Origin: Ectothiorhodospiraceae bacterium
GTDB lineage: Bacteria; Pseudomonadota; Gammaproteobacteria; Nitrococcales; Aquisalimonadaceae
Assembly (NCBI GenBank): GCA_020831885.1
Contig: JAFIFU010000004.1
Location: 1-64,000, forward strand
DNA length: 64,000 bases
Direction of reading: 5' to 3'
This document shows positions 1-64,000 of this stretch, piece by piece (positions within the stretch are counted from its first letter, which is position 1; every line of letters begins with the position of its first letter). Made by a program: the position numbers and the translations under genes. The notes beneath the pieces were generated by a model. That model saw only the letters and a program-made list of their open reading frames with translations. It had not been told where the DNA came from and made no database searches.

Positions 1-118
1 CCCCCCCCCCCCCCCCCGCCCCCCCCCGCCCCCGGGGCCCCCCCCTCCCCCCCCCCCCCCCCCCGCCCCCCCCCCGGCCCCACCCCCCCCCCCCCCCCGG
101 GCCCCCCCCCGGACCCTA
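1..118. other. Cytosine-rich low-complexity contig edge
   Basis: The first ~118 bases are almost entirely C with a few G and isolated A or T. No coding potential or motif is visible. It stops one base before the stop codon of the first gene. It looks like a sequencing or assembly artefact at a contig end rather than biological sequence. Confidence 0.75.
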
Positions 119-2245
119 TCATTCCCGCATGGTGTCCGCCATGTACTGCACGTAGGCGGCAATCTGGCGAAGCTCACCCTCGGTGAGGCGACCTTCGAAG
201 TGAGGCATGCCCCGGTCCGTCCAGGCGCCTTCCAGGACCAGGGTGGGCAACTGCTCCAGGATGGACAGATCGCTGTACGCCAGGTTGGGTATATTGCCGC
301 CGTTGTTCAGGGCCGGGGCCCCATGGCACATCAGGCAGTTGCTGACATAGAGCATGGCGCCGGGGTTGACGTCGTCTTCCGCGTAGGCATAGCCGGAAAC
401 CAGTTCGGTGCCGCGGAACTCCTCCACCCGGCGTACGGGGGGCGGGTCGGCATCGCCGCCCAGCGTGAAAGTGTACACGCGGCCCGGGCTGGCGCGGTCG
501 GTGTGGCGCTGGGCGAGCCCGTAGACACCCCCCCACCCCACGGCCACCGACACATACTGGGTGCCGTCAATGGCGTAGCTCACCGGCCCGGCGATCACGC
601 CGGAGCCCACTTCCTGCTGCCATAACGGCTCTCCGGTGGTGGCGTCATAGGCCAGGAAGCGTCCGTCCGCCGTTCCCTGGAACACCAGGTTCCCGGCGGT
701 GGTCACGGTGCCACCATTCCAGGGGGAGAGATACTCCTGTCGCCAGACTTCCCGCTGGTTCACCGGATCCCAGGCCAGCAGGTGGCCGAACGGCTTGGCT
801 TCGGGAGGCACCGTGTTGAGAAGATGCCCCAGGTTCCAGCCCAGGTTGCTCATGGCGTGACCCGGCTGGTGCGTGGAGGGCTGGTAGTCCGGGTCGGACT
901 CCAGGGCCAGGGGCACACCCTGGGCGGGTATGTACACCAGGCCTGTTTCCGGGTTGTATGACATGGGGTGCCAGTTATGTGCGCCATAGGCCGTGGGAAT
1001 CACTTCCCGGCCGCCGTCCTGGGCACGGGCTCCCTCCACCTCGATGGGTCGCCCCTCGCTGTCGTAACCCTCGGCCCAGTTCACTTCCACGAAGGGTTCG
1101 GCGGAAATGAAGCTGCCGTCGGTCCGGTCGATCAAGAAGAAGAAGCCGTTCTTCGGTGCCTGCATCAGCACCTTGCGTTCTTCGCCGCCGATTTCCAGAT
1201 CCGCGAGAATGATGTGCTGGGTGGCGGTGTAATCCCAGGTTTCCCCGGGGACCTGCTGGTAATGCCAGACGTATTCCCCGGTGCTGGCGTTCAACGCCAC
1301 GATGGATGAGAGGAACAGGTTATCGCCGCCGGCCGGGCTGCGCACATCCCGATTCCAGGGTGTTCCGTTGCCGACACCGACGTAAAGCAGATCCAGCTCG
1401 GGATCGTAGACCATGGAATCCCAGATGGTTCCACCGCCCCCCACTTCATGCCAGACACCGTCCGGATCCCAGGTGGCGGCCGCCATTTCCATGGACGGAT
1501 CCTCGAACGGCCCCTGCGGCCCCCGGGGCACCGAATACCAGCGCCAGCGCTTGACGCCGGTTTCCGTATCATAGGCGGTCACATAGCCCCGGGCGGTGAG
1601 TTCGGCGCCGCCGTGACCGATCACCACGGTGTCATTGAACACCCGCGGAGCACCGGTAATGGTATGCCTGTAACGCTCGCGATCGATGTTGGTATCGCGA
1701 CGCCAGACCTCTTCCCCCGTGGCCGCGTCCAGTGCGATGAGGTAGCCGTGCAACGCGCCGACGAAAACCTTGCCCCGATACACTGCCACGCCGCGATTGA
1801 CCACGTCACAACACGCCCAGGCACCGTACTTGGGGTCGACTTCCGGGTCGAAGTACCAGAGACGTTCACCGGTACGCGCGTCGATGGCGTGCACCGTGCT
1901 CCAGGGCCCACTGACATACATCACCCCGTCCACGACGATGGGGGTGGCCTCGAGACCCCGCTCGGAACCGATGTCATAGGACCAGGCCAGTCCCAGTTCG
2001 CCCACGTTGTCCGTGGTGATCTGGCGCAGCCTGCTGTAGCGCTGTTCCGTGTAACCCAGGTTGTAAGATAACCAGTGTTCGGTGGTTTCCTCATTGGCGA
2101 TGATCATCGCCGTATCCACCGCAGACGTCGCTTCTCGAACGCGATCGGCCGGGCTGGCGCCGTTCACCGCGCCGGCGACCAGCCCCCCGAACAGCAGGCA
2201 GCTCATGGCGCCGGCCGTCAGGGGCGCCGTTACAGGGATTCTCAT
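119..2245 (-). CDS. PQQ-dependent dehydrogenase with C-terminal cytochrome c domain (quinohaemoprotein)
   Basis: A periplasmic quinohaemoprotein of 708 aa that oxidises an alcohol or similar substrate and passes electrons to its own haem c. Residues ~1-30 form a signal peptide. The PQQ beta-propeller covers roughly 50-610 and contains the adjacent-cysteine pair C145-C146 typical of PQQ dehydrogenases. The haem site CLMCH is at 637-641 and a probable Met axial ligand lies in RGMPHFEG near 680. An open frame extends upstream to 2413, but I chose the ATG at 2245 because a strong GGAGGAGG site precedes it and the signal peptide starts there. No PQQ biosynthesis genes are nearby. The substrate cannot be told from sequence. 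Confidence 0.93.
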   Translation of the reverse strand: MRIPVTAPLTAGAMSCLLFGGLVAGAVNGASPADRVREATSAVDTAMIIANEETTEHWLSYNLGYTEQRYSRLRQITTDNVGELGLAWSYDIGSERGLEATPIVVDGVMYVSGPWSTVHAIDARTGERLWYFDPEVDPKYGAWACCDVVNRGVAVYRGKVFVGALHGYLIALDAATGEEVWRRDTNIDRERYRHTITGAPRVFNDTVVIGHGGAELTARGYVTAYDTETGVKRWRWYSVPRGPQGPFEDPSMEMAAATWDPDGVWHEVGGGGTIWDSMVYDPELDLLYVGVGNGTPWNRDVRSPAGGDNLFLSSIVALNASTGEYVWHYQQVPGETWDYTATQHIILADLEIGGEERKVLMQAPKNGFFFLIDRTDGSFISAEPFVEVNWAEGYDSEGRPIEVEGARAQDGGREVIPTAYGAHNWHPMSYNPETGLVYIPAQGVPLALESDPDYQPSTHQPGHAMSNLGWNLGHLLNTVPPEAKPFGHLLAWDPVNQREVWRQEYLSPWNGGTVTTAGNLVFQGTADGRFLAYDATTGEPLWQQEVGSGVIAGPVSYAIDGTQYVSVAVGWGGVYGLAQRHTDRASPGRVYTFTLGGDADPPPVRRVEEFRGTELVSGYAYAEDDVNPGAMLYVSNCLMCHGAPALNNGGNIPNLAYSDLSILEQLPTLVLEGAWTDRGMPHFEGRLTEGELRQIAAYVQYMADTMRE

Positions 2246-2659
2246 GGCGTCTCCTCCTCCATCTGGGTTGTTATCGGGCGTACGATGGCCCGTCTTATCG
2301 GTTTTCAGGTGATGTATGGGAGCGTGGGGCAGAACCGGAGAACGAACAGGCGGCTGCAGCCCCGTGCGCCCATCAATCAGGCCGACGAAGGAAACCTGAC
2401 ACGCGAAGATCATCGGCCCGGTGCATTCCGGAAACCGTGAAACCCACCCCTTACGGCTGGAGCGGGGGATCTCATACGCGCTTAAGGAAGCATTGCTTTA
2501 AGTAATGGACAGGAATCCGGGAACGTCAACAAGAGAGAGGCCCGGCCGATAGCCCCTGATGAACCGGATACCCGGCCGTCCAAAGCTTTGACCGGGGCAT
2601 CCATGAAGCCGCCGCAAGTCAATGGTATTCTGAGCCGGTAAGTTCAGGGATAGGGCCGC
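2246..2659. other. Intergenic divergent promoter region with a repeat remnant
   Basis: This 414-bp gap separates two divergent genes and must hold both promoters. The open frame that continues upstream of the dehydrogenase looks unlike protein. At 2482-2503 there is CTTAAGGAAGC followed by GCTTTAAG, a solo end of the TTAAGGAAGC repeat family seen elsewhere. I see no convincing -35/-10 pair and no RNA gene. Confidence 0.5.
2482..2503. repeat. Solo end of the TTAAGGAAGC repeat family
   Basis: CTTAAGGAAGC then ATT then GCTTTAAG form a short imperfect palindrome. The left part matches the ends of the elements at 29231-29400 and 30855-31014. It is probably a deletion remnant. Confidence 0.45.
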
Positions 2660-5437
2660 GTGAATCTCAAGACCAAGTCATCGATCGCCGTCGCTGCACT
2701 CCTCTGCGCCGTTTTCGGACTCGGGCTGATTGTCCAGCATTACCTGATTGAAAACTCGCTGAAACGCAGCATTGAAGAACAGCAGTCGGTGCTGGTCACA
2801 AGCATTGCCGAGGAAATCGATCAGCGCATCCGGATCAACTTCGCTGCACTGGACGGCGTCGCTCAGGGGATCGACCGTGGATTGATGGACGATCCGGCAC
2901 GTCTGCAGGCTCACCTGCGGACGCAGCAAGGCACACTGTCGTTATTTTCGGCCCTTATCGCGGTCACCCCCGAGCTGGTGGTGGCCGCCGACCTGCCGCA
3001 GGTGCCCGGCCGTATTGGTACCGATGTCTCCACATTACCCCATCTGGAAGCCTTGCGCGCGACCGGGCGCCCCGTGATCTCGGACCCTTTCCCCGGACGG
3101 GTCGTGGACCGCCCGCTGGTGGCGATGTCCGTGCCCGTCTTCGATGCCGACGGCGAAATCATCGCCGCGGTTTCCGGCACCATCGATCTGCTGTCCGAGG
3201 ATCTCCTCGGGGCACTGAGCGCGCGTGCCTACGGGCAGCGGGGCTACTTCGTCCTCACGACCCGGGATCGGCTGACACTGGTGGGCGGCGCCGAACGCGC
3301 TCCCCTGGACATCTACCTGCCTCCGGGCGAGAACCCGTTATACGATCGTGCGCTGCTCGGCCAGGTCAGTACCGGCATTGCCAGCGTCCACACCGATCAG
3401 CCCAAACTCATGCATTTCCGGCCGGTGCACACCACCGACTGGATCATCGGTGCCATCATGCCCACCGAAGAGGCCTTCGCGGCGGTGGTGGAATCGCGGC
3501 GCACCGCGGTGATCATGCTACTGGGCTCGGCCGCTCTGGTGGGGTTTATCGTGTGGGCGACGATTCGCCGCTCCCTGCGCCCGCTGTTTGCCCTGCGCGA
3601 CGACATCGTGGCAAAGCATGCCGGCACCACATGGGCGCATCAGCCGGACCATGGCAAGGACGAGATCAGCGAGATCGCCCGGGGTTTCGACCAGGTCTTC
3701 GACGAACTGCTCCATTCCCAGAACGAGAGCCGGGCGCTGGCCAGCGAGGTGAAATCCATTCTTGATGCCTGCCCTGTGGGCATCGCGATCATGCAGGACG
3801 CAACCATCACAAGCCACAACCCCGCTTTCGAGCGCATCTTCGCGATACCCGCCTCTGGCATCGCCGGGCAAACCGCCGACGCGCTCCACACCATAGCCGA
3901 GGAATACCGTTCCTCTCTGGAACAATCGAATGGGACGGCGCGGGAACGGCACACACTGGTCGTCGAGAAAAAGCTGGTAAGAGACAACGGCGAACCCTTC
4001 TGGGGACGCGTCTATATCCACCCACTGGACCCGCTGGACACGGACAAGGGCCTTGTCGTGGTCGTCGAGAACATCAATGAACGCAAGCAGAACGAAGAAC
4101 GCATCCGCTACCTCGCCGAGCACGATCCACTGACCGGACTGCCCAACCGCGTCCTGTTCAACGACCGGCTGGAACAGGCCATCAGCCGCGCCCGGCGGCA
4201 GGGTGGGCTGGTGTCGCTGATGTTTGTGGACGTGGACCGTTTCAAGAACATCAATGACTCGCTTGGCCATCAGGTCGGCGATCAACTGCTGGTGCAGGTG
4301 GCGGACCGGATCCGGGAAAACCTGCGCGACAGCGACACGGTGGGCCGGCCCGGGGGAGACGAGTTCGCGCTGTTGCTACCCGACCTGCCGAATGCCCGTG
4401 CGGCCGCAAAGGTGGCGGAGAAACTGCTGGAACGTCTCGCCCATCCCTATTCACTGAAGGGGCACCAGTTGGTGGTCACCGCCAGTATCGGCATCGCGCT
4501 GTTTCCCGACGACGGCACCGATCTCATCACACTGGCTGCCAACGCCGACGCCGCCATGTACTTCAGCAAGGATGCCGGGCGGAATACCTACCATTTCTTC
4601 CGCAGCGAGATGAACGCGCGCGTACTGGAACGCATTCAGATGGAGACCGCCATGCGCAGCGCGCTGAAGAACGGCGAGTTCAAACTCCATTACCAGCCAC
4701 AGGTGGATGGGCCAAGCCGAACCGTGGTGGGGTTCGAGGCACTGGTCCGGTGGAATCACCCGCAACAGGGGCTGATTTCGCCGGCCAGTTTCATCCCTCT
4801 CGCCGAGGAGACCGGCCTCATCGTGCCCTTGGGCGAATGGGTGCTGCGGCAGGCCTGCCGCCAGAACAAAGCCTGGCAGGCGGCGGGCCTGCCACCACTC
4901 CCGGTATCAGTGAACATCTCCCCGTCCCAGTTGCGCCAGACCGGGTTCGGCGACTCGGTGGCCGCCGTGCTGGAGGATAGCGGTCTGGATCCGGGCTGTC
5001 TTGAGCTGGAATTGACCGAAAGCATGATGATGCACGCGCCGGAGCGCAACATCGAAACACTCCAGGCCCTGCGTGAACTCGGGGTCAGGATATCCATCGA
5101 CGACTTCGGCACCGGCTACTCATCCCTGGCCTACCTCAAGCGTTTGCCCATCGACAGACTGAAAATCGACCAGACCTTCGTCCGGGACGTGGTCGTGGAC
5201 TCGGATGATGCGGCCATCATCACCACCATCATCGGACTGGCGCGAAACATGAACCTGAGCGTGGTGGCCGAGGGCGTCGAAAGCGTCGAGCAGCTGGAGT
5301 TCCTGCTGTCCGGCGGTTGCAGGCACCACCAGGGCTACCTGTTCTCGCGCCCGCTGCCGGCGGAGGCGTTCGAGCGGTACTGGCGCGATCAGCTCGGCGA
5401 CGCACCGGGAAAGGCGTCGCCTCTGCCGATGCACTGA
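2660..5437 (+). CDS. Membrane-bound dCACHE-HAMP-PAS-GGDEF-EAL cyclic-di-GMP enzyme
   Basis: A 925-aa inner-membrane signalling protein. A membrane segment near 7-27, a periplasmic dCACHE-like sensor (~40-270) and a second membrane segment (~283-303) are followed by a HAMP-like linker, a PAS domain (~365-480), GGDEF (~485-650) and EAL (~665-905). The GGDEF motif is intact at 565-569 and the EAL motif at 693-695, with [10 protein letters not shown] further on, so both diguanylate cyclase and phosphodiesterase activity are possible. The start is a GTG. An ATG-led gene of different function follows after 124 bp, so it is probably monocistronic. The ligand is unknown. Confidence 0.93.
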
Positions 5438-5561
5438 ACGCCCCACATAAGGCCTTGCATGGGACACCTGCCATAATCCTTGTTTTCTCCGATCAGCGTG
5501 GACGGGCTACGCTGCGGACGCACATAGAACGAAAAGAACACAACGCCGGAGGACTCAGACC

Positions 5562-6743
5562 ATGACCGACAGCAGCCGCCGTTTCGGCACCCGCGCCCTT
5601 TGGGCCGCCGACCCGGAGGATCAACGCGGCAGGGATGTGGCCTTGCCCATCCACCACAGTGTCAACTTCGCCTACGAGGATATGGACGAATGGTTCGACG
5701 TCGCCCTGGACCAGAAACCGGGCTATATCTATTCGCGCAACAAGAACCCGACGGTCCGACCGCTGGAGCTGACCATGCGCGCGCTGGAAGGGGCCGAGGA
5801 AGCCATCAGCTTCTCCACCGGCATGGCCGCCATCAGTAACACCCTGTTCACTCTGCTCGCCCCTGGCGACCGGGTGGTGGCCATCAAGGATACCTACGGC
5901 GGCACCAACAAGCTCTTCATCGAGTTTCTGCCCCGGATGAAGGTGGACGTGGCCCTGTGCGACACCCTGGACTTCGACACCATCGAGGCCGAGATCCGCA
6001 AGGGTTGCAAGCTGCTTTATCTGGAAACACCGACCAACCCGACACTCAAGGTGGTGGACATCGCGCGGCTGTCCCGGGTGGCTCACCAATATGGCGCGCT
6101 GGTGGCGGTGGACAATACCTTTGCCACCCCCATCAATCAGCGACCGCTGGAACTGGGCGCTGATCTGGTGTTGTACAGCGCGACCAAGTACCTGAACGGC
6201 CATTCCGACGCCATGGGCGGCATACTCTGTGGGCCGAAAGCCATCGTTGACCAGGTCTACCACTACCGGGAAATCAACGGCGCCACCCTGCACGCCAATA
6301 GCGCCTACATGATCCTGCGGGGGCTCAAGACACTGGAGCTGCGCATCCAGCGACATAACGAGAACGCGCAACGTGTGGCCGAGCACCTGCAACAGCACGA
6401 CAAAGTCACGTCGGTGTTCTACCCGGGGCTACCGGACCACCCCAACCATGCCATCGCCAGGGCGCAGATGGACGGCTACGGGGGGATGCTCAGCTTCTCG
6501 CTGCGGGGTGGCTTCGACCAGGTCAAACGTCTCCTCGCCGGACTGCGCCTGGCACACAAGGCAGCCAGTCTGGGCTCGGTCTCCACCCTGGTGGGCCCGC
6601 CGAGGGTCACCAGCCATGTGGAGCTGACCCCAGAGGAACGGAAAGCGGCCGGTATTCCGGAGAGCCTGATCCGCTACTCGGCCGGCATCGAGAATGCGGA
6701 GGATCTGCTGGCCGACCTGGATCAGGCGCTGGCCGGGCTCTGA
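5562..6743 (+). CDS. Cystathionine gamma-synthase/lyase family PLP enzyme
   Basis: A 393-aa fold-type I PLP enzyme of the Cys/Met metabolism family, which eliminates or replaces groups on sulfur or related amino acids. The PLP lysine is K209 in SATKYLNGHSD. GYIYSRNKNPT near the N-terminus, STGMAAI, ETPTNPT and the C-terminal RYSAGIE are family hallmarks. Length is normal. GGAGGACTCAGACC precedes the ATG. Gamma-synthase, gamma-lyase and methionine gamma-lyase cannot be separated by eye, and no other sulfur-amino-acid gene is adjacent. Confidence 0.92.
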   Translation: MTDSSRRFGTRALWAADPEDQRGRDVALPIHHSVNFAYEDMDEWFDVALDQKPGYIYSRNKNPTVRPLELTMRALEGAEEAISFSTGMAAISNTLFTLLAPGDRVVAIKDTYGGTNKLFIEFLPRMKVDVALCDTLDFDTIEAEIRKGCKLLYLETPTNPTLKVVDIARLSRVAHQYGALVAVDNTFATPINQRPLELGADLVLYSATKYLNGHSDAMGGILCGPKAIVDQVYHYREINGATLHANSAYMILRGLKTLELRIQRHNENAQRVAEHLQQHDKVTSVFYPGLPDHPNHAIARAQMDGYGGMLSFSLRGGFDQVKRLLAGLRLAHKAASLGSVSTLVGPPRVTSHVELTPEERKAAGIPESLIRYSAGIENAEDLLADLDQALAGL

Positions 6744-6928
6744 ACCAAGCGGTTTCGGAACCTCGCCCACCGGTCCTGACCGCGGGAAACGAACGCCTGG
6801 ACAGCTTCGGGTCTGTTCGCGGTTCGGTCCCGGCCGGCAGATGGCGGCAATTCGTTGCCGCACCCGGCTAAACTTTGCCGCCCCGCAGCCGATGTACCGT
6901 GAGTAATCCCCCATTGCAGGTGCCGACC

Positions 6929-8041
6929 ATGCGAATCGCCGATTACTCCGTGGAGATGGCCAGTCAACGTCTGGTTTTCCAGCAACAACGGGTCACCCAG
7001 CGGCTGGAGACCTGGCAGGAACCCGGCGCCGGCGAGTCCGGGACCCATCGCGAACACATCGGCGCAGGCACGCCGCCACCCCTGACCCCTCCGCCCGGGC
7101 CGGCTTTGGGCACGGGCGCCGATGAGCTTCCCGGGACAGGGCATACCCGTGGAAGTGAAGCGCGGGACACCAGCCCGGCGAAGCGGCTGGCTCCGGCCGA
7201 CCTGGAACGAACGCCGATGGATACGCTGCGGATGAACCTGCTGCGCCTGCTGGTTGAACATTTCACCGGGCGCCGTATCCAGGTGTACTCGCCTGACGAG
7301 GTCATACCGGAGGAAACCCCGGACGTCATCCAGCGCCCCATGCCCGCCGAGGCCCCGGAACGGGACCGCGCCCGGGGCTGGGGCGTAGTGTTCGACCATC
7401 ACGTACAGCGCATCGAGCACGAGAGCACCCGGTTCCAGGCCACCGGAATCGTACAGACCACGGACGGACAGGAAATCCGCATCGCGATCGAACTGGGCAT
7501 GTCCCGCACGTTCATGGAAGAGACGCGCATCAGCATCCGCGCCGGGGAACAGCTGCGCGACCCCCTGGTCATCAACTTCGACGGCAATGCCGCCGAACTC
7601 ACCGAGACCCGCTTCAATTTTGATCTGGATGCGGACGGCCGCGAGCAACAGGTTGCCTTTCTCAGGCCGGGGAGCGGGTTCCTCGCCGTGGACCGCAGTG
7701 GCAGCGGCAGAATCGACGACGGCAGCGAGCTGTTCGGCCCGCGGACCGGGGATGGTTTCGCCGAGTTAAGGGCCTATGACGAGGACGGAAACAACTGGAT
7801 CGACGCCGGGGACAGCATCTACGACAAACTCCGCATCTGGACCCGGGACGACCAGGGTAACGACCGGCTGCTGGCCTTGGGGGAAGTGGGCATAGGCGCC
7901 ATCTATCTGGGGAACGCCGCCACCCCGTTCGAGCTGCGGGACAGTGACAACAACCTGCAGGGACGCATTCAGAGCACCGGCCTCTGGGTGGGCGAGAATG
8001 GACGTGCCGGCACGGTCCAGCACGTGGATCTGGCGGTCTGA
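6929..8041 (+). CDS. Uncharacterised acidic protein with EF-hand-like calcium loops
   Basis: No named family is certain. The N-terminal half (~1-160) is Pro/Arg-rich with amphipathic stretches. The C-terminal half carries loops of the DxDxDG type: FDLDADG, VDRSGSGRIDDGSELFG and YDEDGNNWIDAGD. The same string of loops occurs in many gammaproteobacterial hypothetical proteins and in some large calcium-binding proteins (recollection). There is no signal peptide or membrane segment. The frame opens at a TTG (6875) and has a GTG at 6899; I chose the ATG at 6929, which gives 370 aa, but the RBS is weak. It probably binds calcium. Confidence 0.75.
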   Translation: MRIADYSVEMASQRLVFQQQRVTQRLETWQEPGAGESGTHREHIGAGTPPPLTPPPGPALGTGADELPGTGHTRGSEARDTSPAKRLAPADLERTPMDTLRMNLLRLLVEHFTGRRIQVYSPDEVIPEETPDVIQRPMPAEAPERDRARGWGVVFDHHVQRIEHESTRFQATGIVQTTDGQEIRIAIELGMSRTFMEETRISIRAGEQLRDPLVINFDGNAAELTETRFNFDLDADGREQQVAFLRPGSGFLAVDRSGSGRIDDGSELFGPRTGDGFAELRAYDEDGNNWIDAGDSIYDKLRIWTRDDQGNDRLLALGEVGIGAIYLGNAATPFELRDSDNNLQGRIQSTGLWVGENGRAGTVQHVDLAV

Positions 8042-8159
8042 GGGCGGATCACATGGGCAGTCCCCGGGCATGCCGATCATCGGACGGCGCGTTCGTCAAC
8101 GGCGTGAACTGCATGCGGTCACATCACGCAGGGGTTGTTCGCGATGCCCCGTGCCGCCG

Positions 8160-9005
8160 TCATTCCCCGGGCGCGACCACCTCCTGCTCCTGATGCCCGA
8201 GGCCCTCAACCTCCAGCCGGACCCGGTCTCCCGGCTTCAGGTAGCGTGGTGGCTTCTGCCCCATGCCGACACCGGCCGGCGTGCCGGTACAGATCACATC
8301 GCCGGGCTGAAGTGTCATGAACTGGCTCACGTAGCTGACCAGATAGCGCACGGGGAAGATCATGTCCGCGGTGGTGCCGTCCTGGTAGACGGTTCCGTTG
8401 ACAGCGGCGCTCAGCCGCAGCGCCTGCGGGTCCGAGATCTCGTCGGCGGTGACCAGCCAGGGCCCCATGGGCGCGAAGCTGTCCGCACTCTTGCCCTTCA
8501 CCCACTGACCGCCCCGCTCCAACTGCCAGGCCCGTTCCGACACATCATTGACGATGGTGTAGCCCAGGACGTACGCCATGGCGCTGTTCTCCTGGACCCG
8601 ACGTGCGGAGCGTCCGATCACGACGCCCAACTCCACTTCCCAGTCAAGCTTTTCCGATCCGGGCGGCAGCAGAATCGGGTCATACGGACCGGAGATGGCC
8701 GATGTGGCCTTGGTGAACATGATGGGCTCTTCCGGCGGTTCGGCTCCGGACTCCCGGGCATGGTCGACGTAGTTCAGGCCGATGCCGATGATCTTGCCGG
8801 TCCCGGCAATCGGCGCCGCGAAACCTTCAACATCCCGGGCCGCCGGCAGGCCGGCGATATTGGCGCCGGCCAGCGTGGACACCAGGTCCGGCAGGCGGTC
8901 CGCATGCAGATCATCGACCAGTCCCGAAAGGTCATGCACCGTCCCCTCCCGGTCGAGCATACCGGGGAACACCTTCCCGCCACGGCGATACCTGACAAAT
9001 CGCAT
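8160..9005 (-). CDS. Fumarylacetoacetate hydrolase family protein
   Basis: A 281-aa metal-dependent hydrolase, decarboxylase or isomerase of the FAH superfamily. Visible hallmarks in order are GIGLNYVDHA, the FTKATSAISGP segment, the metal-binding DWEVELGVVIG, the NDVSERAWQ stretch and ICTGTPAGVGMG. The longer open frame to 9176 adds unlikely sequence. The ATG at 9005 has GGGAGGAG eight bases upstream. Relatives act on fumarylpyruvate, 2-hydroxyhepta-2,4-diene-dioate or ureidoglycolate; the substrate here is open. It is transcribed divergently from the PAS-GGDEF-EAL gene. Confidence 0.92.
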   Translation of the reverse strand: MRFVRYRRGGKVFPGMLDREGTVHDLSGLVDDLHADRLPDLVSTLAGANIAGLPAARDVEGFAAPIAGTGKIIGIGLNYVDHARESGAEPPEEPIMFTKATSAISGPYDPILLPPGSEKLDWEVELGVVIGRSARRVQENSAMAYVLGYTIVNDVSERAWQLERGGQWVKGKSADSFAPMGPWLVTADEISDPQALRLSAAVNGTVYQDGTTADMIFPVRYLVSYVSQFMTLQPGDVICTGTPAGVGMGQKPPRYLKPGDRVRLEVEGLGHQEQEVVAPGE

Positions 9006-9246
9006 GATGAATCTCCTCCCTCCCACGTCGACCCCGTTTACCTGTACCAACCATTCAGGAAATCTGTGCGGAAGCCGCCGCATGCCGGCGCGGAATCCGG
9101 AAGGTGGCAGTGAATGGCGGGATTGAGGCAATATCGAGATTATGAGCCTGACAGTATACAGTTGACCGGCCAGCATTGACGGATCCCGCCCGCTCCCAGG
9201 CAGGCGCCGATGGTCTTATGGCCATCCCGAAGGACGAACCAGGGCG

Positions 9247-11334
9247 ATGGAAGAAGAACAAGAGCTCACGACGGGCATCGGACAGGGTATCGATTACCGG
9301 GACATGGTGGAAAACCTTCCGCACCTGGTGGCTGTCTTTCTGCCGGACACCACGACCGCCTACGCCAACAGGGCTTTGGCCTCGTTTTTCGGCACCACGC
9401 CGGAGGAACTGCGCGGCCGGCGCTGGCTGACCTCGCTTCCCGACGATGAGCAGGCCGCGATTAGGCGCTTTCTCGCCGGCTTCACGCCGGAGAATCCCCT
9501 GCACTTCTACCAGAACCTGGTGGAGCGTGCGGACAAGGACCCGCGCTGGATCGAGTGGACCGTCCAGGCTACCTTCGATGCAAGCGGCCGTCTCCGGTAT
9601 TTCCAGTCCATGGGCCTGGACATCACCGAACGCAAACTGGCCCAGCAGGCGCTTCAGCAGCGCGAGCATGAGCTGGCCGAGGCCCAGCGCATCGCCCACC
9701 TGGGCAACTGGATCTCGGACTTCACCCGGAACGAGATCCGCTGGTCCGACGAGGTCTACCGCATCTTCGGTCTGAACCGGTCGCAGTGGGGTGCCACCCA
9801 CGAGGCCTTCATGCAGGCGGTCCACCCGGATGACCGGGAGCGCGTCCAGGCCGCCGTGGACGAGGCACTGGCCGGTGCCGCCTACGACATCGAACATCGC
9901 ATCGTGCGACCCAGCGGCGACGTGCGCACGGTCTACCAGAACGGTGTGGTGGATTTCGACAGCGACGGCACCCCGCTGCGCATGGTGGGCATCGTCCATG
10001 ACATCACCGAGCACCGTCAGGCGGAGGAACGCCTGATGTACCTGTCGTACTACGACAGCCTGACCGGCATCCCGAACCGCAACTATCTGCTGGAGCGCAT
10101 TGATCAGGCCATCATGCGGGCCAACCAGCAGAACCATGCTTTCGCCCTGCTCCACCTGGACCTGGACCGGTTCCGGACCATCAACGAGGGCCTCGGGCAT
10201 GCCACCGGGGACACCCTGTTACGGCTCGCCGCGGAACGGCTGGGCGATGCGGAGGAAGGCGGGGAACTGCTCGCCCGCCTCGGCGGTGACGAGTTCTGCC
10301 TGCTGGTGGAGAACATCACCGACAGCTTCCAGGCGGCCACTGTCGCCCGACGCCTGCTGGCGCCCCTGCGGACCCCTTTCGAGGTGGCCCGGCAGTCCTT
10401 CTATCTGCCGGGTTCCGTGGGTATCGCCCTGTATCCACGGGACGGCCGCGACCCCGGATCACTGCTCCGCAACGCGGAATCGGCCATGTACCAGGTCAAG
10501 CGGGATGGCGGCAACGCCTACCGTTTCTACTCCCGCGAGATGAACGAATCCACCCTGGAGCAAGTGGCGCTGGAGGGGCAACTGATCCGGGCGGTGGAGC
10601 GGCTCCGGGGCTTCCGGCTCGAGTATCAGCCGAAGGTGGAGATGGGCAGCGGGCGGATTGTCGGAGCGGAGGCGCTGCTGCGCTGGACCCGACCGGACGG
10701 GGTGGAACTGCCGCCGGCGGCATTCATCCCGGTGCTGGAACAAACGGGCCTGATCGTGGAACTGGGCCGCTGGATCATCACCGAGGCCTGCCGCCAGGTG
10801 CGTGCCTGGGGCGAACAGGGATTACCCATGGTGCCCGTGGCCGTGAATCTGGCGGCTCCGCAGTTCCGCCACCGGGGAGTCGCGGAGACTGTAAAGGCCA
10901 TCCTGAACGAGACCGCATTGCCACCCCACCTGCTGGAGCTGGAAGTCACCGAGAGCATGCTGATGACAGATGTGCCCGACGTGGTCCGCACCCTGAACCG
11001 CTTCCGCGAACTGGGCGTGCGCATCGCGCTGGATGACTTCGGCACCGGCTTCTCCTCCCTGGCTTACCTGCGGCGCCTCCCCATCGACACCCTGAAAATC
11101 GACCGTTCCTTCGTCAACGACCTGCACAACGACGCCGCCGGGGAACCCATCGTCCTCGCCATCCTCAGTCTGGCCTCCAGTCTATCGCTGCAGACTGTGG
11201 CAGAAGGTGTGGAGACCGCCCATCAGCACAGCTTCCTGCGCCGCCACGGCTGTGACCTGGCACAGGGCTACCTGTTCTCCAAGCCCTTGCCCCCGGACGG
11301 ATTCGCGGAATTGCTGAAATCCCACCCCGGCTAG
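9247..11334 (+). CDS. Cytoplasmic PAS-PAS-GGDEF-EAL cyclic-di-GMP protein
   Basis: A 695-aa soluble protein without membrane segments. Two PAS domains (about 20-130 and 140-260) each end in a DITE(R/H) motif. GGDEF is intact at 346-350 and EAL at 475-477, followed by TESMLM and DDFGTGFSSL. It probably makes or breaks cyclic di-GMP in response to a small ligand or redox signal sensed by PAS. The stop codon TAG lies inside GCTAGC, where a short repeat begins. It is the second dual-domain c-di-GMP enzyme within 10 kb, but the two are not co-transcribed. Confidence 0.93.
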   Translation: MEEEQELTTGIGQGIDYRDMVENLPHLVAVFLPDTTTAYANRALASFFGTTPEELRGRRWLTSLPDDEQAAIRRFLAGFTPENPLHFYQNLVERADKDPRWIEWTVQATFDASGRLRYFQSMGLDITERKLAQQALQQREHELAEAQRIAHLGNWISDFTRNEIRWSDEVYRIFGLNRSQWGATHEAFMQAVHPDDRERVQAAVDEALAGAAYDIEHRIVRPSGDVRTVYQNGVVDFDSDGTPLRMVGIVHDITEHRQAEERLMYLSYYDSLTGIPNRNYLLERIDQAIMRANQQNHAFALLHLDLDRFRTINEGLGHATGDTLLRLAAERLGDAEEGGELLARLGGDEFCLLVENITDSFQAATVARRLLAPLRTPFEVARQSFYLPGSVGIALYPRDGRDPGSLLRNAESAMYQVKRDGGNAYRFYSREMNESTLEQVALEGQLIRAVERLRGFRLEYQPKVEMGSGRIVGAEALLRWTRPDGVELPPAAFIPVLEQTGLIVELGRWIITEACRQVRAWGEQGLPMVPVAVNLAAPQFRHRGVAETVKAILNETALPPHLLELEVTESMLMTDVPDVVRTLNRFRELGVRIALDDFGTGFSSLAYLRRLPIDTLKIDRSFVNDLHNDAAGEPIVLAILSLASSLSLQTVAEGVETAHQHSFLRRHGCDLAQGYLFSKPLPPDGFAELLKSHPG

Positions 11335-11371
11335 CGCGGATATCCAGGGCGCGCTGAACCACAGCGCAGCG
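11326..11371. repeat. GCTAGC/GGATATCCAGG repeat, copy 1
   Basis: Contains CACCCCGGCTAGC, then GGATATCCAGGGCGCGCTGA and CAGCGC. It matches the copy at 12681-12731 with few differences and includes the stop codon of the upstream EAL gene. Confidence 0.6.
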
Positions 11372-11693
11372 ACGCCTGGCACGCCCACCCCTTCCCTCAG
11401 TCCGATACCGCTGGCCCAGGCCGACATGCTGGGCAGGGTGGAGAGCAGCAGGAGCGGCCGGCCCCCGGAACATGCCCCCCAGCCGGTGTTCGTGGTCGAC
11501 AACGGCAGGGCCAGCCGGAAATGTCGCTCCTTGGTGAGGCATAGCCCGATCATGACGAAGGCTCCGCACCGGAACCCGGAGAACTGCTTGCTTGTCACTC
11601 CAGTGTCCCGCGAAACTGGAGGTGGGGAGCCGGCCCCGCCACCCTGCCACGGCTTCATGGGAAACATATGCGACGAATGGAGGCAGTGACCCC
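11335..11693. other. Intergenic region with repeat at its start
   Basis: This 359-bp gap has no credible gene. Minus-strand open frames run through it but continue antisense into the EAL gene. Its first ~40 bases repeat the sequence at 12685-12731. The ribosome site of the next gene (GGAGG) is at its end. No promoter boxes are convincing. Confidence 0.5.
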
Positions 11694-12422
11694 ATGCCGC
11701 GATTGGTTCTGATTAAAACCGGCTCCACCTATCCGGCCATCTGCTCCGAACACGGGGACTTCGAGCAATGGTTCCTGCGTGCGTTACCGGCGAATGCGGC
11801 TGTGGGGGTGGTGAACGTGGCGGCGGGCCAGGACCCGGGCGTACCCGCAGACTGGGACGGCGTGCTGGTGACCGGATCCCCGGCCATGGTGACCGACCGG
11901 GAGCCGTGGAGCGAACGGACCGCCGCCTGGCTGGCCCGCGCCGTGGACCAGGACGTACCGGTACTGGCGGTTTGCTACGGACATCACCTGCTGGCCCATG
12001 CCATGGGCGGCGTGGCCGGTTACCGGGCGCAAGGTCGGGAGTCCGGCACCTTCGGCGTGCAGTTGCTTCCGGAGGCCGCATCCGACCCCCTGTTCGGGAG
12101 CCTGCCACCCGGGTTTCCGGCGCACCTGACCCACGCCCAGTCCGTACTCTCCTTACCGCCGGATGCCGTCCTCCTGGCCCGCTCCGACGGCGAGCCCCAC
12201 CAGGCTTTCCGGTTGGGCCGCCACGCCTGGGGGGTGCAGTTCCACCCGGAGTTCGACGCCACCATCATGCGTGCCTACCTGCAGCAGCAGACTCCCGCGC
12301 TGGCCAAGGAGGGCCAGGCCCCCGGCGTGCTGCTAGCGCAAGTCCGCGAGGCGCCGGAAGCGACCGGACTGCTGGCGCGGTTCGCGGATTACGTGGGCTC
12401 GCGTGTACACACCGGAGCATGA
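11694..12422 (+). CDS. Class I glutamine amidotransferase (GMP synthase-like)
   Basis: A 242-aa stand-alone class I amidotransferase. The nucleophile is C94 in LAVCYGHH, and the His-Glu pair is H184 and E186 in VQFHPEF, so the triad is complete. There is no synthetase domain. Stand-alone relatives hydrolyse gamma-glutamyl bonds or act in amine catabolism. The frame opens at 11592, but the ATG at 11694 sits after GGAGG and begins the conserved strand PRLVLIKTGS. The decayed receptor tail follows on the other strand five bases later. Confidence 0.9.
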   Translation: MPRLVLIKTGSTYPAICSEHGDFEQWFLRALPANAAVGVVNVAAGQDPGVPADWDGVLVTGSPAMVTDREPWSERTAAWLARAVDQDVPVLAVCYGHHLLAHAMGGVAGYRAQGRESGTFGVQLLPEAASDPLFGSLPPGFPAHLTHAQSVLSLPPDAVLLARSDGEPHQAFRLGRHAWGVQFHPEFDATIMRAYLQQQTPALAKEGQAPGVLLAQVREAPEATGLLARFADYVGSRVHTGA

Positions 12423-12426
12423 GGGC

Positions 12427-12510
12427 TCAGAAATCAAGCGTGTAGCCCAGCGTGACGGTGCGGCCGCAGCTTCGAAAATACTGGTCGTCGCCATCCCGCG
12501 CGGCCTGAGA
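12427..12510 (-). pseudogene. Remnant of a TonB-dependent receptor C-terminus
   Basis: On the minus strand, reading into the stop at 12427-12429, the frame ends RTVTLGYTLDF, preceded by GDDQYFRSCG. An aromatic terminal residue after alternating strand residues is the usual end of a TonB-dependent outer-membrane receptor. An in-frame stop lies about 41 codons upstream, so only the last ~28 residues remain. It looks like the 3' scar of a deleted receptor gene. Confidence 0.5.
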
Positions 12511-12680
12511 GTTTCCTGTTCGCTCGTCCGGCTCCGGCCGGCGAGATCACAGCCCTGCTCCGCGCGGGACGAATCCGCGTCGGCACTGTGACGGCGCCTC
12601 GATGCTCACGGGTGCCACGGCATCGCTTCGTGATGCCGCAGGCTTGGCCAACCCGGCCCCATTGGCGGGATTGCCGGGGT

Positions 12681-12731
12681 CTCACCCCCGCTAGCCTGGA
12701 TATCCAGGGCGCGCTGACCGCCAGCGCTGCA
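12681..12731. repeat. GCTAGC/GGATATCCAGG repeat, copy 2
   Basis: CACCCCCGCTAGC followed by CTGGATATCCAGGGCGCG, then CTGACCGCCAGCGC. The 14-bp core CCTGGATATCCAGG is a perfect palindrome. The copy overlaps the 3' end of the MerR-type gene and supplies its last codons and TAG stop. Copy 1 is at 11326-11371, and a shorter related piece lies at the end of the chemoreceptor gene near 26957. Confidence 0.6.
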
Positions 12732-13602
12732 AGCGCTCCACCAGTTGCTCCAGCGGGTCGATCACGTCCACGCCCTCGGGCGGCTGTCGCACCGATCGCA
12801 GGCCGGCGCCGCCCGCCCACAGGCCGACAGTGGCCGGCAACAGATCCCGCAGGGCCGCCAGCCCCTCCACCGCCTGGGTTGCCGGAAAGGCGGCGCTGAA
12901 CGACAGCGCCGCCACATCCGCCTGATGACGGCGCACCGCGGCAACCACCTCGGTCACCGGCATCTGTGTGCCGAAGGAACGGACCTCGGCGCCGTGCAAC
13001 AGCAGCACCGCCTGGACCATGAGCAGCCCCAGGCTGTGTATCTCCCCGGGCAGGGTTGTGAGCACCACCCGTGGCCGTTCCTGACGTTGGGGCAGCACGC
13101 TCATGGCCTGACGCAGGACATTCTGAACCTGCTCGCTGTACAGGTGCTCCTGGAAAATGGTGATCCGGCCCCGCGCCCAGGCCATGCCCACCGCCTGGTT
13201 GGAACGCACCAGCGTCCCGGTCACGAAACGCTGCACCCCATCGGTGGCAAGCTGGTGCTGCAGGTGATGGGCAATGGCCTGAGGCCGGCCTTCCTGCAGC
13301 AGTTCCAGCAGGGTGTGCTCCGTTTCCGGTCCGGGATCCGGCAGTTGTTCGGCCAGCAGTTGCTGCAGTTGCCGCGTCTCCAGCCGGACCACGCGATTGG
13401 GCCGCAACCCCTGATCCAGCAAGCGTTTCACCAGCCGTAGCCGATCCACCTGCTCCGGGGGGTACAGCCGATCCCCGTTGCCGGCGCGAAGGGGGCTGGG
13501 AAAGCCGTAACGCCGCTCCCAGACCCGCAGCACATCCTTGGAAAGCCCTGTTTCCCGCTCCACCGCCCCGATGGGAAGACCCGGCAGGTTGTTATCGTTC
13601 AT
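12691..13602 (-). CDS. litR: MerR-family cobalamin-binding photoreceptor regulator (CarH/LitR type)
   Basis: A 303-aa light-sensing transcription factor. The MerR winged helix-turn-helix spans ~8-78, a helical bundle ~90-170 and a B12-binding Rossmann fold ~175-290. The family signature W-x9-EH is intact as W142 and E152-H153. The B12 motif ExHxxG is E187-x-H189-xx-G192, where H189 would be the lower axial cobalt ligand. In characterised CarH proteins, adenosylcobalamin drives tetramer formation and DNA binding in the dark, and light breaks it. The ATG at 13602 is chosen because the HTH begins there. It is the last gene of the nine-gene operon, so it may regulate its own transcription. Its final codons come from a repeat. 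Confidence 0.88.
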   Translation of the reverse strand: MNDNNLPGLPIGAVERETGLSKDVLRVWERRYGFPSPLRAGNGDRLYPPEQVDRLRLVKRLLDQGLRPNRVVRLETRQLQQLLAEQLPDPGPETEHTLLELLQEGRPQAIAHHLQHQLATDGVQRFVTGTLVRSNQAVGMAWARGRITIFQEHLYSEQVQNVLRQAMSVLPQRQERPRVVLTTLPGEIHSLGLLMVQAVLLLHGAEVRSFGTQMPVTEVVAAVRRHQADVAALSFSAAFPATQAVEGLAALRDLLPATVGLWAGGAGLRSVRQPPEGVDVIDPLEQLVERLQRWRSARPGYPG

Positions 13603-13631
13603 TGTGATGCTGTCCCCGCGAATCCATCCGT

Positions 13632-14066
13632 TCACCCCCGCTCGCCGGCCGCCGCGATGCGGCGGCGAATCAGCCGCAGAACCGCGCCAAGCACCGGCAG
13701 CTTTTCGTACAGTTCCGCCGAGGCATCCCAGTAATCCCGGTGATAGTCCACACGCCCATGGGCATCGAAGCGCAGGTGACTGGAACCATGAATGCACCAG
13801 TCCCGCCCCCGGAACCGGAACCGCAGATCCCAGATCAGCACGGCCTCGTCCCCATCCACCAGGCGCCGGAGGATATGGAAGCGCGGCTCCTGCAGACTAC
13901 CGAACATGCTCCGGTAGATCCGCTGCAGTTGGTCGCGCCCGCGGAACGCGTGGAACGGATCCCGGAACCGGACCGTTTCGGCGTAAAACCGGGACATCTG
14001 ATCCAGCGTCTCCGGGCTCAGGCGCGCGTACCATGCGACCAGCGCATCCAGGTCATGTCTGTTCAT
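13632..14066 (-). CDS. NTF2-like (SnoaL-type) small protein
   Basis: A 144-aa protein with the cone-shaped NTF2-like fold: an N-terminal helix with ETLDQMSRFY, RFRDPFHAFRG, then strands ending in the HRDYWDAS region. Such proteins are isomerases, hydrolases or non-enzymatic binding proteins. Its ATG overlaps the stop of the SDR gene as ATGA. The same kind of gene accompanies MerR, SDR and fatty-acid methyltransferase genes in other proteobacterial light or singlet-oxygen clusters (recollection). Its role is unknown. Confidence 0.82.
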   Translation of the reverse strand: MNRHDLDALVAWYARLSPETLDQMSRFYAETVRFRDPFHAFRGRDQLQRIYRSMFGSLQEPRFHILRRLVDGDEAVLIWDLRFRFRGRDWCIHGSSHLRFDAHGRVDYHRDYWDASAELYEKLPVLGAVLRLIRRRIAAAGERG

Positions 14067-14830
14067 GCGCCGGCCCACCGTCTCACCAGCGGCAGGTAGA
14101 GCCGATACGGGAGCAGCCGCAGCAGCTTGAGCGGCCAGACCAGACGGCGCGGAAAGGCGATTTCGAAACGCCCCCGCTCCAGGCCGCGGATAATGCGCCG
14201 GGCCGCGGCTTCCGGCTCCATCAGCCCGGGCATGGGAAAACTGTTCTCCGCCGTCAGCGGCGTCCGGACAAACCCGGGGTTCACCAGGTAGACGGCCACG
14301 CCCCGCGGCGCCAGATCCAGATACAGGACCTCCGCCAGATTGATCAGGGCCGCCTTGGTGGGCCCGTAGGTCAGGGCCAAGGGCAGGCCCCGGTAACCGG
14401 CGACACTGGAAACCAGGGCGACACCACCACGGCTGCGCAGCAGTTCAGGCAACACGCTGGCCAAACCGTTGATGACACCGATCACATTGGTCTCCACGGT
14501 GCCCCGCGCGTCGGCCGCCTCCAGCTCCCAGGCCCGGGTGGGGCGCCAGCTTGCCGCCAGGAAGACCACCAGATCAATGCCGCCCCAGACCTGTCTCAGT
14601 TGGCGACAGGCCGCCTCCCAGGCCGGAACATCGGTCACGTCCAGCGGCAGCGCCAGGGCATCCGCTCCGTGACGCGCCACGAAGTCCTCCAACGGGGCGG
14701 AACGCCGGGCGCTGACCGCGACCCGTGCCCCGCATCCGGCCAGGGCGTCAGCCAGCGCGGCGCCGATGCCGCTGCTGGCGCCCACCACCCAGACGCGCTT
14801 TCCCCGCCAATCGCGAATGGGCGGATTCAT
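14063..14830 (-). CDS. Short-chain dehydrogenase/reductase
   Basis: A 255-aa classical SDR. The nucleotide-binding GASSGIG lies near residues 17-23. The catalytic set is the Ser of LVSSVAG and the YGPTK motif (YxxxK). The C-terminus is basic and hydrophobic (LKLLRLLPYRLYLPLVRRW), suggesting membrane association, as in SDRs acting on lipid substrates. It overlaps both neighbours by ATGA. The substrate is unknown; operon context suggests an oxidised or branched acyl chain. Confidence 0.9.
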   Translation of the reverse strand: MNPPIRDWRGKRVWVVGASSGIGAALADALAGCGARVAVSARRSAPLEDFVARHGADALALPLDVTDVPAWEAACRQLRQVWGGIDLVVFLAASWRPTRAWELEAADARGTVETNVIGVINGLASVLPELLRSRGGVALVSSVAGYRGLPLALTYGPTKAALINLAEVLYLDLAPRGVAVYLVNPGFVRTPLTAENSFPMPGLMEPEAAARRIIRGLERGRFEIAFPRRLVWPLKLLRLLPYRLYLPLVRRWAGA

Positions 14831-15372
14831 CAGCCGTCGCTCTCCCCGTCCAGCCTGCGGAACTGGACGATGACGTGGCCAAGCGTGATCCCGAACTTGC
14901 TCATCCGGGTACGGTTCACCAGCGTGTCGTTGTCGATCAAATGCATCCAGTCATCCATGGACACGTTCCAGACACGCCCTCCGATGGGCTGCATCAGCGT
15001 GTACCGCAAACGCATGGTATTGCCTGCCACCTGGATGCGCCCCACCCCGGCCACGTCCGCGGCACGCCCATTGTAGGTACCGTCCGGCAGACGCCGCAGG
15101 GTCCAGACCCGGCGATCGGTGGTCCCGTCATCGTAATGGAACCGCTCGTCCAGCGTACCCACATTGCCTTCCCACCAGGCATCGATGGTGACCACGAAAC
15201 GGCGCTGCACGCGGCCGAACCGGTCCACGAACAGGCCATGGGCGATCAGCTCGCCGTCAAAGTATTCCTCCAGCACCAGCTCCGGGGCATCGTCCCGGTA
15301 ATCATCCACACTCACGGCAGCGCAGCCGGCCAGCACCAGGGACAGGGACAGGACGATGAACAGGCGGATCAT
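14830..15372 (-). CDS. DUF3833 family lipoprotein
   Basis: A 180-aa predicted lipoprotein. The signal peptide ends in the lipobox LAGC, with the modified cysteine near residue 18. After it come DYRDDAPELVLEEYF and a beta-rich body with FDGELIAHGLFVDRFGRVQRRF and WNVSMDDWM, the recognisable DUF3833 pattern. The ATG at 15372 is chosen over the longer frame because the signal peptide begins there and it overlaps the MFS stop as ATGA. DUF3833 genes occur repeatedly in this type of operon. The molecular function is unknown. Confidence 0.88.
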   Translation of the reverse strand: MIRLFIVLSLSLVLAGCAAVSVDDYRDDAPELVLEEYFDGELIAHGLFVDRFGRVQRRFVVTIDAWWEGNVGTLDERFHYDDGTTDRRVWTLRRLPDGTYNGRAADVAGVGRIQVAGNTMRLRYTLMQPIGGRVWNVSMDDWMHLIDNDTLVNRTRMSKFGITLGHVIVQFRRLDGESDG

Positions 15373-16625
15373 GGCGTCACTCCTTGTGGGGAAACAGCGG
15401 AAGCCGGTGCATGCCAGCGCCATAGCGCCAGGGCCGCAAGCAGTTTCAGGGCGCAGGGCAGCAGGGCGTACACCGCGGCCAGCGTCACCAGGCCCTGCGC
15501 TTCCCCCGGCGTGTAGCCCAGAAGCTGCAACAACGGCAGGCTCAACCCCGCGGCCAGCGCGAGACTGAGTTTGCCGAGCAGGGTCCAGAGGCCGAAATAG
15601 CTGCCGGTGGCCCGGGTGGGCGCGATGCCGGCCAACAGCACCGGCGGCAGGGCCAGATCGGCGCCCAGTGCCAGACCGCTGAGCAGGCAGATGAACAGGA
15701 ACGGCAGCACATCACCCTCGCCCAGCGTGAACGCCCAGGCAAAGGCGCCAATGGCCACCAGCATGCCGCTCAACCAGGCCTGGCGGACCCCGAGGCGCCG
15801 CCCCAGCCGCACCCACAAGGGCATCCCCGCCACACCAGCCAGGAAGTAGGCAACCAGAAACGGCCCGGCCAGACCCGGACGCTGCAGTACCCCTTCCACA
15901 TAGAACAGGAACAGGGTTGCCGGCACGGCGGCGGCGGTGCCGTTCAACAGAAAAATCACGGCCAGACGCCGGAACGCGGGGTCGCGCACCGCCGGCCACC
16001 AGGATTCCGTCCGCTCCGGGCGAACAAACGGGACCCGGGGCGCGCCTGACAGCGTGATCAGCGCGCCGCCGAACAGCAGCACCACGAACGCCCCACTGAA
16101 CAGGGTCATGGCCGTCGGCGCCGGCAACCACAGAACCAGCAACGGCGGCGCCATGGCCGCCAGCATGACCCCGATCAGAGAGAATGCCTCCCGCGCGGCC
16201 GTGATCCGTGTCCGGCCCGCCGCATCCGGGGCCAGTTCCGCGCCCCAGGCGTGATAAGGGATGGCGATCAGGCTGTAGCCGCTGTAGGCCAGGATCAGGG
16301 ACACCGTCATCCACACCGCAATCCCGGCCGTTGCCAGTGGCGGGGGATTGAACAGGGCGATGAAACCCAGAGCCAGCAGCGGTATGCCCAACGCCATCAG
16401 ACCGCGCCGACCCAGGCGTGCGCGATCGCTCCAGACACCGAACAACGGATCCTGCACCGCGTCCACCACCCGCGCGCCCAGCAGCAGCACGCCGATCAGG
16501 GCGAGTGACAGCACGGTCTCGTCCGCGTAGAACTTGGGCGCCAGCACGTACACCGGCAAGGCGGCCATGGTCAGCGGCAGAGAGATGGCGGCATAGGCCA
16601 ACAGGCGGGAACGGTTCGGACTCAC
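15369..16625 (-). CDS. MFS transporter (sugar/cation-symporter-like, MFS_2 type)
   Basis: A 418-aa polytopic inner-membrane protein with about 12 predicted helices. The segment DAVQDPLFGVWSDR after the second helix is the loop 2-3 signature of the MelB/GPH-like branch, with a similar pattern in the second half. The substrate is unlikely to be a sugar in this context. MFS members of this branch also move lysophospholipids, and the surrounding genes act on membrane lipid. It overlaps both neighbours as ATGA. Confidence 0.87.
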   Translation of the reverse strand: MSPNRSRLLAYAAISLPLTMAALPVYVLAPKFYADETVLSLALIGVLLLGARVVDAVQDPLFGVWSDRARLGRRGLMALGIPLLALGFIALFNPPPLATAGIAVWMTVSLILAYSGYSLIAIPYHAWGAELAPDAAGRTRITAAREAFSLIGVMLAAMAPPLLVLWLPAPTAMTLFSGAFVVLLFGGALITLSGAPRVPFVRPERTESWWPAVRDPAFRRLAVIFLLNGTAAAVPATLFLFYVEGVLQRPGLAGPFLVAYFLAGVAGMPLWVRLGRRLGVRQAWLSGMLVAIGAFAWAFTLGEGDVLPFLFICLLSGLALGADLALPPVLLAGIAPTRATGSYFGLWTLLGKLSLALAAGLSLPLLQLLGYTPGEAQGLVTLAAVYALLPCALKLLAALALWRWHAPASAVSPQGVTP

Positions 16626-17140
16626 CGGGAGTCCCCGAGCAGCGCCGAGCGCAGGCGACCGTTCCGGGTCCGCTCGTCCAGCCAGATGGCGAAGAAAGCT
16701 TCGGCGAAACCGGGATCGGTCACGTGGCCCACCTGCCGGTCGTCGTGATAGAACAGCACGCCGCCGTTGCCATCGGCCAGCCCGGTGATCCGCTCACCGC
16801 TTCGCACGTCAGGGAATATGTTCCGCATGACGCGCTCCCAGCGCGACACATCCTCCGGCGCATAGCCGAGCCGCTCCAGTTCCTGGCCACTGGCGCCGGA
16901 CAACTGGTCGGCGGTGAAGTCCCGTCGATAGATGATCTCCAGGGCGAACGGACGTTCCGGCGAGTACCGGCCCTCCGGCGCCCACAGGGTGGCCCGGTAG
17001 ACATTGAAGCCAAACCAGCGCAGATCCCCCTGCCCCACCGCCTCCATTTCCGGGAAGCGGTACTCCACGGGGCCCGGCAACGCCAGCGCATGGACGGCCA
17101 CCAGGCAACCCAGGGCGCACATCAATAGCTGCTTAATCAC
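16622..17140 (-). CDS. Chalcone isomerase-like periplasmic protein
   Basis: A 172-aa protein with an N-terminal signal peptide (~1-21, ending ALALPG). GFNVYRATLWAP, ALEIIYRRDFTADQL and the C-terminal WLDERTRNGRLRSALLG match the bacterial chalcone-isomerase-like family. Such proteins lack flavonoid activity and are thought to bind fatty acids or haem-like ligands. The start is GTG at 17140 and overlaps the methyltransferase gene by eight bases. It probably handles a lipid product in the periplasm. Confidence 0.82.
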   Translation of the reverse strand: MIKQLLMCALGCLVAVHALALPGPVEYRFPEMEAVGQGDLRWFGFNVYRATLWAPEGRYSPERPFALEIIYRRDFTADQLSGASGQELERLGYAPEDVSRWERVMRNIFPDVRSGERITGLADGNGGVLFYHDDRQVGHVTDPGFAEAFFAIWLDERTRNGRLRSALLGDSR

Positions 17141-18347
17141 GCCACACCTCCAGTTGCATCACATCGGTGCGTCCGTGCCGGAATCCGGCTTCGCAGTAGG
17201 CCAGATAGAACCGCCACAAGCGCTGGAACGGTTCGTCCAGGCCCAGCCGTTCCACATCCGCCAGCCGCGCATCGAAGCGCTCGCGCCAGAGACGCAACGT
17301 GCGGGCGTAATCCTGTCCGAAGGACAGGCGATCGGTTTCCCTTAATCCCGCCTCGTGCACCAGCCGGGTGAGGCCGGCCGGCGGCGGCAGCATGCCGCCA
17401 GGAAAGATGTACTGCTGGATGAAATCACTGCCGCCGCGATAGCGGGCGAAATGGGCGTCGTCCATGGTGATGGTCTGGATCAGCGCACCGCCACCCGGGC
17501 GGAGGCGCTCCCGCAGGAGCCGGAAGTACGTTTCCCAGTACTGCTCCCCCACGGCCTCCAGCATTTCGATGGATACCACCCGGTCGTACACACCCGTGTG
17601 GTCACGGTAATCGCGGAGTTCAAAGCTCACCCGCTGATCCAGGCCGAGCAGGGCCACCCGTTCACGGCTGGCGGCAAGCTGTTCCCGGGAGAGTGTGAGC
17701 CCCGTGACGCTGCAGCCCCGGGTTGCGGCCGCATAGGCAGCGAAGCCGCCCCAGCCGCAGCCGATCTCCAGCACGTGGTGATCCGGGCCCACCCGAAGCC
17801 GGTCCAGAATGCGTTCGTACTTGGCGATCTGTGCCTGCTCCAGGCTCTCCGGGCCCTCCACGAACAAGGCGGAGGAATAGGTCATGGTGGGGTCCAGCCA
17901 GAGGGCGTAGAAATCGTTGCCGATATCGTAGTGCGCCGCGATGTTCCGCTGACTGCCGCGCCGGGTATTGGCACGCGTCAGATGGCGCAGACGGAACAGC
18001 AGGCGGGACCACCAGCGGCCGTGGATCGCCGCGTGCAGGGCGTCTTCGTTCAGCAGGGCCAGGTGCAGCAACTCGGCGAGATCCGGCGTGTGCCAGCGAC
18101 CGTCCATGTAGGTTTCGGCACAGCCCACGTCACCACGGGAGAGGATCGCCGCGCACACCCCCCAGTCGTCCAGGTGGACGCACGCCTCCGGTCCCCGCCC
18201 GGCACCCTGGAACAACAGGTGGTGGCCGCCCGGGGTGACCAGTTCCAATTGGCCGACCTGCAAGCCCTCCAGCATCCGCAACAGCAATCGGGCCGCGGAC
18301 GGTATGCTTTCACGGTGCTCGGCACCCACATCACTGATGTACCGCAT
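17133..18347 (-). CDS. Cyclopropane-fatty-acyl-phospholipid synthase family methyltransferase
   Basis: A 404-aa SAM-dependent methyltransferase that modifies double bonds of phospholipid acyl chains. The N-terminal lipid-binding part is ~1-115. The core has AAHYDIGNDFYALWLD, MTYSSALF, the SAM loop EIGCGWGGFA, SIEMLEAVG and the HFARYRGGSDFIQQYIFPGG stretch. The ATG at 18347 shares one base with the stop of DUF1365. Context with DUF1365 and an amine-oxidase-like FAD enzyme is closer to the methylated or furan fatty-acid pathways of Rhodobacter-type bacteria than to ordinary stationary-phase Cfa, so a plain cyclopropane product is not assured. Confidence 0.9.
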   Translation of the reverse strand: MRYISDVGAEHRESIPSAARLLLRMLEGLQVGQLELVTPGGHHLLFQGAGRGPEACVHLDDWGVCAAILSRGDVGCAETYMDGRWHTPDLAELLHLALLNEDALHAAIHGRWWSRLLFRLRHLTRANTRRGSQRNIAAHYDIGNDFYALWLDPTMTYSSALFVEGPESLEQAQIAKYERILDRLRVGPDHHVLEIGCGWGGFAAYAAATRGCSVTGLTLSREQLAASRERVALLGLDQRVSFELRDYRDHTGVYDRVVSIEMLEAVGEQYWETYFRLLRERLRPGGGALIQTITMDDAHFARYRGGSDFIQQYIFPGGMLPPPAGLTRLVHEAGLRETDRLSFGQDYARTLRLWRERFDARLADVERLGLDEPFQRLWRFYLAYCEAGFRHGRTDVMQLEVWRD

Positions 18348-19102
18348 TAGCGACGCTCCTCCTGCGGGTGCGGTTCCGGCTGCTTGCCATGGAACGGCAC
18401 TTTCTTCATCCAAAGGCCCAGGGCCTGGAGGTGGATACGGCCCCAGACCATCAGGGTGAACCAGCCCTGCCGGGCCACCGCTGCAATCAGCGCCGGATCG
18501 GCCAGGGGACGCTCCCGCATGACGATGCCGGTGCGCAGCACCTCGCCCTCCCCATCGTCGTAGCGGATCTCCACCACGCCGTTGGCACCATCAAAGCGAA
18601 ACCGGTAGTGCCCCTGCACACGGAAGAACGGAGACACATGCAGAACCTTATCCGCCTGGAGCCAATCCCGGGCGGCAATGGGACGCCCGTCCCCATGGGC
18701 CACCAGATACTGGCAGTGCCCACCGAAGGTGTTGCTCACATCGCAGAGCACGGCCCGCAGCCGGCCCGAGCGGTCATGACAGAACCAGAAACTGATGGGA
18801 TTGAAGCAGTAGCCCAACATGCGCGGCATGGTCTGCAGCCAGACGTCACCATCCGCGCCGGCCAGGCCCCGGGCCTCGAGCTGTTGACGGATCCACGGCA
18901 GCAGGGGGGAGCCGTCCCGGGGGCCGTGGTCGCGCTGCTGAAGACTCAGCAGCCCGGGTCGGTCCACTCGAAGCAGCCACCCACCGGCATGGGCGAGGCC
19001 CCGGAGTGGGACGCGGATCTGCAACAACGGATAGATAAAATGGTGCCTGCGCGGCCGCAGCCGCGTATGCCAGACCCGCCCCTGCAGCAGTTGTGCGCTC
19101 AT
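18347..19102 (-). CDS. DUF1365 family protein
   Basis: A 251-aa DUF1365 protein, recognisable from VWHTRLRPRRHHFIYPL at the start, the central MLGYCFNPISFWFCHD and VSNTFGGHCQYLV. Expected length. It regularly sits between an amine-oxidase-like gene and a CFA-type methyltransferase, as here, and is believed to act on the same lipid substrate. Its reaction is not established. The stop and start codons overlap with both neighbours. Confidence 0.9.
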   Translation of the reverse strand: MSAQLLQGRVWHTRLRPRRHHFIYPLLQIRVPLRGLAHAGGWLLRVDRPGLLSLQQRDHGPRDGSPLLPWIRQQLEARGLAGADGDVWLQTMPRMLGYCFNPISFWFCHDRSGRLRAVLCDVSNTFGGHCQYLVAHGDGRPIAARDWLQADKVLHVSPFFRVQGHYRFRFDGANGVVEIRYDDGEGEVLRTGIVMRERPLADPALIAAVARQGWFTLMVWGRIHLQALGLWMKKVPFHGKQPEPHPQEERR

Positions 19103-20370
19103 GCCACCGCCCGTTCCCGCCAGGTCACCCGGGCGTCCAGCGCGGTGGCCACCGCCAGCGCGGAATTGAAACCGTCCTCATGGAAGCCGTAGCCCGTCCA
19201 GGCGCCGGCGAACCAGGTGCTGCGGCGCCCCTGAATGCCGGGCAGGGCCCGTTGGGCATCCCGGGCCGGGCCATCCATCATGGGGTGGGCGTAGGCGAAG
19301 CCGGCAAGCGTGTGCTCCGGCGCCGGCTCCCGGTGCGGGTTCAGGGTCACCATCACGGGCTGCTTGAACGGCAACGGCTGCAGCCGGTTGAGCAGGTAGG
19401 TGACCGATACCGGTTGACCATCGGGCCGTGCGGCGCCGGCGGAGAAGTTCCATGCGGACCAGGCCAGCCGGCGGCGCGGCAGAAAGCTCCGGTCCGTGTG
19501 CAGCACGGCCCGGTTCGGCTGATAACGCACAGCGCGCAGAACGCGCGCCTCGTCGGCGTCCGCGTCGCCCAGCAGCGCCAGGGACTGATCACTGTGGCAG
19601 GCAAGGACGATGGCATCGAACCAGTCCTCGCCGCCGCCGCTCAGCACACGAACCCCCCGGCCCAGCCGCTCCACCCGCTGAACCGGCGTGTTCAGCCGGA
19701 TATCACCGATGCTCATGGCCATGCGCTCCACATAGGTGCGTGCGCCGCCGGCCACGGTCCGCCAGCGGGGCCGGTCGGTGACCTGCAGCAAGCCGTGGTT
19801 GTGGCAGAAGCTGAGAAAGGAATGGGCGGGGAAATCCAGCATCGCTCCGGTGGGCGATGACCAGATGGCCGCCCCCATGGGCAACAGATACCAGTCACGG
19901 AACGCCCCACCGTAGCGGTATTCCTCCAGGAGCCCCCCCAGGCTTTGAGCCGAGCCTGCCGTCTCCTGAAGCAGGCGGGGCGCCGCCGCGTTGAATCGCA
20001 GGATATCCCGCAGCATGCCCAGAAAACGCGGACGCACCAGATTCGTCGGCTGGGCGAACACCGTGGCCGGATTGCTGCCTGCCCACTCCAGCCCTTCGGA
20101 TTCCAGTTGCACGCTGAAGCTCATATCCGACGCCACCGTGCGCACCCCGAGGGTCGCGAACAGGCTGACCAGGTTCGGGTAAGTACGGTCGTTGTGCACC
20201 AGAAAGCCGGTGTCCACCGGCGCGGTGACGCCGTCCAGGGTCACATCCACAGTGTTGCTGTGGCCTCCCAGGTAGCTGCCGGCCTCGAACAGCGTGACCT
20301 GGTGATGCGGGCTGAGCAGCCAGGCGGCTCCCAGTCCCGAGATTCCTGAACCCACGATGGCGATTTTCAT
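19099..20370 (-). CDS. FAD-dependent amine oxidase/desaturase-like protein
   Basis: A 423-aa flavoprotein. The dinucleotide-binding motif is MKIAIVGSGISGLGAAWLL at the start, followed by FEAGSYLGGHSNTVD, a GG-doublet type FAD contact. The C-terminus has TWFAGAWTGYGFHEDG, the second FAD contact. The family includes phytoene desaturases and cyclopropane-linked oxidases. As the first gene of the operon it probably oxidises or desaturates an acyl chain. I chose the ATG at 20370; the open frame extends to 20454 through the promoter repeats. Confidence 0.9.
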   Translation of the reverse strand: MKIAIVGSGISGLGAAWLLSPHHQVTLFEAGSYLGGHSNTVDVTLDGVTAPVDTGFLVHNDRTYPNLVSLFATLGVRTVASDMSFSVQLESEGLEWAGSNPATVFAQPTNLVRPRFLGMLRDILRFNAAAPRLLQETAGSAQSLGGLLEEYRYGGAFRDWYLLPMGAAIWSSPTGAMLDFPAHSFLSFCHNHGLLQVTDRPRWRTVAGGARTYVERMAMSIGDIRLNTPVQRVERLGRGVRVLSGGGEDWFDAIVLACHSDQSLALLGDADADEARVLRAVRYQPNRAVLHTDRSFLPRRRLAWSAWNFSAGAARPDGQPVSVTYLLNRLQPLPFKQPVMVTLNPHREPAPEHTLAGFAYAHPMMDGPARDAQRALPGIQGRRSTWFAGAWTGYGFHEDGFNSALAVATALDARVTWRERAVA

Positions 20371-20372
20371 AG

Positions 20373-20403
20373 TTTGTCCTGGACAAAGTCGTCCTGGACA
20401 AAA
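20373..20403 (-). repeat. Two tandem copies of GTCCTGGACAAA at the operon leader
   Basis: GTCCTGGACAAA occurs at 20376-20387 and 20391-20402, a 15-bp period. With its flank the first copy makes the near-palindrome TTTGTCCTGGACAAA. The repeats sit directly upstream of the first ATG of the operon, and one includes its AGGA ribosome site. They could be an operator or a duplicated leader. Confidence 0.65.
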
Positions 20404-20419
20404 GTATTCTTTGCCAGAC

Positions 20420-20475
20420 TTGGCGTCAAGCTTTTTTATATAAAAGTTGTACAAACAATGTTTACATAGAGAAAT
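20420..20475 (-). promoter_or_regulatory. AT-rich promoter region of the light-response operon
   Basis: This AT-rich stretch between the MBL gene and the operon holds TGTACA (20449-20454) and TTTACA (20462-20467), and TATATA-like sequence nearer the gene, read on the minus strand. I cannot fix a -35/-10 pair. TGTACA-type cores fit my recollection of operators of light-responsive MerR proteins, so this is a plausible binding site, unproven. Confidence 0.4.
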
Positions 20476-20562
20476 AGAGGTCCGGGGGAGGTCAATACTT
20501 CAGCACCTCCCCTGGGGGCTGCCCTATTCTGTCCATGACAAGAATCGCTCCATCCGGAGCTG

Positions 20563-21384
20563 TCAGATGGCTGCTTCCTTGCCGATGTGCGCACGGTCCA
20601 ACAGGCGCTCCATGGTCAGCGCATTGGGCATCCTGGGTGTCCCACCGGAGCGCATCTCCGACACATAGCCCAGCAGCGCTTCGGTGATGCCGCTGGCGGC
20701 GGGAAGATGGCTCGATAGCACAACCGTCGGCGCGAGCCTGCGGATATCATCCAGGCTGCGCTCCAGGGACGCGGGCTCCAGCAGACTCAACCAGGGCGCG
20801 TCGATTCCGGCCCAGGTCACCAGTCCGTCCCGCAGCCGGGCCGGCGGAATGGCCGCGGCGTCACCCCGGGCAGGCTGTTCCAGCAGCGCACCGAAGGCAT
20901 CTGCGGTGAACAGCACGGACGCCGTGGTATCGAAGAACCCTATGGTCTCGGGGGCGTCATAGTAGGGCGGATGCAGGGGGACGATCTCCCGGTCCGGCAG
21001 TTGCAGGCTCGCACCGGGCTCCATGACATGCACACGTTCCACCGGCAGCCCCGCCAGCATCATCTTGCCCATACCGAGAAAATTGGTCACGACCCTCGCC
21101 TTCGGCGCCCTCCGCAAAACGGCCGTCAGATTACCCACATGGTCCGCATCCATGTGACTGAGCCAGATCCAGGCAAGGTCATCCGGGTCCACCAGGGTCT
21201 CCAACTCCTCCACGAAACGCTCGCCCAGCGCAGCCAACCCGGTGTCCACCAGCACAGGCTCGGTGCCGCGGATGAGGTAGGCGTTCACGGACAGGGCCCC
21301 CAGACCGGGCACCGGCATGCAGGCAGGCAGTTCAAAGATATCGGCGGCGACTTCCCGCGCCTCAAACAGGCTTGGTGTTTCCAT
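20563..21384 (-). CDS. MBL-fold metallo-hydrolase
   Basis: A 273-aa metallo-beta-lactamase fold protein. The metal motif reads SHMDADHVGN, i.e. HxDxDH rather than HxHxDH, as in flavodiiron (FprA/ODP-like) members. The later ligands appear in LFTADAFG and SSHLPAASG. The protein has no flavodoxin domain. It is expressed divergently from the TetR gene at 21499 across a large palindrome, so the two form a regulatory pair. Substrate unknown. Confidence 0.86.
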   Translation of the reverse strand: METPSLFEAREVAADIFELPACMPVPGLGALSVNAYLIRGTEPVLVDTGLAALGERFVEELETLVDPDDLAWIWLSHMDADHVGNLTAVLRRAPKARVVTNFLGMGKMMLAGLPVERVHVMEPGASLQLPDREIVPLHPPYYDAPETIGFFDTTASVLFTADAFGALLEQPARGDAAAIPPARLRDGLVTWAGIDAPWLSLLEPASLERSLDDIRRLAPTVVLSSHLPAASGITEALLGYVSEMRSGGTPRMPNALTMERLLDRAHIGKEAAI

Positions 21385-21410
21385 ATCTGATTCTCCACGG
21401 CTTCGACGGG

Positions 21411-21450
21411 TAATTTATTCACTAAACAATAATGTTCAATGAATAAATTA
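21411..21450. promoter_or_regulatory. 40-bp palindromic TetR operator
   Basis: Arms of 18 bases around ATAA match at 16 of 18 positions; the outer 11 bases (TAATTTATTCA / TGAATAAATTA) match perfectly. It lies in the divergent promoter region between the MBL gene and a tetR gene, so autoregulation and control of the hydrolase are likely. Confidence 0.75.
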
Positions 21451-21483
21451 GCTTATAGTCGCGGCGTGGCGCGCTTGTCAACA

Positions 21484-21510
21484 ATTGATTAAACAGATAT
21501 GTTCATCGAT
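21484..21510 (+). promoter_or_regulatory. Weaker second copy of the TetR operator
   Basis: ATTGATTAAACA resembles the left half of the main operator at 10 of 12 positions and is followed after four bases by TGTTCATC. It covers the first ATG of the tetR gene. Confidence 0.4.
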
Positions 21511-22161
21511 ATGAAGAAACGCGGTTACAAGCTGAAGAAGCGAGCGGAATCACTGGAGGCCACCCGGGCGCGGATCGTCCAGGCCCTGATGGAGTTGCAC
21601 GAGGAACTGGGGCCACGAAACACAACGATCAGCGCCATTGCGGAGCGCGCCGGGGTTCAGCGCCTGACCGTGTACCGTCACTTCCCTGACGATACCGAGC
21701 TATTCCAGGCCTGCAGTTCCCGCTGGCGGGAACTGAACCCACCACCGCAACCCGCCACCTGGGCACACCAGGATAACGGCCCGGCACGCTGCAGGCTTGC
21801 GCTGGAGGCTTTCTACGGCTACTACCGCCACACGGCGCGCATGTGGACGGTGCTGTTCCGTGACGAACCGGATGTTCCTGCCCTCCGCGGCCCCATGAAC
21901 GGATTCAGGCAATACCTGGAGGCCATCGCCGCTGATCTGGTGCTGACCCTGGTGCCACCGGCTTCGCAGAGGCGGAGCACAGCCGCCACCGTCTCCCATG
22001 TGCTGCAGTTCCAGACCTGGGCCTCCCTCTCTGCCGAAGGACTGGATGACACGGAGGCGGCCCACCTGGCCACCACCTGGGTCTGCGCGGCGGCAACCGG
22101 CGCCGCAATTGCTCCCTCCCGGCGTCACCCCGGGGCGAGCATGGAAAAACCGCCTTCCTGA
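21499..22161 (+). CDS. TetR family transcriptional regulator
   Basis: A 220-aa one-domain repressor. Residues ~18-65 form the TetR helix-turn-helix (TISAIAERAGVQRLTVYRHFPDDTELFQA). The C-terminal ligand domain is of a general type without named family. A second ATG at 21511 could be the true start; neither has a strong RBS, and both lie in or next to an operator half. It probably represses the divergent MBL gene and itself. Confidence 0.87.
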   Translation: MFIDMKKRGYKLKKRAESLEATRARIVQALMELHEELGPRNTTISAIAERAGVQRLTVYRHFPDDTELFQACSSRWRELNPPPQPATWAHQDNGPARCRLALEAFYGYYRHTARMWTVLFRDEPDVPALRGPMNGFRQYLEAIAADLVLTLVPPASQRRSTAATVSHVLQFQTWASLSAEGLDDTEAAHLATTWVCAAATGAAIAPSRRHPGASMEKPPS

Positions 22162-22209
22162 TACACCGGTGAGCCTCCGGTCTTCGGCATCCCGCACCCC
22201 CAGGACATA

Positions 22210-22259
22210 TTGACATCTGCGAATTCCGGTCTAGAGTAACAATTAGACCGGTCGGTTTA
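22210..22259 (+). promoter_or_regulatory. Sigma-70 promoter with NemR-type operator
   Basis: TTGACA at 22210-22215 is followed after 17 bases by AGAGTA (or TAGAGT after 16). Just downstream TAGACCGGTCGGTTTA (22244-22259) resembles the NemR box, TAGACC-N4-GGTCTA. The site lies immediately before the tetR gene at 22270. Confidence 0.75.
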
Positions 22260-22269
22260 GGGCTGAGCG

Positions 22270-22851
22270 ATGACAACGAACCCGACAAAGGAGCGCCTGC
22301 TGGAGATCGGCCTGGACCTGCTGCTCCAGCGTGGCTACAACGATCTCGGCATACAGGCGCTGCTGGATGCATCCGGGGCCCCGAGAGGCTCGTTCTACCA
22401 TCACTTCCGGAGCAAGGAAGACTTCGCCCTCCAGGTGATCGACCGTTACATGAGCGAAGTGCATCAGGGGTTGGACGCCGCGTTGGGGGACGGGTCACTG
22501 CACCCACTGGACCGAGTACGCCGCTTTTTCGAGATCAGCCAGGAAAAGTACGGCCAGGACGGCTATCTGGGTTGCATGCTGGGCGGCCTGGGCCAGGAGC
22601 TGTCCGGCGTAAGCGATGTGTTCCGACAGAAGATCGAATGGTGCTTCACCGAGATCGTCTCACGCATCGCCGATTGTCTGGAGGAAGCCCGCCGGCAGGG
22701 AGACCTCCCCGAAGACACCGATCCCGCACACCTGGCGAACCTGTTGCTGAACTGCTGGGAAGGGGCAGCACTACGCAGCCGCCTGCTACGGGATCCGGCG
22801 CCCCTGGAGGCGATGCTGGACTTCTATTTCTCGGCGGCCGCCACGGCCTGA
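22270..22851 (+). CDS. TetR family regulator (NemR/AcuR-like)
   Basis: A 193-aa repressor. The HTH is at ~25-50 (LGIQALLDASGAPRGSFYHHFRSKEDFALQVI). The C-terminal part has YLGCMLGGLGQELS, a cysteine-containing motif typical of the NemR/AcuR branch, whose members respond to electrophiles or acrylate. The NemR-type box upstream supports this. In relatives the regulated gene is a flavin reductase; here only a truncated flavin oxidase fragment follows. Confidence 0.85.
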   Translation: MTTNPTKERLLEIGLDLLLQRGYNDLGIQALLDASGAPRGSFYHHFRSKEDFALQVIDRYMSEVHQGLDAALGDGSLHPLDRVRRFFEISQEKYGQDGYLGCMLGGLGQELSGVSDVFRQKIEWCFTEIVSRIADCLEEARRQGDLPEDTDPAHLANLLLNCWEGAALRSRLLRDPAPLEAMLDFYFSAAATA

Positions 22852-22908
22852 TGGCGGCGCCCGCCGAACCGGAGGATCACGGGAAACGACAACAGTTATA
22901 CAAGAATG

Positions 22909-22954
22909 GCCGCCAGACACCTACCCGGTGGACGAACCACCAGACTGGCGGCCC
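22909..22954 (+). other. Nested hairpin in the leader of the truncated oxidase gene
   Basis: GGCCGCCAG (22909-22917) pairs with CTGGCGGCC (22946-22954), and inside it GGTGG pairs with CCACC around ACGAA. This two-level hairpin lies 29 bases before the ATG at 22983. No T-run follows, so it is a leader structure rather than a classic terminator. Confidence 0.55.
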
Positions 22955-22982
22955 TGCGGCACGGAGCGAGAGGAGAGAAACC

Positions 22983-23297
22983 ATGAAACTGACCATTCGA
23001 CGACTGGCGGACAACAGCCTGATCCCCGTGAACATCGGTGCCCTGGCGATCCAGATCCGCGGCGATATCCAGATCCCCAACGGAGGGGGCACCGGCGAGA
23101 CCGGCGCGCAACCCGTTAATGGGAGCTCACCGGCGGTGGTCATCCGCTGCGCCGACCGGGACGACGTGCTGCAATGCCTGGATTTCGCCTCCCGACAGGG
23201 GCTGCTGCTGAGCATGCACAATGGTCCGGACGAAACCGGCTGGTCCAAGTGCGATCACGGCATTGCCGTGGATCTCCGGGGGTTGAGCAAGCGCTGA
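22983..23297 (+). pseudogene. Truncated FAD-linked oxidase (berberine-bridge-like) N-terminal fragment
   Basis: A 104-aa product that resembles only the start of an FAD_binding_4 oxidase: RGDIQIPN, then PAVVIRCADRDDVLQCLDFASRQGLLLSMHNG and VDLRGLSK. In intact relatives the stretch LAVRGGGHN carries the flavin-linked His; here it reads LSMHNG. About three quarters of the protein are missing. GAGAGGAGAGAAACC before the ATG is a strong ribosome site, so the fragment may still be translated. Confidence 0.6.
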
Positions 23298-23327
23298 CCG
23301 ATTCCCATGCCACTCCGGCTTGGCAGC

Positions 23328-23360
23328 CTGCCCGGGGCCGGCAACTCCGGCCCCGGGCAG
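23328..23360. terminator. Strong GC hairpin between converging genes
   Basis: CTGCCCGGGGCCGG (23328-23341) and CCGGCCCCGGGCAG (23347-23360) form a perfect 14-bp stem around a 5-base loop. It sits between two genes that converge, as a bidirectional terminator would, but no T-run follows. Confidence 0.6.
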
Positions 23361-23460
23361 GGCTACCCGGCGTGTCATCGCCGCGCCGGTGGGTCGTACT
23401 CGGAGACCTGTTCACGGAAACCGCGGCTCCCTCACACTGAATAGACACCCATGAAGCCTG

Positions 23461-25029
23461 TCATTGCCCCGGGTTGTCGTCGGCCATGGCGCGGAGACGC
23501 TTCTTGTCCGGTTTTCCGTAAACGGTCAACGGGAGGCTCTCGATGAATTTGACGAGCTTCGGTCGCTTGTAACTGGATAACTCGTTACGACAATGTGCGA
23601 TAACATCCTCCGCCGTGACCGGATGGCCCTTCTCTTTCACGATGAATGCCGTTACAGCCTCTCCCCAATCGGGGTGGGGTAAGCCCACCACCGCGACCTG
23701 GCTGACCCCTGGGCACCCCTGAACCGCGTTCTCAACTTCCGTCGTATAAACATTCATGCCGCCGGTGATAATCATATCCTTGCTTCGATCAAGCAGGTAT
23801 ATGTAACTGTCCGCATCCTGCCGGGCGATATCGCCGGTCATGACCCACCCATCCACGATGGTTTCCCGGGTCTTGTCGGGCAATCCGTGATAGCCGAGCA
23901 TGGCGTACGGCGCGCGTACCGCAAGTTCACCGCTCTCCCCCCGGGGCACTTCTTTCCCGGTGCCATCAACTATCCGGACATCCACCATGGTCACCGGTTG
24001 TCCGCAGCTTCTCAACCGATGCGCCACCGCCTCATCAGTACGGTGGTCTTCTTTCCGCAAACGGGTCACCATGTTGGGGATCTCGGTTTGCCCGTATGCC
24101 TGCATGAATACCGGACCCAAAAGCTCCAACCCCTGGCGGAGACGTTCTTCTGTTATGGGGGCGGCACCGTAAAGCACAGTGCGCAACGAGTGCAGCTCCG
24201 CCTTGGTCTCGCTGATTCTGTCCAAGAGCCGGTAAATCATCGTCGGAACAAGCAGCGTTGCCGTTATCCGCTCTTCCTGAACCCTGGAAATCACCGTGTC
24301 AGGATCAAAACCGGACTCCACAAAGTGGGTTGCTCCCTTAAGCAAGCCCGCAAGCAACATATATCCGGCCGCATGAGGCAATGGAGATGCAAGCAAAACA
24401 CGTTCGTCATCGAGATAACCGAGCTCCATCAAATGGGAGAACATGTTAAGCGCCATGGACTTCTGGCTATGCATAACCCCCTTCGGCATACCGGTGGTGC
24501 CTCCGGTATAGGCGATGAGTCCCAGATCTTCATCACAGACTTGAACATCCGGCGGTTCCATGTTCTCTCCGGAGACGAATTCCTCCCACGACAGGAATCC
24601 GTCCGGGCATTCATCCTTCCGGGCTATGCCGACAATTGTCTCAAGATCCGGCCATTCATTCCTGTGGGTCTGTACGACATCGAAAAAGTTCTTTCCAACG
24701 AACACGACGCGGGCCTGACTGTCCTTAATAATGTAGTTAATTTCTTTCGCGCCCAGCATGTCGTTCAGCGGAACCTTTGTTGCACCGGCCTGAATAATGG
24801 CCTGGTCCGCAATGGCATACTCCAGGCAATTCGACATCATTAGTGCAACGCGGGTGTTTGCCGTTACGCGCTTATTGACCAACGCGTGGGCTGCGATACA
24901 GGATTGCCGGAACAACTCTGAATAGGTCAGATGTTTTCCTTGGAAAACAACGGCAGGCTTGTTTCCGTACTTGGTAAGCGCGTTCTTGAAAATTTTTCTG
25001 AGCACAAACTGATCATTTGTCACTATCAT
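23461..25029 (-). CDS. AMP-dependent acyl-CoA synthetase
   Basis: A 522-aa adenylating ligase that activates a carboxylic acid to its CoA thioester. AYTGGTTGMPKG is the P-loop-like motif, YGQTEIP the second, and GWVMTGDIARQD and YGKPDKKRLR at the end supply the catalytic Asp and Lys. The chain length is not told. The nucleotide composition is clearly AT-richer than its neighbours, with codons such as ATA and AAT used freely. It starts after GGGAGC. The repeat at 25093 lies between it and the TRAP binding protein, so they may not form an operon. Confidence 0.92.
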   Translation of the reverse strand: MIVTNDQFVLRKIFKNALTKYGNKPAVVFQGKHLTYSELFRQSCIAAHALVNKRVTANTRVALMMSNCLEYAIADQAIIQAGATKVPLNDMLGAKEINYIIKDSQARVVFVGKNFFDVVQTHRNEWPDLETIVGIARKDECPDGFLSWEEFVSGENMEPPDVQVCDEDLGLIAYTGGTTGMPKGVMHSQKSMALNMFSHLMELGYLDDERVLLASPLPHAAGYMLLAGLLKGATHFVESGFDPDTVISRVQEERITATLLVPTMIYRLLDRISETKAELHSLRTVLYGAAPITEERLRQGLELLGPVFMQAYGQTEIPNMVTRLRKEDHRTDEAVAHRLRSCGQPVTMVDVRIVDGTGKEVPRGESGELAVRAPYAMLGYHGLPDKTRETIVDGWVMTGDIARQDADSYIYLLDRSKDMIITGGMNVYTTEVENAVQGCPGVSQVAVVGLPHPDWGEAVTAFIVKEKGHPVTAEDVIAHCRNELSSYKRPKLVKFIESLPLTVYGKPDKKRLRAMADDNPGQ

Positions 25030-25092
25030 AAGCTCCCGTTCTCGCTGCTCAATGGTGAATTAGAGCGCAACGATACGCTGCCTGGATAAGTC

Positions 25093-25300
25093 TTAAGGAA
25101 GCGCTGATCTATTCCCACGGTGCTCTGCGGAGCCATGCGAGGGCGCTGACAAGGCGGGTTGGCAGGCAATGGCCGTGGATCCTTGTCAAGAACGCCAACG
25201 CAGCTCAGCGTGCGCGAAGGGCCCGCCCTGCGGGGCTTTGCAGTGTGGCCAGGCGCCGCAGGCAGGATCACCACCTGCGGCACCCGGGAAAGCGCCGCTC
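25093..25300. repeat. Incomplete copy of the TTAAGGAAGC insertion element
   Basis: It begins TTAAGGAAGCGCTGATCTATTCCC and GGTGCTCTGCGGAGCC (25093 on), the end of the elements at 29231 and 30855. An inner part, GGCAGGCAATGGCC then CTTGTCAAGAACGCC (25163 on), matches 30930-30955. The far inverted repeat is not found, so the element has lost its right end. The end given is approximate. Confidence 0.65.
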
Positions 25301-25306
25301 TTTCCG

Positions 25307-26407
25307 CTAGTCCAGGCCACGGGGCAGATAGCCCTTATCCGCCCAGACACTGTACGTGGCGGAGAATTCCCGCTGGCTTTGAAGCACGCGTCCGAAGAAC
25401 GCATCCTCTTCGGCCATGTCATCCAGGACCTGGTTCCGCAGTTCCACCAGCTTTTTCAGATCCGCATCGTCGAGTACCAGCGCTGTGAGCCCAAGCTCAT
25501 CAAACGTCTCGAGGGTCTTTGCCTGGTTGTACTCCGTATCAGCCAGCGTCTGAAGGGTGGCCGCCATGCAGGCGGATTCGATCATCTGTTGTGTGGACGG
25601 CTGAAGCCCATCCCACACATCCTTATTGATCATCAGGTGGGTTGCCGTGTTCGGCTGGGACCAATCGGGGAGCATGTAATACGGCGCAATTTCATAAAAC
25701 CCGAAGACATATCCCACGGAAGGCTGCCCCAGTTTCGCCGCATCGATCACGCCCCGCTCAAGCGCCTGATAGGTATCGCCGGCGGGGATCATGGTGATGT
25801 TCGCGCCAAAATGCCTGAGTACACGGCCATTGAATGCGGGGAAACGTATGGTCAAGCCGTCAAAGTCTTCAAGGCTTTCGATCGGCTCCCGGAACCAGCC
25901 TTTGATCTGCGGGCCGGTCATACCACAGAGCACGGCGTGTATGTTGCGGGTGTTATACAGCTCGTTGAGCAGCTCTTTGCCGCCACCCGCGTAATGCCAT
26001 GAAGAGAACCAGACCGGATCCCTCGCGAAAGGCACAACAGAGAACAGGGAACTGGCCGGCATTGTGCCTTCATCGTAGCCCGTGTAGGTGAATCCGGCGG
26101 GATAACGCCCTTCTCCCACGGCGTCACTCACCTCGAAGGGAGGAATCAGCTCACCGGGCTCATAGACGCGCAGCGTGATCGACCCACCGGACATGGTTTC
26201 AAGAAACTTTGCCGTGTAGACGATTGCTTCATTACCTGAAAGGGTGGTGGGCGCACCGGTTGGTATCTGCCATCGCACCCGCTCGTTGGCGGCTGCCTGT
26301 GTGAAGGGGAGCACCACCATGGCGGTGGCGATCGCCATGGCGGATAGCAACCTGCGGTAAGTTGCCCGGGTTGTTGCTTCCGGCGCGCTGGTTCTGCTGC
26401 TGAACAT
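25307..26407 (-). CDS. TRAP transporter periplasmic binding protein (DctP family)
   Basis: A 366-aa solute receptor that captures an organic acid for a TRAP importer. A long signal region (~1-41) ends QAAANERVRW. The fold shows LIPPFEVSDAVGEGRYPAG, then the carboxylate-binding Arg near GLTIRFP and ITMIPAGDTYQALERGVIDAA. The ATG at 26407 is preceded by GAGGAGACGGTG. No DctQ or DctM membrane subunits are in the window, so it is orphaned here. The neighbouring ligase hints that the substrate is an acid later activated to a CoA ester (inference). Confidence 0.9.
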   Translation of the reverse strand: MFSSRTSAPEATTRATYRRLLSAMAIATAMVVLPFTQAAANERVRWQIPTGAPTTLSGNEAIVYTAKFLETMSGGSITLRVYEPGELIPPFEVSDAVGEGRYPAGFTYTGYDEGTMPASSLFSVVPFARDPVWFSSWHYAGGGKELLNELYNTRNIHAVLCGMTGPQIKGWFREPIESLEDFDGLTIRFPAFNGRVLRHFGANITMIPAGDTYQALERGVIDAAKLGQPSVGYVFGFYEIAPYYMLPDWSQPNTATHLMINKDVWDGLQPSTQQMIESACMAATLQTLADTEYNQAKTLETFDELGLTALVLDDADLKKLVELRNQVLDDMAEEDAFFGRVLQSQREFSATYSVWADKGYLPRGLD

Positions 26408-26966
26408 CACCGTCTCCTCGCTCAATTGGGCCACCGGTCCGGCGGCAGGTCATTACTCTGTTGCTGGTCTCTGGCTCGGCACCAGTCCCCGGGGGAATCC
26501 CGTTGTTTTCAGGTGAACGCTGCAGGAGGCATCGGATGGCGTCTGCGCTTTCAGGCGGCATTGCGTGATCTGTATACCGCCCGACCCATCACCTCCTGCG
26601 ATGCGGCAAGCCCGGAATGATTCCGGACGGTGGTTACCACTGCTGCCCGCGCAATACCGGGGTCTGGCGTATCCGCCGAAGGGACAACCCAGCCTCAATA
26701 GGAATACTGAAGCCTCACGAAATAACCGACCAGTCACAGAATCCACTAACCAGCAGGTCACGTCAAGAGTGATGGCGATTGCCTTCCGCGCATCGGAATG
26801 GCTGCTGGCTTTCAAGGGGCACTAAGGAAGCACTGATCGCGTAGTACACTGATCGCACAAGGGATTGTTGGAAAGCGCGTCGTATCGAATCATACGGCCG
26901 GCCGGGAACAATCCCTTGTGCGATCAAGGGCAAGCGAGGGTGCGTGAGATCGGCGGAATATCCAGG
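26408..26966. other. Intergenic region with inverted-repeat element
   Basis: This 559-bp gap separates the TRAP binding gene from the chemoreceptor, both on the minus strand. The promoter of the TRAP gene should be here. Open frames in it are weak. The right third holds the inverted-repeat element at 26826-26926. The stretch 26440-26820 shows nothing I can name. Confidence 0.5.
26826..26926. repeat. CTAA-flanked element end with a 20-bp inverted repeat
   Basis: CTAA then GGAAGCACTGATC at 26822-26838 is an end of the insertion-element family. Further on, 26850-26869 and 26907-26926 form a perfect 20-bp inverted repeat (TGATCGCACAAGGGATTGTT on the left) around a 37-base loop. It could be a second type of the same element family or a stable terminator downstream of the chemoreceptor gene. 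Confidence 0.6.
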
Positions 26967-28553
26967 CTAGCGAACCGCTCGTCCGTCATCGAACTGATCC
27001 AGCACGTTCCGCATCTCCTCGATCATGGCCACCAGTTGCCGGCCCGTATCCCGGGTTCCGTGGGCGACCTGAGCCGTTGCCTGGATGCCTTTGTTGATCT
27101 CCACCATCCGCCGGTTGATCTCGTCACCGGTGGCCGCCTGCTCTTCGGTGGCCGAGGCGATCTGCACGGCCATGTCACGGATGCGACCCACCGCATGATC
27201 AATATTCACGATGGCGTCCGCCGAGCTGGCCGCGTCGTCGGCCACCGAACGCGTGGACGTCTCGCTGCGCCGCATTGCCTGTACCGCGCCTTCCGCACGC
27301 TCCTCCAGGGCTCCGATCATGCGATCGATCTCGCTGGTGGAATCCCCCACCCGACTGGCCAGCTCCCGGACCTCGTCGGCCACCACCGCGAATCCGCGCC
27401 CGGACTCTCCGGCCCGTGCCGCCTCGATGGCCGCATTCAGCGCCAGCAGATTGGTCTGGCCGGCGATCTCGTTGATCACGTCCAGCACCTTCCGAATGGA
27501 GACGGTCTCGTCGCGCAGCGCTTCCATGGCCCCGGCGGCGGTCTGCATCTCCTCAGCCAGGGCAGCGATGGCATCCGTGGAGCGTGTGATCGTCTGGCGC
27601 CCGGCCGCCGCCTGCTCCGAGGCCTCCAGAGCCACGTTGGAGGCATCGGCGGTATTGCGGGAGACCTCCTGCACCGTGGCGACCATCTCTTCCATGGCGG
27701 TCACCACCTGCTCCACCTCCTGCTCCTGCTGTTCAATGGCAGCACCGGCGTTTTCGGAAGCCTCGCTGGAGGCCGTGGCCGACTCCCGCAGACTGCCGGT
27801 GAACTCCTCCAGCCTCCCCAGCACGGCGTTCAGTCGGGCATGCAGCATGGCCAGGGCGAGCTCTGCGCCGGCAACCTCGTCCTGCCCGTTGCCGTAAACC
27901 GTGCGCCCCACCGTATTGTCGAACACCTGCCGTGCGCGCCCGGCGAGCCCGGCCAATCGCCTGTGCAGATACACCGGGCCCGCCACGGCCGACAACAGGC
28001 CGGCGATCAGCAGGCCGCCGCCACCCAACCCGCTTCCCGATGCGATCAATGCCGCTCCCAGCCCGCTCAGCGCGACCCCGGCACCGGCACTGGTCGCCTG
28101 CACCACCGCCAGGGATCGGGGCACCCACCAACGACCGGGCGCGCGCCGCCCACGCATGCGCGCATAAACGGCTTCCGCCCGCCGCTTGAGGGTCTCGGAC
28201 GGACGGGTTCTCACTGACTGGTAACCCACGATCCGGCCGGCATGCATGACCGGGGAAACATAGGCGCTGACCCAGTAGTGGTCGCCGTTCTTGCAGCGGT
28301 TCTTCACCACACCCAGCCAGGGCCGCCCGGCCTTGAGCGTGGCCCAGAAATCCGCATACACCGCCTCGGGCATATCCGGATGCCGGACCAGGTTATGAGG
28401 CTGACCCACCAGTTCGTCCCGGCTGAAGCCGGACACTTCCTCGAAGTTCCGGTTGGCGTCCTGTATGACACCCTTGAGATCCGTGGTACTGACCAGTCTG
28501 ATCCGTTCAGCGTAGTGCTTCTCCTTGCCGGTCACCGGCAGATTCTTCCGCAT
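26967..28553 (-). CDS. PAS-containing methyl-accepting chemotaxis protein (Aer-like)
   Basis: A 528-aa chemoreceptor. The N-terminal PAS domain has [24 protein letters not shown] and [14 protein letters not shown], the pattern of Aer redox/oxygen sensors. A hydrophobic segment (~150-195) anchors it without a periplasmic domain. The signalling hairpin [22 protein letters not shown] lies around 370-400. The ATG at 28553 follows AAGGAACC. A perfect FNR/Anr site lies upstream, so expression likely rises under low oxygen. The stop TAG sits in GCTAGC. Confidence 0.92.
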
Positions 28554-28688
28554 TGATGGTTCCTTCGTCGTGTGTTGTCCGCCCATGGAGTCGGCAGACT
28601 GCCGGAAGACTGAACACCGATGCAAGGCCAGGCCATCGAAAAATCATCGTTATTTTTTATAAAACAATGACTTAGTGAACAAAAATTT

Positions 28689-28702
28689 TTGATTATTATC
28701 AA
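28689..28702 (-). promoter_or_regulatory. FNR/Anr box
   Basis: TTGAT-TATT-ATCAA is a perfect match to TTGAT-N4-ATCAA. On the minus strand a TATAAA (28661-28656) lies about 30 bases downstream of the box, so the box centre is ~43-47 bases from the likely start of transcription of the chemoreceptor gene, close to a class II activator position. Confidence 0.75.
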
Positions 28703-28757
28703 TTGTCTTACTTGTCGTTGAAGCTGCATCGCCCTGTCGGAAGACCAGTCCAGCGGG

Positions 28758-29150
28758 TCATCGCCCTGCAACGAGCAAGGTATCCTGATCCCGCAGGAGA
28801 AACAGGGCCAGGCACGCCGCCAGCATGGGGATGGCTGCAAGGAACAGCAGATGGTCAAAGGGGTTCAGGTACTGCTGCCAAGAGGAGACGGTGGATGCTC
28901 CGTGGGTCAGGAGCACGAACCCGTACGTCCAGAAACGGGCGACGCCCAGCAGAAACAGAACCTCGATGGCCAGTTGCACCAGCCCAATGGCATACATGCT
29001 GGCCACGCCCAGCCCCCCGATGTGATAGAAGCGCTCGAAGATCCCGGCCGAGGCTTCAGGGGCCAGAAGCTTGTTGAAGCTCCACATGGCCATGACCAGG
29101 AAAACGCTGACCCGCATGAAGAACAGTCCCAATCTCAGGCGTTGTTCCAT
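28758..29150 (-). CDS. DoxX-like small integral membrane protein
   Basis: A 130-aa protein with four predicted membrane helices and the pattern MWSFNKLLAPEASAGIFERFYHIGGLG in the first loop, as in DoxX-like inner-membrane proteins. The function of this family is poorly known. The open frame extends to 29252, but its added N-terminus derives from the insertion element at 29231, so I start at 29150. The ribosome site is weak. Confidence 0.78.
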   Translation of the reverse strand: MEQRLRLGLFFMRVSVFLVMAMWSFNKLLAPEASAGIFERFYHIGGLGVASMYAIGLVQLAIEVLFLLGVARFWTYGFVLLTHGASTVSSWQQYLNPFDHLLFLAAIPMLAACLALFLLRDQDTLLVAGR

Positions 29151-29230
29151 CGAGAGGTACTCCGTTTGCCGGTGGAGGGCGGGACGGTAGCAGGTGCCCG
29201 CCGCCCCGTCCCATAGGGGAAAATGCTTAG

Positions 29231-29400
29231 GGAAGCACTGATCTATTCCCATGATGCTCTGCGGAGCCCTTCGGGGCTTTGCAGCGTGTCCGGGTGCGGT
29301 GTTGCGGCTCTTGCCAAGGGCTCGCCATTGCCTGCGAGCCGCGCCTTGCCCCCGAACACGCTGCTAAGCCAGAGCACCATGGGAATAGATCAGCGCTTCC
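29231..29400. mobile_element. 170-bp MITE-like insertion element
   Basis: Terminal inverted repeats of ~33 bases: GGAAGCACTGATCTATTCCC on the left and its near-complement GGGAATAGATCAGCGCTTCC on the right. TTAG and CTAG flank the ends. Both ends also carry the GCTCTG step. It is the reversed form of the element at 30855-31014 and has no coding capacity. Confidence 0.8.
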
Positions 29401-29521
29401 CTAGGACCGCACGCGCTGCAACTCCGAGCGGGGGCCTGCGTAGTATCCCCAATGGCGCGGTCTGGTCAGGCGCGCCTATGCTCCAGTCGTCATCCACGGA
29501 AGCAACACGCAGGAGACGGCG

Positions 29522-29848
29522 ATGGTAGAGGAAGTGGACGGTCAGACCCTCCGCCAGAACCTTCAGGAAAGCGACCAACCCATCCTGGTGGATTTCTGGG
29601 CACCCTGGTGTGGTCCCTGCAGGATGGTTTCGCCGGTGGTGGAATCGATCGCAAGGGAGATGGCCGGGGATCTCCGCGTGGTCAAGATCAATGTCGACGA
29701 CGAGATGCACGTGGCACGTGAGTACGGAATCCGCGGCCTGCCCACGCTGATGTTGTTCAGGAATGGTCAGCCCGTGTCCCAGCGGGCCGGCGCGGCGGAT
29801 CAGTACACGATCGCCTCCTGGATCAACGACACGCTGGCCGCGTCATAG
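29522..29848 (+). CDS. Thioredoxin
   Basis: A 108-aa thioredoxin fold protein with the WCGPC active site at C30 and C33, cis-proline in LPTLMLF, and no signal peptide. It reduces disulfides of cytoplasmic proteins. GGAGACGGCG precedes the ATG. It is not next to the usual partner rho. Confidence 0.93.
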   Translation: MVEEVDGQTLRQNLQESDQPILVDFWAPWCGPCRMVSPVVESIAREMAGDLRVVKINVDDEMHVAREYGIRGLPTLMLFRNGQPVSQRAGAADQYTIASWINDTLAAS

Positions 29849-29987
29849 CGATCAGACCCCGCAGGCCAACGACATCGGAGCGAACCCGCAGCGTTCCCCC
29901 TCCCCCCGCAGTGGCTGGCGCCTGGCATGGGGGGAATCCGCGGGACGTGGATGAATGACTGGCCGGGTGACGACAGGAGATCAAACC

Positions 29988-30848
29988 ATGGCGTACGCAC
30001 GCAAACGGATTCCGGGTCTCTCCGCCCTGTTGCTGGCGTGCTGGATTCCGCAGGCGTTCAGTGACGGCAGGGTGGCGGATGCCTTCAGTGACTACCAGGA
30101 GCTGCTGGACCGTTTTCTGACCGAGCGCGCCCTGGACAACGACGGCCTGGTCTCGGCCTTCGACTACCGGGCTGCTCTGGCAGACGACGACACCATGCAG
30201 TTGCTGGGGCGGCAGCGGGAACGCCTCGCCGCGTTCGACGCCTCCGGCATCGGCTCGCGGGAGACGGCCAATGCCTTCTGGCTGAACACGTACAATTTTT
30301 TCATGATCGCCCACATTCTGGAGGAGCGGCCGAACGGGGAACTGGTGGATTCGGTCTGGGACTACGGCGGGCGCATTAATCCGTTCCGCGAGAATGTGTT
30401 TGAACGCCCCCTGTTTGCGGTGGACGGCCGGCTGCACAGCCTGGACGACATGGAAAAGGGAATCCTTCTGGGGGATACGTACTGGGAGCGCGGATGGGCG
30501 GAGGCCCGCGTTCACTTCGCGGTGAACTGCGCCTCCGTCGGCTGTCCCCCGCTCCGGGCGGACATCTACACCCCTGACAACCTGGATGACCTTCTCACCG
30601 AAAACACCCGCCTGGCCCTCAACACCCATTATCACCTGAGGGTGGACGGCGACACGCTCCATCTGTCGAAACTCTTCGACTGGTACGAGGAGGACTACGT
30701 CCGGGAAGCGGGCTCGGTTCGCGACTTCATCCGCACCTACGCCGACGACCGGGTGATCGAGGCAATGGAGGGCGCGACCCGGATCCGATATATCGACTAT
30801 GACTGGACCCTGAACGCCCCCGAGAACTTTCCGGAACTCGAAGATTAG
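29988..30848 (+). CDS. DUF547 family exported protein
   Basis: A 286-aa protein with a signal peptide (~1-24 from the ATG at 29988). NAFWLNTYNFFMIAHIL, the central GRINPFRENVFERPLFAVDGRLHSLDDMEKGIL and the HFAVNCASVGCPPLRADIY block identify DUF547. The invariant C-ASVGCP block suggests a cysteine-based reaction, but the family function is not established. ACAGGAGATCAAACC decides the start. The insertion element follows directly. Confidence 0.88.
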   Translation: MAYARKRIPGLSALLLACWIPQAFSDGRVADAFSDYQELLDRFLTERALDNDGLVSAFDYRAALADDDTMQLLGRQRERLAAFDASGIGSRETANAFWLNTYNFFMIAHILEERPNGELVDSVWDYGGRINPFRENVFERPLFAVDGRLHSLDDMEKGILLGDTYWERGWAEARVHFAVNCASVGCPPLRADIYTPDNLDDLLTENTRLALNTHYHLRVDGDTLHLSKLFDWYEEDYVREAGSVRDFIRTYADDRVIEAMEGATRIRYIDYDWTLNAPENFPELED

Positions 30849-30854
30849 GGTTAA

Positions 30855-31014
30855 GGAAACACTGATCTATTCCCATGGTGCTCTGGCTTGGCAGCGTGTT
30901 CGGGGGCAAGGCGGCGTTCGCAGGCAATGGCCGTCGCCCTTGTCAAGAACGCCAACGCAGCTCAGCGTGCGCGAAGGGCTCCGCAGAGCATCATGGGAAT
31001 AGATCAGTGTTTCC
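30855..31014. mobile_element. 160-bp MITE-like insertion element with TTAA duplications
   Basis: The element is bounded by TTAA at 30851-30854 and 31015-31018. Its terminal inverted repeats of 31 bases, starting GGAAACACTGATCTATTCCC, differ at one position. No gene is inside. TTAA/CTAA-type duplication and the end sequence suggest mobilisation by an IS5-family transposase supplied in trans (inference). It sits between DUF547 and folE2. Confidence 0.85.
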
Positions 31015-31045
31015 TTAAAGCCCGCGCCTTCAATCCGCCACAATC

Positions 31046-31068
31046 ATAATGTTATACTATTGCTTTTC
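31046..31068 (+). promoter_or_regulatory. Zur-like operator of folE2
   Basis: ATAATGTTATA-C-TATTGCTTTTC matches the Zur consensus GAAATGTTATA-N-TATAACATTTC at 17 of 22 defined positions. It lies 15 bases before the ATG at 31084, where bound Zur would block initiation. Confidence 0.65.
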
Positions 31069-31083
31069 CAGGCGCGAGAGATA

Positions 31084-31980
31084 ATGTCCAAGGACCTGCC
31101 TGATGTGGCCCGCTCACCCCTGCCCACTGCGGGCGCTCCGCTGGACTGGGTGGGCATGGAGCAGATCGACCTCCTGCTTACCCTGGCGGAGACGGAGTCC
31201 GCCCATCCAGTCCCCGCCCGGGCGGATCTGTTCGTTGACCTGCCTGCTGCCGAGATCCGGGGTATTCACATGTCCAGGCTTTACCGCCTGCTGGACACGC
31301 TTTCCCTTCAGGAATCGGTCTCGCCCCTCGCGATCCGCCGGCTGCTGCAGGAGGCCGTGGCCAGCCATGCCGATTGCCGATCCACGCGGGCCCGGCTGAC
31401 GGTGACCACCCGGCTGATCTGCCGCCGGCCGGCACTGGAGACGCCCGGGCTCGCCGGGTGGCGCGCCTACCCCCTGCGTCTCCAGGCAATGCTGGACACC
31501 CGCCAGGAAACGATGGACCTGCGGGCCGCCGTGGACGTCACCTATTCCTCCACCTGCCCCTGCTCGGCAGCACTCAGCCGCCGGGCGTTACGGGACCGCT
31601 TCCAGCGGGATTTCCAGGGATCGGTCGCGTTGGAGCCGCACGCCGTCGCCGCCTGGATCGAACAGCATGGGACCACCGCCACGCCCCACAGCCAGCGCAG
31701 CATCGCCGAACTCTCGGTCAGGCTCCCCTGCGACGCGGACACCCTTCAACTGCTTCCCCTCATCGACCGGGCCGAGGCGGTGCTCGCCACACCGGTGCAG
31801 ACCGCGGTCAAGCGCGCCGACGAGCAGGCATTCGCACTGCTCAACGGCGGCAACCTGATGTACGTGGAGGACGCCGCCCGCCGCTTGCGAACCGCACTGG
31901 CACCCCAGTTCGAGGACCTCAGAATCCGGGTGCGCCATCTGGAGAGCCTGCATCCCCACGACGCCGTGGCCGAGGTCTGA
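31084..31980 (+). CDS. folE2: GTP cyclohydrolase FolE2
   Basis: A 298-aa metal-flexible GTP cyclohydrolase (type IB) that converts GTP to 7,8-dihydroneopterin triphosphate for folate and queuosine. The active-site block STCPCSAALS places the catalytic cysteine at 158 or 160, and ATPHSQRS and the C-terminal NGGNLMYVEDAARR follow. The ATG at 31084 is used because the upstream TTG at 31060 lies in the Zur-like box. FolE2 replaces zinc-dependent FolE1 under zinc limitation in many proteobacteria, which matches that operator. Confidence 0.93.
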   Translation: MSKDLPDVARSPLPTAGAPLDWVGMEQIDLLLTLAETESAHPVPARADLFVDLPAAEIRGIHMSRLYRLLDTLSLQESVSPLAIRRLLQEAVASHADCRSTRARLTVTTRLICRRPALETPGLAGWRAYPLRLQAMLDTRQETMDLRAAVDVTYSSTCPCSAALSRRALRDRFQRDFQGSVALEPHAVAAWIEQHGTTATPHSQRSIAELSVRLPCDADTLQLLPLIDRAEAVLATPVQTAVKRADEQAFALLNGGNLMYVEDAARRLRTALAPQFEDLRIRVRHLESLHPHDAVAEV

Positions 31981-32076
31981 CGGCCGTATCGGCGCCGGAG
32001 CGCAGGATGCGGGCCGGCCCTGCTCCGCCGGTACTTTCCTATGGCCGACACACCCCGTATGCTGCACGCATTTTAT

Positions 32077-32092
32077 TGCACCCTTCTGGTGC
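32077..32092 (+). promoter_or_regulatory. NtrC-like binding site upstream of gdhA
   Basis: TGCACC-CTTC-TGGTGC is close to the NtrC consensus TGCACC-N4-TGGTGCA. It is centred ~80 bp before the gdhA start. A single site without a clear sigma-54 promoter could serve for repression or as half of an enhancer pair. Confidence 0.55.
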
Positions 32093-32162
32093 GACCGCTC
32101 CATTTCGTGGATCATGCGGGACTTGTCCGCGCCGGGCACAGGCGCAAGCAGTGGGAGAATGA

Positions 32163-33515
<1,353 letters not shown>

Positions 33516-33579
33516 CGGGCTGATGGGCGGCCCGGCCGCCCCGGGAAGCATTGCCCGCCCCCTGGGCGGGGCATTGCCG

Positions 33580-34263
33580 TCACGCGCCTGAGGCCTCCCG
33601 CCCCGGGCGGGCGCCTTCCCGGGTCGGGCGCAGTCCGTTGATGATGTGGTTGGAGAATACGACCGCGATCTCCTCGCCGGCCAGTGGGCCGCCCTCGGTG
33701 AACCACCGGTTGATGTTATTGATCGCGCCCATGAAGAAGAACACCGCGAGTTTGGGGTCACAGGGTTCGATCTCGCCGGCGTCCACGGCCTGCTGAACAA
33801 GCTGCCGGAGGCCGGCATCCAGCACCCGGCGGCGGCGCTCGATCAACTCGTTGTGCTCCGGGGTCATGGAGTAGTACTCGGTCAGCACGACACAGGTGCC
33901 CAGTTCGCTGGTCATGCGGGTGATGTATCCCTCGGAGAAACGGCGGATGCGCTCCAGCGGCGACTCCACCTGACGCAGGGCCTCCTCGTAGGCCTCTTCC
34001 GCCATGCCCACCGCGATCCGATGGCATTCATACAGAATCTCGTGCTTGTTCCGCACATAGCGATAGAGCATCGGTTTGGTGACCGAGAGCTGGGCGGCGA
34101 TATCGTCCAGCGTGGTGTTGTGAAAGCCCCGCCGGCCGAAGGCCCGCCCCGCGGCGAGGATCAGGGCGCGCCTGCGCGTCTCTCGCCGTTCCGACGCCCT
34201 GGCCGGGGCATCATGCCATCCGGCGATAAGGTTCCTGTCCTTCCCGGGTACCCCTTCACTCAT
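33580..34263 (-). CDS. TetR family regulator
   Basis: A 227-aa repressor. HTH residues ~37-60 (TLDDIAAQLSVTKPMLYRYVRNKHEILYE). The C-terminal domain resembles those of TetR regulators of steroid and acyl-CoA catabolism. The ATG at 34263 follows GGAGG by eight bases. It is divergent from the SDR-ligase-thiolase operon, and the operator at 34439-34460 lies between them. The inducer is probably an acyl-CoA. Confidence 0.88.
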   Translation of the reverse strand: MSEGVPGKDRNLIAGWHDAPARASERRETRRRALILAAGRAFGRRGFHNTTLDDIAAQLSVTKPMLYRYVRNKHEILYECHRIAVGMAEEAYEEALRQVESPLERIRRFSEGYITRMTSELGTCVVLTEYYSMTPEHNELIERRRRVLDAGLRQLVQQAVDAGEIEPCDPKLAVFFFMGAINNINRWFTEGGPLAGEEIAVVFSNHIINGLRPTREGARPGREASGA

Positions 34264-34381
34264 TGCCACAGCCTCCCAACTGCGCCCAGGTCAAGCATGA
34301 CCGCCACCGTGGAGGACCGGAAGTGTACCAGGCGCCGGCCCTTGGGGGCTGCCACGCCTTCATTCCTTGAGCAAACATTCA

Positions 34382-34400
34382 GGAAGCGCGGATCGATTCC
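34382..34400. repeat. Repeat remnant GGAAGCGCGGATCGATTCC
   Basis: It resembles the insertion-element end GGAAGCGCTGATCGATTCC at 40287-40305 with one difference, and sits six bases upstream of the TTGACA of the SDR operon promoter. Confidence 0.5.
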
Positions 34401-34405
34401 TTTAG

Positions 34406-34460
34406 TTGACAGCCGCCTCGGGCATGCCTAGGCTCAAGGGTGTTACTCAAGAGTAACACC
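34406..34460 (+). promoter_or_regulatory. Sigma-70 promoter with palindromic operator
   Basis: TTGACA (34406-34411), 17-base spacer, TAGGCT (34429-34434). Just downstream the operator arms GGTGTTACTC (34439-34448) and GAGTAACACC (34451-34460) are perfect reverse complements around AA. It is read into the SDR operon and lies next to the tetR gene. Confidence 0.82.
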
Positions 34461-34533
34461 TCATGACAACAGGATCATCAGGCGTTCCCCACAACCCGCT
34501 TGATCCGGAGCACCACCGCTGGAGGAGTGCGGC

Positions 34534-35319
34534 ATGGATTTCCCGGCACCCCTGGAGGGTCGCGTGGCCGTCGTCACCGGCGGCGCATCAGGGCTTGGTG
34601 CGGCCACCGCACAAGCACTCCGGCGCGCCGGTGCCGCAGTGGCGCTGATTGACACGGACGCCCGGCAGGCGGCCCGGTGGTCTGAGGAAATCGGGGCCCG
34701 GGGCTATCAGGGGGACGTATCCGACGCCTTGGGCATCCAGGAGATTTTCCATGATATCGCCGCCCGGCTGGGCCAGGTATCCGTCCTGGTGAACTGCGCC
34801 GGCGTGGCCACCCCCGGATCGGTGGTCCGAAAGAGCCAACCGATGCCCCTGGAAGAATACCGCCGGGTGATCGAGATCAATCTGCTGGGAACCATCAACT
34901 GCATCCGCTGCGCGGTTCCGCAGATGATCGAACGGCGCGCCACGCTCCCGGCGGACGCCGAGGCCGGATTGATCATCAACACCGCGTCCATCGCGGCCTT
35001 CGACGGCCAGGTGGGTCAGGCGGCCTACGCCGCCTCCAAGGGCGGGGTGGCCGGCATGGTCCTGCCCCTGGCCCGGGAACTGGGCGATTACGGCATCCGC
35101 ATCATGGGAATCGCCCCCGGGGTCTTCCGGACGCCCATGACCATGAACCTGCCGGAGCAATCGCGCGAGACGGTATTCGCGGCAGTCCCGCCGTTCCCGA
35201 AGCGCCCCGGCCGGCCGGAGGAGTTCGCCGCGCTGGTCCTAGCCATCGCCAACACCCCGATGCTCAACGGCGACGTGATCCGCCTGGATGGCGGGCTTCG
35301 CATGCCCGCACGGGTCTAG
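34534..35319 (+). CDS. SDR, 3-hydroxyacyl-CoA dehydrogenase type II-like
   Basis: A 261-aa SDR. TGGASGLG binds NAD near 15-22, the catalytic YAASK (YxxxK) follows TASIAAFDGQ. The C-terminal PFPKRPGRPEEFAALV is typical of the HSD17B10/3-hydroxyacyl-CoA group. First gene of the operon, GGAG precedes the ATG. It shares the same C-terminal block with the next gene, so the pair arose by tandem duplication. Confidence 0.92.
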   Translation: MDFPAPLEGRVAVVTGGASGLGAATAQALRRAGAAVALIDTDARQAARWSEEIGARGYQGDVSDALGIQEIFHDIAARLGQVSVLVNCAGVATPGSVVRKSQPMPLEEYRRVIEINLLGTINCIRCAVPQMIERRATLPADAEAGLIINTASIAAFDGQVGQAAYAASKGGVAGMVLPLARELGDYGIRIMGIAPGVFRTPMTMNLPEQSRETVFAAVPPFPKRPGRPEEFAALVLAIANTPMLNGDVIRLDGGLRMPARV

Positions 35320-35338
35320 GGAGAGGAGGAACAACCCC

Positions 35339-36130
35339 ATGCAAGCATCCGGAGCAATCGCTGTGGTCACCGGCGCGGCATCGGGGCTGGGCCGCGCCTC
35401 GGTCGAGGCGCTGGCCGGGCGCGGCGCGCAGGTGATGGCGATCGATCTGCCGGGGGACGGCCTGGATCAACTGGCCGGGCATGCACGCATCACCCCCTTC
35501 TCCGCGGATGTCAGCAGCGGAGAACAGTTGGAGCAGGCATTCGGGCGGATTCACGAACGCTTCGGGATTCCCCGCATCCTGGTCAACTGTGCCGGCGTTC
35601 TGGGACCGGCCCGGGTGTTCCGAACGGATCCGCAAAGCGGCCGCGTGCAACCGCGGAATCTGGACCGCTTCCGTCACGTCATCGAGGTGAACCTCATCGG
35701 CACCTTCAACGCCATTCGCCTTTTCGCCGCGGGCCTCAGCGGGTGCCGCGAGGATACGGGCGAAGACCAGGGCGTGATTATCAACACGGCCTCGGTGGCC
35801 GCTTACGAGGCACTCTCCGCCCAGGCCGCCTACGGCTCGTCCAAGGCCGGCGTGGCCAGCATGACCCTGCCGCTGGCGCGGGAGCTTGCCCGGTTCGGCA
35901 TCCGCGTCATGGCCATTGCGCCCGGCACCTTCGAGACCGGCATGTACCGGGTCGTGCCCGAACACACCCGACGCACCCTGATCGACGATGTTCCCTTCCC
36001 CAAGCGTCCGGGACGGCCGGAGGAGTTCGCCCATATGGTCCTCGCCCTGGTGGAGAACGGCATGATGAATGGATCGGTGGTCCGCATCGACGGGGCGGTC
36101 CGCATGCGGGAACCGCGGACACCGGCTTGA
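35339..36130 (+). CDS. SDR, 3-hydroxyacyl-CoA dehydrogenase type II-like, second copy
   Basis: A 263-aa SDR. TGAASGLG, NCAGVLGP, the catalytic YGSSK motif, and VPFPKRPGRPEEFAHMV, which aligns with the preceding gene. I start at 35339, after GAGAGGAGGAACAACCCC, not at the upstream ATG. Only 19 bases separate it from gene one. The two copies may use different chain lengths or stereochemistry. Confidence 0.92.
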   Translation: MQASGAIAVVTGAASGLGRASVEALAGRGAQVMAIDLPGDGLDQLAGHARITPFSADVSSGEQLEQAFGRIHERFGIPRILVNCAGVLGPARVFRTDPQSGRVQPRNLDRFRHVIEVNLIGTFNAIRLFAAGLSGCREDTGEDQGVIINTASVAAYEALSAQAAYGSSKAGVASMTLPLARELARFGIRVMAIAPGTFETGMYRVVPEHTRRTLIDDVPFPKRPGRPEEFAHMVLALVENGMMNGSVVRIDGAVRMREPRTPA

Positions 36131-36145
36131 GGGGAGGACGGCAGG

Positions 36146-37801
36146 ATGACGACGACCAACCCGATCACCGGCGACCCACCCCTGATCCAGCACCGGGTGC
36201 TGTACGGTAACCGGCTGGTGCCCTGCTATGCGGATTGTCCTGACAACCTGGACGCCGTCCTGCGGCGTTCCGTGGCAGCGGGGGGCGAACGCCCGGCGGT
36301 GGTGGACGGAAGCAGAACGCTGAATTACCGAGAGCTGGACCGGGAAGCCACCCGGGTGGCCACGGCCCTGGAGGCACGGGGCGTGGGCAAGGGTGATCGG
36401 GTCGCCCTGTTTCTCGGCAACCGCCTGGAGTTCATCACCACCCTGTTCGGGGTCTGGAGACGCGGCGCCATCGCCGTTCCCATCGGAACACGGCAGACCC
36501 GGATGGAGCTGGAATACATCCTGAACCAATGCACCGCCTCTGCCATTCTCCATGAAGCAGCGCTGGCGGATCGGATTCCACCACCGGCGACGGTTCCGAA
36601 CCTGCATACCCGGGTCAGCATGGCCGTGGAAGAGACCCCCGCGGGCGTCGATCCGGAGCCGGAAACACTGGACTACCGTGATTTCCTCGGCCTGGGCACA
36701 GACCGGGACTCGGCGCCCGCCGTGGACGCGGAGGAACCGGCCTGCATCATGTACACCTCCGGCACCACGGGCCGGCCCAAGGGTGCGATGCTGTCCCATC
36801 TGGGTTTCTACCACACGGCAAGGAACTACCAGCGACGGTTCGGCTACACCGCCCAGGACCGGATGCTACTGGTGGTACCCGCCACCCACATTTCCGGACT
36901 ACTGGCCTGCGTCATGGTCATGATCCAGGTGGCCGGCTGCGTCGTGTGCCTGCGGGAATTCCGGGCCGCGGAGGTGCTGAAAACCATCGAATCCCAGCGC
37001 ATCACGGCTTCCACCATGGTTCCGGCCATGTACAACCTGTGCCTGCTGGAGCCGGATTTCCACCGGCATGACCTGTCCTGCTGGCGCACCGGTCACTTCG
37101 GCGGCGCGGCGGTGCCGGAGGTGACCATCGAACGGCTGGCGCAGAAGCTGCCGCGGCTGCGGCTGCTCAACGGATTCGGCGCCACCGAGACCACGTCCGC
37201 CGTGACACTGACGGATCCGGCACAGGCGGACGCCCACCTGGATTCGGTGGGAACGGCGCTGCCGTGCGTCGACATCCGTGTGCTCGACGCGGCGGGCCGT
37301 GAAGTGCCCCCCGGTGAAGCCGGTGAGCTCTGGATACGCAGTCCCGGGAACGCCATCGGCTACTGGAACAATCCCCAGGCGAGCCGGGAAGCCTTCGTCG
37401 CCGGCTACTGGCGCAGCGGCGACATCGGCAGCGTGGATGAGCACGGATTTGTCCGCGTCTTCGATCGCATCAAGGACATGATCAACCGGGGCGGCTACAA
37501 GGTGTTCTGCGTGGAGCTGGAAAACGTCATTCAGCGTTTCCCCCATGTGATCGAGGTGGCGGCGGTGGGCAGCCCCTGCCCGGTGCTGGGCGAACGGGTA
37601 CACGTTTTCATTCATGCCAAGGAGCCCATCGACAAAGAAGCGCTCCGGGCGTTCTGCGGACAGGAACTGGCCGACTACAAGGTTCCCGACCTGATCACCG
37701 TAAGCCCTGATCCCCTGCCGCGTAACCCCAACGGCAAATTGATCAAACACCCTCTTCGTGAGGCCGCCAGGACCATGGCGGCGCAATCAGCCCCCAGCTA
37801 A
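36146..37801 (+). CDS. AMP-dependent acyl-CoA synthetase
   Basis: A 551-aa ligase. YTSGTTGRPKGAM is the adenylation motif, then NGFGATETTSAVTL, SGDIGSVDEHGF and the C-terminal PRNPNGKLIKHPL with catalytic Lys. It activates the substrate acid of this operon. The ATG is 16 bases after the preceding stop and follows GGGAGGACGGCAGG. The acid is unknown; context is beta-oxidation of an unusual or branched acid. Confidence 0.94.
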   Translation: MTTTNPITGDPPLIQHRVLYGNRLVPCYADCPDNLDAVLRRSVAAGGERPAVVDGSRTLNYRELDREATRVATALEARGVGKGDRVALFLGNRLEFITTLFGVWRRGAIAVPIGTRQTRMELEYILNQCTASAILHEAALADRIPPPATVPNLHTRVSMAVEETPAGVDPEPETLDYRDFLGLGTDRDSAPAVDAEEPACIMYTSGTTGRPKGAMLSHLGFYHTARNYQRRFGYTAQDRMLLVVPATHISGLLACVMVMIQVAGCVVCLREFRAAEVLKTIESQRITASTMVPAMYNLCLLEPDFHRHDLSCWRTGHFGGAAVPEVTIERLAQKLPRLRLLNGFGATETTSAVTLTDPAQADAHLDSVGTALPCVDIRVLDAAGREVPPGEAGELWIRSPGNAIGYWNNPQASREAFVAGYWRSGDIGSVDEHGFVRVFDRIKDMINRGGYKVFCVELENVIQRFPHVIEVAAVGSPCPVLGERVHVFIHAKEPIDKEALRAFCGQELADYKVPDLITVSPDPLPRNPNGKLIKHPLREAARTMAAQSAPS

Positions 37802-37814
37802 AAGGATTCATGTC

Positions 37815-39050
37815 ATGTCAAACCCAGTGTACGTCCTCGGCGGCCATCAGACGGACTTCTCGCGCAATACCGCCCGGTCCGGCGAAGGCATCTTCGAGCT
37901 GATGCGGGACGCGGTGCAGGCCACGCTGGCGGATGCCGGGCTGGATGCCGGTGCAGTCGATGCCTGCCATGTGGGCAACTTCGCCGGCGAGCTTTTCACT
38001 GGCCAGGGGCAACTTGGCGGCATGTTCGCCGCCATCGACCCGGGGTTCTACGGCACGCCGGCGGCCCGCCACGAGGCCGCCTGCGCCTCGGGAAGCATCG
38101 CCCTGCTGGCGGCCATGGCCGAGATCGAGGCCGGACGCTACGACTGCGTGCTGGTCACCGGCGTGGAGGTGGAGCGCAATGTATCCGGAGAGCAGGCCGC
38201 CCGGCACCTGGGTGCGGCCATGTGGGTGGGCCGGGAGGGCCAGGAGGCGCGTTACCCCTGGCCTTACATGTTCCACCTGGTGGGCGAGGAGTACCAGCGC
38301 CGCTACGGCTTGCGCTATGAACACCTGGCGGGTATCGCCGAACTCAATCTGACCAACGCCAAACGGAACCCCAACGCCCAGACCCGGAACTGGCGCTTCG
38401 AGCCGGAGAGTTTCACGGAGGACGACCAGGCCAATCCGGTGATCGAGGGCATGATCCGCCGGCAGGACTGCGGACAGGTCACCGATGGCGCGGCGGCTCT
38501 GGTGCTGGCCTCGGAGGGATTCGCGCGGACCTGGGCCGCGGAACGCGGCATGCGCTTAAGCGCCGTCCCCTTCATCGCGGGCTGGGGGCACCGCACCGCG
38601 CACCTCCGGCTGGAGGAGAAGCTGGCGGTCAGCCGGAGCAGCGATTACGTCTTCCCCCACGTGCGGGACGCCATTCAGGCCGCTTTCCGCCGCGCCGGAA
38701 TCAACGATGTGTCCGCCATCGACGGCATCGAGACCCACGATTGCTTCACCACCACCGAATACATGGCCATTGATCATTTCGGCATCACGCCGCCGGGGGA
38801 GAGCTGGCGCGCGGTGGAGTCGGGGGATATCGCCATCGACGGGCGGATTCCGGTCAACCCCAGCGGAGGCCTGATCGGTCTGGGGCATCCGGTGGGCGCC
38901 ACGGGGGTACGCATGGTACTGGATGCCGCGCGCCAGGTGACGGGTGCCGCCGGCCATTACCAGGTGGACGGGGCACGGCGGTTCGCCACGCTGAATCTCG
39001 GCGGCAGCGCCACCACGGTGGTGAGCTTCGTCGTCCAGGGCGGCGACTGA
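37815..39050 (+). CDS. Thiolase (SCP-2/acetyl-CoA acetyltransferase type)
   Basis: A 411-aa thiolase. The catalytic cysteine lies in EAACASGSIALL, with the His in NPSGGLIGLGHPVGATG, so it should be active, unlike the copy at 51892. HDCFTTTEYMAIDHFG is typical of SCP-2 thiolases. It cleaves a 3-ketoacyl-CoA. ATGs at 37810 and 37815 compete; I use the second, which starts the conserved strand. Confidence 0.92.
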   Translation: MSNPVYVLGGHQTDFSRNTARSGEGIFELMRDAVQATLADAGLDAGAVDACHVGNFAGELFTGQGQLGGMFAAIDPGFYGTPAARHEAACASGSIALLAAMAEIEAGRYDCVLVTGVEVERNVSGEQAARHLGAAMWVGREGQEARYPWPYMFHLVGEEYQRRYGLRYEHLAGIAELNLTNAKRNPNAQTRNWRFEPESFTEDDQANPVIEGMIRRQDCGQVTDGAAALVLASEGFARTWAAERGMRLSAVPFIAGWGHRTAHLRLEEKLAVSRSSDYVFPHVRDAIQAAFRRAGINDVSAIDGIETHDCFTTTEYMAIDHFGITPPGESWRAVESGDIAIDGRIPVNPSGGLIGLGHPVGATGVRMVLDAARQVTGAAGHYQVDGARRFATLNLGGSATTVVSFVVQGGD

Positions 39051-39171
39051 TCCGTAACGGTACGGCAACAGATCCGTTTTCAGGAACGCCCCGCACCCGC
39101 GGGAATCGATGCAGGGACCGCAGTTACCGGATACCCATGTATCCGAATTATGAGAAGTGGAGGAGACCGGC

Positions 39172-40233
39172 ATGACCGACAATATAAAGATGTCTCGTCG
39201 CAAGTTTCTTGGTACGGGAGCCAAGGCCACCGTGGGCGCCGCCGCCATCCTGGGGGCACCGGCCGTCATCGCCTCGCCGAACCGCAAAATCAAATGGCGC
39301 ATGCAGACCCACTGGCCACAGGGAACCTGGTACTACCGGGACATATTCGAGGAGTTCGCAAAACGGGTCTATACGGCCACCGACGGTGAGCTGGAAATCG
39401 AGACCCACGCCCCGGGCTCGGTGGTCGGCACCATGGACAAGCTCACGGCGGTCCGCCGTGGAACCCTGGACGCAGCCTTCACCTTCCCCGCCTACTGGAT
39501 CGGCCAGATGCCGGTTGCCGGACACTTGAACGGCAACCTGGGCACCTTCGACAGCAAGGTGGAGATGGAGTACTTCATGTACGAGATGGGGGCCCTGGAC
39601 ATCATCCGGGAGGCCTATGCGGAACGCGGGCTGCACCTTTGCGGACCCGTCGCCTCCGGCGGCGTGACCGTCTTCGCCAAGCACCCGCTGCGCACCCTGT
39701 CGGACTTCCGTGGATACAACATCCGGACAACCGGGACCGCGGCCCGGGTCTTCGAGAAGCTGGGTGCGGCACCGGTGTCCATCTCCGGCGGGGAACTCTA
39801 CCAGGCCCTGCAGACGGGGGTGGTGGATGCAGCCCACTGGGGCAGCGTCTCCGGCGGCATGAGCATGAACTTCAACGAAGTCACCTCCTATATCATGCTG
39901 CCCGAGTTCATCAACCCCACCAACGGGGAGATCTTTGTCTCCCTGGAACGTTGGAACGCGTTGGGCAGCGACCACAAGCAGATCCTGGACGACGCAGTGC
40001 GGGCGATATCCAGCCACTACAACGCCCGGGTGCTGCACCACGACCTTACCGGGATGCGGGATTTCGTCGAGAACGATGGCGGCGAGATCGTGCACATGGA
40101 GGATGAGGTCATGGAGGCGGTGCGGGTCTATACCATGGAGGTGGTGGACGAGGTCTCCGAGCGGGATCCGGACTACTCGGGACGCGTGGGCGCGCTCCTG
40201 CATGAGTTCATGCAACTCACCGGCAAAGTGTGA
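39172..40233 (+). CDS. TRAP transporter binding protein (DctP family) with Tat signal
   Basis: A 353-aa periplasmic receptor. The Tat signal SRRKFLGTGAK is followed by a hydrophobic stretch and ASPNRKIKW. HAPGSVVGTMDKLTAVRRGTLDAA and SISGGELYQALQTGVVDAAHWG are DctP features. GTGGAGGAGACCGGC sets the ATG. Separated by 121 bp from the thiolase, so probably transcribed with the operon or from a near promoter. No DctQM genes are present. Confidence 0.9.
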   Translation: MTDNIKMSRRKFLGTGAKATVGAAAILGAPAVIASPNRKIKWRMQTHWPQGTWYYRDIFEEFAKRVYTATDGELEIETHAPGSVVGTMDKLTAVRRGTLDAAFTFPAYWIGQMPVAGHLNGNLGTFDSKVEMEYFMYEMGALDIIREAYAERGLHLCGPVASGGVTVFAKHPLRTLSDFRGYNIRTTGTAARVFEKLGAAPVSISGGELYQALQTGVVDAAHWGSVSGGMSMNFNEVTSYIMLPEFINPTNGEIFVSLERWNALGSDHKQILDDAVRAISSHYNARVLHHDLTGMRDFVENDGGEIVHMEDEVMEAVRVYTMEVVDEVSERDPDYSGRVGALLHEFMQLTGKV

Positions 40234-40282
40234 GGCAGACTGTCCCCGGTGTGGCAAGGCTCCGCACACCGGGGACACCCTC

Positions 40283-40313
40283 TTAAGGAAGCGCTGATCG
40301 ATTCCTTCCTTAA
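40283..40313. repeat. Minimal insertion-element remnant with TTAA flanks
   Basis: TTAA then GGAAGCGCTGATCGATTCC then TTCC and TTAA. It equals the two element ends with the inside deleted. It overlaps the stop codon of the oxidoreductase gene (40310-40312). Confidence 0.65.
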
Positions 40314-41368
40314 CGCAGGGGGAGTGCGACCCGACCAGCGCCCCGCAGGGACTGCGTGACGGCGTCGGTCCATTCCATATAGTGAACGCCGGTGGCGAAA
40401 TCCGTGAGCATCACCGGCGATCCGGTTCTGATCGCCTGGACGAATTCCTCCTCCACCCGCCAGGCACCCCGTTCTTCGGGCGCGATGGGTACTGGCTTCA
40501 GACCCCCGTCGCCCCGTCGGCCGGCGAACAGTTCCATGGCACCGCCGGCGGGCTGAAACAGGCGCAGGGTACCCTGGGTGCCATGGACGAGGATGTCCAC
40601 CGGCGCCGGCACGTGCCCGGCCACCGTGGTGACGCACATCCGTAGCTGTCCACCCTGCTCCAGCTCTCCGATGATGTCGACGTAATCCGGAATACGCATG
40701 GCGACACGCCGGCCCCGGCTGTCCTTCCGGTGCTTCACCACCGATTGCCCCACCGCCTGCACCGTACGCGCCGGACCCACCCAGCGGATCAGGCTTTCGT
40801 ACCAGATCCCCATACTCATGATGTTGTTGCCGGAGAGGGTGCGCTCGTGCCGCCAGTGCAGGGGGGAATCCCAGTCGGGGAACGTGCTGTCCGGAGCAAG
40901 TCGGGCGTCCACGGCGATCACATCCCCGATCTCGCCTGCCGCGATCATCCCGATGATGGTGGAATCAAACGCGAGGGTCAGCGGCGCCGGCACGAGCTGA
41001 GCCACCTGGCCCGGACATCCGCGGGCCACATCCAGCATGCGGTGCGCTTCCACGCTGTTCATGGCCATACGCGCCTCGCAAAGCACATGCTTGCCCGCCT
41101 GCAGCGCGGCAATGGTGATGGGCGCGTGCATGTAGGGCCAGGTGCCGATGCACACCGCATCCACGTCCGGGTTCTCAATCACTGCCCGCCAATCCGACGC
41201 GATATCCGGTATACCCCACTCCGCGGCGAACGCCCGGCTGGATTCCCGCGTCCTGTTGGCCACGGTGACCACCTCCACACCGGGAATCGCCCGGAACCCG
41301 GGCATGTGTCGCTCTCGCATGTTGCCGCCTGCCCCGATCAGGCCAACGTGAAGCTGCGAATCGCTCAT
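40310..41368 (-). CDS. Gfo/Idh/MocA family oxidoreductase
   Basis: A 352-aa NAD(P)-dependent oxidoreductase. LIGAGGNMRERHMPGF is the Rossmann motif; WPYMHAPITIAALQAGKHVLCEARMA follows, where most relatives have GKHVLCEKP, so the usual catalytic Lys of EKP is replaced by ARM. The later HWRHERTLSGNNIMSMGIW belongs to the C-terminal domain. The ATG at 41368 follows GAAGAGGATT. The stop codon comes from a repeat remnant. Substrate unknown. Confidence 0.87.
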   Translation of the reverse strand: MSDSQLHVGLIGAGGNMRERHMPGFRAIPGVEVVTVANRTRESSRAFAAEWGIPDIASDWRAVIENPDVDAVCIGTWPYMHAPITIAALQAGKHVLCEARMAMNSVEAHRMLDVARGCPGQVAQLVPAPLTLAFDSTIIGMIAAGEIGDVIAVDARLAPDSTFPDWDSPLHWRHERTLSGNNIMSMGIWYESLIRWVGPARTVQAVGQSVVKHRKDSRGRRVAMRIPDYVDIIGELEQGGQLRMCVTTVAGHVPAPVDILVHGTQGTLRLFQPAGGAMELFAGRRGDGGLKPVPIAPEERGAWRVEEEFVQAIRTGSPVMLTDFATGVHYMEWTDAVTQSLRGAGRVALPLR

Positions 41369-41716
41369 AATCCTCTTCCCCCGGATCCGGATGCCAGCGC
41401 CCTGCCGCAACCACCCACAGGCTTTCCCGGAGCCCTGCCACTGGAAAGCAGCGGCGCACTCAAAGACCGGTTCCGGCCGGCAGCGTCACACCTCTATGCT
41501 ACCAGCAAGCCACGCCAGCCGTTTCCGGCCTTCCGCGCACCCCGCTCACCCCGCTCACCGTCCGCCCGATACCGGAAACGTTGTCCCCCAAAAATCCCTG
41601 CGGCATGCCTAAACTGAATCGGTGCGGAGACGGCGTGACCACCGGGCCGATAGCGAACTCGACCCGGACAGGGATCTTTCATGGTCTGACGAGCGAAGAC
41701 AAACGTCCGCTTTCTC
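41369..41716. other. Intergenic region upstream of the oxidoreductase gene
   Basis: This 348-bp gap must hold the oxidoreductase promoter and the end of the GTPase-kinase operon. I see no hairpin with a T-run, no repeat copy and no convincing promoter. Confidence 0.45.
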
Positions 41717-44323
41717 TCAATCTGCGGAGCAACAGACCAGCCGCTGCTTCACCACATCCGCCACCACCCGCAGCCCCCGACCGGTGACATCGTACAGGCG
41801 CACCACGCCCAGCACCGCCGCATCGGTGTCCGCATCGGTGTCCGGCAGTTCCTCCGGCTGCAAGCCGTCCAGCCATTCCGGCCGGTACTCGCAGTCCGGC
41901 TCGGAGGGGAACAGGGCCACGTAGCCGATGCGGGATTCCACCAGATCCTGGAAGAAATGCGAACCGAAGGAGAGATCGGGCACCATGCCGGCACCGAGTG
42001 CGGCCACCTCCACCAGCACACTCACCTGATTGATGTCCGAGAAGCGCACGGGCACCCCCAGATCCGGGCTGCTGGTACCCCAGCGGCCGGGACCCATGAG
42101 CAGGGTCGGGCAGTGGGTGCGATGGGCCATGCCCCGGTTCAGCCGCCCCACCAGCCGTCCCACCGCGTGCTTCTGCGCGGTGGTCAGCGCGCTGTAGCCG
42201 GGGCCATCCACCTGGATCACACGGGCGATGGGCAGGTCCATGTTGCCACCCATGAAGTGCCCGTCCGTGGCAAAGAAAAGCTGTTCCGGCGCCGCTATGT
42301 CCGGCAGTTCCACCTGGACGTTCGGCCCCAGCGTGGCCAGGGGGCGGCATTGCACCAGATTGAAGCTCGGCTCCCCGTCGGCGTCCAGATGCACGGTGAA
42401 CTCCACATCCACCGGGTGGGCGTAGGCCTGTTCCAGGGTCTTCAGCATGATCCGGGCCCGCTCCACAAAGCCGGTGTCACGCAGCAAGGGGGTAAAGCTC
42501 AGCCGCCAGACGGGTTGGTCATCACCCAGGTCCCGGGCCCGGCGGGTGGCGTCCCGGTCCAACTCGGCCAGTTGCGGCAGGGGCAGATCCCGCGCCTCGC
42601 GGCCCAGTTCACGGAGCGGCACGCCCCGGTGGCTGTTCTCGGCGATATCCAGCACATCCACGGTGTGCTGCGCGTACCGGTAGGCGTCATCCCTGCTGCG
42701 AAACGGCCGCTTGAGGGGCTGGTCCAGCGCCACCACGCAGGCGTGATCGCCCTCGATACGATCCACCGCCCGCGTGCCCAGGCCCAGGACCAGACGCAGC
42801 ATACCGGCGGAGGCATCCATATCCGGATCCCAGACGAAGGTATTCCAGGACACCCCCACCCCGGCGGCATCGGGCAGGTAATAGCGGCCATGGTAACGGC
42901 CGTTCACCCGCTGAAGCAGCAGGGCCATTGGCTCTTCCTGGTCGGCCAGACCGCGGTGCCGGCGGTAGTTGAGGGCATCCTCGCTCATGGTGGAGGCGTA
43001 GACCTGACGGATGGCGTGTTCCAACTGCGCCAGCCGCGCCTCCGGGCTGCCCTGGTTCACGCAGAACACGCTGTCGTACTTGCCGGCGAACGCGTTGCCG
43101 AAGCCGTCCTCCAACAGACTGCTGGAGCGCACCAGGATCGGATACTGGCCGTAGTGGTCCAGCATGCGTTCCAGCTCCAGCCGGATCTCAGCCGGCATCT
43201 CACCGTGGAGCATATCCTCCCGTAGCGCCCGTGCCTCCTCCAGGTAACCGGCTTCGGTGCGCTGGCGCATGACCCGGGGCCACCACCCGTTGTGCACCAG
43301 ATAGGCGTAATACACATCGGAACCCAGATAAAAGGAATCATGGGGCTCCAGGCCCTGTTCCCAGCGGCTGGGATCCTCCTGCCGCAGAATCTGCCGCGCA
43401 AGCAGCATACCCACCGCCTTGCCGCCGATATAACCGCTGCCCACCATACGGGCGCGCACCGCCAACAGCTCCTCCAGCCCCAGGTAACGGCGGGCCAGCG
43501 CCAGCATGCGCGGATCACGGCTGATCAGGACCTGCAGAATCTGGTCCTGTACCTGGGCCCGGACACCGGCAGGGGCATCACCGTCCACGGCCTCGGAGGC
43601 GGTGAGGAACAGGCGATCCCAGTAATCCAGCAAGCGTTGTTGCCTGTCCTGCTGGTACTGCTGCTCCAGCAGCGCCTGCAACCGGGTGGCCTCGCTGCTG
43701 TCCACCACCGGCAGGAACTGCTCGCCCCGCTGGCGATGGGGCAGGAACATGGTGGGCGACTGGCGCCGCCAGACCTTCACCGGCTGCACCTGCATTTCGT
43801 CGGCGGCACGGCGCACGTCGATCATGACCTGGGTGGTTTCCCGGATGCGGGACAGCGTGATGTGGGAGTGGCTCCGGGGATGCAGGGCGAAATAGGCCAC
43901 GGTATCAAGCTCGAACAGGTACGGGCAGACCACCCGGAAGAAGTTGCCCACCATATGGTCCGTGGCCCAGGCATCCAGCAGGTCCGACAGGCAGTCGCAG
44001 ACATAGAAGGCGCCGCGGCCGTAATCGGTGATCAACTGGTACACGTGACGGGTAAAGGCCTCGAACCCCCGCAGCGCATCCACGTTGACGATACGGATCC
44101 CGGGGCCGGGCGCCACCAGGGGTTCATGGCGGCCGAAGCGCAGGTAGATGATCGCGCGCTGCTGCGCCGTGGCCGCCGCCACGAAGGGTTGCACGAAACG
44201 GCGGTAATCGGCGATATCGTCCACCCGCCAGACCACGTTGTCACCGATGCGCAGTCCGTCCAGCACCTGGTCCAGCCCGGCAACGCCGGTGGAGACCACA
44301 CCTTGCTCGTCCGTTTCCGTCAT
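41717..44323 (-). CDS. Degenerate KaiC-like region fused to a PEP/pyruvate-binding ATP-grasp module
   Basis: An 868-aa protein of unknown role. Residues ~10-190 start STGVAGLDQVLDGL as in KaiC/RadA-type domains, but the Walker A loop is missing (GDNVVWRVDD). From ~290 to ~700 it follows the N-terminal nucleotide-binding part of PEP synthase: SGYIGGKAVGM, PILVRSSSLLEDG, FAGKYDS and LVQCRPLAT. The phosphohistidine and PEP-binding domains of a true PEP synthase are absent; ~170 residues of unknown fold follow. The ATG overlaps the GTPase stop as ATGA, so the three proteins likely work together. Confidence 0.8.
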   Translation of the reverse strand: MTETDEQGVVSTGVAGLDQVLDGLRIGDNVVWRVDDIADYRRFVQPFVAAATAQQRAIIYLRFGRHEPLVAPGPGIRIVNVDALRGFEAFTRHVYQLITDYGRGAFYVCDCLSDLLDAWATDHMVGNFFRVVCPYLFELDTVAYFALHPRSHSHITLSRIRETTQVMIDVRRAADEMQVQPVKVWRRQSPTMFLPHRQRGEQFLPVVDSSEATRLQALLEQQYQQDRQQRLLDYWDRLFLTASEAVDGDAPAGVRAQVQDQILQVLISRDPRMLALARRYLGLEELLAVRARMVGSGYIGGKAVGMLLARQILRQEDPSRWEQGLEPHDSFYLGSDVYYAYLVHNGWWPRVMRQRTEAGYLEEARALREDMLHGEMPAEIRLELERMLDHYGQYPILVRSSSLLEDGFGNAFAGKYDSVFCVNQGSPEARLAQLEHAIRQVYASTMSEDALNYRRHRGLADQEEPMALLLQRVNGRYHGRYYLPDAAGVGVSWNTFVWDPDMDASAGMLRLVLGLGTRAVDRIEGDHACVVALDQPLKRPFRSRDDAYRYAQHTVDVLDIAENSHRGVPLRELGREARDLPLPQLAELDRDATRRARDLGDDQPVWRLSFTPLLRDTGFVERARIMLKTLEQAYAHPVDVEFTVHLDADGEPSFNLVQCRPLATLGPNVQVELPDIAAPEQLFFATDGHFMGGNMDLPIARVIQVDGPGYSALTTAQKHAVGRLVGRLNRGMAHRTHCPTLLMGPGRWGTSSPDLGVPVRFSDINQVSVLVEVAALGAGMVPDLSFGSHFFQDLVESRIGYVALFPSEPDCEYRPEWLDGLQPEELPDTDADTDAAVLGVVRLYDVTGRGLRVVADVVKQRLVCCSAD

Positions 44324-45708
44324 CGTCCCCGCCGCTCCAGTACCGCTTGCACATCAGTCCGGGCCCGGGCCAGCAGGGCCTGGGTATCCACGGTGTCCAG
44401 CACCGCTTTGACGGCCCGCTTCGGGCCGCCCGGCCCCCAGGAACTGCCATTGCGGAAATAGTCCTCGGCAACACGCCCCAGAATCCAGGTACTGGCGTAG
44501 CCCACGCCCCCCTGGGCCGTGGCGGTCAGCGCGGTGGACAGCCCGCCGCTGCCCAGCTTCAGCGCCGAGGAGAACAGACCGACGGTCCAGAGGCTGCCCA
44601 TGAGCGCCCCCAACTGTGTGATGATCACCGCCAGCAGGCGCCAGGATTCTCTGCGGGTGACGGGCAGACCGTAGATCCGCCCCAGGTGGGCGATCAGCCC
44701 CGCGTCCAGCGCCGCGGCCGCAGCCAGATCGGCGGCGGGCACCGGATTGAGGGCCACCGCCACCCCCTTGGCCAGGGCATAGTTATCGGTCACCCGGCGC
44801 GCCATGTCCCGGCGGAGCACGGTGATGCGCTCCGCCACCTGGTCGCTCAGCCGGCTGGCGAACAGGCCGGCATTCAATGCCACCAGCGCCTGCCCCTGAC
44901 CCTCGATGACCGCCCAGAGGCGTTCCACCAGGGCCTGGACATCCGGCGACCGGTGTTCCTGGCGCTCCCGCTCGCTGCCATCCGCCAGCACCTCCACCAC
45001 GGTGCGCGGCGCCGGGGCGGCGCTGGCGGCCAGCACATGCTCCGGGGGCAACAGGCCACTGGTGCGGCTGCGCAGGTGCTGCAGCAGGCGCCGGCACTCC
45101 GCCCCGGTGTAACGGTCCGCCTTGTTCAGCACCAGCAACACCGGACGGGCGTGGCCGGCAGCCGCCTGCAGCGCCGTCCATTCATTGCGCGTCAGGTCGC
45201 CCTCCACCACGAACAGCACCACATCCGCCATGGCGGCAGCCCGATGGGCCAGGGCCTCGCGCCCCTCACCGCCGATCTCGTCCAGTCCCGGGGTATCGCA
45301 CAAATGCACCAGGCCGTCGCTCACGGTCTTCCAGGCCTGGCGTTCGGTAACCACGGTCTCCCCGTGCAGCGGGCTGGTACTGAAGGCATCCCGGCCAAGC
45401 AGCGCGTTCAGCAGTGAGGACTTGCCCACGCTCACCCGCCCCAGCACGACAATGTCCAGTTGCCCGTGTTCCAGCCGCTCCAGCAACTGCTCCACAGCCA
45501 GGAAATCCGCCTGCAGGGATTGACGCACCTCGGCGGGAATGCGGGCATCCTCCAGCAGCCCGCGCAGGCTGTCGCGGACCTGCCAGAGGGGTTCGGATTC
45601 CCCTGCCGGCGGTTCAGTCGGCGGCGTCGGGCCTGTCGCTGACTCCGGCGCGTGCTTCTTCCACCGCGGTATGCGCCAGTTGTCGCGCAGGCGTTGCCAG
45701 ATCGTCAC
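44320..45708 (-). CDS. Era/dynamin-like GTPase with C-terminal DUF697-like region
   Basis: A 462-aa GTPase. G1 GRVSVGKSS is at 90-98, G3 DTPGLDE at 138-144, G4 NKAD at 195-198. A coiled region ~260-310 precedes a hydrophobic C-terminal part (LLAVIITQLGALMGSLWTVGLF) resembling the DUF697 tail of YcjF-type proteins. The start is GTG at 45708, inside the preceding GTPase gene (95-base overlap in another frame). Role unknown. Confidence 0.85.
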   Translation of the reverse strand: MTIWQRLRDNWRIPRWKKHAPESATGPTPPTEPPAGESEPLWQVRDSLRGLLEDARIPAEVRQSLQADFLAVEQLLERLEHGQLDIVVLGRVSVGKSSLLNALLGRDAFSTSPLHGETVVTERQAWKTVSDGLVHLCDTPGLDEIGGEGREALAHRAAAMADVVLFVVEGDLTRNEWTALQAAAGHARPVLLVLNKADRYTGAECRRLLQHLRSRTSGLLPPEHVLAASAAPAPRTVVEVLADGSERERQEHRSPDVQALVERLWAVIEGQGQALVALNAGLFASRLSDQVAERITVLRRDMARRVTDNYALAKGVAVALNPVPAADLAAAAALDAGLIAHLGRIYGLPVTRRESWRLLAVIITQLGALMGSLWTVGLFSSALKLGSGGLSTALTATAQGGVGYASTWILGRVAEDYFRNGSSWGPGGPKRAVKAVLDTVDTQALLARARTDVQAVLERRGR

Positions 45709-47113
45709 GGGTCAGTACCTCGAATTGCTCCAGCACGCGTTGTTCGTCCAGTGTGCCATCCTCCTCCAGCACCTGGATCAACGCCAGGCCGACGGTGCGG
45801 AACAACAGGCCGTAGGCCACGGCGTGGATCAGTCCCCCGGCGATGGTGCCGACGCCGGGGAACGCCTTGCAGGCATTGCCGGCGATCCCCATGATCACCG
45901 GCCGGGTGGTGCTGGCGCGGCCCTGCAAGGCCGCCAGCAGCCGATCGATCTGAACCGAACGCACCGGCACGTCGAACAACTGGCACAACTCCCGCACCAT
46001 GGCTGCGGCCAGCGCGCCCTGGATCAGCAGATCGGTCCCCGGCGCCACGGCGGCCAGGGCGCCCACCACGGCCCGGCGTGAATACCGCTCCACCAGGGCG
46101 TGGGCGGCATCCCGCCGCTGGCCGCGTACCGCCCGCTCCAGTTTTCCCGCCGCCAGCAGAAACACCGACTCATCCCGCAACGCCTTCAGCGCCGCCACAT
46201 CCCGGTCCAGCAGCCGCTGTAGCTCCCGGCGCAGTTCCGCCACCTCCGGCGGACGGGGCCGTTGCCGGGCCTCTTCGGTACCATCCGGCAACCGGCGCAC
46301 CACGGTTTCAGTACCACCGGCCGCAGCAAGCACAACCGGCACCTGGTCGCCCACCCGTTCCCGCACCCGGGACCGGATTGCCTGCATGTCCGCCCGCGTG
46401 TAGCGATCCGCCTTGTTCAGCACCAACAGCATGGGGCGGCGGAGATCCCGCAACAGCCCGAACCAGCGCCACTCGGTGCGGTTGAGATCGCCCTGGGCCA
46501 CGAACAGCACCAGGTGCGCGCGACGGGCCTCATCCAGGGCCAGGGATTCCAGTGCGGGGTCCAGATCCTGCAATCCGGGCATGTCCACCAGCCGCACGGC
46601 GTTGCCGGCCGGCGTTGTCCAGTCCAGGGTCTGCAGGCTGCGGGTGGTTCCGGCCAGCACGTCGCTCTCAAGCCGGGCACCGGGCAGCAGTGCCGAGAGC
46701 AGGGCCGACTTGCCGGTGCTCACCTCGCCGAAGGCTGCAACCGCCACCACACCGGCCTGATCCCGCCGATCCAGCTCCGCCAGCTCCGCCCGGGCGGCGG
46801 CCGCGTCCGCGCCGCGGTCTGCGTGGGCCCGGATGCGCCGCTCCACGGTTGTCCGGTCCACCGACGGCCGCTGCCGTTCCGGCGCCGGTACGGGACGCGC
46901 CAGCAGCAGGCGGCCCAGCATCCAGCCGATTCCTGCCAACAGGCCCAACACCCCACCAACGATCGTCCAACGCCGCCACGCAGGCTGTTCGGCCAGCAGG
47001 GCCTGGAACTGCAGCCATTGCACCAGCAGGACCAGCAGCAGAACGGCGGCCAGCAGCAGGATCAGCGCGAGCAGCGCCCAACGCCAGGCGCGGGGAAGTT
47101 CGGTCGGGATCAT
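45614..47113 (-). CDS. Membrane-anchored GTPase with DUF697-like C-terminus
   Basis: A 499-aa GTPase. Two N-terminal membrane helices (~11-33, ~50-70) are followed by G1 FGEVSTGKS (P-loop 129-136), G3 DMPGLQD near 177-183 and G4 NKAD at 233-236. The C-terminal stretch AVVGALAAVAPGTDLLIQGALAAAMVREL and DVPVRSVQIDRLL resembles DUF697. Both GTPases share NKADRYT, so they are paralogues. It opens the three-gene operon. A GTG at 47119 is an alternative start. Confidence 0.85.
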   Translation of the reverse strand: MIPTELPRAWRWALLALILLLAAVLLLVLLVQWLQFQALLAEQPAWRRWTIVGGVLGLLAGIGWMLGRLLLARPVPAPERQRPSVDRTTVERRIRAHADRGADAAAARAELAELDRRDQAGVVAVAAFGEVSTGKSALLSALLPGARLESDVLAGTTRSLQTLDWTTPAGNAVRLVDMPGLQDLDPALESLALDEARRAHLVLFVAQGDLNRTEWRWFGLLRDLRRPMLLVLNKADRYTRADMQAIRSRVRERVGDQVPVVLAAAGGTETVVRRLPDGTEEARQRPRPPEVAELRRELQRLLDRDVAALKALRDESVFLLAAGKLERAVRGQRRDAAHALVERYSRRAVVGALAAVAPGTDLLIQGALAAAMVRELCQLFDVPVRSVQIDRLLAALQGRASTTRPVIMGIAGNACKAFPGVGTIAGGLIHAVAYGLLFRTVGLALIQVLEEDGTLDEQRVLEQFEVLTRDDLATPARQLAHTAVEEARAGVSDRPDAAD

Positions 47114-47153
47114 GCGCACAGTCTATCCCCTGGACTGCGACGGTTCACAGGGC

Positions 47154-47167
47154 CATGGGAATAGATC
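47154..47167. repeat. Fragment of insertion-element end
   Basis: CATGGGAATAGATCATCCC is the right end of the element family cut off after GATCA. It lies just before the terminator. Confidence 0.5.
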
Positions 47168-47172
47168 ATCCC

Positions 47173-47202
47173 AAAAAAAGACGGCCCGGGGTTGCCGGGC
47201 CG
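47173..47202 (-). terminator. Rho-independent terminator of the acyl-CoA dehydrogenase operon
   Basis: On the minus strand CGGCCCGG and CCGGGCCG form an 8-bp stem around a five-base loop (47195-47202 and 47182-47189), followed by GTCTTTTTTT. It lies 41 bases beyond the stop codon of the acyl-CoA dehydrogenase at 47243. Confidence 0.88.
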
Positions 47203-47242
47203 AAAGGAGCTCTGACTGCAGGTCAGAGGAGAGAGACGGTCA

Positions 47243-48394
47243 TCACTCGGGCAAGCGCAGCACCTGTTTGGCCAGGATGTTGCGCTGGATCTCGTTGCTG
47301 CCACCGTAAATGGTGGTGGGCAGCGCACCAAAGTAGAGCGAGAGCAGGTCCACGGATTCGTCGCCGGCCGGCAGCTTGCCGGAAAGACCACCCTCGGCAC
47401 CGGCCGCCTGCACGGAAAGCGCGGCAATGCGGTCGAAGGTCTCCGTGGCCCAGATCTTGAGCCAGGACACGTCCGCACCCAGCGCCTCCCCGGCCCGGAC
47501 ACGGTCGGCGAAGGCTTCATAGGCCTCCGCCAGATCCGCCACATCCAGCTCCATACGGGCGAACTGATCCGCGAAGGCGGGATCATCATGCAAGCCGCGG
47601 GCGGTGGCGAAGGCATCCAGGCGGCCCAGCGCGTTCTGGGACTGCTTGGGGCTGCCCAGAAACAGGCGCTCGAAGCCGAGCAGCGCCTTGGCCATGGTCC
47701 AGCCCTGGTTGGGCTCGCCCACCAGATCGTTCTTGGGAACGCGGACGTTGTCGAAGAAGACCTCGCAGAACTCCTCGTGCCCGGCGATGTTGCGGATCGG
47801 CCGGATGGTGATGCCCGGCGTGTTCAGATCCACCAACAGAAAGCTGATGCCCTGCTGCTTGCGCTCCGCCTTGGGGTCCGTGCGCGCCAACAGGAAGATG
47901 TGGGTGCCATCCTGAGCCAGGGTGGTCCAGGTTTTCTGACCGTTCACCACCCAGTGGTCACCGGCATCGGCGGCCTCGGTGCGCAGGCTGGCCAGGTCGG
48001 AACCGGCGTTGGGCTCGGAATAGCCCTGCACCCAGATGTTCTCCCAGTTCAGGATTTTCGGCAGGTAATGCTGTTTCTGCTCTTCCGTGCCGTAACGGAT
48101 CAGCAGCGGCCCCACCATCACAACACCCTGGTCCGGGGCCCGTGCGACGCCGTAGCGCTCCTGCTCCTCGATGAAGATCAGTTGCTTGGACGGGTCCAGG
48201 CCGACGCCGCCGTATTCCTTGGGCCAGCCCGGGGCTGTCCAGCCGCGTTCGGCCTGCATCAGATACCAGTCCCGCACCTCATGCCAGCGCAAGCGGCGGG
48301 ACGGATAGCGCAGATGCTCCGGGTAGTTGGCCCGCAGGAAGCCCCGGATCTCGGCACGGAACCCGTCGTCGGACATGGCGTTCCAGTCTGTCAT
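47243..48394 (-). CDS. Acyl-CoA dehydrogenase (large-type)
   Basis: A 383-aa flavoprotein that introduces a double bond into an acyl-CoA. GYSEPNAGSDLASLRT, QKTWTTLAQDGTHIFLLART and the C-terminal TIYGGSNEIQRNILAKQVLRLPE are family marks. The ATG at 48394 follows GGGAGGAGCC; a longer open frame upstream is unlikely. It is downstream of a second, divergent-length dehydrogenase, and the two resemble heterotetrameric ACAD pairs of steroid or CoA-ester side-chain catabolism. Confidence 0.94.
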   Translation of the reverse strand: MTDWNAMSDDGFRAEIRGFLRANYPEHLRYPSRRLRWHEVRDWYLMQAERGWTAPGWPKEYGGVGLDPSKQLIFIEEQERYGVARAPDQGVVMVGPLLIRYGTEEQKQHYLPKILNWENIWVQGYSEPNAGSDLASLRTEAADAGDHWVVNGQKTWTTLAQDGTHIFLLARTDPKAERKQQGISFLLVDLNTPGITIRPIRNIAGHEEFCEVFFDNVRVPKNDLVGEPNQGWTMAKALLGFERLFLGSPKQSQNALGRLDAFATARGLHDDPAFADQFARMELDVADLAEAYEAFADRVRAGEALGADVSWLKIWATETFDRIAALSVQAAGAEGGLSGKLPAGDESVDLLSLYFGALPTTIYGGSNEIQRNILAKQVLRLPE

Positions 48395-48404
48395 GGCTCC
48401 TCCC

Positions 48405-49520
48405 TCAGGCGGCCCGGCGGCCCAACGCCCGATAGCGACGGCGGTGCCAGCCGGCATTGCCCAGCCAGGCGGACAGCACCAGCACCCGGCGCAGGTGGAC
48501 GCCCACATCCGCTTCCTCGGTAAACCCGATGGCGCCATGCAGTTGCACCGACTCCCGGGCGATCAGCTGCGCCGCATCGCCGGCCCGGGCCTTGGCGCGG
48601 CTGGCGGCACGCTTCAGTGCGTCCCGGGACGCGCCCTGCTGGAAGGCGCGAACCGCCTGGTTCAGCGCCGCCCGCATGAGTTCCCGCTGGATGAACAGGT
48701 TCACCGCCCGGTGCCGCAGCACCTGAAAGGAGGAAATGGGCACGCCGAACTGTTTGCGGGTGGCCAGGTAGTCCGTGGTGAGCGTGCAGAGCCGGTCCGC
48801 CAGGCCCAGCAACTCCGCACTGGCCACGGTGAGCCCGACAGCAATGCCGGTTTCCAGGGCCTCCAGAGCGGCATCGCCGGTGCACAGACAGGCATCGGCG
48901 GACAAACGGACCTGATTCAGCACGAGACCGGCGGATTCCGCACCGTCCACCTGACCCCGGGTCCGCACCTCCAGCCCGGCCGTCTCCCGCGGCACCAGGA
49001 ACAGCGCCGGCGCCCCGTTATCCATGGCGCTGACCACGAACACGTCCGCCTGGGCCGGAGTCACCAGACACTTGCCGCCGGTGACACGCACCTCGCCGTC
49101 CACCGTTTCGGCACGGCAATCGATCCGCGCCGCGTCCGGGTGATCCGTCTGTTCCTGCCAGGCCAGAGCCACCAGTGCGGTCCCATCGGCGGTGCGGGTC
49201 AGCAACTCCCCGGCGGCCGTGGAGCCCGTCAGAGCCAGCGCCGCCTGGGCCATGGCCTGCGCGGCCAGGGGCTCCGGCGCGCAACTACGGCCCAGTTCTT
49301 CCGAAACCACAGCCATTTCCGGGACACCCAGCCCCAGGCCGCCGGCCTCCTCGGGCACCAGAATGCTCATCAGCCCCAGATCCGCCATGGCCGCCCAGGC
49401 TTCGCGGTCCAGACCACTTCCGTCCATCAGCCGGCGCGCCCGGGCAACACCATCGTACTGTCGCGCGAAGCCGGCCACCGAGTCGGCCAGCATGCGGCGT
49501 TCGTCCTGTCGGTCCGTCAC
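48405..49520 (-). CDS. Acyl-CoA dehydrogenase-like subunit
   Basis: A 371-aa ACAD-fold protein. EEAGGLGLGVPEMAVVSEELGRS and TRKQFGVPISSFQVLRHRAVN and LHGAIGFTEEADVGVHLRR are visible. The N-terminal flavin-contacting segment is weaker than in its partner. It starts with GTG at 49520 after GGGAGGGGTC. The 10-base gap to the next gene makes a co-transcribed heteromeric pair likely. Confidence 0.9.
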   Translation of the reverse strand: MTDRQDERRMLADSVAGFARQYDGVARARRLMDGSGLDREAWAAMADLGLMSILVPEEAGGLGLGVPEMAVVSEELGRSCAPEPLAAQAMAQAALALTGSTAAGELLTRTADGTALVALAWQEQTDHPDAARIDCRAETVDGEVRVTGGKCLVTPAQADVFVVSAMDNGAPALFLVPRETAGLEVRTRGQVDGAESAGLVLNQVRLSADACLCTGDAALEALETGIAVGLTVASAELLGLADRLCTLTTDYLATRKQFGVPISSFQVLRHRAVNLFIQRELMRAALNQAVRAFQQGASRDALKRAASRAKARAGDAAQLIARESVQLHGAIGFTEEADVGVHLRRVLVLSAWLGNAGWHRRRYRALGRRAA

Positions 49521-49588
49521 GACCCCTCCCGATTCGCCGCAACGCCTGGCCCGGCATCACGGCGCGAATTGACTGTTTCCGCCATTAT

Positions 49589-49601
49589 GTACACTGTATA
49601 C
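49589..49601. promoter_or_regulatory. Near-palindrome in the divergent acyl-CoA promoter
   Basis: GTACAC-T-GTATAC is an inverted repeat with one mismatch, placed between the divergent acyl-CoA dehydrogenase and CoA-ligase operons. It may be the operator of an unseen GntR- or TetR-type regulator. GTATACAGT also occurs near 9155. Confidence 0.4.
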
Positions 49602-49739
49602 GGACAACGGTCAACGTGAAACTTGCTCCAAGCAAGCATTTGCCTCCACGATGACCGGTATCATGCTTAGGAATAAGCCTGGCGATCCGGATCACCCGCA
49701 CCGGGCCCGGCCATGCTCCGGAGGAGAGCCGACACTGCC

Positions 49740-51839
49740 ATGAACAACCTCAGCGCACTGTTTCAGCCGAAAGCCATTGCCGTGGTCGGCGCCTCGGGAG
49801 ATCCGTCACGCATCGGCGGCCGGCCCATCGCCTACTGCCAGCGGTTCGGTTTCCAGGGCACCATCTACCCGGTGAACCCCACCCGGGACACAGTGCAGGG
49901 ACTGCCGGCCTATCCGGATATCGACAGTCTCCCCGGCCAAGCGGATCTGTTCGTGCTGGCGATTCCGGCGGCGCAGGTGCCTGCCGCACTGGAGCGGGCC
50001 GCCGCCAAGGGCGCCAGAGTGGCCGTCGTGTTCTCCTCGGGCTTCGGCGAAGTGGGCGAGGCGGGCCGGCAGTTGCAGGCGGAGATTGACCGGGTGGTGG
50101 AAAAGACCGGCGTCCGGGTGCTCGGCCCCAACACGCTGGGGATCTTCTCCAACGCCTCCGGCATCGCCCCCACCTTCACCACGTTCCTGGAGGAAGTGAA
50201 GCCAGCTCAGGGGAATCTGGCCATTGTCTCCCAGTCCGGGGCTTACGGCGCCCACATTGCCATGCTGGCCTGCAAGCGCGGCATCGGCCTGAATCACTTT
50301 GTGGCCACGGGGAACGAATCCGACATCTCGGTGGCGGACTGCATCCGTCATTTCGCCGGCGACCCCACCGTGGGCGTGATCGCCTGCTATTCCGAGGGCA
50401 TCAAGGATGGGCGCGCCTTCCTGGAGGCCCTGCTGGCGGCCCGGGCGGCCGGCAAGCCGGTGGTTCTGATCAAGGTGGGGCGCAGCGCCGTGGGGCAGCA
50501 GGCCGCCCAGTCCCACACCGCATCGGTGGCCGGTGACGATGTGGTCTTCGATGCGGCGATCCGCTTCGCCGGCGCCGAACGGGTGCACACCACCCAGGCC
50601 TTTATCGATCTGCTCTACACGCTGAGCCGCCGCCCGCCGCTGGGCGGCCGCCGCCTGGGCGTGCTCACCATGTCCGGGGGCGCCGGCGTGCTCATGGCCG
50701 ATGCCGCATCCGATCACGGTCTGGAACTGACCCCGCTGCCCGAAGACGCCCGTGCCTGGCTGGACGAGCGCATCCCCTTCGGCTCCGCCGTCAATCCCGT
50801 GGACACCACGGCCCAGGCGGTGAACGACATGAACCTGGTGCGGGACGCCCTGCGCGTGATGCTGGAGCGCGGCGGGCACGACGCAGTGGTCAGCTTCTTC
50901 ATGAACTGGCCGGACAACCCCAGTATCGGGCCGGCGTTGAAACAGGCCATCGCCGAGGGCATCACCGGCTTCGACGACCGGACCGTGGCCATTGCCATCA
51001 ACGCCGGGGACGCCGTGAAGCGTGATTTCGACAAGGCCGGCATGCTGGTCTTCGAGGATCCGAGCTTTGCCGTGGACGCCCTGGCCGCCTCCGCCCGTAT
51101 CGGCGAACGGCTGCGTGAACCGGCTCCGCAGTTGCAAGCGCTGCAACCTGCCGGGGACGACGCCTCGCTGGCCGGTCTGGACGAGGCGGAGACGGCGGAA
51201 CGGATGCGCCGGGCGGGCATCCCCATGAGCGCCCTGGAAGTGGCCGGGGACGCCGACGCCGCCGCTGCGGCGGCCGACAGGCTGGGCTACCCGGTGGCGT
51301 TGAAGATTCTCTCGCCCGATGTCCTCCACAAATCCGACGTGGGCGGTATCGCCTTGAACCTCCAGGACGCCGAAGCCGTCCGCCAGGCAGCCCGGCGGGT
51401 GCTGGACACGGTGGCGCGGGACTGTCCGGACGCGGACCTGCGCGGACTGCTGGTGGCCCCCATGGCGGCGGACGGAACAGACCTGATTCTTGGTGGGCGC
51501 ATAGACCCGGTATTCGGCCCAGTCGTGGTCTGCGGGCTGGGCGGGGTCTTCGTGGAACTGTTCAACGACGTGGCCATCGAGATCGCCCCCGTGTCGGAGG
51601 ACCGCGCCCTGGCCATGCTGCGCCGGCTGAAGGCCTGGCCGATCCTGGACGGTGCCCGAGGCCGAACCAGGGCGGACGTACAGGCCGCCGCCGCCGCGAT
51701 CGCCGCCTTCTCCCGTTTCATCGCGGGCCACGCGGATCGTCTCAGCCAGGCCGAGATCAACCCGCTGCGCGTGCTGCCGGAAGGCCGCGGAGTGGTGGGG
51801 CTGGACGGTCTGATCCTGGCCGGGGACGGAACGGCATGA
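49740..51839 (+). CDS. ADP-forming acyl-CoA synthetase (acetate-CoA ligase family)
   Basis: A 699-aa fused ligase with CoA-binding Rossmann domain (VVGASGDPSRIGG), the succinyl-CoA-ligase-like domain with QSHTASVAG carrying the phosphorylated His, and a C-terminal ATP-grasp domain (YPVALKILSPDVLHKSDVGGI). It makes an acyl-CoA with ATP to ADP. GGAGGAGAG lies before the ATG. It heads the plus-strand operon of the divergent acyl-CoA locus. Confidence 0.92.
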   Translation: MNNLSALFQPKAIAVVGASGDPSRIGGRPIAYCQRFGFQGTIYPVNPTRDTVQGLPAYPDIDSLPGQADLFVLAIPAAQVPAALERAAAKGARVAVVFSSGFGEVGEAGRQLQAEIDRVVEKTGVRVLGPNTLGIFSNASGIAPTFTTFLEEVKPAQGNLAIVSQSGAYGAHIAMLACKRGIGLNHFVATGNESDISVADCIRHFAGDPTVGVIACYSEGIKDGRAFLEALLAARAAGKPVVLIKVGRSAVGQQAAQSHTASVAGDDVVFDAAIRFAGAERVHTTQAFIDLLYTLSRRPPLGGRRLGVLTMSGGAGVLMADAASDHGLELTPLPEDARAWLDERIPFGSAVNPVDTTAQAVNDMNLVRDALRVMLERGGHDAVVSFFMNWPDNPSIGPALKQAIAEGITGFDDRTVAIAINAGDAVKRDFDKAGMLVFEDPSFAVDALAASARIGERLREPAPQLQALQPAGDDASLAGLDEAETAERMRRAGIPMSALEVAGDADAAAAAADRLGYPVALKILSPDVLHKSDVGGIALNLQDAEAVRQAARRVLDTVARDCPDADLRGLLVAPMAADGTDLILGGRIDPVFGPVVVCGLGGVFVELFNDVAIEIAPVSEDRALAMLRRLKAWPILDGARGRTRADVQAAAAAIAAFSRFIAGHADRLSQAEINPLRVLPEGRGVVGLDGLILAGDGTA

Positions 51840-51891
51840 GTGATCTGCGGCCCGACGACAGGCCTGATCCGACAATCCCTGGGAGGCGTCC

Positions 51892-53049
51892 GTGACCTTG
51901 CGAAAGGCCTGCATTGCCGGCGTGGGGCTCACGCCCTTCGGGCGCCATGAGGGCTCCACCACGCTGAGTCTGATGGGTCAGGCCGCCGGCGCCGCGCTGG
52001 AGCATGCCGGGCTGGAGCGGGCCGATATCGACGGCCTGATCACCGGCTACTCCACCACCCATCCGCACCTGATGCTGTCCACACTGTTCGCCGAATACTT
52101 CGGGCTGCAGCCGGCCTATGCCCACGGCGTGCAGGTGGGCGGCGCCACCGGCCTGGCCATGGTGGACCTGGCCCGCCGGCTGGTGAGTGCCGGCTCCGCC
52201 CGGCGGATTCTGGTGGTTGCGGGTGAGAACCGCCTCACCGGTCAGACCCGGGACCAGAGTATCCGGACCCTGGCCCAGGTGGGGGACCCGGACCACGAGG
52301 TCCCCAACGGCGCCTCCGTCCCGGCCTATTACGCCCTGTTGGCGAGCCGTTATCTGTACGAAACCGGCTGCACGGAACGGGACCTGGCGGAACTGTCGGT
52401 ACTCATGCGCCGGCATGCGGGAACCTACCCCGGCGCCCACCTCACCAAGCCCATCGGCGTGGACGACGTGATGGATTCCAAGCCCATCGCCACACCGCTG
52501 AAGCAACTGGACTGCTGCCCCATTTCCGACGGCGCGGCGGCGGTGATCGTCGCCCGGGACAATGCCGTTCCGGCAGGTGTTGCCGCCGTCCGCATTGCCG
52601 GCGGTGGCCAGGCGCACACCCACCAGCACATCTCCATGGCGCCGGACCCGGTGGCCATCGGCGCCACCCGGGCGGTGGAGGCCGCGCTGACGGCAGCAGG
52701 CCGCCGGGTCGGCGACATGCAGTTGCTGACAATCTATGACAGCTTCACCGTCACCCTGGCGGAACTGCTGGAGGCCATCGGCGTGAGCCGCCGGGGCGAA
52801 TCCGCCGCGGATGCCCGGGATGGACGCTTTGCACTGGACGGCACCCTGCCCCTCAACCCCCACGGCGGCCTTCTGTCCTACGGACATGCCGGGGTGGCGG
52901 GCGGTATGTCGCACCTGGTGGAGGCCGTGCGCCAGCTCGGCGGCCGCTCCCCCTGCCAGGCAGCGGCGGCCCCCGGATTGGCCCTGGTTCACGCCGACGG
53001 CGGCGTGCTCTCGTCCCACGTGAGCCTGATACTGGAGAGCGGGGCATGA
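51892..53049 (+). CDS. SCP-2 thiolase-like protein lacking the usual active-site cysteine
   Basis: A 385-aa thiolase-fold protein. Where active thiolases have a Cys-Ala-Ser-Gly-type motif this one reads QVGGATGLAM, and the His motif is GHAGVAGGM in place of GHPxGATG. The fold is otherwise complete. GTG start after GGGAGGCGTCC. It overlaps the DUF35 gene as ATGA, and such pairs form heteromeric acyl-CoA aldolases or lyases in steroid side-chain catabolism. Confidence 0.86.
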   Translation: MTLRKACIAGVGLTPFGRHEGSTTLSLMGQAAGAALEHAGLERADIDGLITGYSTTHPHLMLSTLFAEYFGLQPAYAHGVQVGGATGLAMVDLARRLVSAGSARRILVVAGENRLTGQTRDQSIRTLAQVGDPDHEVPNGASVPAYYALLASRYLYETGCTERDLAELSVLMRRHAGTYPGAHLTKPIGVDDVMDSKPIATPLKQLDCCPISDGAAAVIVARDNAVPAGVAAVRIAGGGQAHTHQHISMAPDPVAIGATRAVEAALTAAGRRVGDMQLLTIYDSFTVTLAELLEAIGVSRRGESAADARDGRFALDGTLPLNPHGGLLSYGHAGVAGGMSHLVEAVRQLGGRSPCQAAAAPGLALVHADGGVLSSHVSLILESGA

Positions 53050-53402
53050 GCGAACCGGGTCGTCATACACTGCCGGAGGGCCGCCCACCGGAAGTCGAGC
53101 ACTGCGACCGGTGCCATCACCGCTGGTTGGCAAAGCGCGGTTTCTGCCCCCGCTGCGGCAACGACGACACCCGGATGGAAGCGGTACCCGGCGAGGCGGT
53201 GGTCCATGCCGTCACAGTGGTACACCGGGCTGTGCAGGAATCCGCCATCGGCCCGGCGCCCTACCGCATCGTGCTGGCGAAACTGGACACCTGCCCGGAA
53301 GTCACGATCATGGCCCTGGCGCCGGAGGCAGTGGAAATCGGCGAACCCGTCACCGTTACCCGGCACGGAGCCGACGGCGCCCCCTACCTGGCGCTTCCTT
53401 GA
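53046..53402 (+). CDS. DUF35 zinc-ribbon OB-fold protein
   Basis: A 118-aa partner of thiolase-like proteins. The zinc ribbon CDRCHHRW and FCPRCG lies near 19-38 and an OB fold fills the rest. It overlaps the thiolase-like gene by four bases, as in the Ltp2-DUF35 type pairs. It probably binds the CoA part of the substrate. Confidence 0.88.
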   Translation: MSEPGRHTLPEGRPPEVEHCDRCHHRWLAKRGFCPRCGNDDTRMEAVPGEAVVHAVTVVHRAVQESAIGPAPYRIVLAKLDTCPEVTIMALAPEAVEIGEPVTVTRHGADGAPYLALP

Positions 53403-53432
53403 GAAACGCTGCCCCTTCCGGGCAAACGCCCC

Positions 53433-54629
53433 CTACCCAGGCCCGAGCCGGGACAGCGCCCGCCTCAGGTAACCGTAACCAACACGTTCCTGCTCAAGCC
53501 GCAAACAGTCACCGAATGCGTTGTCGCGCAGGGCGCGATACACCGCCTGCTCCGACGCGGTGAGATTCGGTAGCACACCAGTGAAACGCTTGCCGTGGGG
53601 CTCGGCACCCCAGAGTTCCCTGTGCGCCTCAAGGGTCTCCTGGTCCATGAGCAGGGAGCGGGCATGGGGCAGACGGGTCCGCAGGCGGTTAAGCATGGCA
53701 AAACCATGGGTATCGATATCGCCCCAATAGTAGACTTCCACCTGCTGCAGCCAGTGGACCCCAGCCAGACGGTCAAGCCCGTATCCCAGACCGAAAATCA
53801 CCAGACTTCCTGGATGTTCCGGAAACGCGAGACCGTTGATCTCATTCTCGGTGATGAACACCCGCCTCACCGGCAGACGCAGCTCGCCGAATTCCCGCGC
53901 GGGTACAGACAGATCACTCAGCCCCTGGATACGGAGCCGCACATCCAGCACACGGAACCGGACCAGAGGGGGTTTTCCGAGCAAACCGTAGCGCTGTTCG
54001 AAGCCCCGGGTACCGCTTACCTTCCGGTTAACAGCCTGGTCCGGCAGCGCCGCGTCCAGCAGTTCCGACAGCAGTTTGCGCCGGCCCTCGATGAACTTGG
54101 TGTCCACGCCGGGGATGTCCAACTGCCTCAGGTAAATCCGCGGGTTCGGGTTTGCCTGAAACCAACTCAGCACATCAAGGATGCGCGGCCATGCCTCGGC
54201 TTCCGCCAGCAGCTGCTGCGGCCGCCGGACCAGCCAGTCCGTAAGGGAAGGAAACCGTCGCAGCGTTTCGTCCACCAGGCACCGGAAACGCTCCGCCTCC
54301 CGCTGGCGGCCGATCAGGCGCAGCCCATCGTCCTCCGTTGGGATAACAGCGCCATCCGGCAGGTCGTTGGCGCCGTGAACCCGGTGGTTGACCCGCCGCC
54401 AGGTGATCTCGTAGCCATACCCACGGGCAGACCGACTGTGGGCTTGGAGTTCCTGCACCCACTGGCGTACAGCGGCGAAATCCTGGGCAAGCTCCCTTGA
54501 GCCGGGCCTGCGCAGCCGCAGCGTACGCGGGAAGATGCGCTCCCCGCGAACCCGGGCGGAAAGCCAGTCACCCCGTTCCCACAGGCGCAGCAACTGCTGG
54601 CGCAGATCCCCGGGCGTGGTCCAGCTCAT
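53433..54629 (-). CDS. jetD: Wadjet system nuclease subunit JetD
   Basis: A 398-aa JetD with an N-terminal DUF3322 part and a C-terminal Toprim-like nuclease of the DUF2220 type. The acidic residues are in ITENEINGLAF and YWGDIDTHGFAML. JetD cleaves DNA recognised as small circular plasmid after loop extrusion by JetABC. It overlaps jetC as ATGA and is the last gene of the operon. Confidence 0.93.
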   Translation of the reverse strand: MSWTTPGDLRQQLLRLWERGDWLSARVRGERIFPRTLRLRRPGSRELAQDFAAVRQWVQELQAHSRSARGYGYEITWRRVNHRVHGANDLPDGAVIPTEDDGLRLIGRQREAERFRCLVDETLRRFPSLTDWLVRRPQQLLAEAEAWPRILDVLSWFQANPNPRIYLRQLDIPGVDTKFIEGRRKLLSELLDAALPDQAVNRKVSGTRGFEQRYGLLGKPPLVRFRVLDVRLRIQGLSDLSVPAREFGELRLPVRRVFITENEINGLAFPEHPGSLVIFGLGYGLDRLAGVHWLQQVEVYYWGDIDTHGFAMLNRLRTRLPHARSLLMDQETLEAHRELWGAEPHGKRFTGVLPNLTASEQAVYRALRDNAFGDCLRLEQERVGYGYLRRALSRLGPG

Positions 54630-57600
54630 GGGGCGATGCGCCGGCGGGCGGCCTTCTCCGCCCGGTATTCTTCTATGGTGAGATTCCGCACCATGGATTC
54701 CCGCCCTTCCATGTTGTGCACGAAACCCACGCTGGAGACGAAAGGCTCGATGATGTGGATCTTCTGTAGCGGTGTAACGATGAGCAGTTGCAGATTCAGG
54801 CGACGAAACAGCTCCAGACCATAACGGGCGGATTCATCCGATCCCCTGCCGAAAGCCTCGTCGATAACCACGAAACGGAAGGAACGTGAACGCGTCTCCC
54901 CCCATTCCAGGCCGAACTGGTACGCCAGGCTGGCGGCCAGCACCGTGTAGGCCAGCTTCTCTTTCTGCCCGCCCGATTTTCCGCCGGAATCGGTGTAGTG
55001 CTCGTACTCGGTGTCGTCCTCCCGCCAGCGTTCCGAGGCGGAGAAGACGAACCAGTTGCGCACATCCGTCACCTTGCGGGTCCAGCGCCGGTCCAGGTCG
55101 GTGGTACCTTCCCGGCCCCGGAACCGTTCGATGATGGCCTTCACCTGCAGGAACTTGGCCTCGGAGTACTGGTCGTCCGCAGAGCCGGTGAGCGCGTCTT
55201 CGGTGCAGGCACGCAGGCTCTGCTGGAAGTCGCGAATCTCCGCATCCCCGGCGCTCTCTGCCAGGAGGGTGATGTAACGGTTGTCGTTGTAGTCGATCTC
55301 CCGCAGGGAGCGGTTGATGGTGGCGATGCGCTCCAGGATGGCCTGGCGCTCCCGATGCAACCGGCTCTGGAAGGCGGCCACCTCGCGGATGGTGTTCTCG
55401 TTTAGCAGCTCCTTGAAGCGGGCCTCGAACCGGGGCAGGTCATCAGCCTGCAATTGCGCAAGCATGGCCCGGTAGTCGTCGGCGGCGTCGATGCTCACGT
55501 CCACCTCCTGGCTGTCCAGAGGCCAGGCGGCATGGTAGCTGCGCATGGCGTCGATGATGCGATCGCGCAATGCGGCCAGACGCTTGTCCCCCGCATCGAT
55601 CCTGCCCTGAAGCCACTCCCGCATGTCCTTTTCCCGGTTGTCACAGGACTCCACCGTCAGGGTGTGCTGGCCCAAGGCCTCGTTGCGCATCTCCGCCAGC
55701 TTCGGGAAGTAGGTCGTCTGCGCCTCTTGGGGGGTGGCCTCCAGCAGGGTGTGGCAGTCCGCCTGCTGGTCCCGGGCCTGTTCCTGCTTGAGCTCAGTGG
55801 CGCTGAGAGCCCGGTCTGTTTCGCGAACCTCCCCCTCCAACCCGGTAATGGCCTGCTCCACCTCGTCCAGTTGCCGCTCCAGCGCCCGAAGCACGTCGGA
55901 GCCCTCGGCCAGTGCCTGATATTCCCGTTCCAAGGCCTGGATGTCGGCGGCCAGGGGGCGCCAGTCCAGGGTCTCGAAATCCTGGAAGTGGGCCAGGGCA
56001 TGGATGGTGTCCCGCCGCTCCTGCTGGGCCCGCTGCGCCCGTTGCCACTGATCGATCTGTCGTGCGATCCCCTGCATCCGCTGGGTCAGGGTGGCGGCCT
56101 CGGCCTCCAGGGCGGCGATCTTGGCCTCGTTGGTCCAGCCCAGTATGTAGCGGGCGCGATCGTCGATGCGATGGCGGTCGTCCTTTTCGTGGCGGCCACC
56201 ACCGGCCTTGATCTGGCCGGCACGGGTCAGGGCGCGTTTCTCCCGCCGGAACTGCTGCAGGTCGGTGCAACAGGCGTAGTCGAAACGCCGGCCCAGCTCC
56301 TGTTCCAGCCAGGGGTAGAAGGCCGACTCCGGGCGGATGGCCAGCTTGCGCACCAGAGAGTGGGGGTGCAGATCCGGGAGCGGGGCGTCCCGGGACTCGC
56401 GGACCCGGTAGTAAACCAGCCGCCCCCGGAGATGGGTACGCTCCACCCACTCGGCCACCCCGGCGTAGTGGGCGTCCGGCACCAGCAGGGAGAGACCGAA
56501 GTTGTGCAGCACCCGCTCAATGGCGCCCTCCCAGTCCCGCTCCTCGTCGCGCACCTGCAGCAGTTCGCCGGCGAAGGGCAATGCCTCGGCATCCAGCCCC
56601 AGGGCATCGCACAGGGCCTCGCGGATGCTCAGCATGGCGGCCGGGAGATTGGAGCGGCGGTTCCGCAGGGAGGCCAGTTCGGTGTCCAGGCCCTCGTGAC
56701 GGTCCTTGAGCTGGCGCAGTTCAACGCTGGCCTCGGTGATCCGGTTCTGCAACTCGCCGTGGGCTGTCTCGGTGGCCTCCAGCGCCGCACCCAGGGCGGC
56801 CCGGTTGTCGTGGAAAACCTGGACGCTGGTGGCGTCAGGCAGCTCCAGTTTGTGTGCCAGCGCCCGGTAGCGTTCCGCCTGAGCGCTGCGCTGGGCCTTT
56901 TCCCGCCCTTTGCGCTCCAGTTCCACCTTGATCCGTTCCAGCCGATCGCCGCCGTTGTCGGCGATGGCCTGTTTCAGCTCGTCCCGCCGGGCGCGCTGTT
57001 CGGTCAGCCGGCTGCCCAGGGTTTCCGCCCGCCGGCGCAGGCGGTGCGCTTCTTCGCTCAGATTCTCAAGCCGACGGTCGAGCAGATCGCTTTTCAACGA
57101 CGCGAACCAGGGCCGTAAGGCTTCCCGGCAATGGCGCAGTTCCTCCGCCCACGCCGCCTTTTCGGCGTGTTCGTCGGCGTCTTTCACCAGGGGCGTGAGC
57201 TGCTCCACCTGGGTGCGGGCTTTTACCACCGCCTCATGGGCCCGATTCAGATCGTCGAAGTGGCGGATCAGGGCATCGATGCGGTCGGCCACCGGAAAGG
57301 CCTCCAGCATGTGACCGCGCACGAACTCGGTGAGATTGCCCACCGATTTCATGGACACCGTCTGGTTGAACAGCTCCATGGCCTGTTCGTTATCGATGCC
57401 GAAACGACGGCGGAAAGCACCGCCGTAAGGAGGGAAAGTGTCGTGCAGTTCCACCCGTGGGAGATCCCGTAACCGCTTACGCAGATTGGCCAGGTCGGAG
57501 CCGAAGTCGGCGAAGTGCTCGGCGATACTCAGCTCGCCATCGGCCACCACGAAGAAGCGGGCTGGCTGGCCCTGAATATCCTTCATCCAGAAGACCTGGG

Positions 57601-58021
57601 CCAGGGTCACGTCCTGACCGAACCCCTCGTTGTGGAAGTGGCCGAGTATGACCGAGTAGTTGTTATGGTCCCGCAGTCCCACCGGCTTGCTGGCCATGCC
57701 CGTGTCGCTGCGTTCGGACTTGTAATAGCCCAGCACGTAGGAGCGCAGACTGCGCTCCTTGGCCTCGGCTCCGGCGGCCTTGTTGTAGATGATGCGCTGG
57801 GCGGGGACCAACAGGGTGGTGATGGCATCCACCAGAGTGGACTTGCCGGAGCCGATATCTCCGGTGAGCAGGCTGTTGTCACCACCGGGGTGCAGGGACC
57901 AGACACGCTGGTGAAAGGTTCCCCAGTTGTAGACCTCCAGCCGTTGCAGACGGAAACCGGTACGGGCATCAGACCCGGCGAAATCCAGGCCCAGATTTGC
58001 TTCGGCGCCGTCCATGGTCAC
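54626..58021 (-). CDS. jetC: Wadjet SMC-like ATPase JetC
   Basis: An 1131-aa SMC-like ATPase. Walker A GDIGSGKST is at 54-62; long coiled-coil arms fill ~280-900; the signature SGGQKEKLAY and the Walker B FVVIDEAFGR are in the last 150 residues. It is the motor of the plasmid-loop-extruding complex. The start is GTG at 58021, overlapping jetB as GTGA; an ATG at 58015 is possible. Confidence 0.95.
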   Translation of the reverse strand: MTMDGAEANLGLDFAGSDARTGFRLQRLEVYNWGTFHQRVWSLHPGGDNSLLTGDIGSGKSTLVDAITTLLVPAQRIIYNKAAGAEAKERSLRSYVLGYYKSERSDTGMASKPVGLRDHNNYSVILGHFHNEGFGQDVTLAQVFWMKDIQGQPARFFVVADGELSIAEHFADFGSDLANLRKRLRDLPRVELHDTFPPYGGAFRRRFGIDNEQAMELFNQTVSMKSVGNLTEFVRGHMLEAFPVADRIDALIRHFDDLNRAHEAVVKARTQVEQLTPLVKDADEHAEKAAWAEELRHCREALRPWFASLKSDLLDRRLENLSEEAHRLRRRAETLGSRLTEQRARRDELKQAIADNGGDRLERIKVELERKGREKAQRSAQAERYRALAHKLELPDATSVQVFHDNRAALGAALEATETAHGELQNRITEASVELRQLKDRHEGLDTELASLRNRRSNLPAAMLSIREALCDALGLDAEALPFAGELLQVRDEERDWEGAIERVLHNFGLSLLVPDAHYAGVAEWVERTHLRGRLVYYRVRESRDAPLPDLHPHSLVRKLAIRPESAFYPWLEQELGRRFDYACCTDLQQFRREKRALTRAGQIKAGGGRHEKDDRHRIDDRARYILGWTNEAKIAALEAEAATLTQRMQGIARQIDQWQRAQRAQQERRDTIHALAHFQDFETLDWRPLAADIQALEREYQALAEGSDVLRALERQLDEVEQAITGLEGEVRETDRALSATELKQEQARDQQADCHTLLEATPQEAQTTYFPKLAEMRNEALGQHTLTVESCDNREKDMREWLQGRIDAGDKRLAALRDRIIDAMRSYHAAWPLDSQEVDVSIDAADDYRAMLAQLQADDLPRFEARFKELLNENTIREVAAFQSRLHRERQAILERIATINRSLREIDYNDNRYITLLAESAGDAEIRDFQQSLRACTEDALTGSADDQYSEAKFLQVKAIIERFRGREGTTDLDRRWTRKVTDVRNWFVFSASERWREDDTEYEHYTDSGGKSGGQKEKLAYTVLAASLAYQFGLEWGETRSRSFRFVVIDEAFGRGSDESARYGLELFRRLNLQLLIVTPLQKIHIIEPFVSSVGFVHNMEGRESMVRNLTIEEYRAEKAARRRIAP

Positions 58022-58611
58022 CCCTCCTCCCCTGTGGTGGACCCGGCGTGGGCCCGGTACTCGGCCAGGCGCGCATCGAATTCAGCCAGCCACTGGGCAT
58101 CCACGTAGGCCTTGATAATGCGGCGGACCTCATAGTGGTGCTCCTGTCCGCGCAGGCGGCGCAGAAAACCCAGGTCCACCACCTTGTTGATATCGGCGTG
58201 CACCCGATCCACCAGCTTCGCCTCATTGGTGTTGGGGGGAAGAAAGACCCGGATAAGCTCCACGATCTCCTCCCTGGAAAGGATCAGCCTTGGGTCGCCG
58301 CCGCCGGCGTCGTGCTCCACCAGCTTCTTTCGCAGCAGAGCCAATAGCAGGCTCACCGGGTAGCTGAGTTGCCGCCGGGGCACCAGGCGGGGCAGTTCCG
58401 GTTCGTCGTCACCGGTCTCGCGCTGGCGCAGGCAGGCATAGCCCTCGGCCTCGTCCAGCAGCAGGTCCAGGCCCAGCACCGCCACGTGATCCCGCACCCG
58501 GGCCTGGTGCTCCAGCAGGGCCTGCCAGTAACGGGGGTTCTGGTCTTGGTAAAGCACTCCCTTGAACAGGGTGATCAGCATGGGGGAAAAATCGATGTCC
58601 GGTTCCGGCAT
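58018..58611 (-). CDS. jetB: Wadjet KITE-type subunit JetB (DUF4194)
   Basis: A 197-aa DUF4194 protein. Winged-helix-like segments including SREEIVELIRVFLP and EAKLVDRVHADINKVVDLGFLRRL match the MksE/KITE role of JetB. It lies 21 bases after jetA and overlaps jetC. Confidence 0.93.
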   Translation of the reverse strand: MPEPDIDFSPMLITLFKGVLYQDQNPRYWQALLEHQARVRDHVAVLGLDLLLDEAEGYACLRQRETGDDEPELPRLVPRRQLSYPVSLLLALLRKKLVEHDAGGGDPRLILSREEIVELIRVFLPPNTNEAKLVDRVHADINKVVDLGFLRRLRGQEHHYEVRRIIKAYVDAQWLAEFDARLAEYRAHAGSTTGEEG

Positions 58612-58632
58612 GGGCTGGTTCGCGTTCGTGGC

Positions 58633-60072
58633 CTATCGGCAAAAAATGACCTGGGGCAAAGTCGCACTGCGGGCGATGCCATCCGCGTCCCGCCAGTGTA
58701 CCCGCTGAGCCCCGCCTTCATCGATCACGCTGCGGTGATCCTCGGTGGCCAGCGCCAGATAGGTGACCAACTCGGCCAGTCCCTGCTCCAGGGGATAATC
58801 CTCCAGCAACGCCGCCAAGCTGATCTGGTCGCGGGTCTGCAGGGCCTGCCGTACCCGGTGCTGCAACCGACCCCGATCCACATAGGCCTGGTCGAACAGG
58901 ACGTCCACACCGCCTTCGGCCTCCCCTGCTTCCAGCACCTGCTGGTCGATATGGGGCTTCACAGGAAGGCTGAACAGAGGGCGCTCCATGGGCAGTTCAG
59001 CCCGGGGAGCGGGCTCGTCCAGGGACAGGGTGAACTCAGTCGGCGGCGGGGCATTCCGCAGGGCCAGGGCGTGCTGCTCCAGATCCCGGATCAGCGCCAT
59101 GATGCGGCGGTTCTCCAACCAGGCCTGGTCGTCCAGGTAACGCCGTAACTGCTCGGAAAGCCGGGCCACCACCCGTTGCGTGTGTTCCCCCGCCGCCAGC
59201 CAGTCGTAGTGGACACGGGCCAGCTCCGGGTCCGGTTCCAGTTCTTGCACCGGCTTGAGCGAGAGTGTGCGGGCCAGCAGCACGGTCAATTCCTCCTGCC
59301 GGGAGGGGGACATGAGCAGATCCCAGAAGGCGCGGAAACTGCGGCCCTGATCCGATTCGGCGATACGGTCGTGCTCACCGAACACCTGGTCCAGAACGTC
59401 GCCCTTGCCCCCCTCCCAGGTGGCCACCTGCTCCCGCACCTGGCGGTCCAGGGCTCGGAAGTTGGCCTCCACCTGGCGGAAGTCCCCCAGCAGCCCCCGG
59501 GCGGTGTCCGCCATCTGCAGGAAACGCTCCCGAAGCCGGGTGGGATCCATCAGGGTGAGGTGGCCGGCGCGTACCTGGTCGATTTCGCGCTGGATGGCGT
59601 CGCGGCGCGCTTCCAGATCGCGGATGCGGGCCTCCGGGTCGGTTTCCGAACCCTCCACAATCTGTTTCAACAAATCGAAGACCAGGGTGAGGCGGGATTC
59701 GGCACCGATAAAATGTGGCTGTTCCAGCCCGGCAAGCCAGCGTATGGCCTGTTCGGTGCCCGGGGTGAGATCGTAGTGGGGTTCGTCGCTGTCCTGGGGA
59801 TAGTATTTACGCAGCCAGCCCCGTTCGTCGTTGGCCCAGTCGGCCAGATACGCCGGGGCGGAGCGGGGGAAGGCCTCCTCCCCCATCTGATCACGCAGGT
59901 GGAAGAGATAGTCCTCCAAGGCGTTCTCCAGTTCCGAGGCGGCCAGCACCCGCACGTTGGGCTCGACGAAGCAGCGGTGCAAGAATGCGATGACCATGGG
60001 TGCATGGTCGGCCTGGAGTAGCCGCCAGCCGGGGTGGGTACGTCTCAGGCGGTGGAGGTAATCGTGATCCAT
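58633..60072 (-). CDS. jetA: Wadjet kleisin-like subunit JetA (DUF3375)
   Basis: A 479-aa DUF3375 protein with helical N-terminal domain, coiled-coil middle (EARIRDLEARRDAIQREIDQVRAG) and a C-terminal winged-helix-like part, the JetA/MksF kleisin arrangement. It is the first gene of the four-gene system. The promoter lies between it and the toxin-antitoxin pair. Confidence 0.93.
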   Translation of the reverse strand: MDHDYLHRLRRTHPGWRLLQADHAPMVIAFLHRCFVEPNVRVLAASELENALEDYLFHLRDQMGEEAFPRSAPAYLADWANDERGWLRKYYPQDSDEPHYDLTPGTEQAIRWLAGLEQPHFIGAESRLTLVFDLLKQIVEGSETDPEARIRDLEARRDAIQREIDQVRAGHLTLMDPTRLRERFLQMADTARGLLGDFRQVEANFRALDRQVREQVATWEGGKGDVLDQVFGEHDRIAESDQGRSFRAFWDLLMSPSRQEELTVLLARTLSLKPVQELEPDPELARVHYDWLAAGEHTQRVVARLSEQLRRYLDDQAWLENRRIMALIRDLEQHALALRNAPPPTEFTLSLDEPAPRAELPMERPLFSLPVKPHIDQQVLEAGEAEGGVDVLFDQAYVDRGRLQHRVRQALQTRDQISLAALLEDYPLEQGLAELVTYLALATEDHRSVIDEGGAQRVHWRDADGIARSATLPQVIFCR

Positions 60073-60116
60073 GGAAGCGTTCGCGGCCGCGGATGTGGAT
60101 GGAGTGTAGCAAATTG

Positions 60117-60142
60117 AATTGGTACCATAAACGGTACCGCTT
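60117..60142. promoter_or_regulatory. Inverted GGTACC pair in the jetA/antitoxin divergent region
   Basis: GGTACC at 60121-60126 and 60133-60138 flank ATAAAC. AATT-GGTACC on one side and GGTACC-GCTT on the other suggest an operator that the antitoxin would bind; it also lies upstream of jetA. Confidence 0.5.
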
Positions 60143-60161
60143 AAAGTGCCGGAGAAAGATT

Positions 60162-60434
60162 ATGGCAAATATCATCTCGGCCCAGGAAATCAAGCGCAGG
60201 GGTATCGGTGCCGTGGATGAAGCACTGAAGGAAGGTCCGGTCCACGTCGTACGACGCAATAGGGCGCAATACGTCATCCTGACCGAGGAAGACTATCAGC
60301 GCCTCACTGCGGGCCAGGCATCCCAATCGCAGCTCTGGGACCGGTTACTGGCAACCCCGCCGCAGACAACCGGTCGCAGCCGGACGGCGATGGATCAGGC
60401 GCTGGAAGAAGAGCGTTCGTCCTGGGGGCGCTGA
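60162..60434 (+). CDS. Phd/YefM-like antitoxin
   Basis: A 90-aa antitoxin. SAQEIKRRGIGAVDEAL and VHVVRRNRAQYVILTEEDYQRL are Phd/YefM-like strands and helix. The C-terminus (TAMDQALEEERSSWGR) would bind the toxin. The start follows GGAGAAAGATT. It lies three bases upstream of the PIN gene. The upstream open frame is promoter sequence and is not part of it. Confidence 0.85.
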   Translation: MANIISAQEIKRRGIGAVDEALKEGPVHVVRRNRAQYVILTEEDYQRLTAGQASQSQLWDRLLATPPQTTGRSRTAMDQALEEERSSWGR

Positions 60435-60436
60435 CG

Positions 60437-60853
60437 GTGGTTTTTCTGGATGCCAGCGCGATCATCTATCTTCTGGAGGGGGATCCGCCTGCACGCCTGG
60501 CGGCACAGCAGGTTCTGGCTCAACTGCGCGGGCAAGGCGACCCACCTCCTCTGGCGGTTTCGGCGTTGAGCATACTGGAGTGCAGGGTCCGGCCGATGCG
60601 GGACCACGACCAGGGACTACTGGGACGCTATGACGCGTTCTTCAACGACCCCGGCCTCGTCATCGTCCCGCTGGACCGAAAGGTGCTGGAGCACGCCACG
60701 ACACTCCGTGCCCAGTACAAGCTCCGCACCCCGGATGCCTTGCAGGCGGCCTCCTCCCTCACAACCAACCCACAGTCCGCATTCGTCACCGGCGATGATG
60801 ATTTCACCCGCGTGCCCCGGTTACGGGTACACCGCATCGAGCCTGACCACTGA
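60437..60853 (+). CDS. PIN-domain toxin (VapC-like)
   Basis: A 138-aa PIN-domain ribonuclease toxin. Its acidic metal residues are D5 in FLDASAI, E48 in ILECR, D100 in RTPDALQAA and D120/D121 in VTGDDDF. GTG start two bases after the antitoxin stop. The pair may stabilise the Wadjet island or act as an independent defence system. Confidence 0.9.
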   Translation: MVFLDASAIIYLLEGDPPARLAAQQVLAQLRGQGDPPPLAVSALSILECRVRPMRDHDQGLLGRYDAFFNDPGLVIVPLDRKVLEHATTLRAQYKLRTPDALQAASSLTTNPQSAFVTGDDDFTRVPRLRVHRIEPDH

Positions 60854-60976
60854 GCCCAGCGTCGAAGGTGGTTTATACCGCCCGTGCACGTCAGCGTGGC
60901 CGGCTTCACCGGTCTCCGGGGCCGCCTGATCACCCGTACCCGAGATTTCCGGTGACGGGGCGCCGGCCGTCTGTAC

Positions 60977-61762
60977 TCACGGGTGCTCGATAACCAGGAT
61001 CCCGCCGTTTATCGGATCCGTGACCACGGCGAGATCCGCCTGATAGGTCCGTGAAAGTCGCTCGCTGGTGAACACATCGTCCGGTGGCCCCTTTATCTGC
61101 AGGCGGCCGTGATCCAGCAGACAGACCTCGTCCGCATAACGCGCGGCGAGATTGATATCGTGCAGAACGACAACCACCATGCCCCCTGCCCTGGCGATGG
61201 ACTTGGCCACCGCCAACACGGACGCCCGCTTTCCCAGATCCAGGCTGGAAGTCGGCTCATCAAGCAGGAGCAATGGAGGGTGTTCACCCCAGCTATCCGG
61301 GTCCGGTCCGGTCTGTGCCAGCACTCTGGCCATGTGGACGCGCTGCTGCTCCCCTCCCGATAGCGCCAGGTAAGACCGATCCGACGCCCAGGCCATGCCC
61401 ACGAGTTCCAGGCACTGATTGACAATGGCGTTGTTCACCGAACGCGGGGTCACGTGAGGAGACCGCCCCAGTGCTACCACGTCGCTGACGCGGAGGGCGG
61501 CAGCCAGCGAGAATTGCTGCGAAAGGTAGGCGCGGACGCGCGCCAGTTCCCTCGGACGCCAACGGGAACAGGGTCGGCCGTGAAGCGTGATCTCGCCCTG
61601 CCCGCGGGGCGGCGTCTGCGCAAGCGCTGTCATTAACGTGGTCTTGCCCGCGCCATTGGGGCCGACCAACGCCAGTAGCTGCCCCGGTCTGACGCAGAGC
61701 TGGGCAAGGTCCAACACGACTTTGCCGCTTCGTCGGATCAGCAGATCGCGGACTTCAAGCAT
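60977..61762 (-). CDS. hmuV: Haem/cobalamin-type ABC importer ATPase
   Basis: A 261-aa ABC ATPase. Walker A GPNGAGKTT is at 34-42, the signature LSGGEQQRVHMARVL follows, then LLLDEPTSSLD. The ATP-binding partner of the FecCD-type permease upstream. Overlap of eight bases with the permease gene. Haem is preferred to cobalamin because of the binding protein; siderophore is the other alternative. Confidence 0.88.
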   Translation of the reverse strand: MLEVRDLLIRRSGKVVLDLAQLCVRPGQLLALVGPNGAGKTTLMTALAQTPPRGQGEITLHGRPCSRWRPRELARVRAYLSQQFSLAAALRVSDVVALGRSPHVTPRSVNNAIVNQCLELVGMAWASDRSYLALSGGEQQRVHMARVLAQTGPDPDSWGEHPPLLLLDEPTSSLDLGKRASVLAVAKSIARAGGMVVVVLHDINLAARYADEVCLLDHGRLQIKGPPDDVFTSERLSRTYQADLAVVTDPINGGILVIEHP

Positions 61763-62819
61763 AGGCCAGCCTCCTCACCCTGTTGCGAAGCAGCAGGATG
61801 AAGAACGGTGCACCGATTAACGCCGTGAGGATGCCAATGGGCAGCTCGGTCGGTGCTACCACGGTGCGCGCCGTCAGGTCCGCACCCGTCAGCAATGCAG
61901 CGCCCATCAACGCGCTGGCCGGGAGTAACGCGCCGTGATTCGGCCCGACCAGTAAACGGCAAACGTTGGGAACGACCAGACCGACAAAACCGATCACGCC
62001 ACAGAATGCGACAACCACGCCGACACCCGCAGCGCTCAAGACGAGAAGCACCGTTTTCAGATATGTCACATTGAAACCGAGGCAGGCGGCGTCGCCTTCT
62101 CCGAGCAGCAGCGCATTCAACGGCCTCAACAGGAAGGGCACCGACGCCAGCAACACGAACAGGACGCAGACAGCAACAATGACCTGCGGCCAGCCTGCGC
62201 CCGCAAGGCTGCCCAGGGTCCAGATCGTGAAATTGCGTAGCTGATCGTCTGTTGCAACGTAGACCAGCATGCCGATGCCGGCTCCCGCCAGCGCGTTCAC
62301 CGCAATCCCGGCAAGGAGAAGATGACTGGCATCCGCGTGGCCGCCGTGGCTGGCAAGCCGGAGTACCAGCAACATCGAGACCATGGCGCCGGCGAAAGCG
62401 AGGAGCGGCACGAACCAGACCCCCAGCGTGCCCGCGGCGCCCGGGAACAGCGCGGCACCGAGAATCATTCCGACAGCCGCCGCCAGCGCCGCCCCGGCGG
62501 AACTGCCGATGAGCCCGGGATCCGCAAGGGGGTTCCGGAACAGGGTCTGCATCATGGCACCGGCAAGCCCCAGGATGGCACCGGCAATCAGCGCCAGGAT
62601 CACGCGGGGAAGCCGTATCTCGGTCAGTACCGCATAATGGAACGGATCGATACCCGATCCGCCACCCACCGCCTGTCTCAGCACATCCACCACATCTCGC
62701 AGCGGTATTTCCACCGCACCCTGGCCCAGCGCAGCCAGCGGAACCAGGACAACGGCAACCCCCAGCAGGGCAAGCACGACCCCGTTGGCCGTGCCCACGC
62801 TTCGCATGTCCAGGCTCAT
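61755..62819 (-). CDS. hmuU: FecCD-type ABC importer permease
   Basis: A 354-aa inner-membrane permease with about ten helices. PRVILALIAGAILGLAGAMMQTLFRNPLADPGLIGSSAGAALAA is the FecCD signature, and VVPNVCRLLVGPNHGALLPASAL the ATPase-contact loop. It overlaps the binding protein gene as ATGA. Confidence 0.9.
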   Translation of the reverse strand: MSLDMRSVGTANGVVLALLGVAVVLVPLAALGQGAVEIPLRDVVDVLRQAVGGGSGIDPFHYAVLTEIRLPRVILALIAGAILGLAGAMMQTLFRNPLADPGLIGSSAGAALAAAVGMILGAALFPGAAGTLGVWFVPLLAFAGAMVSMLLVLRLASHGGHADASHLLLAGIAVNALAGAGIGMLVYVATDDQLRNFTIWTLGSLAGAGWPQVIVAVCVLFVLLASVPFLLRPLNALLLGEGDAACLGFNVTYLKTVLLVLSAAGVGVVVAFCGVIGFVGLVVPNVCRLLVGPNHGALLPASALMGAALLTGADLTARTVVAPTELPIGILTALIGAPFFILLLRNRVRRLAYA

Positions 62820-63643
62820 GACGACACATCATCCAAGGACCGGCGGATCGCACGGATACAGGCAGGGGTACTCAGGCTCATGCCTCCGCTGATGCAATGG
62901 CCTTCAACCACCTGCCATCGTTGCTCGCGCGCCGCCGGAGTGTGGCGAATGCCAGGCAGATCGAGTATCACCGGCTGACCATCATCTCGCTTTGCGTCAG
63001 CCAGCATCAGGATCAGTTCCGGAGCGCTTCGCATGATGGCCTCCGGCCCCAGCAGTTGATAACCGGAATGCTCGGTAACATTCACGCCTCCGGCCAGTGA
63101 GATCATTTTCGCCACCGTGGTGTCCTTTCCTGCAACAAGCAACGGACGCCCACCTCCTCCGAGCACGAACATGGCCCTGCGGGGCGCGGGGGGCGGCATC
63201 TCCGAGATGGCGTTCAACTCCTCGACGAACCGTCGGGCCAGCGCTTCGCCCGCCTCGCGCCGCCCCAAGCCCTCTGCGACCTCCACAACGCGCCGGGGAA
63301 CCTCATCCAGCGCCCAGTCACCGGGAAAGGAAACCACAGACACGCCAACGCCTTCCAACTGCCGTAGCATCTCCGGCGAGGCCCGGTCTTCCATGACCCA
63401 CACCGTCGTCGGCCGAAACGAGAGCACGCCCTCGGCTGACGTCTGCCTTGGTCCGCGTAGGCGGGGTAAACCAGCGGCCCCCGGTATATGGTCCACGTAG
63501 CCATGCAGGCCCACCACCTGATCGTCGGCACCAAGCTCGAACACGATCTCGGTCAACTGGTGACCGATGATCACCAGGCGCTCTTCCCCGGCGGACACGG
63601 TGACCGAGCCCATCGCCGCAACGATGAAAAGCCAGAATCGCAT
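62816..63643 (-). CDS. hmuT: Haem ABC importer binding protein, HmuT-like
   Basis: A 275-aa periplasmic binding protein. Signal peptide ~1-17 from MRFWLF. The pattern IIGHQLTEIVFELGADDQVVG and RQTSAEGVLSFRPTTVWV is that of HmuT haem-binding proteins. Two ATGs in tandem at 63646 and 63643; the second fits GGAGG better. Its start overlaps the stop of the upstream gene. Confidence 0.85.
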   Translation of the reverse strand: MRFWLFIVAAMGSVTVSAGEERLVIIGHQLTEIVFELGADDQVVGLHGYVDHIPGAAGLPRLRGPRQTSAEGVLSFRPTTVWVMEDRASPEMLRQLEGVGVSVVSFPGDWALDEVPRRVVEVAEGLGRREAGEALARRFVEELNAISEMPPPAPRRAMFVLGGGGRPLLVAGKDTTVAKMISLAGGVNVTEHSGYQLLGPEAIMRSAPELILMLADAKRDDGQPVILDLPGIRHTPAAREQRWQVVEGHCISGGMSLSTPACIRAIRRSLDDVSS

Positions 63644-64000
63644 CATGCCTCCCCCATATCCGCGCGAACGGGCCTGAAGCCGACCCAACTGCTGTCGGTC
63701 CCGGAACACACGCCGTCGCCCCAGGCGCCCGACTCGCCCCAGGCAGCGAGCCGCAAGTGCATCTTGAAAGCCGGGTGCTGTACATGCAGCACATGCCGGT
63801 CGTCAGTACGAAGTCGCTTGGGTCGGCAGGTCACGTCCAGCGCCAGGTCCGGACGCCGGAACCGGAAATGGATTGGCACCCGCTGCCCCTGCCATCGCTC
63901 AAGTGCGGCGTCAGGGCGCGGCGCAGGCGTGGAGAGCGGGCCATGAAACCGCGGTCGCGGTTTTTCCCTGCCGTGTGATGCGCCCGTCGGTCGCCATATC
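63643..64000 (-). CDS. Partial unrecognised gene coupled to hmuT
   Basis: The minus-strand frame is open from beyond the window end to the TGA at 63645-63643, which shares bases with the hmuT ATG, so the two are translationally coupled. At least 118 codons remain, ending SSWVGFRPVRADMGEA. It has HFRFRRPDLALDVTCRPKR and HVLHVQHPAFKMHL. I do not recognise it. Its position before hmuT suggests a haem-uptake role. Confidence 0.5.
   Translation of the reverse strand, partial: IWRPTGASHGREKPRPRFHGPLSTPAPRPDAALERWQGQRVPIHFRFRRPDLALDVTCRPKRLRTDDRHVLHVQHPAFKMHLRLAAWGESGAWGDGVCSGTDSSWVGFRPVRADMGEA

Follow-up and report, generated by a model that had tools for sequence, protein, structure and literature searches.

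A KaiC-like protein with a PEP-synthase-type ATP domain that is often encoded beside gdhA, and a separate pair of adjacent GTPases

P1, a protein encoded in the window (the whole stretch of 64,000 nucleotides analysed here), belongs to a widespread but little studied family in which a KaiC-like domain precedes an ATP domain of the PEP-synthase type. The gene gdhA, encoding NADP-type glutamate dehydrogenase (NADP-GDH), is a recurrent genomic neighbour of P1. We tentatively propose, at slightly less than an even chance, that P1 functions in ammonia assimilation as an ATP-dependent member of the PEP-synthase superfamily of phosphotransferases, often together with NADP-GDH, and that the two GTPases encoded next to it are an independent pair.

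Domain organization of P1

The features of the locus, with the basis of their assignment, are:

45614..47113, minus strand: P3, 499-residue GTPase with DUF697 and a hydrophobic N-terminus, upstream member of the pair (Pfam, pair conservation, alignment)
44320..45708, minus strand: P2, 462-residue GTPase with DUF697 and a GTG start, downstream member of the pair (Pfam, slr1306_fam, alignment)
41717..44323, minus strand: P1, 868 residues, with KaiC-like, PEP-synthase-type ATP and C-terminal domains (Pfam PPDK_N, AlphaFold2, invariant residues)
41717..42322, minus strand: C-terminal domain of P1, residues 668-868, candidate divergent phosphohistidine swivel domain
33580..41410, no strand assigned: block between gdhA and P1 (gene layout, Pfam)
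32166..33512, plus strand: gdhA, NADP-type glutamate dehydrogenase of 449 residues, P0004 (tblastn, PF00208)

The AlphaFold2 model of P1 has a pLDDT of 88.1 and a pTM of 0.88. Residues ~4-222 of the model resemble KaiC, with Z scores of 17.6-20.3 over 188-209 residues. The fold is shared with KaiC and with inactivated KaiC-like (iKaiC) domains, a term used in PMC5847659. In contrast to these proteins, P1 has only one such domain, joined to an ATP domain of the PEP-synthase type, and the Walker A motif GxxxxGK[ST] occurs within the first 250 positions in none of 73 aligned family members. The alignment was built from near full-length P1 sequences, available from 74 of 80 named loci (L118, L121, L124, L125, L127 and L161 were excluded), and comprises 72 of those 74, with L094 and L097 left out, plus the window sequence. 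A second alignment (A5) contains 62 of the 72 sequences and the window.

The ATP domain matches PPDK_N (PF01326) at residues 298-674 (E-value 3.7e-45, 155 bits against a cut-off of 27), and residues 325-522 match a PEP-synthase profile at 96.9%. Residues ~262-668 of the model have the folds of rifampin phosphotransferase (RPH) and PEP synthase at Z 21-26; the same type of ATP domain is found in HpeI (Z 17.7). K302, R399, E641, Q658, R660 and H789 are invariant in all 73 aligned members. The first five are ATP ligands by their roles in RPH and PPDK; the register of R399, E641, Q658 and R660 was set against 5fbs, with the second stretch scoring only 2.3 bits, and K302 was placed by the GGK motif. 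Judged from these residues, the PEP-synthase-type ATP site is intact, with its ATP-binding ligands retained. P1 has no Pfam match to the PEP/pyruvate barrel and ends at residue 868, and the aligned members are 840-929 residues long. The earlier note had described P1 as a Walker-less KaiC-like region joined to the nucleotide-binding part of PEP synthase without a PEP-binding domain, and the model, the profile matches and the alignment bear out each of these points.

The C-terminal domain (residues ~668-868) contains the invariant H789, for which the commonest surrounding motif is S-[FY]-G-[ST]-H-F-F-Q-D-[LI]. The canonical phosphohistidine signature G[GA]x[STN]xH[STA] is present in 0 of the 73 aligned members, no phosphohistidine domain was detected when the domain profile was compared with nine PEP synthases by hhalign, and Foldseek searches with the domain gave no match at E <= 0.001. 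Modelled alone, the domain has a pLDDT of 91.9, and its fold matches, all with Z scores below the tool's caution level of 8, include 3t05 (the best, Z 5.9) and the PPDK central domain in 1ggo (Z 5.7) and 5lu4 (Z 5.0). Many of the weak structural matches, to chaperonin apical, RraA, LD-carboxypeptidase and PA domains, are of the swivelling beta/beta/alpha fold by their SCOP classes, which suggests a fold class and not a function. In a structure comparison, residues 13..467 of 2ols aligned with P1 263..868. It is possible that the C-terminal 200 residues of the model form a divergent phosphohistidine swivel domain. The earlier statement that P1 has no phosphohistidine domain is therefore doubtful, although the canonical histidine signature is absent.

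The domain order of P1 follows that of PEP synthase and pyruvate phosphate dikinase in that an ATP domain with common fold and ligands is followed by a candidate swivel domain. P1 differs from these enzymes in the KaiC-like domain in front and in the missing PEP/pyruvate barrel and canonical phosphohistidine signature. The ATP domain of RPH serves the phosphorylation of something other than pyruvate. P1 has no drug-binding domain and differs from RPH and HpeI in domain order and genomic setting.

Ammonia-assimilation genes near P1

The gdhA gene of the window matches the GDH of locus L053 at 86% in tblastn and matches PF00208 above the cut-off; gdhA copies of relatives score 754-772 bits against NF006929 (cut-off 536). 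A block of genes is interposed between gdhA and P1 in the window genome (8.2 kb) and in the congener G002. It encodes a TetR regulator, an SDR, an AMP-binding enzyme, a thiolase-like protein, DctP and Gfo/Idh/MocA; the thiolase-like and a second SDR-like gene were assigned by sequence and clustering, the remainder by Pfam.

A search of 144 relatives for P1 gave 51 matches at E <= 0.001, of which 15 were counted, the other 36 matching only part of the ATP domain. The gdhA gene lies at most 400 bp from P1 in 12 of the 15. NADP-GDH is encoded in all 15 of these genomes compared with 19 of 129 without P1 (p 2e-11), and within the order in 14/14 compared with 8/40 (p 1e-7). A further set of 80 named P1 loci overlaps in part with the genomes of these relatives; 35 of the loci have gdhA at a distance of up to 10 kb, and 27 have it at up to 500 bp. 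These 35 loci have four layouts: 12 convergent, 17 with gdhA upstream on the same strand, 5 downstream on the same strand and 1 divergent. The linkage and co-occurrence counts are not phylogenetically independent. The two genes are adjacent on one strand in a culturable Marinobacter. The record titles of P1 loci, mostly from metagenomes, name Gammaproteobacteria, Desulfuromonas-type, clostridial, spirochaete and other organisms, and one scan found at least 576 stretches related to P1 in many phyla.

Of the 80 P1 loci (1,351 kb), 42 carry at least one of gdhA, glnA, amtB, PII and gltB close to P1, compared with 2 of the 15 loci (201 kb) of a GTPase control, although the excess of marker counts per kb is only about threefold. 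No gdhA is within reach at 45 of the 80 P1 loci, in part because contigs are short; 7 of these 45 have other ammonia genes. NADP-GDH is encoded in 38 of the 41 searched genomes of such loci (those of L085, L124, L155 and L161 are not in this set), and three gave no match. The gdhA gene is absent from the ~1.4 kb beside P1 in G121 and G251; G121 carries it on a different contig. G005 and G106 encode close GDHs (80 and 77%) without P1 nearby. A Clostridia-class sample of 148 genomes contains P1 or a relative in 17, four of which match only profile residues 242-846. Here gdhA is adjacent in a single genome (G531), 2 of the 17 gave no NADP-GDH match, and the co-occurrence with NADP-GDH is not significant (15/17 with P1 compared with 89/131, p 0.10).

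A distant relative of P1 (25% identity) is divergent beside gdhA in Parabacteroides and Phocaeicola, and not in Prevotella, in a Bacteroidales comparison of three records. Such receiver-PPDK proteins of the Bacteroides type are noted in PMC5847659. They have PPDK_N and the GPGRWG...HFF C-terminus in common with P1 but a receiver-like instead of a KaiC-like N-terminus, and the ~25% identity extends over P1 residues 294-823. By its title, Baggio and Morrison 1996 reports that GDH activity in Bacteroides thetaiotaomicron is affected by one or more trans-acting genes located downstream of gdhA, a gdhA-linked factor. Whether or not this factor is the receiver-PPDK relative, part of the P1-GDH link may, because of this report, be published already.

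Possible function of P1

The spread of the family, its gene linkage, its domain folds and its conserved ATP ligands are established. We infer from here onwards the catalysis, the role of H789, the acceptor and the mechanism: P1 would be an ATP-using phosphotransferase or a regulator of nitrogen assimilation, perhaps with GDH as its target. The KaiC-like domain, having lost Walker A, would serve for sensing or for docking. The ATP domain would bind ATP through the retained ligands, and the C-terminal domain could take up phosphate, presumably with H789, and hand it on. P1 is without the PEP/pyruvate barrel, and therefore the phosphate would go to a different acceptor; the likeliest candidates are GDH itself and other proteins or metabolites of nitrogen assimilation. 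A specific form of the proposal, which we consider improbable as it stands, makes P1 the founding member of a widespread class of ATP-to-histidine phosphotransferases in which the PEP-synthase ATP domain charges H789 of a divergent swivel domain, GDH or another ammonia-assimilation protein is modified and the Walker-less KaiC-like sensor exerts control. A crude comparison of 48 P1-linked and 17 unlinked GDH sequences, which are related and redundant sets, found six differing positions and no clear phosphorylation site.

The absence of Walker A and of the canonical histidine signature from all 73 members, the lack of the PEP barrel, and the linkage to GDH and PII would also fit a non-catalytic regulator or scaffold for which bound ATP signals the energy state and which acts on GDH or PII through binding, with no transfer of phosphate. 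We regard this as a serious but rather unlikely alternative: the ATP ligands and H789 are strictly invariant in 73 members from many phyla, which suggests that chemistry is retained. It is less likely that P1 phosphorylates a small molecule to give an intermediate of nitrogen metabolism, in the manner of RPH or PEP synthase. RPH, PEP synthase and HpeI are its nearest folds and several ammonia and glutamine enzymes are among its neighbours, but a separate acceptor-binding domain is not evident, and the N-terminal module varies between KaiC-like and receiver-like among GDH-linked relatives, which looks regulatory.

The linkage to gdhA could be retained synteny without functional meaning, since many of the loci with linkage belong to close relatives (Ectothiorhodospiraceae, Marinobacter, Desulfuromonas) and linkage is nearly absent from the Clostridia sample. 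However, the four layouts extend across several phyla, the distant relative with another N-terminus also adjoins gdhA, and other ammonia genes occur at the 7 loci mentioned above, and we consider synteny alone a poor explanation.

The adjacent GTPase pair

P1, P2 and P3 are three minus-strand reading frames, and their overlaps (95 nt between P3 and P2, ATGA between P2 and P1) agree with the tight coupling described earlier. P2 and P3 match MMR_HSR1 and DUF697 above the Pfam cut-offs and both contain the motif NKADRYT, as expected from their previous description as DUF697-like GTPases sharing this motif. The best NCBIfam match of both is slr1306_fam (NF049994), with which they have the GTPase and DUF697 in common; they differ from it in forming a tandem overlapping pair and in scoring well under the curated cut-off of 490 bits (P2 161, P3 97), which neither reaches. 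An slr1306-like overlapping pair is present in 50 of 369 class genomes, and P2 and P3 are a conserved two-gene unit separate from P1.

The earlier note had proposed that the trio is one system, to be judged by its conservation, and as a conserved system it is rejected on distribution. The pair and P1 are linked only in the window genome (G000) and G002, two of 18 P1 genomes. In the congener G001, which is 88% complete and whose contig ends ~600 bp upstream of P1, P1 adjoins gdhA and no GTPase match was found. The GTPase search of the 144 relatives gave 37 matches, of which 15 were counted and 22 were weak; P1 and the first GTPase, each in 15 genomes, are together in 3 (Fisher p 0.19), leaving P1 without the GTPase in 12. 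None of 49 P1 genomes at greater distance encodes the GTPase, and a piece of it is near P1 in 1 of the 80 named loci, that of G002 itself. An even class sample has the GTPase in 4 of 5 P1 genomes compared with 46 of 364 others (p 0.0014); two of these four are of one genus, the genes are on different contigs in three, and 46 of the 50 GTPase genomes are without P1.

It is very unlikely that two membrane GTPases act with P1 as one functional system, despite the shared strand, the ATGA overlap, the gene order kept in G002 (read across a contig break) and the class-sample association, because P1 and the GTPases are distributed separately across genomes. The slr1306-like pair would be independent of P1 and have come to adjoin it in this genus. 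Two further candidates were rejected: P1 has no PADLOC match at E <= 1 as an anti-phage defence protein (P2 and P3 have only GTPase-domain matches, to LeoA/LeoBC), and no plasmid record covers 80% of P1 or matches P3.

The literature searched, with most subscription papers outside its scope, contained no title on a P1-GDH link and no assigned role for the P1 family. NADP-GDH is one of the main enzymes through which ammonium enters metabolism. P1 is widespread, often encoded beside gdhA and strictly conserved at its ATP site, and is therefore a candidate for a previously unknown layer of nitrogen control.

Genes of the putative three-gene system and structure of P1

Three genes are encoded on the reverse strand of the window:

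45614–47113 (−): P3, GTPase domain and DUF697
44320–45708 (−): P2, GTPase domain and DUF697
41717–44323 (−): P1, PPDK_N, the ATP-binding domain of PEP synthase

The earlier note described these ORFs correctly, because their coordinates, their domains, and the NKADRYT motif common to P2 and P3 were all recovered. The nearest NCBIfam match of both GTPases is the slr1306 family, with scores far under its cut-off. Going by its title, the study of Zhang et al. 2008 (cited in PMC5472144) reportedly put slr1306 forward as a component of the CO2-concentrating mechanism of cyanobacteria. The window also contains Wadjet-like genes (53433–58021, −), in which JetD (DUF3322 and JetD_C) overlaps a 1131-residue SbcC/RAD50-type ATPase that is probably JetC.

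The structure of P1 was modelled with a mean pLDDT of 88.1. Residues 4–222 match the fold of KaiC with Z-scores of 18–20, and the Walker A motif is present in 0/73 aligned P1 family members, in agreement with the previously noted Walker-less KaiC-like region. Residues 262–668 of the model match rifampin phosphotransferase and PEP synthase (Z-scores of 21–26); with PEP synthase 2ols, the aligned region continues to model residue 868 (chain residue 467). The predicted ATP ligands K302, R399, E641, Q658, and R660 are invariant in 73/73 family members, as is H789. The C-terminal domain modelled by itself reached a pLDDT of 91.9 and gave only weak fold matches, the best of which include residues 474–581 of S. 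aureus pyruvate kinase (3t05, Z-score 5.9) and the central domain of PPDK (1ggo, Z-score 5.7). H789 opens a helix that follows a strand and a loop, as does the catalytic histidine of the PPDK central domain. Profile comparison of the C-terminal domain detected no relationship to the phosphohistidine domain. Because of the weak fold matches and this negative comparison, it is only possible that the modelled domain is a divergent phosphohistidine domain.

Distribution of P1 and the GTPase pair

P1 is present in 15 of the 144 related genomes, including a fragment at a contig edge in G039, and P3 (E < 1e-40) is also present in 15. Both occur in three genomes (Fisher p 0.19): they are linked in that of the window (G000) and also in its congener G002, there across a contig break, and lie on separate contigs in G121. 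In the congener G001, the NADP-type glutamate dehydrogenase (GDH) gene gdhA adjoins P1, and there is no match to P3. In the even class sample, P1 was found in 5/369 genomes, P3 in 50/369, and both in four (G000, G121, G186, and G251; p 0.0014), an excess that counts against the separation of P1 and the GTPases into two modules. G121 and G251 belong to one genus, and among the four only G000 has the genes on one contig. The P3 query that retrieves 50/369 class genomes found no P3 (E ≤ 1e-40) in 49 named P1 genomes of other lineages. The sparse linkage and the result in distant genomes therefore make P1 and the GTPases look like two modules, and the trio proposed earlier was found linked only in G000 and G002 among the genomes examined.

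Conservation of the GTPase pair as a unit is solid: 43 of the 50 P3-positive class genomes have a second GTPase match on the same contig, three on another contig, and four have a single match. The hydrophobic N-terminus of P3 and the conservation of the pair lead us to infer a putative paired membrane GTPase switch. A P3 homologue is split into two ORFs in locus L081 (4999–6382), and a P2 homologue in locus L074 (4347–5781).

Association of P1 with glutamate dehydrogenase genes

NADP-GDH is encoded in 15/15 relatives with P1, compared to 19/129 without it (p 2e-11). The gene is positioned tail to tail with P1 or beside it, at a distance of less than 400 bp in 12 of the 15 (11 convergent, one on the same strand). 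The gap is 8.2 kb in the window, where a catabolic gene block parts gdhA (32166–33512) from P1, and 11.9 kb in G002; in G121, gdhA is on a different contig. The block in the window (33580–41410: TetR, SDR, AMP-binding, DctP, and Gfo/Idh/MocA) is shared with G002 (L052) and absent from G001, whose gdhA abuts P1.

A P1-alignment scan of genome contigs identified at least 576 P1 relatives, and 80 loci were kept, some of them from the related genomes described above. NADP-GDH is within 10 kb of P1 in 35/80 loci and within 500 bp in 27/80, in four layouts. Of the 45 loci without a nearby gdhA, 41 genomes were searched, and 38 contain NADP-GDH. Some P1 loci are near gltB/gltD, glnA, amtB, PII, carbamoyl-phosphate synthase, CTP synthase, or a NifA-like regulator. 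One or more of five markers of ammonia assimilation occur in 42/80 P1 loci (1,351 kb) versus 2/15 GTPase control loci (201 kb), about a threefold higher density per kb, and one of the two control matches is a 29%-identical dehydrogenase. Among four extra loci (L166–L169), GDH adjoins P1 in L168 and L169. In L107, L110, and L127, P1 lies next to genes from a single cluster of NifA-like sigma-54 activators; the L107 copy, the one scanned, exceeds the NifA cut-off.

The Clostridia-class data stand against the P1–GDH link: P1 or a relative occurs in 17/148 genomes, GDH in 15/17 of these versus 89/131 others (p 0.10), and gdhA is adjacent to P1 only in G531 (1/17). Four of the 17 (G489, G554, G569, and G593) match only profile residues 242–846, in open frames of 1046–1096 residues, and may carry an N-terminal module other than the KaiC-like one.

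Distant relatives and proposed function of P1

A 984-residue Parabacteroides protein, annotated only as "PEP/pyruvate-binding domain-containing protein", is 25% identical to P1 over residues 294–823. It shares PPDK_N and a GPGRWG...HFF C-terminus with P1, whereas its N-terminus is receiver-like (28.2 bits, below the Pfam cut-off of 30.2) instead of KaiC-like. PMC5847659 mentions such a Bacteroides-type receiver-PPDK architecture. The Parabacteroides gene is divergent from an adjacent gdhA, and the Phocaeicola layout is identical; GDH was not seen in the Prevotella record. In both Parabacteroides (L170:3184–12476) and Phocaeicola (L190), the receiver-PPDK gene is flanked by two NADP-GDH-type genes.

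By its title, a 1996 study by Baggio and Morrison reportedly found that trans-acting gene(s) downstream of Bacteroides thetaiotaomicron gdhA affect GDH activity. It is the sole hint of a functional link beyond the genomic one. In view of this title, part of the P1–GDH link may already be published. The PEP-synthase superfamily is already known; a literature search, mostly by title, found no title describing a P1–GDH link.

The main rival explanation is that P1 is an ATP-sensing regulator without catalysis. P1 most likely works in ammonia assimilation, either as a phosphotransferase driven by ATP or as a regulator; its gene linkage, folds, and conserved ATP site are demonstrated. As a phosphotransferase, P1 would autophosphorylate, H789 could carry the phosphate, GDH or the product of a neighbouring gene might be the acceptor, and the KaiC-like domain may serve as a sensor.
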